A stretch of DNA of 64,000 bases. It comes from a virus. Where the stretch lies: positions 1-64,000 of the IMG/VR virus record IMGVR_UViG_3300030108_005139; one strand, written 5' to 3'. Positions within the stretch are counted from its first letter, which is position 1; each line of letters starts with the position of its first letter. Below are positions 1 through 64,000 of this stretch, piece by piece. A model generated the notes under the pieces. That model ran no database searches. It saw only the letters and a list, made by a program, of their open reading frames with translations, and had not been told where the DNA came from. The position numbers and the translations under genes are program-made.

Positions 1-79
1 TAATCTTCTTGAAGATGGTCCCATAGACCAATATTAATGTGAGACCATAAGATATAAGAATAAAGTATAATAGTTCCAT
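1..79 (-). CDS. Tiny single-pass membrane protein, runs off the left edge
   Basis: This gene is cut by the window edge after 26 codons. It starts with ATG at 79 and reads MELLYFILISYGLTLILVYG followed by TIFKKI, a hydrophobic segment with a basic end. The start overlaps the stop of the preceding tiny gene as TGATG, so translation is probably coupled, and GGGAG lies just upstream. It is a paralogue of the gene at 79-156: both share an M-E-x-L-x-Y-F-I-x-I-S-Y pattern. I have an uncertain recollection of very small membrane proteins of this shape near the prohead genes of marine T4-like phages. Function is unknown. A role in prohead assembly at the membrane is only suggested by position, downstream of terminase and portal. 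Confidence 0.6.
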   Translation of the reverse strand, partial: MELLYFILISYGLTLILVYGTIFKKI

Positions 80-156
80 CACTCCCTAGTAGCCCCACAC
101 ACTAATAATATTATGAGACTATATGATATAATAATGAAGTATGCTAAATGCTCCAT
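79..156 (-). CDS. Tiny membrane protein, 25 aa, tandem paralogue of the next gene
   Basis: The ORF begins MEHLAYFIIISYSLIILLVC and ends GATRE. It is almost entirely one hydrophobic helix. Its ATG (156-154) overlaps the TAA of the 178-aa gene upstream as TAATG, and its TGA overlaps the start of the following gene as TGATG. GGGAG lies upstream. The surrounding DNA is an imperfect tandem repeat of about 77 bp, so the two tiny genes look like a duplication. This copy is shorter than the paralogue and may be degenerating, since it stops at TRE where the other continues into basic residues. The function is unknown. Confidence 0.5.
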   Translation of the reverse strand: MEHLAYFIIISYSLIILLVCGATRE

Positions 157-692
157 TACTCCCTATATGTAAAACTCATTCCATAAGGATTACGAATGTA
201 AATTGACTGCATAGCTCCCTTAACATCACTATGTCTAGACGAATCATAATCTGTCGATTCAGACTCGCTTGGTTCCACCAATCTAGCATTTTGAAGTTTT
301 TCAAATTCCTCAAGGTATTCAAAATATGGCTTTTCTTGCTCAATAAATTTAGCAATCGACATCAAAGAGAATTTGATAACATTTAATTTATCGCTTTCTA
401 AAATTTGAGCCTCCATTGAGCCGTGGAGATTACCACCTTGAACACTTTCGTGAGATACTATTCCTTTTTTAATTAGAAAATTGAATAGTTTATCCTGAGT
501 TTGGTATACTTCGTTAGTAAGGTCTTCCTTTGGAAAAGCTAAGATTTTCTTTTTTTCCACCATCAAAACAATATCAATGTCTGGATGGTCTCTAACAACA
601 ATATCACCACTCAAAGTTTTTCTAGCATTTAAACTAAAAACATATTCATCGGGCTCTTCTTGATCACCAATTATAATTTGGATATCAGCCAT
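156..692 (-). CDS. Conserved head-region protein of unknown function
   Basis: The protein has 178 residues and is acidic, with no membrane segment. It begins MADIQIIIGDQ and contains a glycine motif GGNLHGSMEAQ near residue 88, then a helical segment IAKFIEQEKPYFEYLEEFEK and a charged, serine-rich tail. Its start overlaps the end of the preceding 275-aa gene by 8 bp. It sits directly downstream of terminase, portal and that gene, where T4-like phages keep prohead core and protease genes, so a head assembly role is plausible. I see no serine-protease motif that would make it the gp21 protease. Function is not established. Confidence 0.75.
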   Translation of the reverse strand: MADIQIIIGDQEEPDEYVFSLNARKTLSGDIVVRDHPDIDIVLMVEKKKILAFPKEDLTNEVYQTQDKLFNFLIKKGIVSHESVQGGNLHGSMEAQILESDKLNVIKFSLMSIAKFIEQEKPYFEYLEEFEKLQNARLVEPSESESTDYDSSRHSDVKGAMQSIYIRNPYGMSFTYRE

Positions 693-1512
693 CTGATTCT
701 ATCTCCTCAACGAGTTTTTGAATCCTTAGAATTCTTTCAAGAACTTCCTCATTAATATTTTCTTTCTTATATCCATCGATTAAAGAAAGCACCTTCTTGG
801 TGGACTCAACCATTGAAAGATCCGCACTGATTTCTTCCATAGTTAGAGATTGTTCTAGTTTCTCCTTGAGTCTTCCTATTTCCTCATTTAGGTATACCTT
901 CAAGCCAACACCGTTGTCAGCAAATGAATAAATGTATTGTGTCAACAAATCTCTCTGCTCTTTTATAAGATCGCTGTAAGTATCATTGAATTTGCTTATA
1001 AAAGTGTTAAAAGTTAATTTATCGATTGGCTTCATTTTTTCTTTTACAACCTCTTCCTTAGAAGTCATATCTTTAATAATTTGCCTTTCCAACATAACCC
1101 TTTTCTTAACAGTCAATTCATCATTAAAAATTTGTGACAATGTTGCTAAATCTTTATAGTTTGGCACAAAGTTGGAAAAGACACTCTTGGTTAATTCTTT
1201 ATTGACCTTAGATATTACCTCGCTCTGCTCATCATATACTTGTTGATTCTTGAAACCTCTTGCATAGACAGTCTTAGCTTCATAAAGAATCCTTTCAGCA
1301 GTATCGTAGTCCAAGCCCCTGCTTTCTAAGACATCTTTATAAAGTTGCAATTCTTTTCCGAGAAGTGAGTCTTTTTTAAAATGTTCTTTTAAAATTGAAA
1401 GGATATGTTTTTTCTTACTGTCATTATCGTTGACAACGTTTTTAGTTAATTCTTTAACCAACGTTTCATATAAAAACGCCGTATTTCTTTTTTTATTATG
1501 CCTCAGTTTCAT
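685..1512 (-). CDS. Conserved protein next to portal, probable head assembly role
   Basis: This 275-residue protein is rich in lysine and glutamate and mostly helical, with predicted coiled-coil stretches in the second half. The N-terminus MKLRHNKKRNTAFLYE resembles, as far as I remember, a protein family beside the portal gene of T4-like cyanophages, so it is probably part of the core head module. It overlaps the end of the portal gene by 17 bp and the start of the 178-aa gene by 8 bp, which suggests translational coupling. The length and helical composition would suit a prohead core or chaperone-like role, but no domain of known function is visible. Confidence 0.75.
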   Translation of the reverse strand: MKLRHNKKRNTAFLYETLVKELTKNVVNDNDSKKKHILSILKEHFKKDSLLGKELQLYKDVLESRGLDYDTAERILYEAKTVYARGFKNQQVYDEQSEVISKVNKELTKSVFSNFVPNYKDLATLSQIFNDELTVKKRVMLERQIIKDMTSKEEVVKEKMKPIDKLTFNTFISKFNDTYSDLIKEQRDLLTQYIYSFADNGVGLKVYLNEEIGRLKEKLEQSLTMEEISADLSMVESTKKVLSLIDGYKKENINEEVLERILRIQKLVEEIESDG

Positions 1513-3424
1513 TATTCTTATTCTCCAATTCAGATATTAATCCCCTCACTTCATTGTTTATTTCCAACAATAAATCCTCTTCGTCCTTATAATTAGTTTG
1601 CTTTTCCTCTGTAATTCCATTAGCTAAACTTTTAAGAGGATCATATCCTGGAAAAAGTTTTCTATTCGTAGCAAATTCGGGAGTATGGGTTCTTCTCATA
1701 TTTACTGTTCTTCGACCAGCGCCGTGCTTATTGGACTTAACAGGATAATATATTTTGCCTTTTGCGCCTGGGGTTACATAGCCATCATCTCTTTTACCTG
1801 GTGGTGTTGCCAATAGATCTGGTGTCTCGGCTGGGGCATCGGGAGGTGTCTCAGCTGGGGTATCAGGGGGCGCTCCCTCATCTCCCGGCAAGTCCGTTGG
1901 TATATCCCCGGCTTCGCCACCTGTTAAGCCTGGTGTGTCAAGGCCAAGAGCGTCACCTCCAGCCATTTCTGCTTCAGCGACGGCATCAAGAGCCGTTAGG
2001 AACTTGCGGTCTGAAAAGATCTCTCTTTGGTTGCGTACAAATTCCTCTTCTGATAAATCAAAAATATTCTTTGCAATCCAGCGGCGGCTAAAGTATCCCT
2101 CCGTAGCTGACGCGGCGATATCAAATTTTGTTTTCCAATGCTCCAGTTCTTGAAGTTCTGCTATTTTTGAAGGATTGTTCAACTTAAGCTTGAAAGAAAT
2201 TAAGTCTCTATTTCTATATCCAAGAGAATAAAGATGTACAATTCCAATTTTCTCAAGTTCAGAAATAACAACTCTCTGCAATCTTTGAATTGTTCTCGCG
2301 AAACGAATATCCTTTTGAGCAAGAGTTGTTTTGTCCTCTTCTGCTCCTTCTCCACGAGAGAGATAAGATTGTGGAATCTTGAGAGCAGAAAAAAGCTTGT
2401 CTCTCATATATTTGATATCATCGATATCGCCTGTGTATGATCCACCAGCTAAAGTTTCAATCCGAGATGAGTTACCACCACGAACAGGAATGAAATAATC
2501 CTCCTCAACAGAAAGTGGGTTGTATCTCAAGTCAACACGACCAGTATCTTGATCAACCACTTGGTTCCTCTTCATTTGCGTCATAACTTTCTGCATATAT
2601 TGTTCCACATCTTGCGGCGGAACATTGCCAGTATCAATATAAAACACACGACGCTCAGGAGAACGAACAATACGATAGGCCATAACGGCATCTTCTAAAA
2701 GAGTTAACTGACGCCAAATACGACGGGCAGGCTCTAGGACAGACGTGCCATAAGGAGCGAACTTATCGTTTCCAAGAATTCTAAAGTGTGCAATTTGCCA
2801 GTTTTCAAACGTCATCCCGCCTTGATTCCATTGATACTGAACGTAGTTGGGGTTTGTTTGATCTTCTCCTTCCACTCTCTCTATTTCATTAAAAGGCAAA
2901 CCTATGACATTTTTTACCCCCAACTCCTCATCAATATCAATATACAGAAACATATCTCCATATTTACACATTGTTCGACACCAACCAAAAAGGTTGAAAT
3001 TTATATTCATAATATTGTTGAACAAAGAATGGAGGACAGTTTTTATTTCTTCGTTTGGGCAATCAATAGATATGAGCGGCTGCAAATCAGATGAGGTTGT
3101 CATCTCATCTGCGTAGATATCTAAAGCAGAGGCAATCTCGGGTGTATATTCCATTTGATCAAAATCGGCATATCTTTCAACGCGATTTTGAGAACCAATA
3201 ATATTTGATGATAGGTTTTGAAATGGACTATATGAAGCTTTTTTATACTGCTGACCGCTTAAAGATTTAAAAGTTTTGGCAAATTTATCAAGCTGTGTGC
3301 GGCGATACTTTCGTATTGTTTGTGCTCGATAATCAATAATTGGACCAGAAAAGATTCTAGTCAGCCTTTTAAATAAGTCTGAATTTGGATTCTTAGGGTT
3401 CTTTTTATTTATTTTTGGTGCCAT
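1496..3424 (-). CDS. gp20: Portal protein, T4 gp20-like
   Basis: The portal forms the dodecameric ring at the capsid vertex through which DNA is packaged and ejected. At 642 residues it is somewhat longer than T4 gp20 (524). The central region has the typical gp20 sequence, with YTPEIASALDIYADEM near residue 92 and then GWCRTMCKYGDMFLYIDI and PFNEIERVEG. The extra length is a proline-, glycine- and threonine-rich linker (about residues 490-555) followed by a basic stretch with GKIYYPVKSNKHGAGRRT. The gene starts 6 bp after the terminase stop and overlaps the next gene, as expected for a packaging operon. The C-terminal extension is unusual and may be an added tail-like appendage inside or outside the portal ring. 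Confidence 0.92.
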   Translation of the reverse strand: MAPKINKKNPKNPNSDLFKRLTRIFSGPIIDYRAQTIRKYRRTQLDKFAKTFKSLSGQQYKKASYSPFQNLSSNIIGSQNRVERYADFDQMEYTPEIASALDIYADEMTTSSDLQPLISIDCPNEEIKTVLHSLFNNIMNINFNLFGWCRTMCKYGDMFLYIDIDEELGVKNVIGLPFNEIERVEGEDQTNPNYVQYQWNQGGMTFENWQIAHFRILGNDKFAPYGTSVLEPARRIWRQLTLLEDAVMAYRIVRSPERRVFYIDTGNVPPQDVEQYMQKVMTQMKRNQVVDQDTGRVDLRYNPLSVEEDYFIPVRGGNSSRIETLAGGSYTGDIDDIKYMRDKLFSALKIPQSYLSRGEGAEEDKTTLAQKDIRFARTIQRLQRVVISELEKIGIVHLYSLGYRNRDLISFKLKLNNPSKIAELQELEHWKTKFDIAASATEGYFSRRWIAKNIFDLSEEEFVRNQREIFSDRKFLTALDAVAEAEMAGGDALGLDTPGLTGGEAGDIPTDLPGDEGAPPDTPAETPPDAPAETPDLLATPPGKRDDGYVTPGAKGKIYYPVKSNKHGAGRRTVNMRRTHTPEFATNRKLFPGYDPLKSLANGITEEKQTNYKDEEDLLLEINNEVRGLISELENKNNETEA

Positions 3425-3429
3425 ATTTT

Positions 3430-5004
3430 TTAACCTTTAAATAGCCAAGCGTGTTCTTGTCTCTGTTTGATTTGTTTTGATTTATTAATCGCCTTATGTC
3501 CCGTCATACCAGGTATCGTAGTATTCATAACTATTGAACTTTTTGCAAAAGAATTCATTAATGCTTTTGTATATTCTATATCTTTTTTGTTTGCTGATAA
3601 TGCAGTATCCCTCACCCAACAAGCAATAGCTAGAGCCATCACTAGATCGTCATTATATCCTCGCATTGCCTCTGGCTTATTATTGTTCCAAACAAACGTC
3701 TTGATTTCATTGAGAAGGCGAGAAGAATATATACTAATTATGTTGTTTCTGATGAATTCCTCTAATTTAGCCAAAATCATTGGCCTTGTTTTACTGGAAG
3801 TTGTGAAACCTGGCACACAATCCGTCCTTCCCTCGGCTACATATTGCTCCACATATTCGTGTGTAGACTTAATAGAATGATACACATTAGCATAACCTAG
3901 TTCTTTTATTTTCTCAATAACCGTATACCCAATGTTATTGTTTTCCACAACAAGCATACAGTCACCGTATTGTTTGCCAATATCCATCAAAAAAGGAGCA
4001 TAGTGGTCAGGAGTCATCTTACCTTGGTACTCAGCAACAATCTCCATTGTGTTGAGGTTTATAACGTGAAAAACAGAATAATCTTTTCCATCCCCTCGGG
4101 CAACGTCAGCAGATATTAAATAAGAACAAGAAGGGTCGTACTGTTGCCACATCCAAAGACCACGATCAAAACCAGTTCTATATTCTGGCTCTTTTATATT
4201 GTTTTCTATCTTAGCGATATCATTAGGATGAATTACTGTCTCACCAGACATATTAAAGTTGCACTCAAACTCTTGTGCAATCTGTCGTCTGGACATATTC
4301 TTTGTTTCTTTCTCAAACCATTCCTGATCTCGGTCAGGGTGTAGATCCCACATCAACCTAACGTGATGAAAATCGTTTGCTTGCAATTCTGCATCAATAT
4401 AAGTTTGATGAAACCAGTTACCAACACCATTGGGTGTTGATACAACAATGCAGCGACCACCAGTTGAAATTGTAGGATAAAGACCAGTCCACAATTCATC
4501 AAGACCCTCAACGTGAGCGGCCTCATCAATAACCAACAACGACAACGCTTCTGAACGACCGGCATCACCAGAAGTCGAAGCGGCTTTAATTTGTGATCCG
4601 TTTGTCAATTCAAATGAACTTCTGTTATCAACAGAGATACTAGCTATTCTAACCCATTCTGGCAAAGTTTTAATGATTGCCTTGACTTTTTTTACTAAAT
4701 TTGATGCTGTCTGAAACTTTGTTGCCATAACAAGAATATTCTTGTCACGATGAAAAAGCATCAACCAAGACACATAGGCAGCAGTAATAGTAGAGATACC
4801 CATTTGCCGAGCCTTCAATACAATGTTGAAGCGGTAATCGTTGAAGTCTTCCAGCAATTCTTGTTGAAATTCGTATGTTTTGAAAGGAACTAGGCCGTGG
4901 ATGGGGTGGGAGATTTTAGCGTAGTTATTAATAAAGTAATAAGGGTCTTTGCCAGATTTAACGATCTCCTTGATCAGTTCCTTTTTGGATAATTGATAGC
5001 TCAT
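3430..5004 (-). CDS. terL: Terminase large subunit, T4 gp17-like
   Basis: This motor and nuclease pumps DNA into the prohead and cuts the concatemer. The 524 residues contain a deviant Walker A ARQMGIST (residues 65-72), where the usual GKT lysine is isoleucine but K64 and R66 are close by, as in many T4-like terminases. Walker B is LLVIDEAAH (D160, E161), and a coupling motif VVSTPNG lies near residue 187. The RNase H-fold nuclease has three acidic sites: ADVARGDGKDYS (D300), VVENNN (E354) and GYNDDLVMA (D452/D453). It is followed 6 bp later by the portal gene. The small subunit is not obvious nearby; the 94-aa protein at 58237-58521 is a weak candidate. Confidence 0.95.
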   Translation of the reverse strand: MSYQLSKKELIKEIVKSGKDPYYFINNYAKISHPIHGLVPFKTYEFQQELLEDFNDYRFNIVLKARQMGISTITAAYVSWLMLFHRDKNILVMATKFQTASNLVKKVKAIIKTLPEWVRIASISVDNRSSFELTNGSQIKAASTSGDAGRSEALSLLVIDEAAHVEGLDELWTGLYPTISTGGRCIVVSTPNGVGNWFHQTYIDAELQANDFHHVRLMWDLHPDRDQEWFEKETKNMSRRQIAQEFECNFNMSGETVIHPNDIAKIENNIKEPEYRTGFDRGLWMWQQYDPSCSYLISADVARGDGKDYSVFHVINLNTMEIVAEYQGKMTPDHYAPFLMDIGKQYGDCMLVVENNNIGYTVIEKIKELGYANVYHSIKSTHEYVEQYVAEGRTDCVPGFTTSSKTRPMILAKLEEFIRNNIISIYSSRLLNEIKTFVWNNNKPEAMRGYNDDLVMALAIACWVRDTALSANKKDIEYTKALMNSFAKSSIVMNTTIPGMTGHKAINKSKQIKQRQEHAWLFKG

Positions 5005-5017
5005 TCATTTTCCGATT

Positions 5018-5539
5018 TCATCGAGCGACGTCATTCTTACCCAAAGATAGCCAGTTCCTAACAGAGTCGGTGAGGCGCTCCTCGCTGGCCTCTGCAACTG
5101 GCGTTACATCTCCAATGCCGCCAATCTTATAAACCCTGTTTGCTTGAACCCAGGTTCGTACCCTTGAGGTATTTTGAACGATAGCATTAACTTCACCTTG
5201 TGCAGTAAGGGTTAAAGTATCGCCAGTAACCTTCTTGTACTCTTTTTTAATAAAGCTGGAGATTTCATTTATCATCGATTCCAATTCAGATTCAAAATTG
5301 CTATCGTGAACCTCTTTTAATTGAACCTCAGAGTGATAAAGGATGTGTAACTCATCGCCGTGCAGCTTAACTTTGAAACCATCCATAACACGCCTATCGA
5401 GAATTGGATCGCCCTGCTCTCTTTTTAGCCCAAAGCTGTGAGCCTCCCCGTCATCGGTGTAGCTTTCTTTATGCCCACCATCATACGAGTATGCCAGCGC
5501 TTGAGAAATGCCTCTAATAATCTCTAATGTTGTTGCCAT
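5018..5539 (-). CDS. Conserved protein upstream of terminase, unknown function
   Basis: I place the start at ATG 5539 (MATTLEIIRGISQALAYSYD), not at the longer upstream option, because AAGGAG lies 6 nt upstream and the previous gene stops 2 bp earlier. This gives 173 residues. The protein is soluble, with an N-terminal region containing a DGGHKESYTDDGEA segment, a central amphipathic helix that includes MINEISSFIKKEYKK and a mixed C-terminus. Its position directly before the terminase and its size suggest a virion or neck component, but no domain is recognised. A tail completion or connector role is possible and unproven. Confidence 0.75.
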   Translation of the reverse strand: MATTLEIIRGISQALAYSYDGGHKESYTDDGEAHSFGLKREQGDPILDRRVMDGFKVKLHGDELHILYHSEVQLKEVHDSNFESELESMINEISSFIKKEYKKVTGDTLTLTAQGEVNAIVQNTSRVRTWVQANRVYKIGGIGDVTPVAEASEERLTDSVRNWLSLGKNDVAR

Positions 5540-5540
5540 T

Positions 5541-5930
5541 TTATTCTCCTTTTGGTCTCCAGCCAGATTTCCAGCGTTCTTCACGCCCATCTACATATTG
5601 ATAATAACATTTAAAACAGCACCCATACTTATTCATATATATGTCGTCCTGTATTTTGAACGAATATGCCTTACAAGTTGGACACGTTCTATTGCTCTTC
5701 TTACTAAGTAGTTTCTTTGGAATGAAAATTCCATCCACTTCTACTTTCTCAGATTTCTCCTCCAATGATTGGAGTCTCTCATAATATCTTTTTTGTTGTT
5801 CAATGTATTCTTTTTCTTTTTCTTCGTCCCAACCTTTCTTTGGGTTCTGGATTGCTTCGTGGCCATATTTCTCCGCGATGGCCTTTTCAAGTTTAACAAT
5901 ATAATGTGGGTCGTCGTATTGTTTCATCAT
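5541..5930 (-). CDS. Zinc-ribbon protein, 129 aa
   Basis: The N-terminal half is a charged helix rich in Lys, Glu and Gln. The C-terminal third has two cysteine pairs, CPTC and CCFKC, separated by about 20 residues, which looks like a zinc ribbon that could bind nucleic acid or support a structural fold. It starts 2 bp after the stop of the tagged nucleotidyltransferase gene (TGA AATG) and is followed within 2 bp by the next gene. It lacks either of the N-terminal tags seen just upstream, so it marks the border between the accessory block and the packaging genes. Some small phage zinc ribbons are packaging or transcription factors; which applies here is unclear. Confidence 0.75.
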   Translation of the reverse strand: MMKQYDDPHYIVKLEKAIAEKYGHEAIQNPKKGWDEEKEKEYIEQQKRYYERLQSLEEKSEKVEVDGIFIPKKLLSKKSNRTCPTCKAYSFKIQDDIYMNKYGCCFKCYYQYVDGREERWKSGWRPKGE

Positions 5931-5931
5931 T

Positions 5932-6960
5932 TCAAACCTCGGCTTTATTTAAATGATTCCATATCTTTTGATTTATATCCTTACAAATATATTTACCTTT
6001 CAACCCATACTCTTCTTGCTTTTGAATCCAAGCATCTTCTAAGTCTTTCGGGATATACCCACAATGGTCTTCACCAATCTTAACGCTCTTAGTATAATCA
6101 AGTATCTTTAAATAAGCACCAATAACATTTTCATATTCCTCTGGTGAAGCATTAGTTCTTAACCATCTGTGAAGCGCAGGGTAATTGTTGGTTGTCTTTC
6201 TAGTCAACTCAGCACCATATAAACTGCCAAGCAACTTCAAAGTCTCATCTGGCGAACTGGCAACCAACTCTCTAGTTCCTCTTTTTCTAATTCCAGAGAT
6301 GTGCTCGTAAGTATAATCTTTAATTAAGAACATTGCCAACATAAGTTGTGTTCTGTGCAGACCTTTTAGAAATTGATCATCTGCTGATGGGGGATCTGAA
6401 TGATAAGCAAACTCTAGCCAGTCTGCATTGCCAACCATCCAATCAATCTGGATACCAATATCTTGTTGTTCTCCTTCTTCATTGAACTGAGGGAATAACG
6501 AGAACATCGTGCCAGGTCCAATCTTCTTTATATTAGAAATGATCATATCTGACTCGTTGTTGAAATACTTGGCAAGCTCTGTTAAGAAAGCACGCCAGCC
6601 AATCTCAGCGTCAGTTCTGGTTCTCGCTCTTCGCTTGAATAAGTCAAAGGTGCTTTGCCAAGCATCAGGATCAATGTTCCATTCTTTTAATCCTTCGGGA
6701 GTTACCACACCATCTTTAAAAAAACTTGTTGCATCCATTGCCAAATCGATGTCGCCAGATATTGACTTTTTACCGACAGAACCTAAATAACGAAATTCTG
6801 CAAAGACATCTTTTTTAAGAGGGAATAATTTATTTAACTCTTCACGATATTTATCAAGAGTTGGTTTTATATATTCCAGAGGAATGCTGGCAGCCTTTCC
6901 ATCAAAAACATTTCCGCCCTCGTCAAGAAACTTTCGCCAGTTTTCAAATATTAATTTCAT
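5932..6960 (-). CDS. Tagged nucleotidyltransferase-fold protein
   Basis: It begins with the type-1 tag MKLIFENWRKFLDE. Beyond it, residues 59-76 (LGSVGKKSISGDIDLAMD) hold the GS...DxD signature of the DNA polymerase beta-like nucleotidyltransferase superfamily, with D70 and D72 as the likely metal ligands. Members transfer NMP to RNA, proteins or small molecules. The rest (about residues 80-342) is helical and resembles no partner domain I can name. The ATG overlaps the stop of the HNH gene as ATGA. L12-D13-E14 fits a prohead protease site, so I infer a head-packaged, processed protein acting in the host after injection. The substrate cannot be read from the sequence. Confidence 0.8.
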   Translation of the reverse strand: MKLIFENWRKFLDEGGNVFDGKAASIPLEYIKPTLDKYREELNKLFPLKKDVFAEFRYLGSVGKKSISGDIDLAMDATSFFKDGVVTPEGLKEWNIDPDAWQSTFDLFKRRARTRTDAEIGWRAFLTELAKYFNNESDMIISNIKKIGPGTMFSLFPQFNEEGEQQDIGIQIDWMVGNADWLEFAYHSDPPSADDQFLKGLHRTQLMLAMFLIKDYTYEHISGIRKRGTRELVASSPDETLKLLGSLYGAELTRKTTNNYPALHRWLRTNASPEEYENVIGAYLKILDYTKSVKIGEDHCGYIPKDLEDAWIQKQEEYGLKGKYICKDINQKIWNHLNKAEV

Positions 6961-7406
6961 TTCTGTCCCCTAAAATAATCCACGAGTTCTTCTCTTGTTG
7001 GAACCTCTGGACTATTCAAAAACTCTTTATATAGCCACCCATCTGGATTTTGTTTTCTATTTTCGCTCATCCACTCATAAGAAACAGAACCAATATCGCT
7101 GGCTCTTTCTTTATTACATATATTACAAGCCCACGCCAAGTTCCAAAGATCTCCCTTCAGCATCCTTCGCGCTTTGCCATTGTTGCCAGCGGCTGATTGT
7201 GGTATGATGTGTTCAACTGAAATTATTCTATTTTCGGTTAGCCCGCACCAACAACAAGGTACCCCTTCGGTGGCCTGTTTCTTTATCCACCTTCCTACTG
7301 GTCTCTTCACATCTACTGGTAAAGCCTTGACCCAATCAACCCAGACCGATGCGATGCTTGTTTCTTCTTTCAAGTACTTTCGCCAGTTTTCAAATAGTAA
7401 TTTCAC
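6957..7406 (-). CDS. Tagged HNH endonuclease
   Basis: This 149-residue protein starts with GTG and the type-1 tag MKLLFENWRKYLKE. It carries an HNH nuclease fold: CCWC at 51-54, a catalytic VEHIIPQS (H66) and NLAWACNICNKER at 89-101 with the second zinc-binding cysteine pair (C94, C97). HNH enzymes nick or cut DNA. The presence of a tag separates it from ordinary homing endonucleases, which have none, and suggests delivery with the virion, for example to attack host or competitor DNA. Both its ends are formed by tag repeats: the start GTGA overlaps the stop of the ParB-like gene and its stop lies in the ATGA of the next gene. Confidence 0.85.
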   Translation of the reverse strand: MKLLFENWRKYLKEETSIASVWVDWVKALPVDVKRPVGRWIKKQATEGVPCCWCGLTENRIISVEHIIPQSAAGNNGKARRMLKGDLWNLAWACNICNKERASDIGSVSYEWMSENRKQNPDGWLYKEFLNSPEVPTREELVDYFRGQK

Positions 7407-7768
7407 TTCTGCTTCCTATAAACCGGAATCTTTTTTATCCCTAAGCGCTTTGCTGCTTCCAATCTATGGTGTCCATCTAGCACATAAAAAAACGATTCAC
7501 TAGTTCCACTTTTTTCTGTTGGGGTGTAATCCTCTTGCCCTTTTAGTTTGTAGGTCACAACAGGCTTTTGATTACAAACTTCTATAGGGGGAAAATTACC
7601 AGAGTCAATTTGTTTCATTTTTTTTTGAATTACCTCTTCGCACTCTCTTGAGGGACATTCGTGCTCTTTACCGTGACCCAATTCTTCTGTTGGGATTAAT
7701 GTGGCAACATCAACGTAAAAAACCCGCTCATTTAAAAATCTTTTCCAGTTTTCAAATAGTAGTTTCAC
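7403..7768 (-). CDS. Tagged ParB/sulfiredoxin-like protein
   Basis: It has 121 residues, a GTG start and the tag MKLLFENWKRFLNE. The C-terminus contains VLDGHHRLEAAKRLGIKK (about residues 97-114), the D-G-x-H-R-x-x-A motif of the ParB N-terminal/sulfiredoxin fold. Family members include CTP-binding partition proteins, nucleases and sulfiredoxin-type enzymes, and small phage versions exist. The upstream part has a CPSRECEEV segment that might bind metal. It has no DNA-binding helix-turn-helix, so it is not a normal partition protein. It is part of the five-gene overlapping chain and would be packaged if the tag works as I propose. A second protein with a similar GGRHR motif lies at 10859-11440. 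Confidence 0.75.
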   Translation of the reverse strand: MKLLFENWKRFLNERVFYVDVATLIPTEELGHGKEHECPSRECEEVIQKKMKQIDSGNFPPIEVCNQKPVVTYKLKGQEDYTPTEKSGTSESFFYVLDGHHRLEAAKRLGIKKIPVYRKQK

Positions 7769-8985
7769 TTCTTGTTGGTCTTTTTAACAGAGTTGATATA
7801 TTTTCTGTAAACGCCAGCAGCGGACTTCTTTCCGGCTGCTTTGGCTCTTTGTTCCATTGCAACGGCTGCTTGAATTTTGTGAGCGTGTGAACGGCCTGAC
7901 CTTTTAATCTTATTAACACTTGCTTCTGCATCCTTTGCGGTTGCAAACTTCAATCCGTGAATTGTCCCTTTTGGATCTTCATCGGTGTAAAGATCACTGT
8001 GTTTTTTAGACTTGGCGGGTTGTCCTTTTTTGCGAGGTATTCTCGGGTTTTTCTTTTCATTGGTTCTCTCACCTTTTTTAGATCTAGTTTTTTGGTTTTT
8101 GCAGAATTGCTTCATTGTAAAACCTTTTGGATTAGCGCATTTGTTTTTTCTTTTAGATCGCTCTTTTTCTGACCACTTTTCTTGAAGTGTGGTGTCACCA
8201 ATCTTTATTGTAATACCGGAGGGTTGCCCACCATTTAGCGACATCATACGATCATAGGCGTTTGTTCTTACGTCTGACAGTCTTCCCAAATACCCATTTC
8301 TTCTCAAGACTTTAAATGCAAGGTTTTCTGGAGAAAACTCACCTCCTTGTTCCAGTCCGCACTTACGAAAGTCTCTGATTCTATCTCGTAACCGAATCGC
8401 CTCTTCGCGGGCTTCTTCGTACCTTCCGGCAGCAAATACGTCCTCGACATCTTCTATCAAGTCCATAAGCGCTTGTGCTTTTTTACCAACTAGAGGCTCA
8501 TCGATTGTAACCTCTCTATAAGTTGGCTTTGTTTGCCACTCATTATACACTAGGGAATATATACCGGTTGACATATGTGGCTCACCAGTGTCTTGAACAT
8601 AAAGCTCCACTTCGTGTGGGCCAATCTTAATATTATGAACCTTATTCCAATTAGCCCGAACACTTCTAAAATAGTCTTTTACTAAGTCCATAGGAGCATT
8701 GATATCATTAAAATTTACAAGAATGTGTAAATCAATGTCAGACTTTTCTGACCAGTTGTAGTTGGCTGCAGAGCCAGTGATAATTATATCAACAATTCCA
8801 GCATCTTTTAAATCTAAACCACTCCAAAAATCATTGACAATATCGTGCAACCTACTTGCTACTTCTGGTCGTAGTTTTTCACCATCCCAAACTTTTGGAT
8901 TAAGTTCTTTCTTTAATTCAAAGGTTGAGAAATCAAAGTCTAATTCTTCTAGGTATTGTCGCCAATTTTCAAAAAATAATTTCAT
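7765..8985 (-). CDS. Tagged nucleotidyltransferase with basic C-terminal region
   Basis: After the tag MKLFFENWRQYLEE there is a second minimal nucleotidyltransferase: ITGSAANYNWSEKSDIDLHI (residues 69-88), with G71-S72 and the metal ligands D83 and D85. Residues about 90-260 form a helical domain. From about 265 to 406 the protein is very basic: CANPKGFTMKQFCKNQ, then a Lys/Arg/Pro-rich linker, then a module including KHSDLYTDEDPKGTIHGLKF and SHAHKIQAAVAMEQRAKAAG, which looks like a separate nucleic-acid-binding unit. The ATG overlaps the stop of the preceding gene (ATGA). The two domains could have been joined by fusion. The substrate is unknown; tRNA or host protein modification is possible. 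Confidence 0.8.
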   Translation of the reverse strand: MKLFFENWRQYLEELDFDFSTFELKKELNPKVWDGEKLRPEVASRLHDIVNDFWSGLDLKDAGIVDIIITGSAANYNWSEKSDIDLHILVNFNDINAPMDLVKDYFRSVRANWNKVHNIKIGPHEVELYVQDTGEPHMSTGIYSLVYNEWQTKPTYREVTIDEPLVGKKAQALMDLIEDVEDVFAAGRYEEAREEAIRLRDRIRDFRKCGLEQGGEFSPENLAFKVLRRNGYLGRLSDVRTNAYDRMMSLNGGQPSGITIKIGDTTLQEKWSEKERSKRKNKCANPKGFTMKQFCKNQKTRSKKGERTNEKKNPRIPRKKGQPAKSKKHSDLYTDEDPKGTIHGLKFATAKDAEASVNKIKRSGRSHAHKIQAAVAMEQRAKAAGKKSAAGVYRKYINSVKKTNKK

Positions 8986-9938
8986 TTCTTTAGTTCTTTT
9001 ATATTTGCCTGCAAACTGGTAATGTTTGCATCGGCTGCGTTGGCAGCATCTTTATCCATATTCTCCAAATAAAATCTATTAATATTATTGGACAATTGTT
9101 CAATTTGATCGTAGATGTCAAATAAAACTGTACCCAATCGTTCAAAGTAGTTATTTGTTATCTCTCTAAGTTGTGTTTTTGATCCAAAGCCTAGTGTGCC
9201 AATTAAGTGACCACCGTTCACAACGCAGGACATCTTAAGACCATCGCCGGTACCACAATCGGTTGCCTTTTGTTTACCTACATCACCAGCATCAAAATCA
9301 CCTGCCACCCCAAGCTCTGCACTGCCAACAGTAAACTTATAAAAATCAATTGATAAAACCTCTTGTTCTTTGTGTGATTTGTTTTTAATCGCAACCACGT
9401 ATGTCACTGGCTGCCCTTGTTCTCTGATTGATTCTATAAGTTTATCATAAGAGCCTCCCACATATTTTTCTCTTCCACCAAAGAGAAATTTAAGACTCCA
9501 TTTTTCTGCTTGCCCTGCGGCTTGAACTTCCACGTCAGCAATTTCACCCTCAACAGCGGGGATCATTTTTCCACCCAACATTGCAGAAAGTAGTGATTCA
9601 AATAGAAAACCACCAGTTTGTGGGTTGAAATCACTAATGACAGAGGCTAAGACCTCTAGAAACATTAAATTAGATAGAATCTCTGATACGTCTTTTTGTT
9701 GCTGACATTGTTCTTCGCAGTCAACAACAAAACTGTTTAATGAGTTAAGTTTTGCTACAAAGTCGTTTCCTGGAATTCTTGCTATAAAGTTTTCAACTAA
9801 CCTACGGTCTTCGCTATCGGGCTCACCCCACTGATCTGATATTCTATATCTGGGTAATTTAAGAGAATATTCTTTTGTTTTCTCGGTAGTTTCTGCCTCA
9901 ACGATAAACTTTCGCCAGTTTTCAAATAATGGTTTCAT
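8982..9938 (-). CDS. Tagged protein, possible PD-(D/E)XK nuclease
   Basis: This is the first gene of the five-gene coupled chain. It opens with the tag MKPLFENWRKFIVE (cleavage-type I12-V13-E14). In the middle, FLFESLLSAMLGGK is followed by GEIADVEVQ and then EKWSLKFLFGG. The acidic residue in an IADV strand and a lysine in a WSLKF strand about 12 residues later is the pattern of PD-(D/E)XK nucleases, with the helix carrying glutamate before it. This is pattern matching by eye and could be wrong. The C-terminal 60 residues are helical with coiled-coil character. A cysteine-rich stretch (CEEQC) near residue 74 may bind metal. A candidate regulatory motif lies 22 bp upstream of the start. Confidence 0.65.
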   Translation of the reverse strand: MKPLFENWRKFIVEAETTEKTKEYSLKLPRYRISDQWGEPDSEDRRLVENFIARIPGNDFVAKLNSLNSFVVDCEEQCQQQKDVSEILSNLMFLEVLASVISDFNPQTGGFLFESLLSAMLGGKMIPAVEGEIADVEVQAAGQAEKWSLKFLFGGREKYVGGSYDKLIESIREQGQPVTYVVAIKNKSHKEQEVLSIDFYKFTVGSAELGVAGDFDAGDVGKQKATDCGTGDGLKMSCVVNGGHLIGTLGFGSKTQLREITNNYFERLGTVLFDIYDQIEQLSNNINRFYLENMDKDAANAADANITSLQANIKELKK

Positions 9939-9959
9939 TTAATTACATTACTCCCTTTG

Positions 9960-9970
9960 TATAAATAGTC
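9960..9970 (-). promoter_or_regulatory. ACTATTTAT motif upstream of a gene start
   Basis: The minus strand reads GACTATTTATA here, 22 bp before the ATG at 9938. The same core appears at three other gene junctions (17641, 22142, 27423), each 20-35 bp upstream of a start. It might be a phage-specific promoter element or a processing site. It is AT-rich, so chance is possible. Confidence 0.35.
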
Positions 9971-9974
9971 GCAT

Positions 9975-9997
9975 TTTTTAGTTGTAGAAACTAAAAA
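9975..9997. repeat. AT-rich inverted repeat between two genes
   Basis: A 9-bp perfect stem TTTTTAGTT / AACTAAAAA with a 5-nt loop overlaps the stop codon of the Nudix gene. It is followed by A rather than U residues in the transcript, so it is not a classic intrinsic terminator, though it could slow the polymerase or protect an mRNA end. Confidence 0.5.
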
Positions 9998-10416
9998 GAA
10001 AGAATGGCTTTTTTGATTAAAGTAATCTCGTATGATTCAAAGACTGTCTTATAATCATCTATTTCTTTCATATCTACCCAAGCATATTCATCGTGTTCAA
10101 AACTTAACACGACCTCATCACCAGAAAACTTATTAGTGATGAAATGATATATCATCCCAAAACTATGCTTAGACCTTTGTAATAATAACTTTAGATCCTC
10201 TGGATCTACCGACAATCCACTTTCTTCCAAGGTTTCTCTAACTGCACCTTGTTTTGGTGTTTCACCATCTTCGACGTGACCACCAGGTGGACCCCAGTGG
10301 CGTGGCTTAAAACTAGCCCCTTCTCCTCTCAATAAGAGAAGGATCTTCCCGTCCTTGACAAGAATAACATTTGCTCCCCTGTTATTCTTTGACATCCCTA
10401 TCTTGATCCTTATCAT
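9991..10416 (-). CDS. Nudix hydrolase
   Basis: The Nudix box is complete: G46-G47-H-V-E-D-G-E-T-P-K-Q-G-A-V-R-E-T-L-E-E-S-G-L fits Gx5Ex7REUxEExGU. The protein is 141 residues, the usual size. Nudix enzymes hydrolyse nucleoside diphosphates linked to another group, such as damaged dNTPs, ADP-ribose, NAD or mRNA caps. Nothing here fixes the substrate. The start at 10416 overlaps the previous stop as ATGA; an alternative ATG at 10395 (MSKNNRGANVILV) is equally close to the family start. It has no N-terminal tag, so it probably acts in the cytoplasm during infection. Confidence 0.92.
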   Translation of the reverse strand: MIRIKIGMSKNNRGANVILVKDGKILLLLRGEGASFKPRHWGPPGGHVEDGETPKQGAVRETLEESGLSVDPEDLKLLLQRSKHSFGMIYHFITNKFSGDEVVLSFEHDEYAWVDMKEIDDYKTVFESYEITLIKKAILSF

Positions 10417-10862
10417 TTGATTTCGCTAACTGCAAACGCAATACCAATTGTCGCTGCAACGCCAATAATAATACCGCCAGCAAACCACCAGTGACTATAA
10501 TCTCCATTATCTGCCTCCAAGGCTATTTCTGTAAGCCTTTCTATCTCGTCGTCTTTAATCTCCATTATAGAGTTATATCTTTCTTGTAGTGCCTCCAAGC
10601 TTGCAACAGTGCTATCCAACGATAAATTACACATTGCTTGTTGTCGGTCTTCTGCGTATTGGATGCGAAGTTCGCACTCTGTTTGATTTGCTTCTTGTTC
10701 AGCGAGCATCTGTGCAACTGCTGCTGAGTTCAGGAGAGTTCCTGTAAATGGTGCGGCTTGTCCTTCTCTGATGTCTGTTATAACTGGCTCTTCGTCTTGT
10801 GCCCAGACAAGGGGTTGGAAGGCCAGTAAGCAGATTAGAAAAGGGATTAGTAGTCTCATCAT
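10413..10862 (-). CDS. Membrane-anchored protein with signal peptide, unknown function
   Basis: The N-terminus MMRLLIPFLICLLAFQPLVWA is a Sec signal peptide with likely cleavage after VWA. The middle is a helical, acidic region with two cysteines and coiled-coil heptads (ERYNSIMEIKDDEIERLTEI). The C-terminus has a second hydrophobic segment from about residue 125 (WWFAGGIIIGVAATIGIAFAV). This places the protein in the periplasm, attached by its end to the inner membrane. It has no tag. Its stop and start overlap both neighbours by 4 bp. Candidates are a superinfection-exclusion or lysis accessory protein; neither is established. The true lysis pair is more likely at 17260-16665. Confidence 0.8.
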   Translation of the reverse strand: MMRLLIPFLICLLAFQPLVWAQDEEPVITDIREGQAAPFTGTLLNSAAVAQMLAEQEANQTECELRIQYAEDRQQAMCNLSLDSTVASLEALQERYNSIMEIKDDEIERLTEIALEADNGDYSHWWFAGGIIIGVAATIGIAFAVSEIK

Positions 10863-11440
10863 CTATTTCTTCCAACATATGCCTTTATTTTAGTTGGATT
10901 AAAAATAATCTCCCCTCCTTGGTCAATATTACTACCTTTTAAAAAAGCAGCAAAAACTCTATGCCGACCACCTAAAATATCAACAACCTTGTCACCTTCC
11001 ATTTTAAGTATAACTGGCTCGTGTTCACCCTTGCCAAGACCGGGCAATGTTTTAATAATTCGTTGTATTTTTTGTTGATACTGATCCATTGGAAAATTTG
11101 GATTTAAACCTAAATGTTTATCCATCAAAAACTTTCTCTCTTCGGCACTCAAATCTTCCCACTTTAAATCCAAAACAACTGGATTTTTAGTCCAGGTTAA
11201 ATCATAGCGGTCATATATTTCTTTGGCATATTCATCAGTTTTAAAAAACTTTTCTAAACCTATTTTATTTATATCATCTGTTCTATCAACAGCATAGTCT
11301 TTCACCCCCTCGTGCCCATACATATCATTAAATACAAGATCTGGCAAATGAGGGAATACTTTATTTTTGAGGGCTTTTTCAAAGCCTTTAAATCTTGACT
11401 CTATTAAAAAAAGCCTCCAATTTTGCATTACAAATTTCAT
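10859..11440 (-). CDS. Tagged ParB-like protein, divergent tag
   Basis: This 193-residue protein has a diverged type-1 tag, MKFVMQNWRLFLIE, which keeps the NW, the basic residue and the L-x-E ending (L12-I13-E14). The C-terminal third contains EPVILKMEGDKVVDILGGRHR followed by VFAAFLKGSN, a ParB/sulfiredoxin-fold motif (GGRHR for DGHHR). The first half has a possible substrate-binding region with no clear match. Its stop overlaps the next gene as ATGATGA. Like the protein at 7403-7768 it lacks a DNA-binding domain. If the tag is functional it would be packaged in the head and processed. Confidence 0.7.
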   Translation of the reverse strand: MKFVMQNWRLFLIESRFKGFEKALKNKVFPHLPDLVFNDMYGHEGVKDYAVDRTDDINKIGLEKFFKTDEYAKEIYDRYDLTWTKNPVVLDLKWEDLSAEERKFLMDKHLGLNPNFPMDQYQQKIQRIIKTLPGLGKGEHEPVILKMEGDKVVDILGGRHRVFAAFLKGSNIDQGGEIIFNPTKIKAYVGRNR

Positions 11441-11453
11441 TTAGTAATCTCAT

Positions 11454-11720
11454 TTATTCTTCCATCGTTTCTGATGGGACAATCAGATAATCTCTAGCCT
11501 TGTTAAGATAGTCTGACGCCAAAGTCAACTTACTCATCCACCAAGAAGGAAGTTCTTCATCAGGACGACCCTCAAGGGCTTGCAGGATTTGTACTGCATC
11601 TTCAGTGGCTGTTTTTAGTTTCCTAATGGCTGACGGGACATCTGTGTGTCCGTCTTCGTTTATGTTTGCCTCAAGTTCTTCCTTGATAATTTGTTTGAGT
11701 TGTGTTTTTGTAATCTTCAT
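11454..11720 (-). CDS. Small type-2 tagged protein, 88 aa
   Basis: The protein starts MKITKTQLKQIIKEELEANI, the type-2 N-terminal tag, followed by an acidic region that includes TDVPSAIRKLKTATEDAVQI and ends in a helix with YLNKARDYLI. Nothing suggests an enzyme. The tag carries I11-I12-K13-E14, where I-K-E fits the [LI]-x-E site. The gene is followed 13 bp later by the tagged ParB-like gene and starts 1 bp after the stop of the preceding tagged gene. Small acidic tagged proteins of this kind could be head-internal proteins comparable to T4 IPI-III. Confidence 0.75.
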   Translation of the reverse strand: MKITKTQLKQIIKEELEANINEDGHTDVPSAIRKLKTATEDAVQILQALEGRPDEELPSWWMSKLTLASDYLNKARDYLIVPSETMEE

Positions 11721-11721
11721 T

Positions 11722-12225
11722 TTATTTTTCCTGCAACTTTGCCAACGTCCTCTCGTATGCTTGGATATATGCTACGCTTTTCGGGAGCATATTTGGATTA
11801 GAGCCTAACTCTATTTGGGCCTTTCTATCGGCCATTATTTTTTGGTCTTTGGGTTTGCCGTCTTTCGCATCTTGTACTCCCTGGAGTCCGGCTTTGTATG
11901 CTATTTCATATGAAGCCCTTTGTATCCAACGCTTACCGGGTTGCGCTGTCGGAGGGGCTGATTGTTCGCCTTTTATCGCATCTTGTATTGCCCGTTCTAT
12001 GTCTTTTTTTGTTTTTTCCGTCTCTTTCCTATAGTATTCCTGATCTTGCTTGTATTCCTCTGGGGTTTTCCTGCGATAAAATGGTTCTCCTCTTGTACTC
12101 CAGGATCTTCCAGTAGAGCCGTATTTGACCAGTTGATCGTCGCGGTATGTATCATATTCCTCTTCACTGAGAAGTTGTAGTTCCTCTAAGATAATCTGTT
12201 TGAGTTGTTGTTTTGTAATCTTCAT
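11722..12225 (-). CDS. Type-2 tagged protein, 167 aa
   Basis: It begins MKITKQQLKQIILEELQLLS, with I-L-E as the possible protease site. The body is charged and helical, with a Tyr/Arg/Glu-rich stretch (TYRDDQLVKYGSTGRSWSTR) and a region EEYKQDQEYYRKETEKTKKD, then a segment with AYKAGLQGVQDAKDGKPKDQ. No known domain is recognised. AGGAGAT lies upstream of the ATG and the gene sits between two other tagged genes, all in the same direction. It is probably head-internal by the tag argument. Function is unknown. Confidence 0.75.
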   Translation of the reverse strand: MKITKQQLKQIILEELQLLSEEEYDTYRDDQLVKYGSTGRSWSTRGEPFYRRKTPEEYKQDQEYYRKETEKTKKDIERAIQDAIKGEQSAPPTAQPGKRWIQRASYEIAYKAGLQGVQDAKDGKPKDQKIMADRKAQIELGSNPNMLPKSVAYIQAYERTLAKLQEK

Positions 12226-12239
12226 ATTAATCTCCTATC

Positions 12240-12623
12240 CTAATCCACATCGCCCAGTCGAAGTTCCTCGTCATCGCCGAGATCAAACGCCGGTGTGGGT
12301 GAGTCTTTCGCTACCATATCACCAATATGATCCTTAATCTTAGATATCATACTGTAGGCATCAGCAGCCATTCGGTGAATTTCATTTAGAGCTTCTATTC
12401 TCCTCTCGACCTCGGACTCGGAGTCTCCACCATATAAATCAACTTGTTCTCCAGACTCCATTGAGTCTGGTTGGGTTATCTCCTCGATGTCCTGAAGATG
12501 TTTAGTGATTGTTTCAAGATCAGTGAGTAAGTTCTCGTCATCTCCTTTGTATTCCTCTTCCTCTAAGCTTCTTGCAAGTTCTTCCTTAATGATCTGTTTG
12601 AGTTGTGATTTCGTAATCTTCAT
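12240..12623 (-). CDS. Type-2 tagged acidic protein, 127 aa
   Basis: I choose ATG 12623, which gives MKITKSQLKQIIKEELARSL, because AAGGAG lies 6 nt upstream and the previous gene stops two bases before; the longer ORF that starts at 12656 lies mostly within that gene. The body is very acidic, with DLETITKHLQDIEEITQPDS and a C-terminal DLGDDEELRLGDVD. The tag DNA is nearly identical to that of the next gene upstream (12625-12888), differing only at third codon positions over the first 14 codons. No enzymatic motif is seen. Confidence 0.75.
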   Translation of the reverse strand: MKITKSQLKQIIKEELARSLEEEEYKGDDENLLTDLETITKHLQDIEEITQPDSMESGEQVDLYGGDSESEVERRIEALNEIHRMAADAYSMISKIKDHIGDMVAKDSPTPAFDLGDDEELRLGDVD

Positions 12624-12624
12624 T

Positions 12625-12888
12625 TTAATCTCCTTTCCTTGCAAGAGACTGATCATCGTGAATTATTTTATCAAGATCGGCTGCAAGGGGTGAGCCGACC
12701 CCTTGTGCGAGGCCATAATAATCTTCAATAGCTCGCATCATAACTTCGCGTTTGGCGTCATCGAGATTGGTTGGTTTTACAACTGTGAACTTCCCAACGG
12801 GCCTTTTTTCCCACTCAATGTCGCCTTCTTGGATTCTACCAAGTTCTTCTTTGATAATCTGTTTGAGTTGTGATTTCGTAATCTTCAT
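12625..12888 (-). CDS. Type-2 tagged protein, 87 aa
   Basis: The sequence starts MKITKSQLKQIIKEELGRIQ and continues through EWEKRPVGKFTVVKPTNLDD to a helical end, with DYYGLAQGVGSPLAADLDKI. It is the shortest of the local type-2 tagged proteins. The ATG is 2 bp downstream of the stop of the 194-aa Cys-rich gene, and AGGAAAAT precedes it. The near-identity of its tag DNA to that of the next gene suggests a recent duplication or gene conversion of the tag alone, because the cargo parts are unrelated. Confidence 0.75.
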   Translation of the reverse strand: MKITKSQLKQIIKEELGRIQEGDIEWEKRPVGKFTVVKPTNLDDAKREVMMRAIEDYYGLAQGVGSPLAADLDKIIHDDQSLARKGD

Positions 12889-12889
12889 A

Positions 12890-13474
12890 TTATTTTCCTC
12901 TTTCGGCTTTGCTAATTTCTACAGCACCAAGTTGTGCTAGGGCTGCTTTTTTAGTTCTGTGTGGTTTTTTAGAAAGATGTTTGCCACTCTTTGAAGTTAC
13001 AAAATAACCACCCTTTACTTTTTTTATTTTCTCTTCTAGTTCTTCGTCTTTGCTTCCTTTTGCCTGCCATTCATATGACACCTTATCTTTTGATATCGGC
13101 CCGCCAGCAGCCCAAGTATAACAGGATCTTGCTGAGTGGCACTTGAAGTGGTGCATCCAACAATATCCTAAATAGCCCTCTTCATCCTCAATCGGTTCTG
13201 AAGTTGGACCAGGCATACATTCTAACATTCTTGGTGAGATATCAAAAGCAATACAGTTAGAACATTTTGATTTTTTTGCAACCTCTGGTTCTGTATTCCA
13301 GTGTTCTGCTGCTCTTTCCCAATACTCATCGTCAGCAAGATTAAGCGGACCATACTGAATATGCTCTGCTTTAATGGCTGCATTTCTGTTCTTTGTGTTA
13401 AGCTCCAGATCCTGTGTGGCATCGGGACACTCTAAACGTGCTTCTGTTTTTCCTATGATAATTTTAATTCCCAT
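12890..13474 (-). CDS. Cysteine-rich protein, HiPIP-like motif plus basic C-terminus
   Basis: The 194-residue protein has six clustered cysteines: C71-SN-C74, C86, C105, C112 and C118, the last in SCYTWAAGGPI. The spacing of CxxC, then C, then GYC and a Trp-containing end is reminiscent of high-potential iron-sulfur proteins or a zinc-binding fold; HiPIP has four cysteines, so the match is loose. The C-terminal 45 residues (KKVKGGYFVTSKSGKHLSKK and following) look like a small module seen in other phage proteins. It has no tag. Its start overlaps the end of the amidoligase-like gene by 1 bp. Confidence 0.65.
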   Translation of the reverse strand: MGIKIIIGKTEARLECPDATQDLELNTKNRNAAIKAEHIQYGPLNLADDEYWERAAEHWNTEPEVAKKSKCSNCIAFDISPRMLECMPGPTSEPIEDEEGYLGYCWMHHFKCHSARSCYTWAAGGPISKDKVSYEWQAKGSKDEELEEKIKKVKGGYFVTSKSGKHLSKKPHRTKKAALAQLGAVEISKAERGK

Positions 13475-16119
13475 TATTCTGGCCTCTCTCCACTTCGCGT
13501 GTATCTTTCCTCATCGGATTGTGGTCGTCTTGTAGGTTCTTCCTCTTGAGTTTCTTCACCTGAAGTCCTGTATCTTCTCAACGCTTGTCTAAGTTCTTGT
13601 TGTGCCTCAGATGGTGGAGAAGAAGGAAGTTCTTTATCTTCATATTTTTTAACGAACTCTCTGTCATCGTCAGTTACGTGCCAGTATTGGGCTCGCTTCA
13701 TATAACCCCTAATAGAACTTGCTCTACTTCTAAGATCCCAAATCTCCTGTGATTTTTCATTGTACGCCCTTACATCCTCTCGTCGGATTGGGTTTTCCTG
13801 AATGATTTCAAACATACCACGTATTAGTTTTTCAAGATTTTTTCTGTTTGTTACATCGGCCATCTCGTCGCGTGTTTTCTTTAGGTCAGCCTCAAAGACA
13901 ACCAATGGCACAAGAAACTCTTCAATCCTATATTCCATATCCTCTAGAGATACTAGACCTCCTTGGGTTCGTTCAGCACCTCGACCCTCGGAGGCTTGTA
14001 TTACCTGCAACCTTGCAGATTTTGTTGCAGAGTCTATTCCGTTGTAAATTGCATAACCCCTGTCTAGAAAACGTTGCTCAATTGTACCCATACTCCCAGC
14101 CGTCGTGCGATCTCTTGCAACTTCTCTTTCAGCCTCAGACGTTAAAAAATTATATAATGGGACTATATTTCTTGGAATCAAGCCGTTTACAACAATTGTT
14201 CCTTTCTTTAAGGCTCTTACATTATCAAGAGATGTTGCTTTTTCGTATTCCACGTCCTTTAGGTTGTTGATAAATCCAACAAGTTTTTTCATATACTCAT
14301 CGTTTTTGTACTGTGGATCTGTAGAGATCTTAATTATATGAGCGTAATACAATGTGGCATTTCTCATAACATCATAATTTAAAGCATCGTGGCCTGGATA
14401 TCTAAACTCCACATATTTACGATACGGTAAGTGTTTGATATTAAACCCCATTTGTTTTGGAGAGGTATATCGTGTAGAGACCTCAACAGCGTTTGAAAGT
14501 GCTTTCTTCACAGCATCAAAGTCTCTCTCTGTTAAATCTTTGATAACACTAGTCGTTTCTTTGTTGTCACCAGTGAGTTTCCAGATACCGGGCCTAACTT
14601 CTTGTGCTACTTCATTTTGAACAAGCGTTGCGATGTGATTGATAGCATCTTTTTTAATATCGCCTGCCCAGCCGCTATATCTTCTGCTTTCAAACCCTTT
14701 TGTTGCGAACTCGTGATTTAGGAAAAGCATTGCCTTCATTAAATCATAATCTTCAATTGGGTCATCATCTTCGTCCAAGATTCCAACATTGGTATGCAAG
14801 CCAGTTCGATTGTCCATAAAGAAATTGTCTTGATTCTCAAAATCTGTGAAGAATGTTTCAAGATATTCCAATGCCTCTTCTAATCCAGTAATATAGGCTG
14901 GGTAGTCCATTGAAAACTCAACGTGAGGATCGGGGGCCAACGAAGCATCTTCTTCAAGCTTAATATCACTAGCATATTTTGCCATAAAGTTAGGAAGATG
15001 TTCATACATAAGTTCGTGCATATCTTCTGCACCACCTTCGTCTTGGCCAGGATAAACATCGTAACGGTCGTAATATTCCTGCTCCAAATTATAGCCAAAA
15101 TTGCCTTCTAGGTAATCAACAGGGTCACTTTGAAATTCTTCGTATTCACTATTAGATTGCTCATCTATATACTCATCAATTGCATCATCAATCATTTTAG
15201 CCATTGCTGTTAAGTGCGGTGATTGACTATTACGAAACTGATATGCTATGTTCTGCATCGAACTAAGTGTGGCATATCTTTCGGGCTCCAAGAACGTGTC
15301 AGAAATGAACGTATCCATTTCATCCATAATCCCCATAATAAGCTCATCGGTTCCCAGGACTGCCTCATAAAAAGTATCTAAAGGAATCACCTTGTCAAAA
15401 TAACGAACTTTAGGAAACCCAGACCATTCAGCATCTAAATCAAAAACATATCTTTTAAATAATTCAACATTGTCAACTCCTGACAAAATGTGAATGAGTT
15501 GTTCTTCTTCATCTTCCGGGTCAAGTTCTAAGTTTCTTTGAATTGCTTTTGTTTCTGTGTACTCCTCTAGCTCTGTTTTAATTAATGGATGTTCCAACAA
15601 TAATTTTAAGAAACTGTTTGCTTCTCGGGAACCATCTTTAGAAATCATTTCTAGTGTTCGTTGATACAACTCGGGGGCACCATAATCTGCCAGACTAATA
15701 GCCATCTCAAACAATAAAATTAAGCGATCTCTACGTTCATTTTGTGCTTGTGGTGGGATTCCAATAACTTCTTGATCAACATATTTGTCTACAAGTCCCT
15801 CAGAATCAACAATGTAATCTTCTAAAAAATTATATTCATAGAATTCTGATAGGTCTCTCTCAATTACATTTTGATAAAAGTAGTCTTGATCCAGATAATT
15901 TCTGGCAAACTGCTCTAACGTTGGAAGGTCTCCTCTTCCAGCCGCACCGGCTGATTGATTAGAAAGCAATTCAATTTCATATGAAATAGTAAAGCGTTCG
16001 CCTGCTTCTAGAATAGCGGCTTTATCAGATTCCTTGAACTCTTGAATCAGTTCTTCTTCTAATATTTCTTCTTTTTCTTCGTTTCTAAATTTTCGCCAGT
16101 TTTCAAACAGTGATTTCAT
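13474..16119 (-). CDS. Tagged large amidoligase-like protein, 881 aa
   Basis: I choose ATG 16119 (MKSLFENWRKFRNEE) over a TTG start two codons earlier. The tag is type-1 but ends RNE; an ILEE site lies at about residue 19. Motifs of the amidoligase family are visible: TISYEIELLSN (residues 44-54), GLHTNVGI (440-447, H442) and KYVEFRYPG (568-576, E571, R573). Amidoligases join amino or carboxyl groups using ATP, and in bacteria they modify peptides, proteins or cell walls. Between and after these is a long acidic region of unknown fold and a Pro/Arg-rich C-terminus. This is the largest tagged protein. A function in modifying host or virion components is inferred. Confidence 0.7.
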   Translation of the reverse strand: MKSLFENWRKFRNEEKEEILEEELIQEFKESDKAAILEAGERFTISYEIELLSNQSAGAAGRGDLPTLEQFARNYLDQDYFYQNVIERDLSEFYEYNFLEDYIVDSEGLVDKYVDQEVIGIPPQAQNERRDRLILLFEMAISLADYGAPELYQRTLEMISKDGSREANSFLKLLLEHPLIKTELEEYTETKAIQRNLELDPEDEEEQLIHILSGVDNVELFKRYVFDLDAEWSGFPKVRYFDKVIPLDTFYEAVLGTDELIMGIMDEMDTFISDTFLEPERYATLSSMQNIAYQFRNSQSPHLTAMAKMIDDAIDEYIDEQSNSEYEEFQSDPVDYLEGNFGYNLEQEYYDRYDVYPGQDEGGAEDMHELMYEHLPNFMAKYASDIKLEEDASLAPDPHVEFSMDYPAYITGLEEALEYLETFFTDFENQDNFFMDNRTGLHTNVGILDEDDDPIEDYDLMKAMLFLNHEFATKGFESRRYSGWAGDIKKDAINHIATLVQNEVAQEVRPGIWKLTGDNKETTSVIKDLTERDFDAVKKALSNAVEVSTRYTSPKQMGFNIKHLPYRKYVEFRYPGHDALNYDVMRNATLYYAHIIKISTDPQYKNDEYMKKLVGFINNLKDVEYEKATSLDNVRALKKGTIVVNGLIPRNIVPLYNFLTSEAEREVARDRTTAGSMGTIEQRFLDRGYAIYNGIDSATKSARLQVIQASEGRGAERTQGGLVSLEDMEYRIEEFLVPLVVFEADLKKTRDEMADVTNRKNLEKLIRGMFEIIQENPIRREDVRAYNEKSQEIWDLRSRASSIRGYMKRAQYWHVTDDDREFVKKYEDKELPSSPPSEAQQELRQALRRYRTSGEETQEEEPTRRPQSDEERYTRSGERPE

Positions 16120-16125
16120 TATCAA

Positions 16126-16662
16126 TCAATCCTTCTTTTTAGATTTTTTGCCCCACTTCTTACCTTTCCCTTTCGTTCCACAGGCTGCTGGGGTTGGCCG
16201 ACAAGCTGGATATTTTGAACGCTTTTCACCTTTTGATCTACCACAGGCTTTGCACTTCTTTCTTCCAGTCTTTGGATCCTTTCGGCAGGTATTGCAATCT
16301 ACCCAACCTTTACTTCCGCCTCCCCCAGCGCGGCTAAACCACCCGTGGAGCCCAGACTTTTTCTCTTTTGAGTAGTCAGTCCGTGCTTTCTTTTTTTTTT
16401 CGTCTAGACAAGCTTCAATTTCTTCATCGATAATACGATACAAGTCTTCCTTGACACCTTTCCAGATCTCTCCTCTGCGACATCTTACAACAGCGCCAGA
16501 GGCATATGCAGAAGGCCACACATCGTATTTGCGCTTGGCAATGCGTGTACAGCGATCATCTTTTTTCTTTTTAGCCTTCTTCTTCTTTTTCTTCTTTTTT
16601 TTCTTCTTCTCATCTAAGAAGGCTTCAATTTCTTCATCAATAATTTTTTCAATATTATCCAT
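16126..16662 (-). CDS. Lysine-rich protein with duplicated acidic motif and DUF5872-like region
   Basis: The 178 residues contain a near-repeat: IIDEEIEAFLDEKKKK at 7-22 and IIDEEIEACLDEKKKK at 77-92. Each could carry its own I-D-E or L-D-E site. After the first is a lysine run (about 19-34), then RIAKRKYDVWPSAYASGAVV at 40-59, resembling the DUF5872-type module as I remember it. After the second is GLHGWFSRAGGGGSKGWVDC, four CxxC-like cysteine positions, and a Lys/Gly-rich basic tail. It looks like two tagged units fused end to end, possibly DNA-binding. The lysine run is T/C-rich on the plus strand and could be prone to slippage. Confidence 0.7.
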   Translation of the reverse strand: MDNIEKIIDEEIEAFLDEKKKKKKKKKKKAKKKKDDRCTRIAKRKYDVWPSAYASGAVVRCRRGEIWKGVKEDLYRIIDEEIEACLDEKKKKARTDYSKEKKSGLHGWFSRAGGGGSKGWVDCNTCRKDPKTGRKKCKACGRSKGEKRSKYPACRPTPAACGTKGKGKKWGKKSKKKD

Positions 16663-16664
16663 AA

Positions 16665-17072
16665 TTATTTATTCCCTGGAACATAATGAATTCCAAAAGC
16701 GTTGCTCAATGCTCTTGACAGCCCTTCAGGATTGTCGTGATTTTCTTTGACGAGTTCCTTTATTCTTCTTTCTTTATTTAGTTTGTTACTCACCAAATCA
16801 TCTTCCAATTGTTCATCAAGTTGTTCCATAACTTCCTGATGAACACGAATAATCTCATCTCTTTGGGCAATCTCGTTAGCGTGTGATTCATTAAGGGTTT
16901 CTATTTGCTCTTCATAAGATTTATTTCTTGTCCTCAACAAGTCTCTAGCCACATCAGATCTCCTACTAAAAAGGGCCGCCAAAGCAAGAACAGCGATCAG
17001 GGGAACATACCAGTGGTTTTTAATCCACACCCAAGATCGCTGCAAGAAATGCTTGACTGCCAGCCAAGTCAT
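16665..17072 (-). CDS. Spanin-like membrane protein, 135 aa
   Basis: I place the start at ATG 17072, overlapping the TGA of the holin-like gene as ATGA; the longer ORF upstream would lie inside that gene. A single membrane helix is at about residues 21-37 (WYVPLIAVLALAALFS), preceded by a basic N-terminus and followed by a long coiled coil (about 50-110). This N-in, C-out, helical arrangement matches an inner-membrane spanin (Rz type), which fuses inner and outer membranes at lysis. No partner outer-membrane spanin gene is seen nested here. The C-terminus NPEGLSRALSNAFGIHYVPG is distinctive. Confidence 0.7.
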   Translation of the reverse strand: MTWLAVKHFLQRSWVWIKNHWYVPLIAVLALAALFSRRSDVARDLLRTRNKSYEEQIETLNESHANEIAQRDEIIRVHQEVMEQLDEQLEDDLVSNKLNKERRIKELVKENHDNPEGLSRALSNAFGIHYVPGNK

Positions 17073-17260
17073 TTGCCGTGTTTCCAAGTCGCGGCTAAGT
17101 CCGCAAATCCTTGAATACCTACATATCCAATCGTAATTGCTGTCCATTGCTCATTATTAATAAAGCCCAAACATAAAAATGTTGAGGCAGTGATCCAAGA
17201 TAAAAGTTTACGACTGATTATTTTATTGAGCCCTTTATCTAGTGCTTGTTTCATACTCAT
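17069..17260 (-). CDS. Holin-like membrane protein, 63 aa
   Basis: The start is ATG 17260 because AAGGAGG stands 4 nt upstream; a longer ORF that starts at 17338 is in the frame of another tiny gene's codons and lacks this site. The sequence is MSMKQALDKGLNKIISRKLL then SWITASTFLCLGFI and AITIGYVGIQGFADLAATW, giving two membrane-spanning segments separated by a short polar loop, with basic residues before the first. Small two-helix proteins next to a spanin are typical class II holins. Holin activity is inferred from topology and neighbours, not from homology. An endolysin gene is not in the same cluster; the spike amidase at 56811-58235 is not a substitute. Confidence 0.6.
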   Translation of the reverse strand: MSMKQALDKGLNKIISRKLLSWITASTFLCLGFINNEQWTAITIGYVGIQGFADLAATWKHGK

Positions 17261-17276
17261 AAACCCTCCTTGGTAA

Positions 17277-17354
17277 TTACGAGCAACAGCATCCGTCACA
17301 GGCACAGTCACAATCGCACCTACACTGCCTACATCCATTTACAATCTTATTCAT
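17277..17354 (-). CDS. 25-aa peptide with nine cysteines, hidden small gene
   Basis: On the minus strand ATG 17354 opens MNKIVNGCRQCRCDCDCACD then GCCCS and TAA at 17279. Nine of 25 residues are cysteine, in alternating CxCxC and CCC patterns. The ATG overlaps the stop of the previous tagged gene (AATGAATAAG) and AAGGAGG lies 9 nt upstream. The stop is 16 bp before the holin-like start. It fills the only gap in the lysis region. Such peptides could bind zinc, copper or an iron-sulfur cluster, like a tiny metallothionein. It is too short for routine gene calling, and chance is possible, but the ribosome site and fit support it. Confidence 0.6.
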   Translation of the reverse strand: MNKIVNGCRQCRCDCDCACDGCCCS

Positions 17355-17616
17355 TTGACAAATCCTCCTTTTCTTCCTCCAGAGCAAACCCATAAATATG
17401 CTTCATTATAATCTTGCTCATAGGTTCTTTTAACATTATTGCATTCGCGGCTTGTTGAGCCAGCCCTCGATCTACCTTTGTAACATCCTCAATAACGTCA
17501 GCAATTTTGCCTGCAATCTGATCCCTGTAATCAGTTGGATCAGAGGCATACTCGTGTTTTTCCTCTTCAAGAGTCTCTAAAATAACTTGTTTTAATTGGG
17601 ATTTAGTGAACTTCAT
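17347..17616 (-). CDS. Type-2 tagged acidic protein, 89 aa
   Basis: It begins MKFTKSQLKQVILETLEEEK, a variant of the type-2 tag ending I-L-E at positions 12-14. The rest is helical and acidic (IAGKIADVIEDVTKVDRGLA, then IIMKHIYGFALEEEKEDLS). AAGGAG is placed 7 nt before the ATG. Being in front of the lysis genes, not in the main tagged block, it shows that tags are scattered. The first residues of the tag are more diverged at DNA level than in the 11.7-12.9 kb group. No enzyme motif is visible. Confidence 0.75.
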   Translation of the reverse strand: MKFTKSQLKQVILETLEEEKHEYASDPTDYRDQIAGKIADVIEDVTKVDRGLAQQAANAIMLKEPMSKIIMKHIYGFALEEEKEDLSNE

Positions 17617-17640
17617 ATTGGTCTCCTTGGAAGGTCCACC

Positions 17641-17651
17641 AATAAATAGTC
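17641..17651 (-). promoter_or_regulatory. ACTATTTAT motif upstream of a tagged gene
   Basis: The minus strand reads GACTATTTATT, overlapping the TAG stop of the nuclease gene and lying 25 bp before the ATG at 17616. It repeats the motif found at 9960, 22142 and, with one change, 27423. It could serve as a promoter element or mRNA processing site for the tagged gene and lysis genes downstream. Confidence 0.35.
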
Positions 17652-20600
17652 TACTGATTTACAAATGCAAGACCATTTTTTTTGTCAATTGTGATTTGTT
17701 GGTCAACACAATCTTTAAGAGAGTCAAGGTGGGAGATGAGTATCACGGTCTTAAAGTAAGATTTGACAAGATCAAGAATACGAATAAAACTTTCCATATT
17801 CTCTTCGTCTAGTGCTGTGCCTGGTTCATCAAGGATAAAAATGTCTCCTTGTGGCAGTGACGAAACTGTCAATAAAGACAAACGAATAGCAATTGCAGCA
17901 ATAGACTTTTCGCTTCCACTGCCCATTGCAATTGGTCTAGGATCGTACTTTGGATGTTTGATTAAAATATTTAATCTGTTTTCGTCGTTTTCAAAGTACA
18001 CTTCAAAGTCAACAATATTTGCAAGAATCTTAGCAATCTCATTGTTGATTACTGGCAGCCTCTTCTTAATGATATCGTATGCAATACCGTTACTGTGCAT
18101 ACACCGCATAAACAGATCGTATGCTGAGAACTCTTCGCGAAAGTCAGCCAGTTCCTGCTTTTGTTCGTTGATTGAAGCAAGCTTCTGCTCAAGTGAGCCG
18201 TGTAGCTTGTAAAGTTCCAATATGTCTTTTTCACAAGATTCCAGTTGCTCTTGTGACTTTTGAATTAGTTGATCACCTTGATCTCGCTCAGAGATTAACT
18301 CCTCTAAGTTTTCAATTGCTTCTTTGTTTTTTTCGTACTCTTGAATCTTTTGTTCTAGAAGAGAAATTTGCTCCTCGGCCTTTGAAATCTCGTGCTTTCT
18401 TTTTTCTAGCGAGAGTTCAACTTTAACAATTTGGTTTTTTATCTCTCCCTGTTTTGTTTTTAACTTCTCGTATTTGTCCAGGTAGCTCTGTATCTGTTCA
18501 GGGTTAAGTTCCTCAATAACCACTTCAGTCTTTTCTTTTTTGAATAGAAAATCCTGTACTTGTTGGTGGATGTCGTCTTTTTTATCCAATGCATCATAAG
18601 CATCCTTAATAAACTTGCAGTGACTAAATTCTGAACCACAAGGAACTTCCTTTAGAAGACAAGACTTGTTGTTGATATCCTTTTGTTTTCTTTCAAGAGT
18701 ATCTAGATCTTCTTGAATGTGCGATAGGATTTCTTCAAGGTTGTTTAAATTTTCTTGCCTGTTCTTATATAAATCGATATCAAAGTCATCAACAAATTTG
18801 CTTATCTCCATCAAAACTTCTTGTCTGTTTGATAGTTTTTCTTCTTCTTGGGCTTGAAGGAGAACTAGGTCGTTATAAGAATCTTTCAAATTAATCAATG
18901 ATTTATTGATATCTTTGACGTTAATAATCTCTGCTGGAATTGAATCTATTTTGCCGGTAAGATACGCGACCTTTTCTTGAAGAGAGGAGATATCCTCTCT
19001 AATCTTCTCGCACTCTCTTTCCTTCTGCTTTGTTGTGTTTTCATTTTCTTCTAGTTCATATTCGGCTTCTTTAATTTCTTGATCAAATTCTTTCCCTTCA
19101 AGTCTTTTTAATGCACCCTTTAAATCAGAGGCATCGTCTTTTGCCATCTTGAACTTCTTGTCAAAGATATGAAGATCTAAAAACTTTGCTAAGATTTCCT
19201 TTCGCTTCGTTGAACCCTCGTTGATAAACTGGAGAGAATCAAGCTGAGAAGCCATAGAGGTTAACAAGAAATCATCTAATGAGCCAAAAACACGACGAAT
19301 GTTTTTGTCTGTTTCTATTCTTGTTAAGCCGTTTAGTGGCGTATTAGTTTGCGTAACTTCGTTGTATTTGTTGAATTCAACGTTTGTCTTTGCCTCTGTC
19401 GAGGTTTTGCCTTTTAATTTCCTAACGTACTTCTCTAAATCTCTTTGGATGACATAGTGCTCGTTACCAATCTCTATTTCAACTAAACCACTGGCTGTGT
19501 TTTCGTTTTGATTAATAACGTTGACATTCTTGCGCTCGTTTTTAGAAGTCGAATTAAAGATTGTAAAAAGAAGCGAATCGATGATTGAACTCTTCCCAGA
19601 GTAGTTTTTACCAAAAATTCCAACAGTTCCACGTAGTTTTTCAAAATCGATAGCATTGCTTTCTCCGTAGTTAAAAAGGTTATCCCACGACAATCGTTTT
19701 AGTTTCCAGTTGATGTTTCTGGACACATCTTCGTTTTCTTCTGCGAGCTTGTTATATTTTTTATTTAACTTAAAAACTTTTTCTAGGATCTCATCGCTTA
19801 CCTCGTAATCTTTAAGGTAATCTTCCATTAGCTCTTCTTGGACTTCTATATCACGGAGGTCTTCCTTGTCAAAAAGAACGCTTAAATCCTCACCAACATT
19901 TCCCTTATCTGTTGCTCTATTGAGGAATGATATGGACTCTGGTCTAAAACGAACCTTTGCAACATCAACCGCTTTGCGAAGCTTGTTGAGAGACAAGTTG
20001 TTGTTAGAAATAACACGAAGACGAACGCCTTCGGGTATATCAATGTCTTTTGGAAATTTGCCCTTTGAATTGAGTTCTATTGTGATGAAGGGCTTTGGAT
20101 TGTTTAGACGAATATGCTTGCAGGTATATTCATTTTTATTTTTTAAATCCCACAACAAATACCCCTTATCGTTGGTTTCACCAAAGTTTTGTTGAACTAA
20201 GGAGCCTGCATATCTAACCTTACCTTTGTCGTCCATAATTTGATTTGTCTTATGGATATCGCCAAGAAAGATGTAATCGTGTGCTTCAAAACATTCTGTT
20301 GAGTCATCGCTCTCGTTAATAACCCAACCAGCATCTGTTTCAGAACCAGCAATCGCTCCGTGATATAACCCAATATTTACTGCATTTGGATCACTTGGTG
20401 TTTGCCAATTGTCTGGATCAAAGATTGATAGACTATTAAATTTAAAGTCCAAGCCATCTTCTGTGTTAATTAAAACCTCTCTTGAGTCCCTAATCAAATG
20501 GAGATCAGGGTGCTCAAGTGCCTCAACCACTGGAGTCACAGCATCTTGACGTGCCATATTCCTTAGATTGCCGTCGTGGTTTCCAAGTATAATGTAAGTG

Positions 20601-20815
20601 GGAGCAATGTCAGCAAGGTTACGAAACAAGTCCGTTGCCATCTTGACAAACTCTGGTGAGATTTGTGTTTTTGTGTGTGCAATATCACCGCACAAAACAA
20701 TGCAGTCTACATCTTGTTCTTTTAGTGATTCGTAGAACTGATTAAAAACTTCGTTGTATTCATAATGATATTTTAAATTTCGTATGTGGATGTCTGCTGT
20801 ATGTGCTATTCTCAT
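17651..20815 (-). CDS. Single-chain SbcD-SbcC (Mre11-Rad50, T4 gp47-gp46) nuclease
   Basis: The complex trims DNA ends for recombination-dependent replication and degrades host DNA. Residues 1 to about 340 form the phosphoesterase (SbcD/gp47): D8 and H10, GD at 43-44, GNHD at 78-81, YHG (H152) and GDIH (H188). Residues about 370-1054 form the SMC-type ATPase (SbcC/gp46): Walker A GKNYSGKSS at 402-410, long coiled coils, a CGSEFSHC (CX6C) pair near the apex, signature GSGSEKS at 965, and Walker B IFILDEPG (D996, E997). In T4 and bacteria these are two proteins; here the linker (about 340-370) joins them in frame. A sigma70-type promoter lies directly upstream. Confidence 0.92.
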   Translation of the reverse strand: MRIAHTADIHIRNLKYHYEYNEVFNQFYESLKEQDVDCIVLCGDIAHTKTQISPEFVKMATDLFRNLADIAPTYIILGNHDGNLRNMARQDAVTPVVEALEHPDLHLIRDSREVLINTEDGLDFKFNSLSIFDPDNWQTPSDPNAVNIGLYHGAIAGSETDAGWVINESDDSTECFEAHDYIFLGDIHKTNQIMDDKGKVRYAGSLVQQNFGETNDKGYLLWDLKNKNEYTCKHIRLNNPKPFITIELNSKGKFPKDIDIPEGVRLRVISNNNLSLNKLRKAVDVAKVRFRPESISFLNRATDKGNVGEDLSVLFDKEDLRDIEVQEELMEDYLKDYEVSDEILEKVFKLNKKYNKLAEENEDVSRNINWKLKRLSWDNLFNYGESNAIDFEKLRGTVGIFGKNYSGKSSIIDSLLFTIFNSTSKNERKNVNVINQNENTASGLVEIEIGNEHYVIQRDLEKYVRKLKGKTSTEAKTNVEFNKYNEVTQTNTPLNGLTRIETDKNIRRVFGSLDDFLLTSMASQLDSLQFINEGSTKRKEILAKFLDLHIFDKKFKMAKDDASDLKGALKRLEGKEFDQEIKEAEYELEENENTTKQKERECEKIREDISSLQEKVAYLTGKIDSIPAEIINVKDINKSLINLKDSYNDLVLLQAQEEEKLSNRQEVLMEISKFVDDFDIDLYKNRQENLNNLEEILSHIQEDLDTLERKQKDINNKSCLLKEVPCGSEFSHCKFIKDAYDALDKKDDIHQQVQDFLFKKEKTEVVIEELNPEQIQSYLDKYEKLKTKQGEIKNQIVKVELSLEKRKHEISKAEEQISLLEQKIQEYEKNKEAIENLEELISERDQGDQLIQKSQEQLESCEKDILELYKLHGSLEQKLASINEQKQELADFREEFSAYDLFMRCMHSNGIAYDIIKKRLPVINNEIAKILANIVDFEVYFENDENRLNILIKHPKYDPRPIAMGSGSEKSIAAIAIRLSLLTVSSLPQGDIFILDEPGTALDEENMESFIRILDLVKSYFKTVILISHLDSLKDCVDQQITIDKKNGLAFVNQ

Positions 20816-20846
20816 TTACACCTATCCATTAAAATGGTTTGACACC

Positions 20847-20875
20847 ATTATACAATAGTGTTTTAGGTTAGTCAA
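20847..20875 (-). promoter_or_regulatory. Sigma70-type promoter for the SbcD-SbcC gene
   Basis: The minus strand has TTGACT (20875-20870), a 17-bp spacer and TATAAT (20852-20847). The -10 is preceded by TG. The -35 lies over the end of the cysteine synthase gene. Transcription would start near 20840, giving a leader of about 25 nt to the ATG at 20815. Host RNA polymerase could read it, so the nuclease is likely early or middle. A CCATT-aa-AATGG inverted repeat at 20826-20837 lies in the leader and might be an operator. Confidence 0.75.
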
Positions 20876-21800
20876 GTGGATTTGTATTTTTTTTCAGATA
20901 TTCGCGATCCGCCCACACACTACCAAGGTACCTCTCGCCTCGATCACAAAGCATAGTAACAACAGTTCCCGTAATGTTATTTTCTTCTATCCACTTTTCT
21001 GCTGCCAATATATTGGCTCCGGCTGATATTCCTACTAGTAAGCCGTTTTCAACTGCTAGTCTTCTTGCTCGCTCTTTAGCATCCTCAGTCTTTATTCTAA
21101 TAATTTCGTCAAACAGAGAAGTATCAGCTAAAAAATCTTCTCCGTCGCTAATGCCTTGAATTCCGTGCTGATCGCTTGGCTCGTCAGGCTTGACCATTAT
21201 AATTTTTGTGTTTAAGCTCGGGGTTTTTTGTATGAAGCTATGAACACCCATTATTGTTCCACCTGTGCCTACACCCGACACAAATCCAGCCCACGCAGTA
21301 TTACCTGGAATTTGCTCGTATATCTCAGGGGCTGTTTTGTGCATATGGCACTTTATATTGTCGCTATTTTCAAATTGACACGGAGACCAGCTGTCATCGA
21401 TACAGGCTAAGATTTCGTTTCTTTTCTGTATCGCAGCATCGAAATCACTAGCAGCAACCTCCAATATGTCGGCTCCAAATGCACGCATCATCTGCTTTCT
21501 CTCTTCTGACATATTTGAAGGCATTACTATCTGGACTGGGTTTCCCATTGCAGCACCAAGTGCCGAGAGTGAGATGCCGGTATTGCCGCTTGTTGCTTCA
21601 ACTAAAAGAGTAGTTGACTTTATTTCTGAGTTTTTTATCGCTCCTTCAACAACATACGATATCATTCTGTCTTTAACAGACCCTGTAGGGTTTGCTGTTT
21701 CAAGTTTTCCATACAGATTTTTTGAGATCTTAACTAAAGGTGTATTGCCTACAGCTTTTAAGAAATTTAATGCTGGGCTTTCTTTAAAACCTGCAGGCAT
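20868..21800 (-). CDS. Cysteine synthase (O-acetylserine sulfhydrylase family)
   Basis: This PLP enzyme makes cysteine from O-acetylserine and sulfide. At 310 residues it has the normal family length. PLP-binding lysine K43 lies in NPTGSVKDR, the phosphate-binding loop in SGNTG (71-75), and a GVGTGGT loop near residue 176. NTPLVKI near the start is the usual first conserved block. A related function (cystathionine beta-synthase core) cannot be excluded. GGAGG is 7 nt upstream. It follows primase and a type-2 tagged gene in the same direction and ends just before the recombination nuclease, so it is a metabolic gene carried by the phage, not host flank. It may boost sulfur amino acid supply. 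Confidence 0.92.
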   Translation of the reverse strand: MPAGFKESPALNFLKAVGNTPLVKISKNLYGKLETANPTGSVKDRMISYVVEGAIKNSEIKSTTLLVEATSGNTGISLSALGAAMGNPVQIVMPSNMSEERKQMMRAFGADILEVAASDFDAAIQKRNEILACIDDSWSPCQFENSDNIKCHMHKTAPEIYEQIPGNTAWAGFVSGVGTGGTIMGVHSFIQKTPSLNTKIIMVKPDEPSDQHGIQGISDGEDFLADTSLFDEIIRIKTEDAKERARRLAVENGLLVGISAGANILAAEKWIEENNITGTVVTMLCDRGERYLGSVWADREYLKKNTNPLD

Positions 21801-21829
21801 ATGCTAACCTCCGCTAAGGAATATCTTCC

Positions 21830-22108
21830 TTATTCCTTGTAAAAAGTCATTGTACCCTTGGGGGTAATAGAAAAGAAACTGCGATCAAGCAAAGCTTCTA
21901 AGCGATTTAAACCCATAATCTGTATCTGGCGTACATCATCGGCATCCATTTTATTTATAATTTCTTCTACATCAACATCTACTCCATCGGGAAAACCCTT
22001 AGATGCACGAGAAACTGCGTCCGTAATGCCTGCCAATCTATCTTTTGGTGATTGAGAACTCAACTCCTCTAAAATCATTTTCTTTAATTGTGACCTGGTA
22101 ATTTTCAT
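21830..22108 (-). CDS. Type-2 tagged protein, 92 aa
   Basis: The sequence starts MKITRSQLKKMILEELSSQS, with I-L-E as the possible protease site. The body is a helical repeat with DVDVEEIINKMDADDVRQIQ and NRLEALLDRSFFSI. GAGGTG lies upstream. It is isolated from the main tagged block, between primase and cysteine synthase, so the tag is not confined to one operon. The function is unknown. It is a small acidic protein like the others of this group. Confidence 0.75.
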   Translation of the reverse strand: MKITRSQLKKMILEELSSQSPKDRLAGITDAVSRASKGFPDGVDVDVEEIINKMDADDVRQIQIMGLNRLEALLDRSFFSITPKGTMTFYKE

Positions 22109-22117
22109 ATTGCACCT

Positions 22118-23053
22118 CTACAATGAACTAAGCGTTCGATACAATAAATAGTTGTCTGAGTTTATAAGCGTTGCTTTTTTCTTCAGACGTAAAAAATTTG
22201 CTTTGGGCATCGCACCAACATCTTCGTATGCCGTTGTATCTATCTTGTAGATTTCAATCCCATACTCCAAAAACTTCTCTATTAACCTGTTTTCTTTTTT
22301 CTTTGCGTCTCGATCAAATGCGATATAGACGGGAGTGTCGTTGCGAACTATCTCCTGAAACAAGGGCGACTCCTCATTTAAGGTCGAACCAAGCACAGGA
22401 ACTGCGTTTGGCCCTGCAATAATCGCATCAAAGACACCTTCTACAATTGTAAGATCTTCATCAAAGTCAAGATAAAGATGATTGAATACAATGTCACGAC
22501 TGGCTTGTGGGTTCATATATTTGTAACCGCCCCTCTTATATGATCTGGCTACAAAATAATTTGCTCGACCACAAAGAGAAAACGATGGTACAACAACACG
22601 ACCACCAAACTTACCTGTTGGGCAATAGCCAATTTTCCATTGAAGAATATCTTTTTTTGTTATTCCCCTATCATAAAGATATTTCAGTGGAATACGACTG
22701 GCGTGATTGTCGGTACCATTTGCCAAAGAGACAAATTCATTTGGAAGATCAACAAACTGTTCTGTTTCTTCCTCTTTGTTTTCTGAGAAAAGATCATAGA
22801 ACTCATTAATATCAACCCTGTCCTCTGTCTCGTCCCAAGCTTGTCTATCTTTGAAGCTACCAAAGCGACGAACAACACGACGTATAGATCTGCCTGAATA
22901 ATCGCAGATCCAACACTTAAAGACATTTTTTTCTAAATTAACGGAAAACTTACGTTTATGATGGTCACACTTTGGACACTTGAATAAGTATTCGTCATTC
23001 GTCCGACTGCAATAACCCAGAACATCTCTTAGGATTTCAATCCTTCTTTCCAA
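22118..23053 (-). CDS. DNA primase, zinc finger plus TOPRIM
   Basis: It makes RNA primers for lagging-strand synthesis. Residues 26-50 form the zinc finger (CPKC at 26-29, CWIC at 47-50). The TOPRIM region has LTIVEGVFDAIIAG (about residues 203-216) with the conserved glutamate and IAFDRDAKKKE (about 250-260) with the DxD. At 311 residues it is close in length to T4 gp61-type primases without a helicase domain; the helicase must lie elsewhere. Its start overlaps the resolvase end by 25 bp, as expected for one transcription unit. The last codons overlap a possible regulatory motif. Confidence 0.9.
   Translation of the reverse strand: MERRIEILRDVLGYCSRTNDEYLFKCPKCDHHKRKFSVNLEKNVFKCWICDYSGRSIRRVVRRFGSFKDRQAWDETEDRVDINEFYDLFSENKEEETEQFVDLPNEFVSLANGTDNHASRIPLKYLYDRGITKKDILQWKIGYCPTGKFGGRVVVPSFSLCGRANYFVARSYKRGGYKYMNPQASRDIVFNHLYLDFDEDLTIVEGVFDAIIAGPNAVPVLGSTLNEESPLFQEIVRNDTPVYIAFDRDAKKKENRLIEKFLEYGIEIYKIDTTAYEDVGAMPKANFLRLKKKATLINSDNYLLYRTLSSL
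22142..22152 (-). promoter_or_regulatory. ACTATTTAT motif upstream of a tagged gene
   Basis: The minus strand reads ACTATTTATTG inside the last codons of the primase gene, 34 bp before the ATG at 22108. It matches the motif at 9960 and 17641. Being within coding sequence it may be chance, but its placement before a tagged start is the same. Confidence 0.3.
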
Positions 23054-23556
23054 AGTCTATACCCCGCTTTCGCTATAATCCAACTGTCGGCACGATCATA
23101 CGAACCTGGCTTTGGATTTCCGTGACTAGTATATTCAATTTTGTTACCATTGTCAAGAAAATGTTGAAGGGCGATCTCTTTTGCTTTGGTTCCCCTGGGG
23201 ACTTTTAGTTCGCAAAGCTTTCTTGCCTGTGTGGCTGTGATATACTCTGGGATCATATTTAAATCATTGTAGCAAATCCACGACACAATACCATTAAACC
23301 TTTGTAGTGTAGCCATCGTTTTTGCCGTCGAGCCACCACTATTAAAGAACGTAAAAGGCTGTTCGATGTAAATCTTTGTAAACGGATATTGAAGTCCGAA
23401 TAAGTTCTTTCTTATAAACTGGGCTTTGTGGAAAAGTAAAGGAAACTTGTTCTTATTTCTTGTATCCCAGGACTCACAGAGAAGAGTATTTCCCTGCCTG
23501 TCAAGTATAGTAACACCTGTGATACTCGTTGAAAGATCTAAACCAAGTATAACCAT
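23029..23556 (-). CDS. RuvC-like Holliday junction resolvase
   Basis: The 175-residue protein has the RNase H-like fold of RuvC resolvases: VILGLDLSTSITGVTI near the start (first acidic residue D6), IYIEQPFTF (second acidic residue) and a C-terminal YDRADSWIIAKAG (third acidic site). RuvC-type enzymes cut branched DNA, which phages need before packaging and during recombination. T4 uses an unrelated resolvase (gp49), so a RuvC-type enzyme is a difference from T4. It is the first gene of the replication and recombination group. Confidence 0.85.
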   Translation of the reverse strand: MVILGLDLSTSITGVTILDRQGNTLLCESWDTRNKNKFPLLFHKAQFIRKNLFGLQYPFTKIYIEQPFTFFNSGGSTAKTMATLQRFNGIVSWICYNDLNMIPEYITATQARKLCELKVPRGTKAKEIALQHFLDNGNKIEYTSHGNPKPGSYDRADSWIIAKAGYRLWKEGLKS

Positions 23557-23568
23557 AACAGTATTATA

Positions 23569-25359
23569 CTATATATCAAGCTTTAATTTAAATGTGAAGT
23601 CGCGGTCTTCGGTCTTTTTAACTGGTGTAGCGACTTTAGCGATACCAATAAGATTCCTGTTTTCGTCGTAGATACCCACCTTAGAGATATAAGTTTGCCT
23701 CTTGTAAGAAGCATCATATCCTTGATAGGAAGAAGAAACAATATTTTTAATCTCTATATCTTTCTTTTCCTTAAACCTATTTGATCCAGATGCTGCCGAT
23801 AAGGTCTGACCGTGTTTAAGATACGTGGGGTTATTTGAAAAATTAAGATGCCCCTTTCTGGCGTGGGCTAACATTGTGATTGTTGGAACATAGTTTGTTC
23901 CCTTGAAATCAATTTCAAAACTTGAAGAATGTACTCTTGGGGGACTTTCAACGGAGCCAGTTGCTATTGTTTGAGCAAAGTCAATCCAACGAGGAGAAGT
24001 TAAAGTATCCTGACTGATATAAGCCTCAGTATGAGGCCCACCATATTCCCCACTCATTCCATCAATAAACTTAGACGTAACAGTAACATTGTCTGACGAT
24101 ATTACAATTGGAGTATTTCCCGATACACCTTTAGTGTCTTGCGTCAGAGTCACATTTCTAGAACTTACAGTGGCTGTAATTTTAAGTGTTTTACCATTTG
24201 TAGAATTAGAAGTGACATTATTTATAGAGTTTCTAAATTTACTTGCGGCATTAGCACCACCAGCAGTAGCAATCCCAACACTTATACTAGTGCCATCAGT
24301 ATGCAATCTGCCATCTTGGTGATCATCACTAGTATCAAACTTAAACGTTACTGTGTTGTTTTCTCCATCAGTTAAAGTTATGGTGTCGTTATTTGCTGGT
24401 TTCGTAGATTTAAAGTTTAGCTGTGCAGTAGAGGCAACTGCATTTGCAGTTAAATCCCAACTACCAGTCAACAACATAAACCCTTCTTTGTATAAAACAA
24501 CACCAGCAGTGCTACCTGAATGAGGGCTCCCAACGGGACCAATTTGCACTAATTCACCGTTTTTATTTTTATCCTGTAATTCGCCAACCAAAGTACCAGT
24601 AATATAAAATTTTAAACTGACCGTTCCTTTTTGTATTTCTCGACCATAAAAAATTGATGGAATACTAAGAAGCCCCATCTCTTGATCTGCTTTGTTCCAA
24701 TTCACTTTAGTGTTTGAGTGAATAGCCATAGAGGAACTTTCATATGCATAGTGGGGGCTTAAATATGTATAATAATTTAGTGTATTTTTTAGTGCGGCTA
24801 TCTTAGAACCCTTCATTGTTTTTTCTGGATAGCCCATATCCAAAACTTCTGTGTCCGACTCAGGTAGGATAACGCGCCGCTCAATCGCATCAATAATGTC
24901 TTGTTTGGCGTTAGATACGTGGTTTGGGGCCAGGTACTCTTTTTCAATTGAAGCAGACATTGGATATGTACCTGTCAGAAGAGTTCCGTGAGGCACTGTT
25001 TCTTCAAACAAAGTTTCTTGGCCATTAATAGTTACTACATTTACACCTCGAAAACGATTATTGTTAGCGCTCTTATAAATAAATGGATAAATTACATCAG
25101 GTGCTGTTGTTTCAGTCCCTTCTTCAACAAGCTCCAACGAACCACTGATTCGATCAACATTTAATTCAAATAAGCTCTCAAACCCAGGTTGAACGTTTGG
25201 CACGCTAGACACGTGGACGCCATCTAAACGCGGTCGATTGTTGTAATAACGGGTGCCACTAATTGGCATACTTCCACTGTAAATAAAGAAATTACAGTGT
25301 GGGTGGGTTTCTATTCTATTATGGAATAGGTCGTTTTTATCAAATTTATACAAGGGCAT
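23569..25359 (-). CDS. Virion structural protein with inserted beta-rich domain
   Basis: This 596-residue protein is Ser/Thr/Asn-rich and beta-structured. Its end SKVGIYDENRNLIGIAKVAT and the following P-V-K-K-T segment match the end of its upstream neighbour (SEPLRKTPS), so they are paralogues. In the middle (about residues 310-435, DNA 24050-24430) lies an extra domain with NTVTFKFDT, LHTDGTSISVGIA and TLTQDTKGVSGNTPIV. A similar module is, as far as I recall, common in large phage tail and flagellin-like proteins. The length difference to the paralogue is largely this insert. It is probably a tail or baseplate-peripheral protein. Confidence 0.7.
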   Translation of the reverse strand: MPLYKFDKNDLFHNRIETHPHCNFFIYSGSMPISGTRYYNNRPRLDGVHVSSVPNVQPGFESLFELNVDRISGSLELVEEGTETTAPDVIYPFIYKSANNNRFRGVNVVTINGQETLFEETVPHGTLLTGTYPMSASIEKEYLAPNHVSNAKQDIIDAIERRVILPESDTEVLDMGYPEKTMKGSKIAALKNTLNYYTYLSPHYAYESSSMAIHSNTKVNWNKADQEMGLLSIPSIFYGREIQKGTVSLKFYITGTLVGELQDKNKNGELVQIGPVGSPHSGSTAGVVLYKEGFMLLTGSWDLTANAVASTAQLNFKSTKPANNDTITLTDGENNTVTFKFDTSDDHQDGRLHTDGTSISVGIATAGGANAASKFRNSINNVTSNSTNGKTLKITATVSSRNVTLTQDTKGVSGNTPIVISSDNVTVTSKFIDGMSGEYGGPHTEAYISQDTLTSPRWIDFAQTIATGSVESPPRVHSSSFEIDFKGTNYVPTITMLAHARKGHLNFSNNPTYLKHGQTLSAASGSNRFKEKKDIEIKNIVSSSYQGYDASYKRQTYISKVGIYDENRNLIGIAKVATPVKKTEDRDFTFKLKLDI

Positions 25360-25371
25360 CGCGAGACCCCT

Positions 25372-26466
25372 TTAATAATCAAGCCTTACTCTCAAGGTCA
25401 ACTCGTTTGAGGGTGTTTTTCTTAACGGTTCTGACAATTTAGCAGTTGCCATCAGAACGTTTTCAGAATTGTAAAGTCCAATTGTTGTAATGTAAGAAAC
25501 AGGATTGTCTGTTTCTTTTGTTTTAACCCTAATCTGACTTGACGATAAGTAAGTTGGATTGGAACTGTAATTGAACTCATTAAAATTTGCACGACAGAAG
25601 TAGATTGTTGAATTTAGTTCTGTTGTATTATTGAAGCTGATATTAGTTAATCGATGTCTAACTCCGTCACACGAAGAAGAAATATTTGCACCACTTAATA
25701 CAGTTTCAATTGAGCCAGTGTCTAAAGTAGTTCCTGGGGGACCAAATGCGCCTTCAGACGCTGCTGATTGACCGGCTTGTGTTCTATTTGGGAAAATAGA
25801 AGCAGTTAAGACAGCGATACCAGCCTGGTAGTAAAGCAACCCAACACGACTTGTTCCACCGGCATCGGAATATAAGATTCCATACTCGCCCGCTGGTGAG
25901 TTGCTTTTGTAAGTCTTTGTAGCATTAACTTCTTGCACAGTTAGTGGACCTTCAGCATCCCCATCTACACCTTCACTAAAAGCACCAGGAAAACCACCAG
26001 TTAAAAAGTTCATTGTAAATGAACCCTTCTTAATTTCATCTTTTGTCAAAAGTCTGGAAAAATTAAAGAAGACCACCTCATTCATTTTTGTGCCAGCGTC
26101 CGTCAAGTCACCAGCTTGATCAAACCTAAGCACTGATCCGGTCACATCATAACCAACAAGCACTTGTGCCATCTGATTATAGAGATTAATCTTTTTGCTG
26201 TTCTGTACGCTAGTTGCTCCACTTAGAGCAGACAATGCAGAGTATCCAACAGAAACATCAAATACGTGATTAGCCGAAGAACTTAGATAGGGATAGTCAT
26301 ATACCGACTGAAACATCCCGTGAGAATAGTTCTTAATATTATGCTCTGTGTCGTCCTGGTTATACGTTCCAGAAACAATTGTACCAGTAAGTGGAATTGC
26401 TTCGTGGAGTAGAGTTCTAGTTGTTGTGATATCTTTTGGTGTAATTTCTTTAAATCTTTTAGCCAT
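25372..26466 (-). CDS. Virion structural protein, paralogue of the next gene
   Basis: The 364 residues begin MAKRFKEITPKDITTTRTLL and contain SVYDYPYLSSSANHVFDVSV and GEYGILYSDAGGTSRVGLLY. The C-terminus with SYITTIGLYNSENVLMATAK and LRKTP matches the neighbour at 23569-25359. It lies among other large structural genes and has no enzymatic motif. Ser/Thr/Asn-rich beta composition suggests an exposed tail component. AGGTAAAAC is upstream. Confidence 0.7.
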   Translation of the reverse strand: MAKRFKEITPKDITTTRTLLHEAIPLTGTIVSGTYNQDDTEHNIKNYSHGMFQSVYDYPYLSSSANHVFDVSVGYSALSALSGATSVQNSKKINLYNQMAQVLVGYDVTGSVLRFDQAGDLTDAGTKMNEVVFFNFSRLLTKDEIKKGSFTMNFLTGGFPGAFSEGVDGDAEGPLTVQEVNATKTYKSNSPAGEYGILYSDAGGTSRVGLLYYQAGIAVLTASIFPNRTQAGQSAASEGAFGPPGTTLDTGSIETVLSGANISSSCDGVRHRLTNISFNNTTELNSTIYFCRANFNEFNYSSNPTYLSSSQIRVKTKETDNPVSYITTIGLYNSENVLMATAKLSEPLRKTPSNELTLRVRLDY

Positions 26467-26477
26467 TGTTTTACCTT

Positions 26478-27401
26478 TTATTCATCCGATTTTTTAAAGT
26501 ATCTAACCGGAATATCAATAGTATAGCCGGTTGTGGTTCCCATCACCTTGATTACTGAGTCGATGACGCGAATATCAGTTTGAACATCATTGTTGTTAAC
26601 AGCCGTAGTGGTTGTTCCAATATTATCAAACAGGTAGTTTGATTTTTGTAAGTTAAGTGTTGATTTAACTAAAAACTCAACCGTTGTACCACGAGGGCCT
26701 TGAATAACTTGAGTGTCTGGAGCCTGTTCAGTTTTTGTATTTCTAGTAACAACGTTAGGGTTTGCTTTGAGAGTTAAGTAATAAGTTGCGATATTATCAT
26801 CATCAACAAAACTCTTTTCAAGACGCCCACGAGTACCTTCTTTGTTTCTAAGCTCGCCAAGGCGGTTGTCCATAAGAACAGTATATTGTGTTTCTCTGTC
26901 TTCAGCATCTAACCCTCTATCGGGTGGGATTTCAAACTCAGTGTGCAAGCCCTGATCAATTCTTATAATCGTCGTGCTTTCAGAAGGATCAAATCCATCC
27001 AGTATACCTTGTTTTTTAGTAAACTTATCACGAGTTGCTTCAGTAACAGCAATCATAAAAGAACCAGTAGTAGCTGCTGGTTTGTTTAACGTGGCTTTAT
27101 CATTCAAGCGAAGAATTGGTAAGTAAAACTTTGTATTGTTTAAGTAAGTAATCAGTGGAGACTTAAGACTTGAACCAGCATCCGTAAATGCCTCCAAGAC
27201 AGGGGTCTGCAATATCTGTAAATCATAATAAGCACTACCACTTATATGATCACTATCATACAGAGAGTAGTCAACCTCGTCGTCTCCTAAAGCAAATTTT
27301 GTAATATTGAAAGTCCCATTACCTTGGGCCAACCGTCTTCGACCCTCATCGGTTAAGACTGCATCTAAAATAATATCTCCAGAATTATCTAAAAACGCCA
27401 T
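26478..27401 (-). CDS. Virion structural protein, MAFLDNSGD family
   Basis: The N-terminus MAFLDNSGDIILDAVLTDEG and RRRLAQGNGTFNITKFALGD is, as far as I recall, a pattern of a structural protein family in marine T4-like phages; I cannot run a search. A similar start is seen in the gene at 35901-36983 (EVLEIELTSYGRHLLSKGRF and YYSFFDDDI), so both may descend from one family. It has 307 residues, no membrane segment, and a beta-rich C-terminus. GAGGAG is 7 nt upstream. A candidate late promoter lies about 65 bp upstream. Confidence 0.75.
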   Translation of the reverse strand: MAFLDNSGDIILDAVLTDEGRRRLAQGNGTFNITKFALGDDEVDYSLYDSDHISGSAYYDLQILQTPVLEAFTDAGSSLKSPLITYLNNTKFYLPILRLNDKATLNKPAATTGSFMIAVTEATRDKFTKKQGILDGFDPSESTTIIRIDQGLHTEFEIPPDRGLDAEDRETQYTVLMDNRLGELRNKEGTRGRLEKSFVDDDNIATYYLTLKANPNVVTRNTKTEQAPDTQVIQGPRGTTVEFLVKSTLNLQKSNYLFDNIGTTTTAVNNNDVQTDIRVIDSVIKVMGTTTGYTIDIPVRYFKKSDE

Positions 27402-27422
27402 CTTTTATCTCCTCTTGTTCTC

Positions 27423-27433
27423 AAGTAAATAGT
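27423..27433 (-). promoter_or_regulatory. ACTATTTAC motif upstream of a structural gene
   Basis: The minus strand reads ACTATTTACTT, 22 bp before the ATG at 27401. It differs by one base from the ACTATTTAT core at three other junctions. It lies in a 75-bp noncoding gap, which is unusually long for this genome. Confidence 0.35.
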
Positions 27434-27463
27434 ATTTTAATTATGTTTTTGATTCTTTTTAAA

Positions 27464-27471
27464 TATTTATG
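27464..27471 (-). promoter_or_regulatory. Candidate T4-type late promoter
   Basis: The minus strand reads CATAAATA within AT-rich DNA about 65 bp upstream of the ATG at 27401, in the largest gap of the structural block. T4 late promoters are TATAAATA and read by gp55. A gp55-like factor is encoded at 58521-59210. One mismatch and AT-rich surroundings leave doubt. Confidence 0.4.
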
Positions 27472-27476
27472 CAATT

Positions 27477-30400
27477 TTATTCAAACGACTCTTCAGTTGG
27501 CCTATTCAAATCTTCGTTATCTTTATCTGTATGAATCTGTCTAAATTTAAAATTGATGTCTATTTTTTTACCAGTCAGTTCCGAAGTTATCCTAAGTTTA
27601 TATTTTCTTCCCCAAAGAGTTCTTGCTTCCGCTGCCTTAGAGCCTAAATTCTTGTCTAGTAAGTATGATTCTAAATCCTGTTCATCAATAAACTGTTGAT
27701 TGAACGCCTCTTGGATTTGTGAGGGTTTAATTTTTATATATCTCCTCATATGCTTACTATAACTATCTGGAACAACTGGGAACACGTATTCTTCTATCGT
27801 TGGAAAAATTGAATTACCAGTATCCACCATCTCTACTTGTAATACCCCTGTTGGATTAGACGGATTATTATGTATATCAACCACTCTAAATGTGTACCAA
27901 TATTTTTTGTTTGGAACAATATCATCAACAAAAGAGTTTGCTGTTGTTACCACCTGATCTCTCCAAGTTCCTTCCTCCTGGTTCATCCGTCGAGCAGTGT
28001 TGTCTAAGATTATTTTTCTTGCATCAGAAAAATCTCCATAACTTGATGGCGGGAAGTCCAATCTATAAACTTCAAAAAGTTCTGGATAATCGTCATTTAA
28101 AAACAATACATCAAAGTCTTCAATATTGTTCTCATTAAGATCTGATTCTGTGGCCACTCGTCCACCATCAAGCGTTGATTGTTCCAAGCCTTGCTCAAGA
28201 ATCATATCTCTAAATTTGTCAACATCACTTGGAAGAACAATTTTTGGTTTATCAACATATTGACCCTGACCTGAATTCATCTGCACCAAAATTTTATCTT
28301 TTACAGAACGATACGGTATTAAATCAACATTTGGCGGTGTTGGGGGGTTGCCAATAATTTTAACCTCTGGTGGTTGATATCCAGCTGAGAAAATACTTGC
28401 TTCAACTATAACTGGGTGTGGCATATTGTTAACAGCGAACGTGTAGCTCGTAGGGGCGGGTTCCTTTCCACCACTACCGATGGTTCCTCCAGAGCGAAAA
28501 GGTCTATAAAATGGTGCTCGTCCTGCATCATAATCCGCTCGTTCTTGAGAAATTAACATCTCCATTCGTTGAACAATTATTGTTTCTATTCTATCTGCAG
28601 TTATAACATTTTGATATTCAATTTCAAGCTCTCTTATGATTGGACCTGGAGGGCTGAAGAAGTCTCTTCCATAGCGCTCCGTTAATTGTTCGTATCTAAC
28701 ATAGAGTCGATTTTTAGCGATTGCCAATAACCTAGCGAGCGATCTCGGATCATCAAACGCACCTGTAATCGACAGACCAAAGGGTGCTATTGGCCCAGCT
28801 GTCGTGTATCGACCCAATCCCTCAAGTTCCGCTTGTTCAGACAATAACAAAACCATATCCAAAGTATAGCGTCTAGCTCCAGGTATAATCCCTGGCGATG
28901 TTCCAATTGGATTTTGAACAATTAATAATGATGCCAGTTGGTCTCTAATTTCATCAAGAAGTTGATCAGTGCTGTAATCATAGCGTAGTTCAGTATCTGG
29001 CGTCTCAGTACTTAAGTACCTTTCTTGAAGCTCTGGTGATAACTCCACCCACGGAATCGCTTCAAACTCTCGATCAGGGGGCAAGGGTATAGTCGCTGGA
29101 TCCGGTTGCTCGATTTCTTCATACCAATATTCATTTCCAAAAACAAGATAATAACCATAGATATTATATCTATATCCAACACCATAACGGACTTGTGCGT
29201 CAATGTGTGAAAAACCACTATTTAAAAGAGTTGCGGGCAAAACAAAATTTTGTGTCACCTGGTCTGTTTCGGCATCGACTTTCTCTATCCTATAAAAAAG
29301 GGCCTCAGAATAAGCTAACTGACCATTAACTATATCTTTATATCTTCTAAAAATCCCACCAATAATGTCAGCAAGTTCTTCTGTTTCTGGCGTTGCTCCT
29401 AGAACATCTAGTGTCTCATCAGACTCCCTTCCAACTCTTTCTAAATATAAATTTATAAACGCCAAAATTACACCAAGGTGAGTTTGTATATCCACAGTGC
29501 TCAAACAGTTGGACCAGTTTTCTTCACCGGGTACTCTCATAATGTCTGGACCTAAAGAGTCTGATGATGGGATACCACTAATTGGAAATGTTTTATTAAA
29601 ATCCATCATAGTATCTGTTGGGGAGTTCTTGCCCCAAGTCTTTATCTCATCAAATAAGAGTGGACCAATCTCTGGTACACGGGTTAACAAACCTTCAAAC
29701 ACATCAGGATTTACAACCATTTCTTCAATTTCAGGCGTACAATAAATCTTAAACCACTCACGAAAATCCCAAACACGCTCTATTTTTGTTATGAGTTCTT
29801 GCCGACTCTCCATAACATTGATGCTTAAATCACTAGACGGCATCTTTGTTGATGAGGGACTACTTCCAAGTGGAGTCATACTACCATAATCTGATAGCAA
29901 TGACGCTATCCTAGATTTGTCCATATACCCACTTAGTGAACCATTAATGTTGGCTTGTACAAAGATATTTTTTGAACTTCGAGAGAAAGTATCAGAGGCT
30001 ATATTAGATATAGGATCGTAGTAAATTCCACCACCATCTGTGGTAAGGATTGATGCCCTTTCCATAGCTTCAGCAAAAAAACTTACAAATTCACGATAAC
30101 CCTCAAAATTAAATCTAGTAGTTACGTGCATCGGAGCAACACTAACCACCCCTCCAGGTGCATACTTGCTACCAGTTTCCTTGTAAGTTTCTTTATAAAA
30201 GTTACTAAAAATTAAATTTCTATACTCCAAACTTAATTTTTCAAGACCCTCCATATCGTTTGTTTGTTGAGCTATAGAAACAGTCTTATTCCACAAAGAT
30301 ATATATGGATGTTCCCTAGAGTACCTAAAGCGATTGAAATAATTTTCCCAATCAGGTGTGAATCGTTCCGGTAAACCAAGCGAATCCATCCTACGGTCTA

Positions 30401-32654
30401 AAGATATTAATTTACGAAACTCTGAAATGTTTGTTTTTGCAAAATCTACAACATAAAGATTAGGAAACACTGGTTCGTATATCAAATCCAATTCACTAGT
30501 TAATTGTTCAAACTCAGGTGCGAATGAGCCATTATAATGTCCTGTTAGTTTAACTAAGTCATCACATACAGGAATTTCAAAAGTGTAATCATAATAGCGC
30601 CTTGGTACCAATACAGATCGTGCTGCTTCAGAGGAGTCACCGTCACCAGTTCCATTTCTTAAATCAGCAGGATCATATGCGTAAGGATCCTTTATTTTTA
30701 AAAATGGTTCAAGATAATCATCCACTATGTTAACAAATCTAAGTCCCAATGGGCCTTCAGACTCAGAAACAAGATAATCTATTGCATTGAATCTCTTAAC
30801 GGTAACCTCTGTTCTTTTCCAATTACCCAATTTAATGTCTTGTGTATCATCAAATATTCTACGAACCGCTGCATCACGCTCAGAGGGCGAACTTCCAGCT
30901 GATATTAAGCCTAGTTCGAATAAGCGCTCGGGATCTCCCACATATGTCTCTGGACCAAAATTGCTGATATAGATCAAAGGAATCATATTTTTAGTCAACT
31001 CCTGACTAAGCAATGATTCACGATATCTTACAGCACCATCCACCAAACTAGTAATTGGCTCCCCCGGTATAGGTCTTGCAACCATATGCCCAGCAGCTAA
31101 TTCTGAAACAACATTAAGAAAGGCTGAGAAATCATCGGTTAAAACATCTTCGTTAGTTGAAATGGTCGGAAAATATCCAAACATTGGATTAAGGGTTTCT
31201 GACGAAATAATTTCGCCGCCTGCCCTTATTGGATCCGCACTAAGTGGCAGATCCCAACCATAAGCAAACCACATCCTCAAAGACATTCTCCTGATTAAAT
31301 CTTGCACCAAAAAGCCACTTTGAATTGTTTGCTCAATTGTATCTTCGTATCGATGAATAACAGGATCATCTCTCATTACGGCTTGATTATATTCAAGGAA
31401 AAAATTAGCTGCAGAGGGGTTACTTAAAACAGTCCTAGCATCTGGCAAGAGAAAGACTGAATCTCTCTTAACAATAGCCTTGTGTTTAGGATATTTAGGA
31501 ATGCCAGGGGTTTCATCTTTTCCGCTTGAATCTGGTTTCGGATCTGCAACATTGTCGCCATTTAGCAACCCTACTGCTGGATTTGGTCCATCCGATGCCA
31601 CCGACATAGGGGAGCCGCTTTCACCCCCCACAGTAGTGGCCACACCAACAACTCCACAATCACTAACATCATATGTACCTTCGGCTTGTCTATGTGCGAT
31701 TTCGTCCATAATATCAACTAATCGCAACCTCATTTCTGTCATTTCTGACGCAGAAGCAGTGTTCTGTTCAATTAAACTCGTAATCTGAGCACGAAGTTCA
31801 TTTTTTTCGGTTGTGGTGAGGCCAGATTCCAGAAGCCTTGCTTGAAGTTCAGCAAGCACTGCTGACCGGGATTCTGACCCAGCAACCGCACTTGTTATGT
31901 TATATTCAAGAGTTAATCTTTCTCCTCTAAGCCTACAATCTGACAAACTCCCGATGCCATCATCTTCTGGTGAGATGTCCTCTGCACAGGGCTCTTCCGA
32001 CCACATATTGTCAGATATTCTTCGCGCTCGCTCCTCCTTATAGTCTGTTAAACCTCTTTCTAAGAAAGTTTTTCTTTCTTGTAGCACTTCTATTTCAGCT
32101 GTGATTTCAGTTAGTTCTGCTATAGCCTCGCTGCGTTCAGAAGTTCCCGATTCAAGAGTAGGGATGAATGCTTGTAATGAATTTCTCTTGGCAAGGAGGG
32201 TGATAAGGTTCTCTTCCAACCTAGCAAGACTAGCCTCATCACCCAAAATCACCTCAGACAATTCACAGTTATCGATCTCGTCTAAGTAAGAGTCCTCTAC
32301 AATTAAAGATTCTTCTCTTCTTTGATCTGCTTCCTCTTTTACTCTTTGTAGTGTCATTGTTAAGAAACGGACTACCAGATCATCGCCGGATTCGATGGCT
32401 ACATAATAAGCACTAGCCGCTTCTAATGCTGCCGTCAGGGTACCTACACCTTCAAAAATTGCATCATCAGGAATTCCATCCAAAATCGCAGCGCTTGGCA
32501 TTGGAGGTGGTAGCTCACCAACAATATACCTCCAAGGCCCCCACACATACTCGGTACCTCTCAAGCTATCTGCAAGTTCAGAATCACTAGAACTGGCGAT
32601 ACCTGGTAGGGCAACGAGTGCAGCGACAAGCATTATAACAAATAAAATCATCAT
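27477..32654 (-). CDS. Very large structural protein with hydrophobic N-terminus
   Basis: I place the start at ATG 32654 (MMILFVIMLVAALVALPGIA then SSSDSE), 2 bp after the stop of the upstream gene, not at an earlier ATG inside that gene. This gives 1725 residues. The first 20 residues form a hydrophobic segment followed by AS-SS, as in a Sec signal peptide, though with no positive charge before it. Residues about 100-330 are coiled-coil-like, including LAELQARLLESGLTTTEK. Later parts hold no domain I know. The C-terminus is basic with EARTLWGRKYKLRI. It lies in the tail module, so a virion protein is likely. Confidence 0.75.
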   Translation of the reverse strand: MMILFVIMLVAALVALPGIASSSDSELADSLRGTEYVWGPWRYIVGELPPPMPSAAILDGIPDDAIFEGVGTLTAALEAASAYYVAIESGDDLVVRFLTMTLQRVKEEADQRREESLIVEDSYLDEIDNCELSEVILGDEASLARLEENLITLLAKRNSLQAFIPTLESGTSERSEAIAELTEITAEIEVLQERKTFLERGLTDYKEERARRISDNMWSEEPCAEDISPEDDGIGSLSDCRLRGERLTLEYNITSAVAGSESRSAVLAELQARLLESGLTTTEKNELRAQITSLIEQNTASASEMTEMRLRLVDIMDEIAHRQAEGTYDVSDCGVVGVATTVGGESGSPMSVASDGPNPAVGLLNGDNVADPKPDSSGKDETPGIPKYPKHKAIVKRDSVFLLPDARTVLSNPSAANFFLEYNQAVMRDDPVIHRYEDTIEQTIQSGFLVQDLIRRMSLRMWFAYGWDLPLSADPIRAGGEIISSETLNPMFGYFPTISTNEDVLTDDFSAFLNVVSELAAGHMVARPIPGEPITSLVDGAVRYRESLLSQELTKNMIPLIYISNFGPETYVGDPERLFELGLISAGSSPSERDAAVRRIFDDTQDIKLGNWKRTEVTVKRFNAIDYLVSESEGPLGLRFVNIVDDYLEPFLKIKDPYAYDPADLRNGTGDGDSSEAARSVLVPRRYYDYTFEIPVCDDLVKLTGHYNGSFAPEFEQLTSELDLIYEPVFPNLYVVDFAKTNISEFRKLISLDRRMDSLGLPERFTPDWENYFNRFRYSREHPYISLWNKTVSIAQQTNDMEGLEKLSLEYRNLIFSNFYKETYKETGSKYAPGGVVSVAPMHVTTRFNFEGYREFVSFFAEAMERASILTTDGGGIYYDPISNIASDTFSRSSKNIFVQANINGSLSGYMDKSRIASLLSDYGSMTPLGSSPSSTKMPSSDLSINVMESRQELITKIERVWDFREWFKIYCTPEIEEMVVNPDVFEGLLTRVPEIGPLLFDEIKTWGKNSPTDTMMDFNKTFPISGIPSSDSLGPDIMRVPGEENWSNCLSTVDIQTHLGVILAFINLYLERVGRESDETLDVLGATPETEELADIIGGIFRRYKDIVNGQLAYSEALFYRIEKVDAETDQVTQNFVLPATLLNSGFSHIDAQVRYGVGYRYNIYGYYLVFGNEYWYEEIEQPDPATIPLPPDREFEAIPWVELSPELQERYLSTETPDTELRYDYSTDQLLDEIRDQLASLLIVQNPIGTSPGIIPGARRYTLDMVLLLSEQAELEGLGRYTTAGPIAPFGLSITGAFDDPRSLARLLAIAKNRLYVRYEQLTERYGRDFFSPPGPIIRELEIEYQNVITADRIETIIVQRMEMLISQERADYDAGRAPFYRPFRSGGTIGSGGKEPAPTSYTFAVNNMPHPVIVEASIFSAGYQPPEVKIIGNPPTPPNVDLIPYRSVKDKILVQMNSGQGQYVDKPKIVLPSDVDKFRDMILEQGLEQSTLDGGRVATESDLNENNIEDFDVLFLNDDYPELFEVYRLDFPPSSYGDFSDARKIILDNTARRMNQEEGTWRDQVVTTANSFVDDIVPNKKYWYTFRVVDIHNNPSNPTGVLQVEMVDTGNSIFPTIEEYVFPVVPDSYSKHMRRYIKIKPSQIQEAFNQQFIDEQDLESYLLDKNLGSKAAEARTLWGRKYKLRITSELTGKKIDINFKFRQIHTDKDNEDLNRPTEESFE

Positions 32655-32655
32655 T

Positions 32656-35600
32656 TTAGTACCCTGATGTTCCTCCACCAGATCCGCCACCAGATCCGCC
32701 ACCATACCCACCACCACTCATTCCAGATGTTGTTCTAGTTGTGGCAGCACTTCTCCGACCAGCCATACTGGTGCTTCGCTGTGCTCTTGTAGTCATTCTC
32801 CGAGTAGCGGTCCTCGCTATTCTAGTTAATCTTTCGTGAGGTTCTGAGGTGTGTGTCCGACCAACCATTGGACCCTCTGTCGGATGCACGTGATAAAAAC
32901 CAACATAGTCTTCACCATTTGGAAGCAAAAATTGGCCACCAGATGTATACAAATCAGTTTGTATATCGCTGACTCTTCGATTTCTATAAATGGAATGGTC
33001 TAGCAACAATCTTGAATCTTTCATCACAGGAGTATGATCATAGTATTCAGGAGGTTGCAAACTCATTTTCACTCTTAAATTATCACCCCTTGGTGGAACC
33101 CTCATAGACATTTGTTCGTTTGTCGCTGAAGACAATAGAAAATATTCATCAAACACTGGGCATTTTAACTTGTCCTCAATCCCTAACTCACCGTTACTAT
33201 ATGGTCGAAGTCTAATCAAAGCGTTACCATTTAATCTTTCTATTGTATCTTTTGTAAGTAAACGCCATTCAGTATCTCTTAGTCCTGCACCATACCCTAC
33301 CAAAACCTCTACTCTTTGTAAGCTATTTATTTTAATATTAAATTCAGCATCATTTAAATAATTTCTAACAAAATGACCTGGATTTCTCGATTTGAAATTG
33401 TTTGGAGTTTTTGCAACCATAGATATAACTTGATTTGGAATCTCTCTTAACTTATTTGGTTGTATTGTATCAATAATATTTTTCTTATTTTCCAAATTGA
33501 ATTTCTCATTAGTCTTCTTAATTGAAGTTTTCTTTTGAGATATTGTTTTACTTTGCCCATCGCTGTCTTTAGAATTTAACGATTGGTTCGGTACAATCTG
33601 TGATAACAGCGCAGAAGTTTTTGTAATTTTATTAATATCCTTGGGTTTTTTAGAAATTGTAGCATCGACAAATTTCTTCTTATCTTTTTCAGTGGCATCA
33701 AACTTATTGGTATTGCCAACAAATTTCTTTGAATTAAGCTCTGTGCTTTCTTCGGTAGAAACTAGACTTAAAGATTTTATTTTTTCAATTTCATCGTCAG
33801 GCACTACAGTGACAGATTTTTTGCTCATAAAGTTTTCTATTTCCTTTAATGAGCCTTCCTCTGTGTCAATCGTGTTTTCATAATATCTTTCGTCACTATC
33901 AGATATGTTTTTTTCTTCATTTCTAGAAAGTATTAAAGCATTGAGGCCAACATATTTTACTTGATCCACCTTATCATCTAACTTAACAACATTATCTCCT
34001 GCTCTAACACTAATCGGCGATAAAAAGGAGTTTTTATTGTTTTCTGCGTTAAAATTAAACGTGTTCTCTAAACCACTTAAAACAGTGTTTGAATCTGACC
34101 CTGGAAACTTGTTACCCTCTTGTTGTACCCTGCTATTCCATTCAGAAACAGACACCTTAACTAGCCCCACCGACTCGCTTTGTTGCTCCTCTGGATAAAG
34201 ATAGCTGAAGCCAGTGTTGTTTTGACAATCAATTACATAAGTATCTTCTTGCTTGGAAAATTCTCTACTGACTACAAACGTTTTAAATTCAGTTTTATCT
34301 ATGTGCCCAAAGGAACTGTTATGAACTTTTTTCTTACTACTCAAGTAATTTCTTTTTGTTAAAAGAGCTTCATTCCTTAACATTAAGTCTTGAATTAGCT
34401 CTAGAAACCTCTCTAAACCACTAATGTTCCCACTAACAGGGTGAGTCATATTGAAAATAGTTCTTATTAAGACCTCTCTCGTTGTTTTAGAAATACCCTC
34501 GATGATAGACAAATTTTGAACGTAAACACCAAGACATTTTGCAAGCAAATCTTGTTTGGCCTTTTGATCAGTTTGAATGAAATTCTGATGGAATCTGTTC
34601 GAATGGTAATTCATTCCCTCTACACTTTCTTGAATGTATTCTTCCAACAACTTAGAACTTCTTTGAAGCGCTGCATATTGTTTACGAAAAAAACCCTCAG
34701 TACCATCTTCAAATTCTATCTCAACACGGTAAAAGTAACGACCAGCAGTAAATTGACTTACTTCGTGGTCAGTGACTGAAAAATATCTAACTCGATTACT
34801 ATCGCCAATATAGTTTTGGTCTAAATAGGTCTCCTCCAGAGAGGCGATTGTGGACTCTCCTTCCAAATAGGAATTGTTGATTAATTGTCTACCATTTTCA
34901 ATGTCTTGTGAAAAAACAATTAATTTATCTTGTTGCACTCCCTTCTCAAAACGGCTCCTAAAGACTTTTAAGTATTTAATCTTCATAAATGGCATCAACC
35001 TATCGAGCGTTTTTGGGTTGTCAATAAATTTAGTAAACTTTACATTTTTTAGATAAATCTGCTTGCAATCAATTCCAAACATAAATCTAACATTTTTACT
35101 TCTGTCGGTTGTTAGGTAAAAGTTTGAAAATTCAGCACCATTAAAGTTTTTAGGATCTAACGGGCTACTAATTTGCAATAAAGAAGAGACCTTCTTAAAA
35201 ACTCTAAAATCTTGAATTTTTGTATTTGGCGTTTCAAAAAACTTTAACGAGTTATTAACTCCTGTCCCACTAAAAGTTATTGGCGATGGCTTATAAAAAT
35301 CACCAGACCACAGCTTGCCATCTCTAGTTCTTAATCCATAATTATTTAATGATAATTCAGAATTATCAATAATAATATCTGTTTTAATCCTACCAACTGT
35401 CTGATATTTATCTGTGACCCCAGAAGCCTGTTCTTCAAATATTCTATAGGGAAATATTACAGTTGCAAGATGTGGAGGGTTTTCATCAGTGACCCTAGCA
35501 TCTTCAAAAGTTATGTCGAACGGTATCTCATAAAATGAATTATTTCTATTGTCGGTAATAACATTGAGCATTTTAACGTCAGAAATGCTTATATTTTCTA

Positions 35601-35901
35601 AACTAACAATTTGATGAGTTGCATCTTTTGCCTTTTTATAGTTGTACTTTAAAGACGCTCTTCTGTTTGATAATTCTTTTGTTAGTTTTGCACTAAAGCT
35701 TAATATAGCCTTAACGCTAAAGCCAGTTAATAAACTTCTAATTTGTTCTACTTGAACCACGTCTTGTTCGTCTGTTCTTTTCTTTTTTATACAACAACGC
35801 AGAATAACTTTTCCAGTGTCCAAAGTAATACCGTTAACATACACAGGGGGTAGGCTATCAGTGTGGCCTCTAGAATCTATTTTTAATTTAGCCATTGCCA
35901 T
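32656..35901 (-). CDS. Large structural protein with Gly-rich C-terminus
   Basis: The gene starts at ATG 35901, overlapping the previous stop as TAATG; the next ATG (35895, MAKLKIDSRGH) is possible. It has about 1080 residues, mostly beta-like and charged. From about residue 660 to 790 it is Lys/Ser/Thr-rich and probably disordered (SKKPKDINKITKTSALLSQI). The last 40 residues are Arg/Ser/Thr- and then Gly-rich (MSGGGYGGGSGGGSGGG). An HVHPTEGPMVGRTH segment is near the end. Gly-rich ends occur on phage fibre and baseplate proteins. Function is unknown. Confidence 0.75.
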   Translation of the reverse strand: MAMAKLKIDSRGHTDSLPPVYVNGITLDTGKVILRCCIKKKRTDEQDVVQVEQIRSLLTGFSVKAILSFSAKLTKELSNRRASLKYNYKKAKDATHQIVSLENISISDVKMLNVITDNRNNSFYEIPFDITFEDARVTDENPPHLATVIFPYRIFEEQASGVTDKYQTVGRIKTDIIIDNSELSLNNYGLRTRDGKLWSGDFYKPSPITFSGTGVNNSLKFFETPNTKIQDFRVFKKVSSLLQISSPLDPKNFNGAEFSNFYLTTDRSKNVRFMFGIDCKQIYLKNVKFTKFIDNPKTLDRLMPFMKIKYLKVFRSRFEKGVQQDKLIVFSQDIENGRQLINNSYLEGESTIASLEETYLDQNYIGDSNRVRYFSVTDHEVSQFTAGRYFYRVEIEFEDGTEGFFRKQYAALQRSSKLLEEYIQESVEGMNYHSNRFHQNFIQTDQKAKQDLLAKCLGVYVQNLSIIEGISKTTREVLIRTIFNMTHPVSGNISGLERFLELIQDLMLRNEALLTKRNYLSSKKKVHNSSFGHIDKTEFKTFVVSREFSKQEDTYVIDCQNNTGFSYLYPEEQQSESVGLVKVSVSEWNSRVQQEGNKFPGSDSNTVLSGLENTFNFNAENNKNSFLSPISVRAGDNVVKLDDKVDQVKYVGLNALILSRNEEKNISDSDERYYENTIDTEEGSLKEIENFMSKKSVTVVPDDEIEKIKSLSLVSTEESTELNSKKFVGNTNKFDATEKDKKKFVDATISKKPKDINKITKTSALLSQIVPNQSLNSKDSDGQSKTISQKKTSIKKTNEKFNLENKKNIIDTIQPNKLREIPNQVISMVAKTPNNFKSRNPGHFVRNYLNDAEFNIKINSLQRVEVLVGYGAGLRDTEWRLLTKDTIERLNGNALIRLRPYSNGELGIEDKLKCPVFDEYFLLSSATNEQMSMRVPPRGDNLRVKMSLQPPEYYDHTPVMKDSRLLLDHSIYRNRRVSDIQTDLYTSGGQFLLPNGEDYVGFYHVHPTEGPMVGRTHTSEPHERLTRIARTATRRMTTRAQRSTSMAGRRSAATTRTTSGMSGGGYGGGSGGGSGGGTSGY

Positions 35902-36983
35902 TAGTCGCAAACTTCTCCAACATCAACGTCCCTACGGGCATACATATCACTGGCCATAGTTCTTGTAGGTTCCCTTTCATCTCCGCAATCGTACACCCTG
36001 TCAAGAAAGAGACCCTTGGCAGTGTCCAAACCCTTGTACTTACAAAGAAATCTTTCTGAAATTTCGTCATCCACCTTTATTGATAAATAATAATCAGCGT
36101 ACTCGGCAACCTTCCTATTAAGCTTGTCAAAATATCTTCGCTTCGGGATAGGGTTGTGATCTAAATCAAAATCTTCGCTTTCAAAAAAATCCATCTCTTC
36201 GCTTTTATTAGGATCAGAATTCCAAAATTTAATTGGCTTTAATCTTGTTGCTGAGTTATTATTAGATATTCCTGCCGAGGGGTGTTTGCCACCAAAATCA
36301 GGGAACTCCTCACTAACTTCAAAAAGCTCTATTTTAAAATTTTCTTTTTGATATGGAGAATTTACTTCATCTATCTCCACCAATAAAAAGTTGTCTCGAA
36401 GCTCTAGGAAGCCATCTTCAAGATCATACACAAATCGCTCTTCTTCATCAAAAACAACTTCAGGTGATGTCAAAGATCCATAAACTGTTTCATAGACCAA
36501 ATCTTTAACATTCAATTGTGGAATCTTAAATTTTGGTCCCTCATAAGTATCACCAACTCTTATCGAACTGGTAAACAACATTGGAGAATCCGATAACTCA
36601 CCTCTCAGTATATTGACATCGAAAGCAGGAGAGTTGTCGCTGTAATAATCTGCAATTCCTAATTCAGAGGACAAAGAGTAGTTTCTTATGTAATAAGATT
36701 GTATAGTGCTTTGCTCATCGGTCTCTTGAGCAAGAACACTAGTGTCAAACTCTTCTCTACAATTCCTAAACGTCTTTTGAATCTTGGGCCTTGGTGTTTC
36801 TTTTATCCTATCTTCTGCGGCACTTTGTGACTCATCATATCCCATATACTTTGAATCATATATGATATCATCATCAAAAAAAGAATAATAAACTGGCTTA
36901 AACCGACCCTTCGACAACAGATGTCTACCATATGAGGTCAATTCAATTTCCAACACTTCTTCTTGTCTATTATAGAAAACCAC
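35901..36983 (-). CDS. Virion structural protein, 360 aa
   Basis: The N-terminus (MVFYNRQEEVLEIELTSYGR, then FKPVYYSFFDDDIIYDS) looks like a relative of the MAFLDNSGD family at 26478-27401, which shares the L-T-x-x-G-R-x-x-L-x-x-G-x-F pattern. The rest is acidic with NSDPNKSEEMDFFESEDFDL and a C-terminus with CGDEREPTRTMASDMYARRD. No enzymatic motif. It lies between two giant structural genes. It is probably a tail or neck component. Confidence 0.75.
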   Translation of the reverse strand: MVFYNRQEEVLEIELTSYGRHLLSKGRFKPVYYSFFDDDIIYDSKYMGYDESQSAAEDRIKETPRPKIQKTFRNCREEFDTSVLAQETDEQSTIQSYYIRNYSLSSELGIADYYSDNSPAFDVNILRGELSDSPMLFTSSIRVGDTYEGPKFKIPQLNVKDLVYETVYGSLTSPEVVFDEEERFVYDLEDGFLELRDNFLLVEIDEVNSPYQKENFKIELFEVSEEFPDFGGKHPSAGISNNNSATRLKPIKFWNSDPNKSEEMDFFESEDFDLDHNPIPKRRYFDKLNRKVAEYADYYLSIKVDDEISERFLCKYKGLDTAKGLFLDRVYDCGDEREPTRTMASDMYARRDVDVGEVCD

Positions 36984-37016
36984 TACTTTTTCCCTTTAAA
37001 TAATTAGAAATCAAGA

Positions 37017-40000
37017 CTATTCTTCATCAGATTTATTTTCAATAACCACTTCTGCATCCATTTTAACCAATTCAATCAATGAGAAGAAATCATATGGCCA
37101 ATTGTAAGAATAATTAAATTCAGATTTATCTTTTACAACACCCTTATCTCTGAGAAGTTCAAACTTAAAGCCCTCTTCCTTAATTGAGTCAGCCAACATT
37201 TCAAAATAATTATCTGACGCCCTTTGTTTGACTTTAAAAACCATCCACCTTAATGAGTCTTTTATCTCGCCCTGCATTAATTCATTTTCTAACAAATCGT
37301 GACTAACTACGACCGACTTAGCTTCAAACCTCCTACCAATGTCTGGGGGTAAATTCTGCCAAATATCAGTTAAGTCTTGTTTAGTCAGCGTATGCTCAAA
37401 CTCAAATATATACATCGCCACGGGATTAATTGTGGTGTTAGTAATAAAATCAAATTTTGGAGGAAACACATAATGTCTCACCTTATCAACCATATCTATT
37501 ATAGACTGCCCAACCTTAACTTCCTCTTTGTTCGCCCCTCTGAGAGACAACAAGGCTTGCTGTACCTGTTCTCTAGAAATACTAAAGAATTGTTTTACAC
37601 CATTATTTTCTACAAACGGGATAGCAACAACGGCCTCTCGAATAGTCTTTTCTTCCAACACTTGACCCAATTTAACTGGCGACTTATTGAATCCCATTAA
37701 ATCGGCCAATGAACCAGTCAATGACGGTATACTTTTCTCTTGCTCTGTTAAATCTTGTACTTCTAAATATATACCATCTGCTGTTGCTGGCTCTACTCCG
37801 TATTGATGCCACATCCCCCTTGCTATTGAACTAGACCCAACTGTTGGAGATGTTATCGAAACATTGGAAAAATCTAAAATAGGTGTTTCCCATTTTGGCT
37901 GAATAATCGCAACGCTTGGTGCAGCGGCATCATCCTCAACAAGTGTTGCTTGACCTGTGATGGGGTCGAATGTAGCCTTCTTCTCTCTTGCAATATCAAA
38001 TAAATTAATTGAAGAAGTAATCTGCATTTGATTTTTGTAAGCCGGGGTCCGGGCACCAGAACCAACGGTGAAATACTGCTCACCCACTCTAAAGAAACTC
38101 TGACTTAGATTACTAACAATCTCATCAATTGAATAATACTTTGAAGTCTCTGGAGTAAAAGTAAGTTCCACATCTGCATATCCGTCCATATAGGGTGGAG
38201 TGTGTGGCTCAAAACTTTCAGCACCACGAATATAGTCTGCACGAGTGGGTGGACCAAAGGCCGAACGTCTAGAGTACATAGTTATTGTTGGGTTTGTAAA
38301 GAAAGAACCCGTGAGAGTTATGTCTTGGCCCTTACTATTGTCTCTTGGAGCACTAGATTCTAGCTGTCCTCTTCTAGAAACCCTACCGTTTCTTAGAACA
38401 ACTCGCATCTTATATTCTTTACCCCTTTCAGCTTTAAAGTATTTTTTGTTGTCGTCTCTGGCTGAAATCAGACTTGTTACTCCCTGCTGCTTAAGGAAGA
38501 ATTTTGGAACCTCTGATACAAAATTATTCATTGCAACTTTGTATAGCGAGCCACCACTACCATCCCAAGACGCCGTAGAATTAATCCTAGCATCAGGATG
38601 AACTTCGCCATCTACTATTGATACACCTGCTAGGTGATTTTCAGGCAAGATTAAAGATTCAAAAGGCACTCGATAGCCATACGAAGAACTTACTCTATGG
38701 CTCGCTGTGTGATCATTAATAATTTCAGTTGCCGCCACATCAAACGAAGATGTCATTATAGGATAGTCAACGGCCAAGCCAGATTTAATTGAGTTGTATA
38801 GCACACCAGGTGCAAACATCGGAGTAAAGAAAGTTTTAAAACTTACCTGATTGCCGAAAGAATCCGCTGTTGTAGTGGCAGATTGATCCTTAAAATTAAC
38901 TCTTTCTGAATAAGATTGTGAAAACAGTGAGGCCAACTCAACAGTCCTAGAGGCAGGATAAAAGCCTTCATAAGGCAAGAATTTCATAACTGCATTGCAC
39001 TGAAGAGCGAACTTAGTCGGAGTGTGTCCTACTTCAGAGTGATCTTGTTTAATAACATCAAAGAACTTCATAAAGTCAGTGTTTGTATATACTTTATAGA
39101 AGTTGTCATTCTTGCTTGAAGTTAAGTTCCTGGCCGCACCAGTTAGTTCCAAGAAGTTATCATTATCAGCTAGGAAATTTCCAGCCTTAGTATTAAGGTA
39201 GAACTCCATATGTTCGCTTATTCTGAACTCTGGAATTATACTATAATCCTTGCCGTACCCTCTAAAGTCCTCTCTAAAATCATCATACGAATTATAGAAC
39301 GGCTCCTTACCACTTTGCGCGGCAGCTTCCCACAAAGTATCTCCTACTTTTTCATTTATTTCTTTGCCCGTATCATCTCTTTCTGGTACATACCTGGAAT
39401 ACAGCGGGCCAAAAATGTTAGTATTGGCAGTAGAGCCATTAAAAGGAGCATCAGAAACAATGCCTTGATCAATATTACTAAAACCAGAATGTGCGTAAGA
39501 ACTTACCGAAGCAGACAAATTACCAACATAATGCAATTCATTGCTAACAGTATCTTGTATGTTGCCAGAAAGTTGTGATAGTGGCCCATCATTTTCGTGT
39601 TCCCCCATTCTATAGTGAGATAAAACAGTAAGATTCCCAGCACCGGAGCTTGACAAGGTGGTGTTGGTTACATCTATTGGGTTTCCATTGTTATATAAAG
39701 TGGTTATAACGGAGTCGTTCCATTGCCCAGAACCAGTGTCATATATTGAACCGGTAAAGAAAGTTAATTCATCAATAAGCCCCTTGTATCCTATTGTAGC
39801 AGTTTGAGTAGAAAATGTTCCAGTGCTATCCGGTGGGTTTCCTCCAACAACAACAAAAGAGCCAAAACTATTTGATAACCCTTTACCAGCGTTTGTTGAA
39901 CCAATCGCTCGACGCTCTCCGTCTACATAAAGGCTCATACTGTGTTCTGTTAAGCCATCGTGATACCAGGCTAAAGCGACGTGGTGCCAACTATCGTTAC

Positions 40001-43000
40001 TTACAATATGATTATCGCTAGTAATTTCTATATTAGCAAGAGCCCAATGATCTCTGTCTATATTAGCAAACTCGTCTTGGTACCATCTAAGGTATAAAAG
40101 ATCAGTTGAGTCAATTGTTGTAGACTGTGTAAGCCACTGCCCTCCAACAAAATCTGGATTTGTACCATTAATACCATCACCGAAACCAAGGTGAGTGATA
40201 GCTGTTGTCCAAGTGGTCCCGTCAGGACTATACTGGAAGTACAATGAATCGAGGCCACCACTGTTAACGGTGTCAAATTCTGGCCTTTCTAGTGCGAGCC
40301 CAGAAGGATCATATACGGTAGCATAATCAGTTCCTGTTCCGCCAGCAATGTAACTGTATTTAACAGTTAACGGCCCCTGATATCGATGTATCGTTTCAAG
40401 GAAACGATCTGCACCGCTTCCATCCGAAGTTGCAAGTGCATTGTCACCAGAACCAGACAGCACATAGGCGAAGGTTTTGGCTGTCGCATCTCGCTTGATA
40501 GCATCCTCGCTTCCCCTACCAGATGAGCCTGTCCAAAAATTAGGATTAACTGGGCCACTGGACGTTCCAAAATTATCATTCACAACTTTTTGAAAAGCAA
40601 TCTCTTCAACCTTGTCACCTCGTGATGATCCTATATTTGCAAATATATTATTCTGTTCTAGACGAATATCATAATGCATTTTCTCAGCAAGAGAGCCACC
40701 AGTATCTTTTCGACCCCTGGAGACAAAACTAGCTGACGAGTTAATTGACGAATCACTTTCAGAAGCTTTAAACCAGAAAGATATTACCGACGAAGATAGA
40801 TAACCAAGATTTAAAGTATTGGAAGAATGTGCCTGAGATGCTGACAGATAAGATCTCCTGCCGAACTTAACAGATTTTGTGCTAATTGTTGATGAGCCTA
40901 GATTCTGACCATTATGAAAATGAGTGTATCCATTTTGAAGCTCTCCAGCACCTGAACCAGTTGCAGGTATGTCAAGCTCCTCTTGTGTGACTGAGACAAA
41001 ATTATCTCTTGCATCTAGTGGCCATATACTTTGTTTGGTAACGGTAAATCCCATAGAACTTACCTTGTTAGTTTCGTTTCTTGAGTTTCTTCTAGATTTC
41101 CACTCAGGGTGATCAAAAGTTAATCGACCCCTTGAGCCTGAAAGATAAGTGTTTTCTGGTTGAGGAAACACTGTCTCTCTATAAGAAAGATAGTTAAACC
41201 TATTAACAGCATTCTCTTCATTGGTGTCTAAATATAGTTCTGTTAAATCATCATAAGGGCCTCTTGCGGCGTTCTTAATCTTTAAGATGAAATTAATTTC
41301 ATCAGTTGCAAACATCTCTTTTTTATTTGCAAATGTATATTTTAAAGCTGATTCTACAGTTGGTACTTTTGGATTTTTTGAACCTATATCAAATGGATCT
41401 ACTAAATTATCTGTTTCTAAAATATGCACAACTGGCTTATATTTTGACGTGACGGGGGGATCAATAAAGTGCCGCAGCTTACCACCCCTTCTTTGAGCAG
41501 TTACTGACTCTGATTCTTCTTTTGTAAAAACCTCGCTCGATGGTGTCAAGAGAGAGAGGATATTTTTCTTTCTTTGATATCTAATAATTTGATTATCACC
41601 ACCTCTAATTTGTTTCCACGAAGGGTGTTGGTATGGTCCGTGGCGAAGAAGAGCAATACCGTGAATTGCCTCTGGTATGTTTGTAACCCCTCCCAAGCCA
41701 CTAACATACCCACTCGGAAAATTAGAAGAACTCAACAAATTTTTATTAGAGTGAACTTCATCAACAAGATAGGTGTTGTGTGCAGCAAACGGAACTGTCA
41801 CACCATCAGCGTTGGTTACTTGGCTTTCATTAACAAAATTATAAGCCGCAACCACACCCTCAACAGAAGAGGATACAAGTCCGTCTGCAGGCGCGTGACC
41901 AAAAGTCTCTGCTTTTGAGGGATATGATGAGAAAGAGGCCGTCAACCAAGTATATTGTAAATCACTTTGAGGGATTGGATGCTGTACCCAATAGTTATCA
42001 TATACGGAAGCAGTTATTACTGTTCCCAAATCACCAACTAATTCATTTGAATATTCTATTCTTCTTCGAATATTGCTTGGAGTCTTATGAAAAGAGGCCG
42101 TTGCTCCATATCCATCCACTCTAATTGAACCATATTGGCTATCCACACCAAATTTGCCCTGGTGTCGTGTTAAGAGGGTTTGAAGCCCTTCTCGGATCCC
42201 GCCACCCAAAATGTTAGCACGAATAGAATGCGACTCACCACTTCCACTACTACGAACAGAAAGATTCCTGTAGGGAAGAGCATTATAAACTGAATGTTCT
42301 TCTGCGATTATATCCAAATAACCCCGAGACATAACTTCTGCACCACCCGGAGCAGAAAAACGACTCACAATGACAGAATCGGAGCCGGTCAAATCAAGAC
42401 GAGGCAGGCTGAAGATAGTTTCAAGGCCAGCATCTGCACTAAATCGAGGCGACAAAAACGCCCCTTCACTATCAATATAGGGACCAAAATAATTACCACC
42501 ATTAAGATCTCCGTGCTCACTTTGGTCTACACTTATAAGAGTGTGTACATTGGTTGTTTTTGGAAGATCGACAGCATATCTGGGTGGTAAACTAACTCCA
42601 CCATTTTCTTTAAAATATGCGTTGTTTTCTGTTCGGCCAACAGTTTGTACATATTCTATACTACTAGAGTAGTTACCCAAGACAGTGTTGGTGTTGCGAA
42701 TGTTGGTAATATTAACAGGGCTTTTAGCTGTTAAGCCTCTAAAATATCTCGCCCTTGGAACCTCACTATCATATTGACCAGTCGTGGTATATGTTGGACC
42801 CACTATGCCTAAAGCAGCATCACCATCTCTGAGAGAGCCTAATAAAATATAATATGACTCTGGTCTATTTCTTTGATCGTCAACGTTGTTTCTAGTAGAT
42901 TTGTTCTCATCATATCTATTAATTTCTATGTGTCGATGCTGCATACCACCGACGTGCCTTTCCGTAAATGGACCCTGCATCGGGGTCTCGTTTTCTAGCC

Positions 43001-46000
43001 CATAAGAATCAAAGTGAATGTTTGTAAAATCCATACCATCTTTGAAATTTTCAACAATATGCTTATTGTATCCACCAGTCACTGGGATTTTGTGTTGATA
43101 TAAATTGAACGGTACAACCGTGTCTCCCTTGAGAATGTTGTAGTCATATGAGTTGGCTAACTTAATTTCTGAGTTGTCGTAAGCTAAATACCTATATTTT
43201 CTTTTGTTTAGCTCGTCAGGGAAAGTAACATCGCGAGTATCTATAAACTCGTCTATATCCTTCCTAAGAACTAGCACAAAATTATTTGAAGCAGTAAGAC
43301 TATATGGGCCAATCGTAAAAGTAGTTGTTGGACCAAAATCAGTCGTTGCAAGGTTTACATATCTAGTTTTTTTATTTCTTGCAAAGTTAACACCACCGTG
43401 GATGGGAGTTTGAGCCTGAAACCCTAATGATAAAACTGCTCCTCTATTTTTAAGACTACCCACACTAGGTGACGAAGCGGACAATATCTTGTCTCTATCG
43501 CTATCAACAGCGGCATCGCCTGAAGTAATTGACGGGTGTGACCTTTCAGCCCTAGTCATCCACCAAGTAGAACTTCTATCTTGTGGCATCGGACTTTCAG
43601 GAGGTGGTGGCTGTGACACCTTATAGCCGCCGAAGCCGTCTCTAATTGCCGTTCTTTGAGCAGTCTTAATTGCCAACGTTGAAACACCACCTGAGTCTTT
43701 TAATGGATCGGGATCCGGCTTTATTTCAGGTGTTGGTTTTCCTGGTGATTTACCTGGGATTGCTGTCAAATCAGCAGAAGAGTTTCTTTGAACTAATCTT
43801 GGAATCTTATTAAAGTGCTTGTTGCGCTCTAAAATGTGACTTTCAACCATAGTCCTAAGATTATCAGAAAAGTTAGAAGTCGCTGGCATTAACTGATTGA
43901 TAATTGTTGTAATTGAATGGTCAATCCATTTGTAATAATCAACGTATTTATCTAGGTCAGGCGTGTTCTTGATCCTCTCAAAGAATAGCTGCCTTAGCTT
44001 TGACAAGTCTTTATATTCAGGTCGATACCTGTTTACTGTCTCACCAATTAAATTATTGAAATCAACAATTGTAGCAAACATACTAATCATTTCTTCCGAA
44101 ATGGTTTGATACATACTTTTTTCTACTGCAAAAAAGAACTGCGTGGGTCGGCTCTCTCTAGTGAATGTAGGATCATCTTCGTCAACTATATTAATCATAT
44201 CACTACCAACAACCAACTCAGGCAGCAGTTGTTTGGCAGTGTGCATATATTCTTTGGTTACAGACTTGCTATTGTTCGCAGGGAAAAATTGCCCATAACC
44301 AGGATAGTTTCTCTTCGTTATAGATCCAACATCACCGTATCTCTCATTAGCTAAGGTGGTGGAACCAGAGGAAAAGTCTTGAACAAAGAAATTGCCATTT
44401 TGATCAGACCCAGTGATATTCTGGAAATCCCAAAATAAACCAAGAGATTCTATTGCAGGAGTGTAAACGTTATTTGCTCCAGTGTGAAACAATGACAAGT
44501 TTCTATATGGATTTTTAAGTCCATAATTTGTAACATCTTTTGCGTGTGCTTTGATTGTATCATTGTCTAGATAATTTAACCAAAACCTTAATGAGGAGGC
44601 TTTAACATCAGTTGGTGTAATAACAGAACCTGTAAAGTTAGTCCTGTGTGCGCCCACATACATCCTCTTGTTTGCCTGTATAAAAGGTTCTGCTAGTTCA
44701 GAATCTACAGACGCAGTGACTAAAAACTCATTAACTACCTCATCAAGAATAGTGTTAACACCATAAAATTCAACAACAAAGTTTTCAGTACTAGTTGGTG
44801 TCGCATAACTACCAGTTGCACCAACCACTGCATTAATTTGTTTATGCTTATCGTGCCTTAACCTAACAGCAAAATTCCATTTGGTGTCATCATAAACATC
44901 ACTGTATACGCTACTAGTTAAAGCCGGAAAAACTGGCTGTGAGCCAAAATAGGCAACAGAAGACGGCGTAGACGATGTAAGCATAAAATATGCATCTTTT
45001 GTATCTAAGTCGCTATCAAAAGAGCTTGATCTAATTGCATACACTTGAAAGTTAGAGGTATCAGTATCCTCCCAAGTCATATCAGTGCCAGTGGGACCAG
45101 TTATTGGTTCGTGGGCACCAAAAAGAGACGAGGAAAAGAAAGTGGTGTTGAAGTATCCTTCGTCAGATCGCTTTCTCTTTTTTGGAAAAATAAATTCTGC
45201 TTCAAAAGTGCAGGATACGTCTTCTAGATTGTTTGAACCAACAATGTAACCATATTCTGAGCCGCTGGGGTATTGGTATACTGTCGCGTCAAACCTATTT
45301 GGTTCATTAAAGTTAACAAAACTTTTCCTTACAACCGTTGATCTGTAATTGTCGTCCAACTTGTGAAGCGCGTTTTGACCATAAATATTAAATTTCAGTA
45401 TTTCATCATCGATACCAAAACATCGAACAAGGTTCCGAAAAGATTTTTCAGTTCCCTTTGTCTTATAAATGTAAGCTAAATTGTTGTAAATATTGTGATA
45501 TATTAAATTTTTAATATCACTAAGTTCTTGTTCAAACTCAAGTTTCTCATTGCGATTAGCAAGCTTTTCAATTATCTCAGTGTCAATAAAAAGTTCTGGA
45601 GTTGACAGGCCCAACCCTTCCAATAGTCTACCTGCAAATGGTAAAGGTTTAGCACTTGAACTAACACTAGCGCTTGTATAAGTAGAATATGTTGCTTCTC
45701 GCAAAGTCGAAAGTGATTGAATTTGCAAATGAAGAGAGTCAAAATAACTAGCTAGTATTTGAGTTAGGTTTCTAATTTCACCTTTGTTGTCTAAATCGTC
45801 ATCAACAACCCAACGAGGCAACATATTGTAAAGTGCTGCATTGTTTCGAGTGTCGTAAGTTAATCCAATTTGTTTTTTATCAGTTAAAAAACTATCAACA
45901 TCTGGATGGAACGAATATACAATGGGATCCTTAAATTCTGTTTTTGCTGCACTAGCGGACACAATAGCCGATCCCATCCCTCTAGCTGTTGAAGAATATC

Positions 46001-47249
46001 CAACCCAGTTTCCATTTGAAAAACGTCCCGAATAATCCAACACAGTTGAATCTATAGTGTCTTTAGTGGTGACCCCCTCATTAAATTTAAAATACACTCC
46101 CAAATCAAGTGGGTTTGATTCATTGTATTTGTTAAAATCTGTATTTGATCCGCCGTCTACTTGAGTAAACCAATAACGACCAACTTGTTCAGGTGTCCTA
46201 CTTGTCTTCCAATATCTAAACTCATCTAACGAACCAGATAATTTACCCCAACCAGCACTAATAACGCCGCTATAATCAGAATGCTTTGATGCTGATGGTG
46301 CGGTTATTAAAGAACCAATATGTGCTTTAAGGCCACCGGTAACTTCGTTTAGTGGGGAATTACCAAACTGAGATACTTGGTTAAGATCGCCATTGACATA
46401 TAATGATGCAGTTACATTATTGTTACCATTGATAAAAGAAAACGCATAATGATTCCAGTCTTTTACAGAGGACTGCGTTAAACCATCACCAATTGAAGAA
46501 GTAGCAAAACCACTAGTACCAGACATAGCAGTGATTAAGAAGGGATTAGAATTGGTTGGCGTACCAGCTAATTCAATTCTTAAACGACCGTAATCGGCAC
46601 TAGAAGATACTTGCCCGTTCCAAAGATCAAATATTACTTCCCTTTCAGTATTGTTCGATGTGTCAAAAGCCTCTTTTCGAAGCCAAAATTCTACTGTAAC
46701 GCCAGTGTTTAAGTTAAATTCAAGATTAGATTGTCTATTGCTAAGAGCATCATAGACATTCGATCCGGTGAACCCAACCTGAATTTTATCCATATTGGAA
46801 CCAGTGTGGGGGCCACCAATTATTTGAATGTATTCTACTGAGTTGGTTTCTCCGTACCCAGTAGCAGAATTTATATTTTTAGCACTATTAAAACCATCAG
46901 CAGAAAAAATAGCATACCCATTAACCCTGGGGTATTCATTTTCAAATATATGCCTATCAATATAGGAGGAAGAATTGTGCCACTCTAGCTTTTCACGCCT
47001 GGATCCGTCATAAGGATACGTTTCATAAATCCTCTTAATGGCGTCTTCATAATATTTTTCAGCTAATCCATATTTAGCAAAATTAGCAGGATCAGTATAA
47101 TCAACAGCAGGTATAAACCGCTCTTTGGCAGCTTCAAACTCTCTAACAAAATCACTAGATTCCCCTACTTCTCTTGCAACTTCATCAGAACTTTTCAATG
47201 AGGAAATTTTAAACGATTTCCTGTTTTTAAAAAGGTCTTTGAGACTCAT
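37017..47249 (-). CDS. Giant LamG-domain virion protein, 3410 aa
   Basis: This is the largest gene. It contains two LamG/concanavalin A-like domains. The first is at about residues 170-370 (VTVEFWLRKEAF, DWNHYAFSFINGNNN, ASLYVNGDLN, SLDEFRYWKTSRTPEQVGRYW). The second is at about 2150-2520 (SVISFWFKASES, WHHVALAWYHDG, MSLYVDGERRAIG, IDELTFFTGSIYD), interrupted by an insertion. LamG domains bind carbohydrates or proteins, so adsorption or adhesion is likely. A Pro/Lys-rich linker lies near residues 1190-1240. The C-terminal part is beta-rich, then helical. Its position between baseplate and other large structural genes suggests a tail fibre or baseplate-attached fibre. Confidence 0.85.
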   Translation of the reverse strand: MSLKDLFKNRKSFKISSLKSSDEVAREVGESSDFVREFEAAKERFIPAVDYTDPANFAKYGLAEKYYEDAIKRIYETYPYDGSRREKLEWHNSSSYIDRHIFENEYPRVNGYAIFSADGFNSAKNINSATGYGETNSVEYIQIIGGPHTGSNMDKIQVGFTGSNVYDALSNRQSNLEFNLNTGVTVEFWLRKEAFDTSNNTEREVIFDLWNGQVSSSADYGRLRIELAGTPTNSNPFLITAMSGTSGFATSSIGDGLTQSSVKDWNHYAFSFINGNNNVTASLYVNGDLNQVSQFGNSPLNEVTGGLKAHIGSLITAPSASKHSDYSGVISAGWGKLSGSLDEFRYWKTSRTPEQVGRYWFTQVDGGSNTDFNKYNESNPLDLGVYFKFNEGVTTKDTIDSTVLDYSGRFSNGNWVGYSSTARGMGSAIVSASAAKTEFKDPIVYSFHPDVDSFLTDKKQIGLTYDTRNNAALYNMLPRWVVDDDLDNKGEIRNLTQILASYFDSLHLQIQSLSTLREATYSTYTSASVSSSAKPLPFAGRLLEGLGLSTPELFIDTEIIEKLANRNEKLEFEQELSDIKNLIYHNIYNNLAYIYKTKGTEKSFRNLVRCFGIDDEILKFNIYGQNALHKLDDNYRSTVVRKSFVNFNEPNRFDATVYQYPSGSEYGYIVGSNNLEDVSCTFEAEFIFPKKRKRSDEGYFNTTFFSSSLFGAHEPITGPTGTDMTWEDTDTSNFQVYAIRSSSFDSDLDTKDAYFMLTSSTPSSVAYFGSQPVFPALTSSVYSDVYDDTKWNFAVRLRHDKHKQINAVVGATGSYATPTSTENFVVEFYGVNTILDEVVNEFLVTASVDSELAEPFIQANKRMYVGAHRTNFTGSVITPTDVKASSLRFWLNYLDNDTIKAHAKDVTNYGLKNPYRNLSLFHTGANNVYTPAIESLGLFWDFQNITGSDQNGNFFVQDFSSGSTTLANERYGDVGSITKRNYPGYGQFFPANNSKSVTKEYMHTAKQLLPELVVGSDMINIVDEDDPTFTRESRPTQFFFAVEKSMYQTISEEMISMFATIVDFNNLIGETVNRYRPEYKDLSKLRQLFFERIKNTPDLDKYVDYYKWIDHSITTIINQLMPATSNFSDNLRTMVESHILERNKHFNKIPRLVQRNSSADLTAIPGKSPGKPTPEIKPDPDPLKDSGGVSTLAIKTAQRTAIRDGFGGYKVSQPPPPESPMPQDRSSTWWMTRAERSHPSITSGDAAVDSDRDKILSASSPSVGSLKNRGAVLSLGFQAQTPIHGGVNFARNKKTRYVNLATTDFGPTTTFTIGPYSLTASNNFVLVLRKDIDEFIDTRDVTFPDELNKRKYRYLAYDNSEIKLANSYDYNILKGDTVVPFNLYQHKIPVTGGYNKHIVENFKDGMDFTNIHFDSYGLENETPMQGPFTERHVGGMQHRHIEINRYDENKSTRNNVDDQRNRPESYYILLGSLRDGDAALGIVGPTYTTTGQYDSEVPRARYFRGLTAKSPVNITNIRNTNTVLGNYSSSIEYVQTVGRTENNAYFKENGGVSLPPRYAVDLPKTTNVHTLISVDQSEHGDLNGGNYFGPYIDSEGAFLSPRFSADAGLETIFSLPRLDLTGSDSVIVSRFSAPGGAEVMSRGYLDIIAEEHSVYNALPYRNLSVRSSGSGESHSIRANILGGGIREGLQTLLTRHQGKFGVDSQYGSIRVDGYGATASFHKTPSNIRRRIEYSNELVGDLGTVITASVYDNYWVQHPIPQSDLQYTWLTASFSSYPSKAETFGHAPADGLVSSSVEGVVAAYNFVNESQVTNADGVTVPFAAHNTYLVDEVHSNKNLLSSSNFPSGYVSGLGGVTNIPEAIHGIALLRHGPYQHPSWKQIRGGDNQIIRYQRKKNILSLLTPSSEVFTKEESESVTAQRRGGKLRHFIDPPVTSKYKPVVHILETDNLVDPFDIGSKNPKVPTVESALKYTFANKKEMFATDEINFILKIKNAARGPYDDLTELYLDTNEENAVNRFNYLSYRETVFPQPENTYLSGSRGRLTFDHPEWKSRRNSRNETNKVSSMGFTVTKQSIWPLDARDNFVSVTQEELDIPATGSGAGELQNGYTHFHNGQNLGSSTISTKSVKFGRRSYLSASQAHSSNTLNLGYLSSSVISFWFKASESDSSINSSASFVSRGRKDTGGSLAEKMHYDIRLEQNNIFANIGSSRGDKVEEIAFQKVVNDNFGTSSGPVNPNFWTGSSGRGSEDAIKRDATAKTFAYVLSGSGDNALATSDGSGADRFLETIHRYQGPLTVKYSYIAGGTGTDYATVYDPSGLALERPEFDTVNSGGLDSLYFQYSPDGTTWTTAITHLGFGDGINGTNPDFVGGQWLTQSTTIDSTDLLYLRWYQDEFANIDRDHWALANIEITSDNHIVSNDSWHHVALAWYHDGLTEHSMSLYVDGERRAIGSTNAGKGLSNSFGSFVVVGGNPPDSTGTFSTQTATIGYKGLIDELTFFTGSIYDTGSGQWNDSVITTLYNNGNPIDVTNTTLSSSGAGNLTVLSHYRMGEHENDGPLSQLSGNIQDTVSNELHYVGNLSASVSSYAHSGFSNIDQGIVSDAPFNGSTANTNIFGPLYSRYVPERDDTGKEINEKVGDTLWEAAAQSGKEPFYNSYDDFREDFRGYGKDYSIIPEFRISEHMEFYLNTKAGNFLADNDNFLELTGAARNLTSSKNDNFYKVYTNTDFMKFFDVIKQDHSEVGHTPTKFALQCNAVMKFLPYEGFYPASRTVELASLFSQSYSERVNFKDQSATTTADSFGNQVSFKTFFTPMFAPGVLYNSIKSGLAVDYPIMTSSFDVAATEIINDHTASHRVSSSYGYRVPFESLILPENHLAGVSIVDGEVHPDARINSTASWDGSGGSLYKVAMNNFVSEVPKFFLKQQGVTSLISARDDNKKYFKAERGKEYKMRVVLRNGRVSRRGQLESSAPRDNSKGQDITLTGSFFTNPTITMYSRRSAFGPPTRADYIRGAESFEPHTPPYMDGYADVELTFTPETSKYYSIDEIVSNLSQSFFRVGEQYFTVGSGARTPAYKNQMQITSSINLFDIAREKKATFDPITGQATLVEDDAAAPSVAIIQPKWETPILDFSNVSITSPTVGSSSIARGMWHQYGVEPATADGIYLEVQDLTEQEKSIPSLTGSLADLMGFNKSPVKLGQVLEEKTIREAVVAIPFVENNGVKQFFSISREQVQQALLSLRGANKEEVKVGQSIIDMVDKVRHYVFPPKFDFITNTTINPVAMYIFEFEHTLTKQDLTDIWQNLPPDIGRRFEAKSVVVSHDLLENELMQGEIKDSLRWMVFKVKQRASDNYFEMLADSIKEEGFKFELLRDKGVVKDKSEFNYSYNWPYDFFSLIELVKMDAEVVIENKSDEE

Positions 47250-47251
47250 TT

Positions 47252-48784
47252 TTAATCAACCCTAAATTTAAAAATCTCAGGCTGTTCTCTATAATTTCCA
47301 TCTGGCATTTTATAAATAAACCTAATTGCGTACATATAACCAGCCTCTAAAATTTCCATTGGAAAATCAAAATAACTCCCTGACGTATCATACGAAAGTT
47401 TAGTGTGCTCGGTAGATCCTGTACCATATGATACAACTTCAAATTCATCAACTGTTCTATAAATTCTGTAATGTGCATCTTCTACTATTGCCGTTGGAAT
47501 ATCACTTGTAGCCCTATCATAAATATTTGGATTCCAATCTTTTTCTCTTATGTAAAGCCTAAACCTTGTCGATTTCTCATCGCGATGGTAGGTGTCTCTC
47601 AAGTTAACAATATTTGTAACGTACTCAGGATGAGGATTGTAATCCACTGAATCAAATGTTTTTACCGTTATCGCAGAGGCTGTGTGGAACTCTACTTTGG
47701 TTTCTTGCCCAAGAGATATGTTGTGCCAAACTGGGAATATAGTTGTCGCAGAACCAGTATACGCAAATGATGCCGAGTATATACCAGTTGATACATAACC
47801 ACCCGTCACATTAACATCATTATTGGCAACTACACCACCACCAATTGGCAGGGAGTACTTGCTACCAGAATCGGGCACAGAATTGTCTTTAGAGCCAGAA
47901 TAAATACTAACTAATATGTCGTTCGCTCCGTCTTCAACAATGGGTATGTTTCTTAAGCGTCCGCGAATATTGTTGTATAGATAAATAGTATTTAGATTCT
48001 CGTCGCCAGTGGCTAAAGAACTACTTAAGTAGAAATCTCCAGCACTATCTCTTTTTGAGGAATCCCACCGAGCCTCGATGGATGGTCTCTTTAGCACATA
48101 TTCAGAATGTCTAGCAAAGAATTTTTTCGTGTAATATGATCTTTTTTCAGCTTCTTGAGCATCAGGAAATTTAATTATAACTCCGTAATTTGGCTTTTGC
48201 CCAAGAACGTTACCAGTGCTGTTAAGCCATTGTTCTACAAGAGTTGTAATATCTACACAAATATTTTCTGTACCATCTTCAAACGATGCTGTAAAAGAAG
48301 AAGATACATCACTGTGAAAATCACCCCCTGTAGTAATCCAATTAGATGAAGCGGTAGCTGGTGGTGTCCCCGATGTGGCCTGAATCCAGTTTGAACCAAA
48401 ACCACTATATGTCAAATCCTTGTATTCATCCATATCCAAACCATAACCCTCTTCCCAAGATTGAGTTAAAGCTGCGATAGTTAATTTAAAATCTTTTGGA
48501 AGTGTGTGGGTGTGTTCTGCATTGTACATTTTCAAGAAGAAAGAGGCACTGCCACTAACTGGAATATTTCCAGCAGAACGGTCACTTGATATAACATCAA
48601 CTGGAAACTGGATTAAAATTCTAGACAACTCAGACGACGCACTGCTTTCTTGACCATAAATTGAAAACACTTCAAGTGTATCAGCTAAACCCATATTAGA
48701 GCCGGTCGCCCTAGTTCTAAGGTTCATTTGATAAGCATTACTAATTGTTGTATCTATACTGGCACTATATCTTTGAATTCCCAT
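47252..48784 (-). CDS. DNRLRE-like structural protein, 510 aa
   Basis: The N-terminal half has the order of a DNRLRE-type carbohydrate-binding-like module: TTISNAYQMNLRTRATGSNM, LSRILIQFPV, LTIAALTQSWEEG and VDITTLVEQWLNSTGNV with NYGVIIKF. Such domains occur on surface proteins and, in phages, on structural proteins. The second half is beta-rich with RDTYHRDEKSTRFRLYIREK and a C-terminus GYMYAIRFIYKMPDGNYREQ. It overlaps the gp6-like gene by TAATG and precedes the giant LamG gene, so it belongs to the same tail module. Confidence 0.75.
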   Translation of the reverse strand: MGIQRYSASIDTTISNAYQMNLRTRATGSNMGLADTLEVFSIYGQESSASSELSRILIQFPVDVISSDRSAGNIPVSGSASFFLKMYNAEHTHTLPKDFKLTIAALTQSWEEGYGLDMDEYKDLTYSGFGSNWIQATSGTPPATASSNWITTGGDFHSDVSSSFTASFEDGTENICVDITTLVEQWLNSTGNVLGQKPNYGVIIKFPDAQEAEKRSYYTKKFFARHSEYVLKRPSIEARWDSSKRDSAGDFYLSSSLATGDENLNTIYLYNNIRGRLRNIPIVEDGANDILVSIYSGSKDNSVPDSGSKYSLPIGGGVVANNDVNVTGGYVSTGIYSASFAYTGSATTIFPVWHNISLGQETKVEFHTASAITVKTFDSVDYNPHPEYVTNIVNLRDTYHRDEKSTRFRLYIREKDWNPNIYDRATSDIPTAIVEDAHYRIYRTVDEFEVVSYGTGSTEHTKLSYDTSGSYFDFPMEILEAGYMYAIRFIYKMPDGNYREQPEIFKFRVD

Positions 48785-50589
48785 TATCTAACGGTTCCCT
48801 TAATATCAGAGTCTAAATATCTGATTTCAAACACTACATCCTCTGGAGCTAACAAGTACCTCCCATCAAAAGATGTATTTTCACCAATATCAAAAGAGAT
48901 TGCAGAGTGTAGAGCGCTAGTTTTATTAACCATTGTTACATCAACCGTGTCTGAAATTCCCTCAACTTGATTTAAGATGCGATATATGTTTGCAATATTT
49001 ATTGGTTCCCCTATTTCATTAATATTGAGGAACTGAGCTTTTAGTTCTGTCTCAGCTGCTTGAAGAATTGAAAACTTATCGACCTCTGATTCTGTGACAA
49101 TCGTAAATTCTATTCCAATGTTAACAATATTAGCATCAACGATATCAACAGTATCGTTAACCATTCTATACTGGTTTATCCAATTTTTAAGATTATTCTT
49201 AATTGTGTCATTGGTCTTTGTCAAATTACCATTAAAATCTTCGGACACTACATATATGTTTAAATTTCTTTTAAAAGCATCTGGATCTTGAAAAATATTA
49301 CACCTCTTAATAGAGCCAAACTTAGCTGGCATCATATACACTATTGCTTTGTAATCTTGCGCTGTGACTGCCCTATTTTGTGAGGAGAAAGTATCAAATA
49401 TTTTTCTTTTTACCTCATCCATAGACGGGTAAGATACATCACCAACAATTGGTTCATCATTTGTAACTTCTAAAGAATTGATTACTGTTCTTTTCAACGA
49501 CTCGTTTAATGAAACAGAATCTGGAAATGCTACGATTGGACCATTCATACTGTTAATGGCACCAACACCCGCGTTAACAGTTGCAGAAGTGTTCTTTCTA
49601 TACGAGACCGTTATCGTTGTATTAGAAGGTGCAATGCCAAATTTATCACTTTGCAACAATCTTGTTGGGTCAAAAGATAAATCTGTAATGTGATCTCTTG
49701 CGTGCCTGTCGAGAACAATATCTTCAGGTCTTAAAACGCTGTTATTTGACAGCAGATTTTCATCGTCAGAACCATATCCAAACTGCAAAAAATTCCTACC
49801 AAAATCTCTTTCAACAACAAACCTCCTCATTGCAACAAACGGTTTAAGAAGGTTAGGAACTATATCTGAATTTGCACCTGTGTTAGTGATCGGTCGATAA
49901 ATTATGTTTTGAGACAAATAATCAACTTCAAAATACTCATTACCGTCAGCATCAACAACTTTAACTATTTCAGTTAAATTTGGATCCCCAAGATCGACTC
50001 TTTTAAATTTTTCAAATTTTCCAACTTGAAAGGTTTTAACCTCATAGACGCCCGATACTACCTCGCCATAAGCCCTAATCGCATACTCAGAGGGCAAACC
50101 AGTAGATTGATTAACCTTAGCAACAACTGTTTGATTAGCAGGATCTGCAAAATTTACATCATTCATTAACATAAAAGTCGCGCCCGTGGTGGAGGAAAAT
50201 GTGGTGCCCCTTTTCAATACAGGCAAATAACTTCTATTCACTCCCATTCCAGAAGCAGCGGCTGGCACTCTAGCAAATAAAGTTACCACTCCATAAGATG
50301 ATGGAACAGAATCTAATTTGAAGCCTAACGCCTTTGCGTGTTTAACAACATTATTGTATTCATTGGCTGTTGATAAAAATGATTCATTTGCTTGATAATC
50401 CAAGTAAAACGACATCATATCACCAATATAAGATACCGCATCTACCATCAATGCCCCGAAAGAAGCCTCATTAAAATCTTTGTAAGTGTCTGGGTAATAT
50501 CTTCTCGCATATTCAATCAAATCATCACGAATTCGATTAAAGTCTCTACTTGTGTACTTAATTGATGGAAATTTTAATTTATCGGGCAT
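48784..50589 (-). CDS. gp6: Baseplate wedge protein, T4 gp6-like
   Basis: It is part of the contractile-tail baseplate wedge. The N-terminus KYTSRDFNRIRDDLIEYA and ASFGALMVDAVSYIGDMMSF followed by YLDYQANESFL are typical of gp6/baseplate J proteins. The C-terminal part carries SSQNRAVTAQDYKAIVYMMP and AQFLNINEIGEPINIANIYR, the usual J-domain end. The 601 residues are close to T4 gp6 (660). It follows the gp25-like gene and precedes the DNRLRE-like protein. Confidence 0.92.
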   Translation of the reverse strand: MPDKLKFPSIKYTSRDFNRIRDDLIEYARRYYPDTYKDFNEASFGALMVDAVSYIGDMMSFYLDYQANESFLSTANEYNNVVKHAKALGFKLDSVPSSYGVVTLFARVPAAASGMGVNRSYLPVLKRGTTFSSTTGATFMLMNDVNFADPANQTVVAKVNQSTGLPSEYAIRAYGEVVSGVYEVKTFQVGKFEKFKRVDLGDPNLTEIVKVVDADGNEYFEVDYLSQNIIYRPITNTGANSDIVPNLLKPFVAMRRFVVERDFGRNFLQFGYGSDDENLLSNNSVLRPEDIVLDRHARDHITDLSFDPTRLLQSDKFGIAPSNTTITVSYRKNTSATVNAGVGAINSMNGPIVAFPDSVSLNESLKRTVINSLEVTNDEPIVGDVSYPSMDEVKRKIFDTFSSQNRAVTAQDYKAIVYMMPAKFGSIKRCNIFQDPDAFKRNLNIYVVSEDFNGNLTKTNDTIKNNLKNWINQYRMVNDTVDIVDANIVNIGIEFTIVTESEVDKFSILQAAETELKAQFLNINEIGEPINIANIYRILNQVEGISDTVDVTMVNKTSALHSAISFDIGENTSFDGRYLLAPEDVVFEIRYLDSDIKGTVR

Positions 50590-50607
50590 TTTCTTCCTCT
50601 ATCCTTT

Positions 50608-50985
50608 TTAAGCCTGTATTCTTAATACATCTCTTTCACTTAACGAAGGAATCACATATTTTATAACAACCCCAAGGGCGTTTCTATCAGTTTCTAATCC
50701 CTCAGAATCAGTAAAATTTATCTCTGATATTTGAACAAATGGGAGATATTTTTTAACCTGTTCTGTAATTCTTTGCATAATTTCCATCCTTACAGCTTCA
50801 TTGTTAAACTCGAATAAATAATTATACATCCCCACTCCAAAAAGAGGATCCATAATCCTCTCACCCGGTGATGTCAGCACCAGCATTTTTAGATTCTGCG
50901 ATATGACCTGTTTAACAGTTTTTGTCTGTGTGTAGCCGCCCGCAGCATCTAACAGTAATGGAAGTTTTGGTGAATATCCTTTCAT
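50608..50985 (-). CDS. gp25: Baseplate wedge protein, T4 gp25-like
   Basis: The 125 residues match gp25-type baseplate proteins, which link wedge and sheath. TVKQVISQNLKMLVLTSPGE and RIMDPLFGVGMYNYLFEFNN are the family signature. Length matches T4 gp25 (132). It lies between the 1625-aa protein and gp6, which is the expected order. Confidence 0.94.
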   Translation of the reverse strand: MKGYSPKLPLLLDAAGGYTQTKTVKQVISQNLKMLVLTSPGERIMDPLFGVGMYNYLFEFNNEAVRMEIMQRITEQVKKYLPFVQISEINFTDSEGLETDRNALGVVIKYVIPSLSERDVLRIQA

Positions 50986-51017
50986 TGCTATTGTCTTCTA
51001 TATAATTATCTTAATCA

Positions 51018-54000
51018 TCAAGATTTATATAGATTTTCTATAATCCCTCGAATAAATGATTTTGTCCTTGTAAATTGTTCTGGATCTATTACAGAAGCAT
51101 TCAATAATTTTTTATAACGAACACCCCCAGTTCCAAAACCACCTGGCACTGATGTTATATCTTCGATTTCAGAAGGAAAATTGCTAGATATCGTTTCTTT
51201 TTCACTTGTGCCTAAGTTGATTGGATTTGTTAAAAATGCAGATATGTTTTGGTCATTTATCATTAACAAATAATTAAATAATTTTCTTACAGGGAAGATA
51301 TATTCAAACATTGTTTTAAACTGAGTGTTTTGGATCATTCCCTCTTTTAGTGCATCTAGTGTGGCCCTTCTTGTTGCATTGTTAGTTAGGGGGCTGTCCG
51401 AGCCAACCTCACCCCTAATTGAGCCCCATTTGGCCTCATAAGTTATAATAGGAACACCCTTTTCAAAACTATAAGAATTAAGTGCCAAAATATCTTCAGA
51501 CAAATCAAACTCAAAAAGAGTACGAAGTAGGTATGTTAACCCTTCTGAACTGAGACCGCGACCAAGATATCCGTGAGTTTTTGATCCGCGCAAACAAACC
51601 CTCAATCCAATGGTGTCTTCATCGGTAATTGCACGGTCAGAACTAGCTGCATATCGATCCATAAAGACAACATCTGGAACCTCGTCATCAGCACGAACAA
51701 CATAGTATTCCATATACAAACCCTCACCATTTTGTTCCCAATAGCTTGTATATCTCCCACTACCAGGGTCTTCAAACAATGTAAGGTTTAGTGGCGCTCC
51801 ATCAATATTGTGCCCAATAATTTCAAACTTATCAAGGAAAGATAACATCAAAGACCGCATATTCGTATCTGAAATACTTTCGCCTGGTGATACTTCTGGA
51901 AAACCTTTACTCTCCACGAACAATTGATAGATTAGCCCATTAAATGCACTTAGTGTTATTTCTAATTCTTTAGCGACATAATAACCAATCGCTGCCCGAT
52001 TTAAACTAAGTCTTTCATCTATTGGAGGATAATAGGCCAAGGTATCCCCAGGACCATCCACGGATAAAAAGCCTGATTCGGGCCTTTTTTGTTCTAACTC
52101 CATTTGAGCTAATTCCCTAGCTGCATCTTGAAACGTACCACAGGTTGGCGTATCAAAAAGACCGTCCCTAATCGAGGTAAATAATATATATTCTACAATA
52201 TATGACACAAGGGTGGAGTCAGCTATATCCTCTATATTTAACATCCTTTTATATCCCCGAGCCAATGCAGGATTGTTAACTGGAGAGTCGTTAGTTGCCC
52301 CAGCATCATTAACAAATTCATTACCCCAAGTAGTATTGAACTTTTCAGGCACTGATGTTAGTGCATACATATTTTTGCATAAAAACTCAAATATATATAT
52401 TCGAAGCAAGTATCTCAAAGAAGTCTCCTTCATAACATATTCTCTGAGATTTGGAACTCCACCAGGATTTGACATAGCTAAAGTTATTTTGTTTTTTATA
52501 ACCTCTTTAACACTAGACTCTCGACCTTCTTGACCCTCAAGACCCAACAACTGTAATACTATATCGAAATTACCAAAAGCACCTCTCATTGAAGACAACA
52601 ACTCTGATGAGTCTTCTAACAGTGGTGAGTCAGATACAAATCGATATAAAATTCTCATAACATCGTTGAAAACATTCGTGTAGGTTCTTGCTAACTTACT
52701 AGACCACTCAGAATCATTCCAAGGCTTTTCAAGACCTTCTGGCCACACTGTATTGAGTTTTTCAATTATGAAATTAGTATACAATTCTTGCTGCTTTGTA
52801 CATTGCATTTCATCAAAATCAGCAAAACTAACAGAAGACTCCCCATCAATTAATTCTGTAGGGAGGTCATTAAAGACAGGAATATCCCGATACTGTGAAG
52901 CATTTATAAATTCATCTGGTGGAGTGGAATTATCAATTACATCATTTTGAAGTCGCTCTAGTTCGGTTCCCGGCGCGTTGAGGTATTTCACAACTGGCCC
53001 CTCTACATTAGCACGCCTTAAAGAATCAGGGAAACCAGATATTGGAGCCCTATTGATAAAAAATGTCCTAAGAACTGGAAAATCTGTTCCGCTCGATGCA
53101 TCGGCAACCCACCAGCCTGGAATGGTATTACTTTCGTCCACTTGATATGAAATCGCAGCTTTTTTTCCATCCCTTAATAAAATTGAATCTCGATATGCAC
53201 CAACTGAATGATGTAGTGTGGAACTATAAACCCAATTTCTATTTTCTATAGGATCAGAAGCTACAATATCTCTAGGTGTCCCTGCTGGTTGATAGAGATC
53301 ACTTAAATTAATTCTAGTTCTTAGCTTGGGTGGCATTGCTGCGTTGGTTAAAGCAAACCCTACTGGGTTTGACCAAGCCTTGTTGTAGCCCTCATCCGAA
53401 ATAATGTACATCACTCCCCTGTTCTTGGGAAATTCTTCAGAGTATGTTTGCCCTTCAAAAAGAGACCTTACAAATTCAGCGGTTTCGCCGAAAAGAGAAT
53501 CAAAACGAGTTGGTGCGGACACCCCATATTCGATTGTGTCATAGGGGGTTTCTCGTTCCCCCATTCCCTCCTCAATCATCACTCTAGCGGGTGCTACAAA
53601 CACAGATTCAACCACTTGCTCTATCATCTGTTCCGTTGTGGAGTGATTTGCAATTTGTTCTCCAATTACACCACTTTTATTTATTAAAGCATCATAAGAA
53701 TCAGTAAACGGACTCTCTGGTGATTCAAACATTGAAGCCATTTGTGCTAAAAGTCTTTTTCTTCTTTCTTTTTCTGCGTTGATTTGCTCTTCTATTTGTT
53801 CAGAACTTATACCCTCTTTTCGACCCAACAAACTTCTTCTTATTTCCTCAGAAAAGCCATCATCACATATTCTTCTAGATGGAATTGTGTATCCAAATTC
53901 ACAAATTGAAGAGTCAACTAAAGAACCTAAAGAAGAAAAGAAACTTGCTACATCTTTTTTTGTACTAAAAAGAGAGGACATAGGAGCATAAGCATCTAAT

Positions 54001-55895
54001 AAAACAATACCATATACCACATCTAAAACCTCAACCGATGCCTTGTTCTGCAACAAAGAACACAATTCTGACACGTCTAGTACAGCCGACACATCATTCA
54101 TTAGTTCTCTTAGCAACTCACTTGTTGCAGTTCCATCACCCGCGTTAGAGGATAAAAGGTTATAAAATGAATCTAACTCTTCAGAAAAATCTGAAGAATT
54201 AGAAAGTAGTGAGTTTATGTTCTCTCTACCGTAATTCAATTCTTCATTTGATGCACCCGTTAGCTGGCTTAGTAGGCCCATAACTATTTGGGTAATAATA
54301 AAAACCGCTATCTCTATCAATACACTAAAAATCAATATGGCCAAGTTTTTAGTTACATCGAATATCAAACTTTCAGCAGGAAAATTAAATGGTATCGTAA
54401 CATTAGATATGTCAGGTAATTTTTCAAGAAACTTTTCAATACCTCTGGATGCCTCGCTTAACATAGAATCACTAACGGGCTCGCCCAAGCCTTCAAATAA
54501 TTTGACTGCTAAATATTTAAAATCAACGTGATTCAACAAGTTGTTATATAATCCATCAAAACCACTCCCAAAAGAATCGAATAGTTCTGATAGATCCATT
54601 TCAAAGGGGCCTGTCCCTGTAGAGTGTACAACATCTCTAACTTGATCTGCTACATTTAGTTGAAAATCAAAATTAAGTATATTATTATTTTCAGACAAAA
54701 GTTGCGTTGCAGTTTTTATGGCATCTTGAGATAATGGAGATAAGCTTTCATCTCTTGATAGCAACCCAGTGCCATAGTTAATTAAGCCCAATATAGCAGC
54801 AGCTTTTTGCGCCCCCCTTTCAAGTGGGGTGTTTCTTAATATTTCAGACTCAAACGAAGGTGAATCCAACAAATCAGGTCTAGGCGGGTATACATATCTA
54901 TTTACAAACTCCTCCCAAGATGGCTCAATTGAGTTTGAAAACATTTGTGCCATTTCTTCGTTAGCCCAATAAATTAACGCAGAAGTAGTTTGAGAAATTA
55001 GTGGTTGCCTTGTATTCATTTCCATTCTAGGCCAAGCCGTTCTTAAGAACATATCAATGGGTGGTTCATTTAAATCTTCTGCGAGATATCTCACATCTAA
55101 AATGTTGTAATTTGCTGCGTCGAACACAAACTCTAAATACTTTTCTGCTGTTGTTGGTACAGTTTTTAAATCAACATCAACCTCATTGTATCTTAGAAAC
55201 TCCTGTAATAAATCAATAAATTTATTTAACCTCTCTCCTTCGGATGATAAATTAAGAGAAGTTACAACGCCTTCGGCCAAGCTCGTTGCCCCTTCAATAA
55301 AAAAGCTTGGAACACCATCACTAATCCCACTTAAAAAAGCTGATCCATATTTTCGGATCATAACATCGGATACTAATTTATGTTTTTGTCTTATCTCCGC
55401 AACTTGGTATCGTGTAACAACAGTATCGGCTGATGAATAAGCTGGAGTATATGTAGACTCTGGATATTCACTCAGAAGATTAACCGGTAATGTAACCAAA
55501 GTTTTTACTTTTGTTGTTGGTCTCGGGCTGATATAGTATCTGATTTCTCCCCTAGATGAATAAGTTTGATATAGTTCTTTTGATCTAACCAGCAAAACAT
55601 CCTTCTCTGCAGATGTGACTCTTTTATTATAGAATTCTATTAATAAGTCAACGCCCCTTTTAATATACCCATCAATTCTTTGTTCTCTTTGCTCAAGCGA
55701 ACCTAATGAATCGTATTGAACTAATTCTCCATCACTGTAAGCTTCATCAACAACAATACAATGTTCACAACTACGCCTATCAATGTAGGGAGAGAGTCTG
55801 TCTTTGTATTTCCACTCAACTACAGGCGCGTCGGGTTGACTAACACATTTGGGTTTTTGTAGTTTTTCTACTTGATCTGTACAAAGTTCTGCCAT
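51018..55895 (-). CDS. Very large virion protein with internal membrane segment
   Basis: The 1625 residues lie directly upstream of the gp25-like gene and downstream of the spike genes, so it is likely a baseplate or tail component. Around residues 516-545 is a strongly hydrophobic stretch (NLAILIFSVLIEIAVFIITQ then IVMGLLSQL) unlike the rest, which could be a membrane-insertion or tape-measure-like segment. The N-terminal part has paired cysteines (residues 5, 17, 39 and 42). The rest is helical with many acidic residues. I recognise no domain. A tape-measure role is less likely because coiled-coil repeats are not evident. Confidence 0.75.
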   Translation of the reverse strand: MAELCTDQVEKLQKPKCVSQPDAPVVEWKYKDRLSPYIDRRSCEHCIVVDEAYSDGELVQYDSLGSLEQREQRIDGYIKRGVDLLIEFYNKRVTSAEKDVLLVRSKELYQTYSSRGEIRYYISPRPTTKVKTLVTLPVNLLSEYPESTYTPAYSSADTVVTRYQVAEIRQKHKLVSDVMIRKYGSAFLSGISDGVPSFFIEGATSLAEGVVTSLNLSSEGERLNKFIDLLQEFLRYNEVDVDLKTVPTTAEKYLEFVFDAANYNILDVRYLAEDLNEPPIDMFLRTAWPRMEMNTRQPLISQTTSALIYWANEEMAQMFSNSIEPSWEEFVNRYVYPPRPDLLDSPSFESEILRNTPLERGAQKAAAILGLINYGTGLLSRDESLSPLSQDAIKTATQLLSENNNILNFDFQLNVADQVRDVVHSTGTGPFEMDLSELFDSFGSGFDGLYNNLLNHVDFKYLAVKLFEGLGEPVSDSMLSEASRGIEKFLEKLPDISNVTIPFNFPAESLIFDVTKNLAILIFSVLIEIAVFIITQIVMGLLSQLTGASNEELNYGRENINSLLSNSSDFSEELDSFYNLLSSNAGDGTATSELLRELMNDVSAVLDVSELCSLLQNKASVEVLDVVYGIVLLDAYAPMSSLFSTKKDVASFFSSLGSLVDSSICEFGYTIPSRRICDDGFSEEIRRSLLGRKEGISSEQIEEQINAEKERRKRLLAQMASMFESPESPFTDSYDALINKSGVIGEQIANHSTTEQMIEQVVESVFVAPARVMIEEGMGERETPYDTIEYGVSAPTRFDSLFGETAEFVRSLFEGQTYSEEFPKNRGVMYIISDEGYNKAWSNPVGFALTNAAMPPKLRTRINLSDLYQPAGTPRDIVASDPIENRNWVYSSTLHHSVGAYRDSILLRDGKKAAISYQVDESNTIPGWWVADASSGTDFPVLRTFFINRAPISGFPDSLRRANVEGPVVKYLNAPGTELERLQNDVIDNSTPPDEFINASQYRDIPVFNDLPTELIDGESSVSFADFDEMQCTKQQELYTNFIIEKLNTVWPEGLEKPWNDSEWSSKLARTYTNVFNDVMRILYRFVSDSPLLEDSSELLSSMRGAFGNFDIVLQLLGLEGQEGRESSVKEVIKNKITLAMSNPGGVPNLREYVMKETSLRYLLRIYIFEFLCKNMYALTSVPEKFNTTWGNEFVNDAGATNDSPVNNPALARGYKRMLNIEDIADSTLVSYIVEYILFTSIRDGLFDTPTCGTFQDAARELAQMELEQKRPESGFLSVDGPGDTLAYYPPIDERLSLNRAAIGYYVAKELEITLSAFNGLIYQLFVESKGFPEVSPGESISDTNMRSLMLSFLDKFEIIGHNIDGAPLNLTLFEDPGSGRYTSYWEQNGEGLYMEYYVVRADDEVPDVVFMDRYAASSDRAITDEDTIGLRVCLRGSKTHGYLGRGLSSEGLTYLLRTLFEFDLSEDILALNSYSFEKGVPIITYEAKWGSIRGEVGSDSPLTNNATRRATLDALKEGMIQNTQFKTMFEYIFPVRKLFNYLLMINDQNISAFLTNPINLGTSEKETISSNFPSEIEDITSVPGGFGTGGVRYKKLLNASVIDPEQFTRTKSFIRGIIENLYKS

Positions 55896-55903
55896 CGTAA
55901 ATC

Positions 55904-56791
55904 CTAATTAGTGTTGTTGTATCTGCTTAATATATAAGTGGGGGATACTGGTTTAAGATATTTCATTTTTAGAAACTCGCCGCCAACGCGACTAAGCGCC
56001 TGAGATATCGCTCCCTGTATACCCAACTTAGATTGCATACCTGCAACTATACCTTGAAAAACCGGATCTGGTAGAGGGGAGCCTGGAATGGCGTGAGTGT
56101 GAGCCAACATTGCAGTGTTTACTGTCATCTGAGCGGTTAAATTACCTTGAACAATTCCATTTAACTGCCCGATCTGATCCACCAGGGAAATAAGTAAACT
56201 AATCAAATCGTCACCCTTAACCATTGGTTGTAATCCCGAATCATCGTTTCCCGCTATTAAATCAATCCCTTTAACAAATTCTATTTTACCACCTTGTGAG
56301 TTTTTTGATTCTGGGCGAGTGATTAATTTAATACCCTCACGACCTATAATCCTTACAGCGTCTGCCTTAATGCCTATACCTGAACGTGCTGTCGATTTTC
56401 CAACCTTGCCTGCAGCCAGTTTGAAGTATCCATCTATATTTGCTTTCTGGCTTATGTATATTCTTGCTGCATCTTTTTTCATTGATGGATCGACATATAT
56501 TTCTTCTCCATTTCTATCATAAGTTGCCAAGTTGTCAGCAGACATCCTGCCAACAACAATGTCGATTCTAGACGCACCCATTTCAGCACCGTAACCAGAA
56601 AGACGACTTCCTGGTCTGTCTCTTCCAATTACAATTTCTGCGTTTTTTCCGATTACCTCTTCAGAATCAGATTTAATATATCTTGGTTTTGGCTCTACCA
56701 TTATAGAACCAGCAACGCCACGCTGACCCAAACTGACATCGGCTAATGTCTTACCACTACCTGTGTAATCAATTGCCTTTCTAGATGACAT
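55904..56791 (-). CDS. Probable baseplate hub or spike-associated protein, 295 aa
   Basis: The N-terminal 170 residues are short beta repeats including ARIYISQKANIDGYFKLAAG and RIIGREGIKLITR, in the style of a beta-helix. The C-terminal 120 residues are helical with AHTHAIPGSPLPDPVFQGI. The gene follows the amidase spike directly, so it could form the trimeric shaft or a partner of the spike. No PAAR motif is visible. Function is inferred from position and repeat-like beta pattern. Confidence 0.65.
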   Translation of the reverse strand: MSSRKAIDYTGSGKTLADVSLGQRGVAGSIMVEPKPRYIKSDSEEVIGKNAEIVIGRDRPGSRLSGYGAEMGASRIDIVVGRMSADNLATYDRNGEEIYVDPSMKKDAARIYISQKANIDGYFKLAAGKVGKSTARSGIGIKADAVRIIGREGIKLITRPESKNSQGGKIEFVKGIDLIAGNDDSGLQPMVKGDDLISLLISLVDQIGQLNGIVQGNLTAQMTVNTAMLAHTHAIPGSPLPDPVFQGIVAGMQSKLGIQGAISQALSRVGGEFLKMKYLKPVSPTYILSRYNNTN

Positions 56792-56810
56792 AAACCAGTA
56801 TCCTTAAAAA

Positions 56811-58235
56811 TTAGAAATCGTTTGGAACATCAGTGTTTCTAGGATCCCAATCTGGAGGGATCGGGCGTCCGTTTCCTAGCACCGGTGCTTCCACTAGACC
56901 AAATTCATCTCGTATCGGTATGCAGACTTTTTGCCAAGTTTCAAAACCAGGGTCGCCAGATTTTGGATTATACGCATTACGATGAGCACCAATATATTGT
57001 ATTCTTCCGCCTGCAGCAGCCACTTCAGCAATAATACATCTAATAAGTTGAATAGCAACCTGAGCTTGGCGATCTGATAACCTATCAGGATACCTTTCTG
57101 GTCGTAAACGGTCGGATCTTCTTGGAAATTTTCCTTCCATCTCTATTTGCACTGCCCTGGTATTAAATCCGTGAGAGCCCCACACTTTTTTAGTAAAATC
57201 ATAAAGTCGATATGCCTTTGGGCCGCCCCAAGCTTCACTACCATATTCATTAGTAACCATATAATGCACGTGCAAGCCCATCCATCGACGATAACCACCC
57301 GTTCCACGACCGCGCTTTATTATCATACCAGTCGCATCGCGCTCTCCGCGCTCTAAGCAAGCAGTATCATACCTAGAACAATCTGTTTGACCTTCCGGGT
57401 GTCTTGAATCATCATCATCGAGTGGTCCTGCTTTTGAATCCATTTGATGTAGTACAATTGTATCTATTCTTTCAATTGGATTATCTCTTCTAGAACCAGG
57501 AGGATCAAGCATTTCGGCGCGAACATCAACGACCTCCAGGCAACTACTTAACGGAGGAATTGGGGAAAGCGGATCAAATGGCTCCGTTGGTCTAGACGCA
57601 TTGTTTGATGAGTTTGATGGAAAATTACCCCCAAGTGGAGATCTTGAACCACCCCCTCGCCCTCCTGGTCCAGTTGAACCACCAGATCTTGGCCAAGAAC
57701 CATTAGGCCCAGCAACAGCACCGGGAAACTCGTACTTACCACTACTAAAAGTCCTAGCATTAGAATATGTTACAACTATTCTATCTCCTGGCATTGGAAG
57801 GGGATACCCCTCTACTTCAACTTTTGGAAAAAGGATACCTGTCTGCATATGTGCTCTAATTGCAGACCAAAAAAGAAATTTCTCCTGCTCAGTACCCTCT
57901 GGATTATAATAACCTGGGTGGGGTAAATTATCGTGAATTCCGTCAATCCTTGCAACACACCAAGGTAATCTAATTTGTGCAGCCGGATCGGCATAATCGT
58001 ACATATAACCAGGTGGAGGGCCTATATTTGCAGGATATGACATCAAACATTGTCCAACAAATGGTCCGTTTGATGGAATGATGGGTAATCTATAGGGAGC
58101 AGTTACTGCATAAGTTAATGCGTCGTAAGGCTCAATGCCTACAACAGATGAGTTGTGAGTTAACCCACCAACAAGGTTGTTTTGCGCTCCTGGCGCAAAT
58201 ATTGTATAAGGGTTGGCTTGATTTTGGTCGGCCAC
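56811..58235 (-). CDS. Baseplate spike with OB fold and peptidoglycan amidase
   Basis: I choose GTG 58235 over a TTG three codons earlier, because AAGGAGG is 9 nt from GTG. The first 165 residues resemble the gp5 OB-fold (FVGQCLMSYP, LPWCVARIDGIH, PLPMPGDRIVVTYSNA). A Gly/Ser/Pro linker follows (about 180-225). Residues about 240-450 form an Amidase_2 domain: DTIVLHQM (zinc ligand H263), LHVHYMV, IGAHRNAYNPKSGDPGF (H418, D428). It cleaves the amide between N-acetylmuramic acid and L-alanine, so it would drill through peptidoglycan at infection, where T4 gp5 has a lysozyme. Two extra cysteines near 287 and 293 are odd. Confidence 0.88.
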   Translation of the reverse strand: MADQNQANPYTIFAPGAQNNLVGGLTHNSSVVGIEPYDALTYAVTAPYRLPIIPSNGPFVGQCLMSYPANIGPPPGYMYDYADPAAQIRLPWCVARIDGIHDNLPHPGYYNPEGTEQEKFLFWSAIRAHMQTGILFPKVEVEGYPLPMPGDRIVVTYSNARTFSSGKYEFPGAVAGPNGSWPRSGGSTGPGGRGGGSRSPLGGNFPSNSSNNASRPTEPFDPLSPIPPLSSCLEVVDVRAEMLDPPGSRRDNPIERIDTIVLHQMDSKAGPLDDDDSRHPEGQTDCSRYDTACLERGERDATGMIIKRGRGTGGYRRWMGLHVHYMVTNEYGSEAWGGPKAYRLYDFTKKVWGSHGFNTRAVQIEMEGKFPRRSDRLRPERYPDRLSDRQAQVAIQLIRCIIAEVAAAGGRIQYIGAHRNAYNPKSGDPGFETWQKVCIPIRDEFGLVEAPVLGNGRPIPPDWDPRNTDVPNDF

Positions 58236-58236
58236 T

Positions 58237-58521
58237 TCACGCAACCTCCTTAATCATATCAAAAAGTTCATCTTTATCTTTTTCGCTTAAGCCAGCGTCG
58301 GCGTTCTTATTTTTCTGTAAAAGTGCAGCCACCTTAACTAATTGTTCGTTAGATCGCTGTAGTGTTTCCAGATATTTCGCCGCAACAACGCCTAGTTGTT
58401 TGTGACTATGTGTGTCATTGGATACAACAGTTTCTAACTGCTTCAGAAGATCCTTAGCCTTATCGCGATCTGCTCGAATGTTATCAACAGCCTCTTCTAA
58501 ATATGAATCCAAATCTTTCAC
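58237..58521 (-). CDS. Small coiled-coil protein, 94 aa
   Basis: It starts with GTG 58521 overlapping the sigma-factor stop as TAGTG, with AAGGAG upstream. It is fully helical (KAKDLLKQLETVVSNDTHSH, GVVAAKYLETLQRSNEQLVK). The first residues MKDLDSYLEEAV end in L-E-E, faintly like the tagged proteins, but I do not count it as tagged. Size, helicity and conserved look make it a weak candidate for a terminase small subunit. The function is not established. Confidence 0.65.
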   Translation of the reverse strand: MKDLDSYLEEAVDNIRADRDKAKDLLKQLETVVSNDTHSHKQLGVVAAKYLETLQRSNEQLVKVAALLQKNKNADAGLSEKDKDELFDMIKEVA

Positions 58522-59210
58522 TAAATATCTCCTTCATTCCACTTACCTTTAAAATCTCGGTACTTAGAACGCATCTTGTTGAGACTATTAACAATCTGTT
58601 TTGTATTTAGACCGGTAATCTCTCTCATATACAGATAAATAGCTTTTTTATTAAAAATTTCAATGTCCTCGCTGTTCTCCAAGAGGATCTTAACAGCTTT
58701 CAAAACTTTTTCATCATTTGGTTTTAATTTGCCCGTGTCCCAAGATTCTATCTCTTCCCACAGGTGTGTCCAAAATTCGTGTTTCTCTCTCTTAGATTCA
58801 TATCCATTTGTCGTGACAAGATATTTTATTTCTAAATCTTTTGATATGTCATCAAAATCAACCTCTCTCTTTGCCTGCTTTGCGTTTTTCTTAACCTTGT
58901 GAATAAACCAGTTTTTAGTGATTACGGAAAAATAAGAAAACGCTTTTGACCCCTTGTTGGGATCATATTTGTCCAAAATCATCGTAAGCCATACTTTACA
59001 CTCTTCGCGAAGCTCAACAATATTAGGCAAGTTAGTAAATTTATAAGTGAAAATAATTTTATCAACCATCTCACCAAAAGCTGGCTGTATATAGGTTACA
59101 TACAACTCTGTTCTTTCTTTAATATCTTCACTAATAGCGTATTTTACTATTGCGTCTTCGTGAACTTGTGTAAAATAATGCTTACTTCTCTTCTTCCGCC
59201 TCTTCTTCAT
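58521..59210 (-). CDS. gp55: Late sigma factor, T4 gp55-like
   Basis: The start is ATG 59210 (MKKRRKKRSKHYF), 9 nt after GAGG; an ATG 9 bp earlier has its ribosome site too close. The body contains LDKYDPNKGSKAFSYFSVIT (about residues 87-106), the sigma region 2-like motif of gp55 proteins, then a helical region and DLEIKYLVTT and FDDISKDLE. A basic N-terminus may contact DNA. Gp55 directs RNA polymerase to late promoters. It is larger (229 residues) than T4 gp55 (185). It overlaps the small membrane protein gene by 29 bp. Confidence 0.82.
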   Translation of the reverse strand: MKKRRKKRSKHYFTQVHEDAIVKYAISEDIKERTELYVTYIQPAFGEMVDKIIFTYKFTNLPNIVELREECKVWLTMILDKYDPNKGSKAFSYFSVITKNWFIHKVKKNAKQAKREVDFDDISKDLEIKYLVTTNGYESKREKHEFWTHLWEEIESWDTGKLKPNDEKVLKAVKILLENSEDIEIFNKKAIYLYMREITGLNTKQIVNSLNKMRSKYRDFKGKWNEGDI

Positions 59211-59502
59211 TGAATACATCCTCTATTTTGTCTTCGTCAATCGTAATAGTATAAACATCTCTATATAACTCGATGTCGCTCACTACTTGCTGAGAATGTA
59301 TGATCAAATTTTGTATTGTTTGATCTCCATAATACATTTCAAGCTCATTAATAGCAGATAAATGATCTGAAAAGGCTTGAACTGTTTCCAGCAAGTTATA
59401 AACATTTTCCGACAAAAAAGAGAAATTTTTTAATATCCACCTTAAATAGAAAATAAAAAATATGTTTATAACTATCGATATTATTAATATTGTTTCAATC
59501 AT
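59182..59502 (-). CDS. Small membrane protein with acidic tail, 106 aa
   Basis: The N-terminal 25 residues are one membrane helix (MIETILIISIVINIFFIFYL). The remainder is polar and helical (YNLLETVQAFSDHLSAINEL) with a very acidic C-terminus (IEDVFNEEEAEEEK). It overlaps the FmdB-type gene by 8 bp and the sigma gene by 29 bp, so its expression is coupled to both. Function is unknown. Confidence 0.75.
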   Translation of the reverse strand: MIETILIISIVINIFFIFYLRWILKNFSFLSENVYNLLETVQAFSDHLSAINELEMYYGDQTIQNLIIHSQQVVSDIELYRDVYTITIDEDKIEDVFNEEEAEEEK

Positions 59503-59758
59503 CGTATGTTTGACTTCTTAGTTCCTTTTTTTCTTGCTCTAAATCATCTTTCGCATCTTCAATATATTGCTTAACAAGGGAGCCGGTTTTTTGTTTTTGC
59601 TGACCTCCTGTTTGTTTCAAAACAACAGGCATTGAAGGTATTCGCTTAAGACTTTGTTCAGAATCACACTCCTCACAATCTGTTAGCTTTTCTTTAATTG
59701 AATGAACAACTTGAAAAACTATAGAACAATCATCGCATTTATATATGTATCTTGGCAT
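59495..59758 (-). CDS. FmdB-type zinc-ribbon protein, 87 aa
   Basis: I place the start at ATG 59758 (MPRYIYKCDDCSIVFQ), just after the stop of the glycosyltransferase gene, because the longer ORF runs back into that gene. CDDC and CEEC form one zinc ribbon, with RIPSMPVV near the end of the domain, the FmdB family pattern. The rest is Lys/Glu-rich and helical. FmdB proteins are small putative regulators. Its position directly before the membrane protein and gp55-like sigma factor suggests a link to late transcription. Confidence 0.85.
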   Translation of the reverse strand: MPRYIYKCDDCSIVFQVVHSIKEKLTDCEECDSEQSLKRIPSMPVVLKQTGGQQKQKTGSLVKQYIEDAKDDLEQEKKELRSQTYDD

Positions 59759-59759
59759 A

Positions 59760-60560
59760 TTAAATTGTAATCGATTTAGTGATACTGTCTTTCTGCATAC
59801 ACCACACCAACATTTCCTCATTAGAAGCTGGTCTGTCTAAAGCCTCAAAAGCCTCTACCATATCTTGCTTTTGCAAAGGCTTATTAAGAACATATTTTTC
59901 CTCGTTAATTATAGCAACTGGATATTTTAACATATTCCTTCTATAACCCTGTGCGTGTGCCCTTTTCATATACTCTGACTCTGCACCAGGCTTGCCAAGA
60001 GGGTAGCCTGCTTCTAGTTCATATTTAAACTCCCCAAGTTCCCGATACGTTTCTTTGGCCATTATATGATAATCAGCATAACCCTTATGGAGCGATTCAT
60101 AAATTTCAAGATTGTTTTCGTGTGGATTCATAGCGTTATTTTGCTTTCTAAACCTATAAAATGGATAAGCGTAATGAATAACACAACCCACATTATTATG
60201 TGAATTTATGTGACTTATACTTCTAGAAATCCAATCATCTTCAACAACAAACAAATGGTCATCAGGTGAGTCAATAAAATAATCCCCTTGAGCTATCCTT
60301 CTAGCTTGAACCTTTGCATACTTTGTGCAGATAGGGTAATCGTTCTTTTCATTTAATATTAGTTTGTAGTCAGCACAGTTCGGTTGTAAACTATTGAGAT
60401 AGTTCAAAACCCTGTCGTCAGTCGAACCGTTGTCAACAACGATGAGTTCAATGTTGTTTGAATCGTATGTGCTTGTTTTAAAAAAACTTTCTATACAGTT
60501 TTTAATTAACAAGGGTCTGTTGTAAGAAGTGACACACAGACTGACTAAGCCGCTACTCAT
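59760..60560 (-). CDS. Family 2 glycosyltransferase
   Basis: The start is ATG 60560 (MSSGLVSLCVTSYNRPLLIK); an ATG eight codons earlier lies in the methyltransferase gene. The GT-A fold signature is visible: VSLCVTSYNRPLLIKNCIES, ELIVVDNGSTDD and later VVEDDWIS with the acidic metal site. It has 266 residues. The enzyme would transfer a sugar from a nucleotide donor to an acceptor. No membrane segment is present, so the acceptor is soluble or peripheral. It ends the sugar cassette and overlaps the methyltransferase by 8 bp. Confidence 0.88.
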   Translation of the reverse strand: MSSGLVSLCVTSYNRPLLIKNCIESFFKTSTYDSNNIELIVVDNGSTDDRVLNYLNSLQPNCADYKLILNEKNDYPICTKYAKVQARRIAQGDYFIDSPDDHLFVVEDDWISRSISHINSHNNVGCVIHYAYPFYRFRKQNNAMNPHENNLEIYESLHKGYADYHIMAKETYRELGEFKYELEAGYPLGKPGAESEYMKRAHAQGYRRNMLKYPVAIINEEKYVLNKPLQKQDMVEAFEALDRPASNEEMLVWCMQKDSITKSITI

Positions 60561-61203
60561 TATAAACCCTCTTAAAAACAACACATCGATCTGCTTTTTC
60601 TACGAATTCAACTCTTGGGTCTAACTTAAGTTCTTCACAAACTTTCCAGGGACCACCATCTCTTTCTACATAATGTATATCTGGAACTTGATCTTTACTG
60701 GCATTGTGAAAAACAATATATGACCCAGCGCCGCCAGATAAAATACAACTCTCAGCATCTTTTTTTGTTTGAAGATAGGTGTGATTGCCATCAATAAAAT
60801 ACACATCCATATCAAACTTTTCGCTATCCAGCACTTTATCCGAATGACCTTTAACTAGGGTAAAGTTTTCGTAACCCTTGTCTTCTAAAAAGTCCACAAT
60901 GTCCTTGTGAAGAGCAACATTCAACATTCTCCATTTGTTAATTATTTTGTGAGTCTGTTCGCCACTGTTTTCTTCAGCAATTAACTCAAACAAATCAACA
61001 CCAGTCGCATAATAATTTTCTTTATTTTCACTTAAAAAGTCTAAAACTTTTCGAAAAGTACCACAAAAATAGACACCAATCTCAAGATATCTAGGTTCGT
61101 CAAACTTGTTTAATAATTCTAAAATACATTGAGTTTCAATTTCTGACAAATCGGTTCTACTACCATATAATTCATCACGAAATTCTTTCTCTTTAATATC
61201 CAT
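60553..61203 (-). CDS. Class I methyltransferase (type 24 family)
   Basis: Motif I of the SAM fold is YLEIGVYFCGTF (about residues 39-50), the second acidic position is ATGVDLFEL, and DVYFIDGNHTYLQTKKDAES (about 134-153) is the family signature. The 216 residues are typical. It methylates a small molecule, often a sugar in glycan loci. GGAGG precedes the ATG. In this cluster it would modify a sugar or its attached group. Confidence 0.85.
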   Translation of the reverse strand: MDIKEKEFRDELYGSRTDLSEIETQCILELLNKFDEPRYLEIGVYFCGTFRKVLDFLSENKENYYATGVDLFELIAEENSGEQTHKIINKWRMLNVALHKDIVDFLEDKGYENFTLVKGHSDKVLDSEKFDMDVYFIDGNHTYLQTKKDAESCILSGGAGSYIVFHNASKDQVPDIHYVERDGGPWKVCEELKLDPRVEFVEKADRCVVFKRVYNE

Positions 61204-61206
61204 TTA

Positions 61207-62265
61207 CTAAGCGCCTCCAAATTCTTTAAAATATTTTTCCAATGTCTCACTATCTCGTATTACATTAACAGAATCACAACTTCTGTAGGAATTTGAATCT
61301 GAGAAGTCGTTTACTAATACTCTTTTACAGTGCGGTAAATCAAATATAATATTATCATATTGAACTCCAAAGCCCTCCAGTTGCCTAATTGTATTATCGT
61401 AACTTTCTTTTCGTTTTCTGGAAGTTGTTAGCACTAGGTGAATCTTTCCAGTATTATAAATCTTGTTAATAAACTCGATGTTTTTATTCAAGGGCCTAGA
61501 AAACCCCCATCGCGGGGAAAAGAACCTAGAGGAGTTCTTAAATAATACGCCATCTATATCTAGGAATATTGTCATAAAATCAGATTTATATTTTCGCCAC
61601 TCCTCAAGCGTTCCCCAATCACAATAATCACTAATTTCTTTTGAGGAAAATAAAGTATTATCCAATATCATATTGAAAATTATATGTGATATATACAGGG
61701 AATCTTTTTGTTCCATTTTCTCATAATATTCCACAAACTGTTCTGCCTTTAAAAAAGAGTAGCCGCCTACACAGAAATTGGAACTAATGATTCTTTTTTC
61801 AACTATGTTATCAATTAAATCCATATCATTTAAGGAAACGTAACTCTTGTTTGACGCATTAACACTTTGTAAATCATTTAAATCACAAGTACAAACGTAA
61901 TTTCCCTCCTCCAAATCAGCAACAAAAAAGTTATCAACGTCTTTTATAAAGATTGGACCCTGAATATCGTTATCAATAATTGTCCTGTATACAGTTTCAG
62001 GCTGAGATTTTGTTGGTTGTTTTAATACATATATTTTTGGCACCACGCCCACCTCTTTAAAGGCAGCGAAAATACCCTCAATACTAGCGTATTGGTGTAG
62101 GTGTTCCTCTAAAATGGTTAAATAAACGTTCTCAACTTTTTCCAAGTTTAAGCCCTTAATAGCTGCAACCACCATTAAGTTTCCATCCGGGTGTGTTAAC
62201 AGCCACTTTGGTCTAAGGTTTGGAAATCTTGAAGACTTACCAGCAGCTGGTATAATTAAATTCAT
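61207..62265 (-). CDS. Sugar nucleotidyltransferase-HAD phosphatase fusion
   Basis: Residues 1 to about 228 form the nucleotidyltransferase: IIPAAGKSSRF (5-14) with K20, KDVDNFF (D109, D111) for metal. Residues about 230-352 form a HAD phosphatase: MTIFLDIDGVLF (D236, D238), then LVLTTSRKRKESYDNTIR and LVNDFSDSN. The first activates a sugar or alcohol phosphate with CTP, UTP or GTP; the second removes a phosphate. Having both in one chain makes a short pathway. The start lies inside the end of the kinase gene (29-bp overlap). Confidence 0.85.
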   Translation of the reverse strand: MNLIIPAAGKSSRFPNLRPKWLLTHPDGNLMVVAAIKGLNLEKVENVYLTILEEHLHQYASIEGIFAAFKEVGVVPKIYVLKQPTKSQPETVYRTIIDNDIQGPIFIKDVDNFFVADLEEGNYVCTCDLNDLQSVNASNKSYVSLNDMDLIDNIVEKRIISSNFCVGGYSFLKAEQFVEYYEKMEQKDSLYISHIIFNMILDNTLFSSKEISDYCDWGTLEEWRKYKSDFMTIFLDIDGVLFKNSSRFFSPRWGFSRPLNKNIEFINKIYNTGKIHLVLTTSRKRKESYDNTIRQLEGFGVQYDNIIFDLPHCKRVLVNDFSDSNSYRSCDSVNVIRDSETLEKYFKEFGGA

Positions 62266-63148
62266 CCCTTTCTCCTAGTAAACAAAACAGACACTCAATA
62301 ACGTATCTCTTTACCTCCACAGTTTTTGCGTAGGGAAGTAAGCGAAACATATTTAGTAATTGGAAAAGCTTATAATATTGTGTGTAAAAAGGATACTTGT
62401 TAAAGTGTGCATCGATTTTTTCGTCTAAGTGTTTCAAAACTGTTAGCATCCTAATTTGATCATAATCTTGTTTATAAAACAAGCTGCTCCAAAAAAAGTA
62501 AGTATCCTGTCTAAGTTTCGCAATATCCTGTAGTGGAGACTCTAGATAACAATTGAGGAAATCAATTAGGTATATCTCTTTATTTGCTTCACTCACTAAA
62601 ATATTTGAAAGCGTTAAGTCACCGTGACAAGAACCTACAGGTATTGTATAACACATCTGCTCATTATTTAAATAAGCATCAATTAAAGCATAAATTTTCT
62701 CTATATTCTTTCCATATTTATCATTCTTGTCGATTCTTTGATAGGTTTGTTTTAATTTAGAATTGAACAACCCTCTATCAACCAATTGAGGTGTACTGGT
62801 CTCAATTGACTGTTCAATCAAGCCGACAATTTTTTCAATGAAAAACTCTAATTGACTTTTAGAGCAAAACTGTAAAAACGTAATACAATCCCTTGCTTGT
62901 GCATATTCCATATCAAAAAAAAATAAACCATTGTCACTTTCACCACAACAGTCAATTAGTGGAATATTTATATTCTCAAGCTTTAGATTTTTACGAGCTT
63001 CTTTTTGTTTCTCAGCCTGTATTTTTAATCTATGGGAGGTAGCTTCATTCGTAGACTTTTTTCTAACAAAATAAGAACCAGACTTGTGTATTATACTTAA
63101 TTCTGCACCAGAATTACCTTCAATTACGATTTGCCTAGTTCCACCCAT
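62237..63148 (-). CDS. APH/choline-kinase-like phosphotransferase
   Basis: The 303-residue protein has the kinase signature SCHGDLTLSNIL (H175, D177, N182) and IYLIDF (D196) of the aminoglycoside phosphotransferase and choline kinase family. The substrate loop is not recognisable. In sugar loci such kinases phosphorylate an alcohol or sugar that a nucleotidyltransferase then activates; its neighbour is exactly such an enzyme. It starts at ATG 63148 with weak ribosome site. An antibiotic-resistance role is unlikely given the neighbours. Confidence 0.82.
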   Translation of the reverse strand: MGGTRQIVIEGNSGAELSIIHKSGSYFVRKKSTNEATSHRLKIQAEKQKEARKNLKLENINIPLIDCCGESDNGLFFFDMEYAQARDCITFLQFCSKSQLEFFIEKIVGLIEQSIETSTPQLVDRGLFNSKLKQTYQRIDKNDKYGKNIEKIYALIDAYLNNEQMCYTIPVGSCHGDLTLSNILVSEANKEIYLIDFLNCYLESPLQDIAKLRQDTYFFWSSLFYKQDYDQIRMLTVLKHLDEKIDAHFNKYPFYTQYYKLFQLLNMFRLLPYAKTVEVKRYVIECLFCLLGERDEFNYTSCW

Positions 63149-63169
63149 AAACTAAAAAACAACAAGCCT

Positions 63170-63346
63170 TTATTCATCTTCTTCTTTTTTTACTTCAATC
63201 AACGGTGGGTTCGTTACCATTAATTCACCCTCTTCATTAGCAGCCAGTACAAAGCTCTTTAACACTTCTGTAATGTCGCTTTGTTCCATCAATGACTTTT
63301 GTAAAGCCATCATAACTGATCCGAGCGCTTGATTAGATAATTTCAT
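63170..63346 (-). CDS. Small conserved phage protein, 58 aa
   Basis: This gene is not usually called. ATG 63346 reads MKLSNQALGSVMMALQKSLM, then EQSDITEVLKSF and VTNPPLIEVKKEEDE, with TAA at 63172-63170. TAGGAGG lies 7 nt upstream. It overlaps the end of the epimerase gene by 14 bp. The K-L-S-N-x-A-L-G-x-x-M-x-A-L-Q-K pattern and V-x-N-P-P are familiar from small proteins of T4-like phages, as far as I remember. It is helical with an acidic end. Function is unknown. It shows that the sugar cassette is interleaved with phage genes. Confidence 0.75.
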   Translation of the reverse strand: MKLSNQALGSVMMALQKSLMEQSDITEVLKSFVLAANEEGELMVTNPPLIEVKKEEDE

Positions 63347-64000
63347 TTTTTAGCCTCCTAAAGCATTCATTAATTCCTTTCTCAATAGTATACTCAGGCT
63401 TCCACCCTAAGTCCAGTAGAGGTTGGATATCTGCCTTTGTATATCTTACGTCACCTTCCCTTTCCGCCACATATTTAAACACGGTCTCTGGAAGATGTTG
63501 TAACACAATTTCTTTCATTTCATTTAGCGATATATTATTGCCCGTTCCAACATCAAAATGTTGACCATAAAAATCACGGTCGTGCTCCATTGCAAATATA
63601 TTTGCCGACACAACATCTTCGCGATTAGCCATATCTCTTCTTTGTTCACCATCACCAGTAATAAAGGGAGATTTATCATCTCGGATGTGCTGCATCCAAT
63701 TTGCTACTGCTGTGGCGTATGCAGTCTTGGCCTGCTGATCGGGAGAGTAAACATTAAAATATCTCAATGTAACAGTATCTAAACCATATAATTGAGAGTA
63801 CATCTTACACTCCATCTCAGTATAAAGCTTTTGCAAAGCATAAGGACTGGCTGGGCCGTCTCCGTTCCCTACGACAGAAGAGGAACCAGCATAAATTAAA
63901 CGTTTAGCCCCAACCTTTCTGGCAAAGTTTAAAACAGTGCTCCCGGCAATGACATTATTTTTTGTTGTTTCAACGGGATGCTCAACACTGTAGGCTACTC
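63333..64000 (-). CDS. NAD-dependent sugar epimerase, 5' end missing
   Basis: Translation continues from the window edge without a start, so only the C-terminal about 222 residues are present. They include RLIYAGSSSVVGNG (catalytic serine), SPYALQK (Y-x-x-x-K), then TLRYFNVYSPDQ and FITGDGEQRRDMANREDVVS, the extended SDR pattern of UDP-glucose 4-epimerase-type enzymes. The NAD-binding GxxGxxG lies outside. It would interconvert or dehydrate a nucleotide sugar for the downstream cassette. The overlap with the next gene is 14 bp. Confidence 0.9.
   Translation of the reverse strand, partial: VAYSVEHPVETTKNNVIAGSTVLNFARKVGAKRLIYAGSSSVVGNGDGPASPYALQKLYTEMECKMYSQLYGLDTVTLRYFNVYSPDQQAKTAYATAVANWMQHIRDDKSPFITGDGEQRRDMANREDVVSANIFAMEHDRDFYGQHFDVGTGNNISLNEMKEIVLQHLPETVFKYVAEREGDVRYTKADIQPLLDLGWKPEYTIEKGINECFRRLKNEII

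What the first reader, a model, noticed from the sequence alone, without database searches (positions are those of the whole stretch)
6919..9938. Tag repeat supplies stop and start: a clean gene-swap cassette
Seen: four consecutive junctions are (A/G)TGA, with the TGA ending one gene and the same repeat starting the next. Cargo is therefore flanked by direct repeats of about 25-40 bp in frame. Inference: recombination between repeats adds or deletes a gene without breaking a frame. The phage's own single-chain gp46/47 could drive this.
Basis: partly seen in the sequence, partly recalled or inferred. Interest (0 to 1): 0.83.

Follow-up and report, generated by a model that had tools for sequence, protein, structure and literature searches.

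The report
Virion-loading tags on swappable phage genes
A marine T4-like phage puts the same 14-residue address label, probably a "pack me into the virus head" signal that is then cut off, on many unrelated genes, and relatives of the phage swap those genes one at a time at one spot beside the DNA-packaging gene.

Summary
In detail: five consecutive minus-strand genes (5932-9938) start with MKLLFENWRK[FY][LI]xE, and four junctions are 4-bp ATGA/GTGA stop/start overlaps. The repeats are imperfect (64-83% over 42 nt; longest exact match 23 bp). The tag is most likely a capsid-targeting propeptide like that of T4 internal proteins (MKTYQEFIAE), not primarily a recombination device. It occurs on 94 unrelated cargo families in marine viral contigs. 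Conservation stops at a gp21-type [LI]-x-E site (79/94 at residue 14), and 13 of 14 large tag-bearing contigs encode the gp21-family protease. The untagged homologue of the 342-aa cargo in a Flavobacterium phage begins exactly after E14. The gene-swap inference is partly right: between fixed flanks, relatives carry different tagged genes, with exact gains, losses and replacements. But breakpoints are only marginally commoner at tagged than at other gene starts (p=0.087), and the one mapped crossover lies inside a cargo gene, about 600 bp from its tag. Unexplained: the tag's codons are conserved far beyond codon usage, so a DNA-level role is not excluded. Packaging and cleavage are inferred, not shown.

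The parts
9897..9938 (-). tag 1 (MKPLFENWRKFIVE) of the 318-aa cargo gene 8982-9938
8944..8985 (-). tag 2 (MKLFFENWRQYLEE) of the 406-aa nucleotidyltransferase gene 7765-8985
   Evidence: NTase: phrog_36119 E=7.5e-46, weak PF01909/PF18765
7727..7768 (-). tag 3 (MKLLFENWKRFLNE) of the 121-aa ParB-like gene 7403-7768
7365..7406 (-). tag 4 (MKLLFENWRKYLKE) of the 149-aa HNH-like gene 6957-7406
6919..6960 (-). tag 5 (MKLIFENWRKFLDE) of the 342-aa gene 5932-6960 (GSVGKK..GDIDLA nucleotidyltransferase-like motif)
   Evidence: the untagged homologue in Flavobacterium phage immuto starts M-GGNVF exactly after E14
16078..16119 (-). tag 6 (MKSLFENWRKFRNE) of the 881-aa gene 13474-16119
11399..11440 (-). 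degenerate tag (MKFVMQNWRLFLIE) of the 193-aa gene 10859-11440
   Evidence: scores 12.1 against the tag matrix, above the untagged background
8982..8985 (-). ATGA stop/start overlap
7765..7768 (-). GTGA stop/start overlap
7403..7406 (-). GTGA stop/start overlap
6957..6960 (-). ATGA stop/start overlap
8278..8374 (.). interval of the single crossover between window-type and L103-type sequence seen in L023, inside the NTase gene
   Evidence: 113/113 informative sites L103-type at 9040-8374, 260/260 window-type at 8278-7350
5541..5930 (-). conserved anchor gene (129 aa) that bounds the swap island on the terminase side
9991..10416 (-). NUDIX gene, conserved flank on the other side
11454..12888 (-). 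second tag family (MKITK.QLKQIIKEEL) on four small genes starting at 11720, 12225, 12623 and 12888
3430..5004 (-). terminase large subunit (gp17-like), the fixed neighbour

Best explanation
The repeated element is the coding sequence of a cleavable N-terminal capsid-targeting propeptide of about 14 residues, functionally equivalent to the CTS of T4 internal proteins. Proteins that carry it bind the prohead core during head assembly. The phage's gp21-family protease cuts after [LI]-x-E at residue 14, and the untagged cargo stays in the head and is ejected into the next host with the DNA. Because the label alone sorts the protein, any gene that acquires it becomes deliverable, so the locus beside the terminase gene has become a rapidly turning-over island of interchangeable tagged genes. 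The 4-bp overlaps are ordinary translational coupling in a tight operon. Gene turnover runs through general phage recombination plus selection for intact genes, and sometimes through homologous flanking genes. Shown: the tag, its boundary, its spread over unrelated cargos, the cleavage-like motif, the co-occurring protease, gene turnover at the locus. Inferred: packaging, cleavage, ejection and what the cargos do in the host.
For: One tag on 94 unrelated cargo clusters, with E6, N7 and W8 invariant and no conservation past residue 14 (ENW was part of the selection, E14 was not). [LIVM]12-x-E14 in 79/94, and [LIVM]xE within residues 11-16 in 88/94 against 4/94 in a control stretch. S77 prohead protease in 13/14 and gp23 in 12/14 large tag-bearing contigs. 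The MCP propeptide of 11/11 ends LL[KR]E followed by A, V, S or Y, the same kind of site. The 40%-identical untagged homologue of the window's 342-aa protein in phage immuto begins M-GGNVF, which is exactly residue 15 of the window protein. NTase homologues carry graded variants: MKLLFENWKKYITE, MNLNETWRKYLEE, MNKWKKFLDE and MKAFKEYLEE; the last resembles T4 MKTFKEF/MKTYQEFIAE. A matrix built from the tags ranks T4 ipII and ipIII 3rd-4th of 91 T4 proteins. [quoted passage not shown]
Against: No virion proteomics or cleavage data were found for any of these phages. The T4 matrix test is only modest: ipII and ipIII have the same CTS, so it is effectively one observation, and two unrelated T4 proteins score higher. 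The window's own contig ends before the expected protease gene, so the protease is inferred from relatives. The unusual codon conservation is not explained by a purely peptide-level role.
Confidence: 0.85

Rival explanations
1. The repeat is primarily a DNA-level swap site: recombination or annealing between tags inserts, deletes or replaces whole cargos in frame.
For: Precise cargo replacement between tags (window versus L103); clean tagged-gene insertions; codon choice in the tag conserved far beyond codon usage across unrelated cargos: CTA at L4 52/84, CGA at R9 40/87, AAG at K10 46/64, p<1e-10, not seen in the first codons of untagged genes; slightly higher tag identity within loci (0.747 versus 0.733, 7/500 shuffles).
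Against: Breakpoints per start are only 1.4-fold commoner at tags (p=0.087). Exact identity between tags is short: median 13 bp within a locus, 23 bp at most in the window. The mapped crossover is inside a cargo gene. Sharp protein-level conservation ending at a protease-like motif is not needed for a DNA site.
Confidence: 0.08
2. The tag is a targeting peptide for something other than the capsid core, for example the host membrane, the tail or an intracellular phage compartment.
For: The tag is a short N-terminal peptide on many proteins; cargo localisation is not measured.
Against: The end motif matches the site cut in T4-like heads, the gp21-type protease co-occurs, T4 CTS-like variants occur on the same NTase family, and tag arrays in close relatives lie beside terminase and the head genes.
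Confidence: 0.06
3. The tags are leftovers of recent tandem gene duplication, and the stop/start overlaps are ordinary operon packing with no special role.
For: 4-bp overlaps also occur at untagged junctions at 10413 and 10859; tag DNA is clearly related.
Against: The downstream cargos are not related: 94 clusters, mean column identity 5%. The homologue of the 342-aa protein starts exactly at the tag boundary without the tag.
Confidence: 0.02

Closest known systems
Phage T4 internal proteins (IPI, IPII, IPIII) and their capsid targeting sequence
   Same: Short N-terminal leader on unrelated small proteins, ending in [LI]-x-E; near-identical leader DNA in ipII and ipIII; cargo-diverse, polymorphic loci (Repoila et al. 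1994, cited as reference 27 in PMC12373910; PMC3012670).
   Different: Different and longer leader (MKLLFENWRKYLNE, 14 aa) that does not align over its full length. Cargos are larger and often enzyme-like (tRNA nucleotidyltransferase, kinase, SET, DnaJ, HD, exonuclease, HNH), in operons of up to seven tagged genes in a row.
T4-type mobile regulatory cassettes (Arbiol et al. 2010, cited in PMC4177764; paper itself not read, content recalled)
   Same: Short repeated sequences between shuffled phage genes, proposed to aid module exchange.
   Different: Those are intergenic promoter/stem-loop elements; here the repeat is protein-coding and under peptide-level constraint.
Ejection proteins of giant phages (SPN3US, phiKZ) with cleaved propeptides
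   Same: Head proteins with an N-terminal propeptide cut after x-x-E by a gp21-family protease; SPN3US gp53/gp54 share an identical N-terminus (PMC5694885).
   Different: Propeptides there are mostly over 100 residues and not shared over dozens of unrelated proteins.
Flavobacterium phage immuto
   Same: Related terminase, same order terminase-portal-protease-MCP, and its own repeated leaders: M..NF[DN]L[KR][KS]FL[VT]ENKL on three proteins and MKKSQLR.IIKE-type on others.
   Different: Its leader has another sequence, and its homologue of the window's 342-aa protein is untagged.

Membership tests
T4-type internal protein / capsid targeting sequence system | Short conserved N-terminal leader (10-20 aa) on otherwise unrelated proteins | tested here: met
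   14-aa leader on 94 unrelated cargo clusters
T4-type internal protein / capsid targeting sequence system | Leader ends at a gp21-type site [LI]-x-E | tested here: met
   79/94 at residue 14, 88/94 allowing a shift of one or two residues, control 4/94; the motif only, not cleavage
T4-type internal protein / capsid targeting sequence system | gp21-family prohead protease in the same genome | tested here: met
   PF03420 in 13/14 large tag-bearing contigs. For the window's own contig it cannot be checked: it ends inside the gene block that precedes the protease in L287
T4-type internal protein / capsid targeting sequence system | Sequence similarity to the T4 leader MKTYQEFIAE | tested here: inconclusive
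   Heptamer YQEFIAE ranks 3rd-4th of 91 T4 proteins with the tag matrix; bridging form MKAFKEYLEE on an NTase homologue in L054
T4-type internal protein / capsid targeting sequence system | Proteins are in the virion, cut at the site, and enter the host | not testable with these tools
   needs virion proteomics
T4-type internal protein / capsid targeting sequence system | Polymorphic loci with variable number and identity of leader-bearing genes | tested here: met
   several different arrangements between fixed flanks
Recombination cassette using the repeats as crossover sites | Near-identical repeats long enough for efficient homologous exchange | tested here: not met
   64-83% identity over 42 nt among the main tags, longest exact match 8-23 bp in the window
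Recombination cassette using the repeats as crossover sites | Breakpoints between relatives concentrate at the repeats rather than at gene boundaries in general | tested here: inconclusive
   30/250 tagged versus 89/1055 untagged starts, p=0.087
Recombination cassette using the repeats as crossover sites | Dedicated site-specific recombinase | not tested
   no systematic search for integrases or invertases was made

The most novel reading that the evidence does not exclude
The tag is bifunctional. It is a capsid-targeting peptide whose DNA is also held to a consensus, at synonymous sites too, because it serves as short shared homology through which marine phages trade virion-delivered effectors, so that packaging signal and exchange site are one element.
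Probability: 0.22. Interest if true: 0.8.

Novelty: new variant of a known kind. Interest (0 to 1): 0.66.

Why it matters
If the tag is a capsid-targeting sequence, one short motif lets anyone pick out the proteins that marine T4-like phages probably inject with their DNA. Dozens of families of unknown function would gain a place and a time of action: the first minutes of infection, probably host takeover or counter-defence. It would show that T4's three small internal proteins are a minor example of a much larger delivery system that includes many enzymes. It also gives a natural case for asking whether a protein-sorting signal can double as a recombination site.

Tried and rejected
AlphaFold models of the 318-aa and 342-aa cargos from single sequences were useless (mean pLDDT 36), so no fold search was made. 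PDB sequence searches of two cargos gave nothing credible. tblastn of the 20-aa tag against phage records gave no match (the query is probably too short). Literature searches for the tag strings found no paper. The idea that the tag mimics the MCP propeptide element LLENQAKELL was scored: one MCP ranks second among untagged 11-mers of about 94,000 scanned, but others score much lower, so it is a lead only. The idea that codon bias in the tag is a general start-of-gene effect was rejected with 600 untagged genes. A supposed syntenic immuto homologue next to terminase (L298:22588) was wrong; the true homologue is immuto136C_181. Repoila 1994 itself is not in the library; it is cited through PMC12373910. 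L023 as a true recombinant is not certain: an assembly chimera through the roughly 95-bp identical stretch cannot be excluded. Gene calls used in breakpoint and junction counts are simple longest-ORF calls.
Full report
What was checked. Genes 9938>8982 (318 aa), 8985>7765 (406), 7768>7403 (121), 7406>6957 (149) and 6960>5932 (342) follow each other on the minus strand, each begins with MK(L/P)(L/F/I)FENW(R/K)..., and four junctions are ATGA or GTGA with the TGA closing one gene and the ATG/GTG opening the next. In this genome such 4-bp overlaps sit at 4 of 7 tagged starts but 2 of 41 other junctions. In related contigs only 61 of 167 tagged genes overlap a real upstream ORF in this way. The stop/start overlap is therefore a feature of this tightly packed run rather than of the tag. 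The tags are imperfect repeats: 64-83% over 42 nt, longest exact match 8-23 bp.

What the repeat is. A degenerate DNA pattern for FENWRK[FY] found 94 stretches in IMG/VR. My own estimate is that chance alone would give a few at most. Reading the ORFs gave 176 distinct tagged proteins in 94 unrelated cargo clusters. The profile is M-K-L-L-[FL]-E-N-W-R-K-[YF]-[LI]-x-E and then nothing: E6, N7 and W8 are invariant (they were part of the selection) and mean column identity over the whole alignment is 5%. [LIVM]12-x-E14 holds in 79 of 94 families and [LIVM]xE near that point in 88, against 4 in a control stretch; E14 was not selected for. That is the shape of a short targeting peptide with a protease site. 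[quoted passage not shown]

Independent support. Of 14 large tag-bearing contigs 13 encode the gp21-family protease and 12 the gp23 capsid protein. Their capsid proteins have a propeptide with LL[KR]E followed by A, V, S or Y in 11 of 11, so a protease of matching specificity is plausible. The sharpest single piece of evidence: the 342-aa window protein has a 40%-identical homologue in Flavobacterium phage immuto (E=2e-65) that is untagged and starts M-GGNVF. The alignment begins exactly at residue 15, right after FLDE. The same phage carries its own repeated leader (M..NF[DN]L[KR][KS]FL[VT]ENKL on three proteins) and a second leader type, MKKSQLR.IIKE, which resembles the window's second tag MKITK.QLKQIIKEEL. 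The NTase cargo family shows graded leaders from MKLLFENWKKYITE through MNLNETWRKYLEE to MKAFKEYLEE, the last close to T4 MKTFKEF/MKTYQEFIAE. A matrix built from the tags ranks T4 ipII and ipIII 3rd-4th of 91 T4 proteins; this is modest, since the two share one leader.

What the cargos are. In the window: an HNH-like protein, a ParB-like protein, a nucleotidyltransferase fused to a basic C-terminal region, a second protein with a GSxGKK..GDIDLA nucleotidyltransferase-like motif (my reading), and a 318-aa protein of unknown family. Among relatives: poly(A) polymerase/tRNA nucleotidyltransferase, guanylate kinase, polynucleotide kinase, protein kinase, SET, DnaJ, HD, RNase T-type exonuclease, transglutaminase-like and alpha/beta hydrolase domains. 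Most families have no Pfam hit. Host takeover or counter-defence is the natural guess, by analogy with IPI, IPII and IPIII blocking GmrSD enzymes (PMC12373910), but it is not shown here.

Does the locus swap genes? Yes. Between a NUDIX or NTase gene on one side and a 129-aa anchor gene plus terminase on the other, relatives carry: 318 | NTase | ParB | HNH | 342 (window); 686 | NTase | an untagged 493-aa ORF (L103); HAD | NTase (L104); NTase alone (L186, L188); NTase | 285 | 232 (L046); 746 | 837 | NTase | 288 | 148 | 398 | 286 (L191, L192). In window versus L103, homology runs from the NUDIX gene 26 nt into the tag of the first cargo, is lost through the cargo, and resumes at the NTase start. 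L186/L104, L186/L046 and L087/L054 differ by clean insertions of tagged genes.

Is the tag the crossover site? Not shown. Over 364 distinct homology ends, starts of tagged genes collect 30 per 250 and starts of untagged genes 89 per 1055 (p=0.087); both are enriched over random positions. The pair that can be mapped best, L023, is 99.85% identical to the window over 8 kb and L103-like upstream. All 113 informative sites from 9040 to 8374 are L103-type and all 260 from 8278 to 7350 are window-type. The crossover is thus inside the NTase gene, about 600 bp from its tag, and it carries the unrelated upstream gene with it. An assembly chimera is possible. So homology in shared genes would suffice to exchange neighbours.

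What remains open. The tag's DNA is conserved at synonymous sites: CTC at L3, CTA at L4, CGA at R9 and AAG at K10, each far above the same genomes' usage both in cargos and in the first codons of 600 untagged genes. Tags on homologous cargos from different loci share codons about as often (0.61) as tags on unrelated cargos (0.59), so the similarity is not simple descent with the cargo. Either the nucleotide sequence itself is selected, or tag DNA is exchanged between cargos often enough to stay uniform.

Verdict. The system is best read as a marine, enzyme-rich version of the T4 internal-protein/CTS system: a new variant of a known kind.

Noticed in passing
window 11454-12888 (starts 11720, 12225, 12623, 12888): A second repeated leader, MKITK.QLKQIIKEEL, on four small genes; similar leaders occur in phage immuto (MKKSQLR.IIKE) and in head-gene clusters of relatives, so there may be two classes of virion leader.
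   Followed up: partly
window 6919-9938, synonymous sites of the tags: Codon choice within the tag (CTC, CTA, CGA, AAG) is conserved across unrelated cargos far beyond codon usage; the cause is unknown.
   Followed up: partly
window 7765-8185 (C-terminal part of the 406-aa protein): The basic C-terminal region (about residues 267-406) occurs apart from the nucleotidyltransferase in many viral contigs, so the window gene looks like a fusion; in L046 the NTase lacks it.
   Followed up: no
   Followed up: yes
window 20868-21800: A pyridoxal-phosphate enzyme resembling cysteine synthase (PF00291, E=7e-55) in a phage genome: a possible auxiliary metabolic gene.
   Followed up: no
window 60000-64000 and L101: More than 15 kb of genes that look like sugar-nucleotide and glycan synthesis (epimerases, aminotransferase, nucleotide-sugar synthetases, glycosyltransferases), by reading only.
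   Followed up: no
window 16126-16662: A 178-aa protein with a duplicated IIDEEIEA(F/C)LDEKKKK segment, another LDE-ending leader-like stretch.
   Followed up: no
L287-L297 MCP N-termini: The capsid protein propeptide element MA.LLENQAKELL[KR]E resembles the tag MKLL[FL]ENWRKYL.E; possible mimicry of a core-binding element.
   Followed up: partly

What the first reader, a model, noticed from the sequence alone, without database searches (positions are those of the whole stretch)
17651..20815. SbcD and SbcC (gp47 and gp46) fused in one polypeptide
All metal-site and ATPase motifs are in a single 1054-residue frame, while T4 and bacterial versions are two subunits. The fusion sets 1:1 stoichiometry and shortens the linker. 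The CX6C near the apex differs from the CxxC hook.
Basis: partly seen in the sequence, partly recalled or inferred. Interest (0 to 1): 0.66.

Follow-up and report, generated by a model that had tools for sequence, protein, structure and literature searches.

The report
Phage fused Mre11–Rad50 with altered hook
A marine phage makes its DNA-end-processing nuclease and its partner motor as one fused protein, a fusion type published in 2011, but most members of its large phage family carry a differently spaced pair of cysteines at the tip of the arm where relatives carry the standard zinc hook.

Summary
ORF 17651-20815 (-) is one uninterrupted 1054-codon frame: an Mre11/SbcD nuclease (residues 1-~300), the Mre11 helix-loop-helix (323-361), a short linker, then a complete Rad50/SbcC (370-1054). 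It is no assembly error: 160 of 180 related or comparison loci carry the gene as one full-length frame, no close relative breaks at residues 340-370, and the 78.9-kb record has no separate SbcC or SbcD. The fusion is not new. Yoshida, Claverie and Ogata (2011) described it from Mimivirus R555 and argued that its aquatic homologs belong largely to phages. The 1:1 argument is weak, because two-subunit MR is already M2R2.

The CX6C remark is the better part. The two cysteines lie exactly at the predicted coiled-coil apex in a conserved PCGxxFPxCKFIxDA motif. Of 126 non-redundant relatives, 77 have CX6C, 11 CX7C, 36 CXXC and 2 neither; the types interchange at least 12 times on a tree of the globular parts.

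In a related branch the fused gene is split again inside the nuclease domain just after GDIH (30 of 88 loci), often with 4-nt stop/start overlaps; three loci carry an endonuclease-like ORF exactly at the split. I found no published report of this.

The parts
17651..20815 (-). fused Mre11-Rad50 (SbcD-SbcC, gp47-gp46) gene, 1054 codons
   Evidence: single open frame; Pfam/PHROG/NCBIfam matches to both partners; AF2 model
19916..20815 (-). Mre11/SbcD phosphoesterase and capping domain, residues 1-300
   Evidence: VIA-align Z 24.8 to S. aureus SbcD 7dog over residues 1-301
20786..20794 (-). nuclease motif I DxH (D8, H10)
   Evidence: 125 of 126 relatives, the remaining one gapped
20675..20689 (-). 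nuclease motif II GDIAH (D44, H47)
20573..20581 (-). nuclease motif III NHD (79-81)
20360..20362 (-). nuclease motif IV H152
   Evidence: 126 of 126
20252..20260 (-). nuclease motif V DIH (D186, H188); Asp where P. furiosus Mre11 has His206, as in Mimivirus R555
   Evidence: 126 of 126; R555 comparison in PMC3175470. Just 3' of this is the point where relatives are split
19733..19849 (-). helix-loop-helix 323-361, the Mre11 Rad50-binding element
   Evidence: AF2 helices H323-337 and H341-361; assignment by position is inference
19709..19732 (-). short inter-domain linker, residues 362-369
19586..19612 (-). Walker A GKNYSGKSS (402-410)
18647..19171 (-). ascending coiled-coil arm, residues 549-723
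   Evidence: AF2 helices; fast-evolving
18599..18643 (-). apex hook PCGSEFSHCKFIKDA (725-739) with the CX6C pair C726/C733
   Evidence: apex loop in the model; most conserved 15-residue window of the coiled coil among CX6C rows; CXXC in 36 of 126 relatives at the same position
18098..18616 (-). descending coiled-coil arm, residues 734-906
17903..17923 (-). ABC signature GSGSEKS (965-971)
17804..17842 (-). Walker B and D-loop IFILDEPGTALDE (992-1004)
22118..23053 (-). DnaG-like primase upstream in the same operon-like run
   Evidence: PHROG 47, 1.7e-36; upstream of the fusion in most relatives, median gap 233 nt
23029..23556 (-). RuvC-like Holliday junction resolvase
   Evidence: PHROG 159, 2.4e-8; upstream match counted 97 times in relatives
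16665..17147 (-). small ORF with a hydrophobic stretch downstream, conserved neighbour
   Evidence: downstream match counted 135 times in relatives; weak Rz-spanin-like PHROG match

Best explanation
A functional single-chain Mre11-Rad50 (SbcDC) recombination nuclease of a tailed marine phage. Two copies dimerise through the nuclease domains at the base, through ATP-sandwiched Rad50 heads, and through the coiled-coil apex, giving the usual M2R2 clamp made from two chains instead of four. ATP-driven head engagement gates Mn-dependent cutting and resection of DNA ends, to feed the phage's recombination-dependent replication and repair, as gp46/gp47 do in T4. Shown here: one open frame, intact and nearly invariant catalytic residues, domain order, helix-loop-helix and apex loop in a model, and a primase/RuvC neighbourhood. 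Inferred: dimer architecture, activity, role in replication, and metal binding by the CX6C apex. The fusion most likely keeps the partners together in synthesis and in horizontal transfer; it does not change nominal stoichiometry.
For: Frame, domains and motifs. Predicted heads and nuclease superpose on solved Mre11 and Rad50 (Z 20-25; Foldseek). One full-length frame in 160 of 180 loci, with catalytic residues nearly invariant in 126 non-redundant sequences. No separate SbcC or SbcD in the record. Conserved RuvC-primase-MR order. Best viral structure matches are full-length giant-virus and phage proteins of the same architecture. Published precedent including the same His206-to-Asp substitution.
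Against: No biochemical data for this family. The AF2 model is a monomer with pTM 0.53 and low confidence around Walker A (401-407) and 522-528, so relative domain placement is not established. Zinc binding by CX6C is untested. Other phages do well with split genes, so the benefit of fusion is not demonstrated.
Confidence: 0.88

Rival explanations
1. The fusion is an artefact: a sequencing or assembly error removed a stop or frameshift between two genes.
For: Single metagenomic record; reads not available.
Against: 160 of 180 loci, mostly 45-70% identical and from many metagenomes, read through in one frame; the isolate Microcystis phage Mel-JY01 also has a 1066-aa fused gene.
Confidence: 0.01
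2. The apex cysteines no longer work as an inter-chain zinc hook: CX6C forms an intramolecular disulfide or a local structural element, and apex contact is lost or hydrophobic.
For: CX6C spacing differs from the canonical CXXC; two relatives (L139, L147) have neither motif; the monomer model cannot show metal geometry.
Against: C-x6/7-C and C-x2-C alternate at the same apex position and 124 of 126 relatives keep one or the other pair; the 15-residue apex motif is far more conserved than the arms (0.82 vs ~2.5 bits; the two Cys columns are fixed by the choice of rows, the flanking P, G, F735, I736, D738, A739 are not).
Confidence: 0.25
3. The protein works as an anti-defence or auxiliary nuclease rather than in the phage's own recombination/replication.
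For: Some phage phosphoesterases counter host immunity (PMC12287305, title listed); SMC-like complexes act in defence (PMC10586767, listed).
Against: Full Rad50 architecture and conserved replication/recombination neighbours; SbcC/SbcD described as practically universal in jumbo phages (PMC7824862).
Confidence: 0.06

Closest known systems
Mre11/Rad50 fusion proteins, Mimivirus R555 type (Yoshida, Claverie & Ogata 2011, PMC3175470)
   Same: Same order (Mre11 N-terminal, Rad50 C-terminal), helix-loop-helix and short linker, His at the third GDxxD position, Asp in place of P. furiosus His206; aquatic viral homologs were already attributed largely to phages.
   Different: Shorter chain (1054 aa vs 1351 aa for R555) with about 175 residues per coiled-coil arm; the CX6C apex is not discussed in the parts of the paper read; the R555 sequence itself was not compared here.
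T4 gp47/gp46 and cyanophage homologs (e.g. P-SSM2)
   Same: Same domains and presumed role in recombination-dependent replication.
   Different: Two genes; P-SSM2 and MED4-213 gp46 have a CXXC apex (CPTC).
E. coli SbcC/SbcD and archaeal/eukaryotic Mre11-Rad50
   Same: Fold and catalytic motifs.
   Different: Separate subunits, longer coiled coil, CXXC zinc hook (established knowledge).
Microcystis phage Mel-JY01 'AAA domain containing protein' WWT39521.1
   Same: Full-length fused homolog, 31% identical over the whole chain, primase upstream.
   Different: Hook is CKHC (CXXC) instead of CX6C.
Split NrdA of Aeromonas phage Aeh1 (homing endonuclease mobE; reviewed in PMC2988022)
   Same: Parallel for the relatives' split nuclease domain: an endonuclease gene at a functionally critical site and two polypeptides that must reassemble.
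   Different: Different gene; here most split lineages have no endonuclease gene between the halves, but stop/start overlaps or short gaps.

Membership tests
Mre11/Rad50 (SbcDC) fusion proteins, R555 type | Both partners in one uninterrupted frame, Mre11 first | tested here: met
Mre11/Rad50 (SbcDC) fusion proteins, R555 type | Catalytic metal-site residues of Mre11 present (with the R555-type Asp at the His206 position) | tested here: met
   PMC3175470
Mre11/Rad50 (SbcDC) fusion proteins, R555 type | Both Rad50 ATPase halves with Walker A, signature, Walker B | tested here: met
Mre11/Rad50 (SbcDC) fusion proteins, R555 type | Capping and helix-loop-helix region plus short linker between partners | tested here: met
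   AF2 helices 323-337, 341-361, linker 362-369; a model, not a structure
Mre11/Rad50 (SbcDC) fusion proteins, R555 type | Phylogenetic grouping with Mimivirus R555 | tested here: inconclusive
   Foldseek's best viral matches are giant-virus proteins (Tupanvirus 24% identity); no tree with R555 was made
Rad50 zinc hook | CXXC at the coiled-coil apex | tested here: not met
   CX6C in the window; CXXC in 36 of 126 relatives at the same position
Rad50 zinc hook | Zn-bridged homodimer at the apex | not testable with these tools
   needs metal analysis or a dimer structure
T4 gp46/gp47 (two-subunit phage complex) | Two separate genes | tested here: not met
Active Mre11-Rad50 nuclease | Mn-dependent, ATP-gated nuclease activity | not testable with these tools
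   residues intact only

The most novel reading that the evidence does not exclude
The apex of this phage Rad50 is an interchangeable module. CX6C (or CX7C) is a working alternative to the CXXC zinc hook, and phages swap the two forms by exchanging the coiled-coil tip between otherwise nearly identical genes. In a sister branch, the fused gene has repeatedly been broken again, inside the nuclease domain just after GDIH, into two coupled ORFs whose products must reassemble an Mre11 active site, probably through homing-endonuclease insertion.
Probability: 0.55. Interest if true: 0.6.

Novelty: new variant of a known kind. Interest (0 to 1): 0.42.

Why it matters
The fusion itself only adds to a known class, now shown over hundreds of phage contigs instead of a few partial metagenomic scaffolds. 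Two features are more useful. First, natural exchange of CXXC and CX6-7C at one apex gives matched pairs to test what the Rad50 hook needs chemically. Second, the split nuclease domain in relatives would be a natural two-piece Mre11 and a new case of a gene fused at one boundary and broken at another.

Tried and rejected
Assembly error: rejected. A separate SbcC/SbcD elsewhere in the record: none found. Plasmid homologs: only partial, weak matches. Genome contigs: three hits. L079 (WOR-3 MAG) runs into a masked N stretch, so its apparent truncation is no evidence. L080 ('archaeon' MAG, 6.4-kb contig) may be a misbinned phage contig. Programmed frameshift at the L180 split (GATGAAAAAGGT): rejected as a general explanation because other split loci have ATGA/GTGA/TTGA stop-start overlaps and no slippery run. 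A described intron at the L068 insertion: no Rfam match. One search used a wrongly framed query for the N-terminal half; its split/fused labels are void and were redone. The regex classification was superseded. Near-identity search for the gene in isolate phages: none.

Full report
What is there. The window lies in a 78,890-base IMG/VR virus record. Terminase, portal, baseplate wedge, DnaG-like primase and RuvC-like genes identify a tailed, myovirus-like phage. ORF 17651-20815 (-) encodes 1054 aa without interruption. Pfam, PHROGs and NCBIfam find an SbcD/Mre11 phosphoesterase at the N terminus and an SbcC/Rad50 ATPase over the rest. There is one AAA_23 and one Metallophos match in the whole record, so no separate copy was seen; the record may be a fragment.

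Is it real. In 160 of the 180 loci then held, the gene is one frame covering at least 950 query residues. The other 20 are cut by contig ends, are distant or two-gene comparison phages, or are the special cases below; L069 (1202 aa) and L065 are single-frame but matched only in part. No locus of the close family breaks at residues 340-370. The Microcystis phage Mel-JY01 isolate has a fused 1066-aa homolog, Rhizobium phage RHph_TM61 a fused 959-aa one, and a 735-kb uncultured phage a 1202-aa one.

Structure and motifs. An AlphaFold2 model from 36 sequences (pLDDT 79.5, pTM 0.53, so domain packing is uncertain) shows nuclease plus cap (1-300), helix-loop-helix (323-361), an 8-residue linker, the Rad50 N-lobe (370-548), two coiled-coil arms (549-723 and 734-906) joined by an apex loop, and the C-lobe. 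VIA-align gives Z 24.8 to S. aureus SbcD for 1-301 and Z 24.1 to archaeal Rad50 3av0_B for 368-1054. Metal-site and ATPase residues are nearly invariant in 126 non-redundant relatives. Asp186 stands where P. furiosus has His206, the same change Yoshida et al. reported in R555.

Known or not. Fused Mre11/Rad50 was described in 2011 from Mimivirus R555, with twelve further cases including a Bacillus phage, plasmids, bacteria and eukaryotes, and with abundant aquatic homologs assigned to viruses, probably phages in good part (PMC3175470). The best matches in a library of viral models are Tupanvirus and other giant-virus proteins, Tenacibaculum phages pT24/PTm1 and a Listeria phage.

The hook. C726 and C733 sit in the apex loop in PCGSEFSHCKFIKDA. 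Among 126 relatives the apex is CX6C in 77, CX7C in 11, CXXC in 36 and neither in 2. For CX6C rows the 15-residue motif averages 0.82 bits of entropy against about 2.5 for the arms (the Cys columns are fixed by the choice of rows, the flanking P, G, F, I, D, A are not). The same PCGDxFPTCKFIKDA occurs in the second branch. On a FastTree of the globular parts the CX6-7C and CXXC states need at least 12 changes (some long branches, so approximate). Pairs with different hooks reach 93-98% DNA identity in parts of the flanks (L064/L033) but fall to 31-45% in the three windows at the apex (L064/L033, L064/L059, L020/L035), while pairs sharing a hook keep 51-76% in those same windows. In a 32-row subset the arms group the nine main CXXC rows into one clade (100), whereas the globular tree places the CX6C rows L064 and L020 among them with moderate support. 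This suggests exchange of the coiled-coil tip; faster evolution of the arms alone does not explain the coupling to hook type, but it is not excluded in every pair. Metal binding by CX6C is inference.

A break at another place. In a related branch reached with alignment A2, 30 of 88 loci with both halves (a few outgroup rows included) have the gene split just after GDIH (window residue ~189), inside the phosphoesterase. ORF A is about 215-225 aa and ends in a conserved ~29-residue tail (REVEIEIDEDDLxKYPGAEVIE-like); ORF B starts ATG/GTG/TTG with M(S/G)KKIKIKxKKPWIAYPG-like sequence, often by a 4-nt ATGA/GTGA/TTGA overlap. Split and unsplit states change at least 10 times on an IQ-TREE quick tree. 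In L317 and L356 an ORF of 290-306 aa with weak PvuRts1I-like/Vsr matches, and in L068 one with a TnsA-like match, lies exactly between A and B. This resembles the homing-endonuclease split of nrdA in phage Aeh1 (PMC2988022). The ORF A model keeps the phosphoesterase fold with a small extra helix at 202-207. Text searches found no earlier report, within an open-access library only. The window gene is not split.

Neighbourhood. RuvC-like, primase, fusion and a small downstream ORF recur in relatives, which supports a role in recombination and replication. The cysteine-synthase-like gene between primase and fusion had no match in the relatives' stored flanks.

Verdict. An ordinary and very probably functional member of a published fusion class, with a non-standard but conserved apex motif. 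The wider family holds two observations worth testing: hook exchange and the split nuclease domain.

Noticed in passing
L249:1456-4712, L302, L304, L306, L308, L311, L217, L180, L190 and others (30 loci): The fused gene is split inside the Mre11 nuclease domain right after GDIH, often with 4-nt stop/start overlaps and a conserved ~29-aa tail on the N-terminal piece.
   Followed up: yes
L317, L356, L068 between ORF A and ORF B: 290-306 aa ORFs with N-terminal Cys motifs and Vsr-, PvuRts1I- or TnsA-like nuclease matches sit exactly at the split point, like homing endonucleases.
   Followed up: partly
window 20868-21800 (-): A cysteine-synthase-like PLP enzyme (TIGR01136 7e-77, below the curated cut-off) lies between the primase and the fusion; no match in the stored flanks of the relatives.
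   Followed up: partly
window 21830-22108, 17347-17616, 12625-12888, 12240-12623, 11722-12225, 11454-11720 (all -): Six small ORFs share the N-terminal motif MKITKSQLKQIIKEEL and then diverge; possibly a common targeting or prohead-processing signal.
   Followed up: no
window 37017-47249, 27477-32717, 51018-55895 (-): Very large ORFs of 3410, 1746 and 1625 aa; the latter two had no PHROG match, the first was not searched.
   Followed up: no
window 16126-16662 (-): ORF with a long poly-lysine stretch and a CxxC/CxxC region.
   Followed up: no
L139, L147: Two close neighbours of the window protein on the tree have neither CXXC nor CX6C at the apex (GCKC instead).
   Followed up: no
L080 (NZCT01000014.1, 'archaeon' MAG): A 35% identical full-length fused homolog with a CX6C hook in a MAG labelled archaeon; may be a misbinned phage contig.
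   Followed up: no
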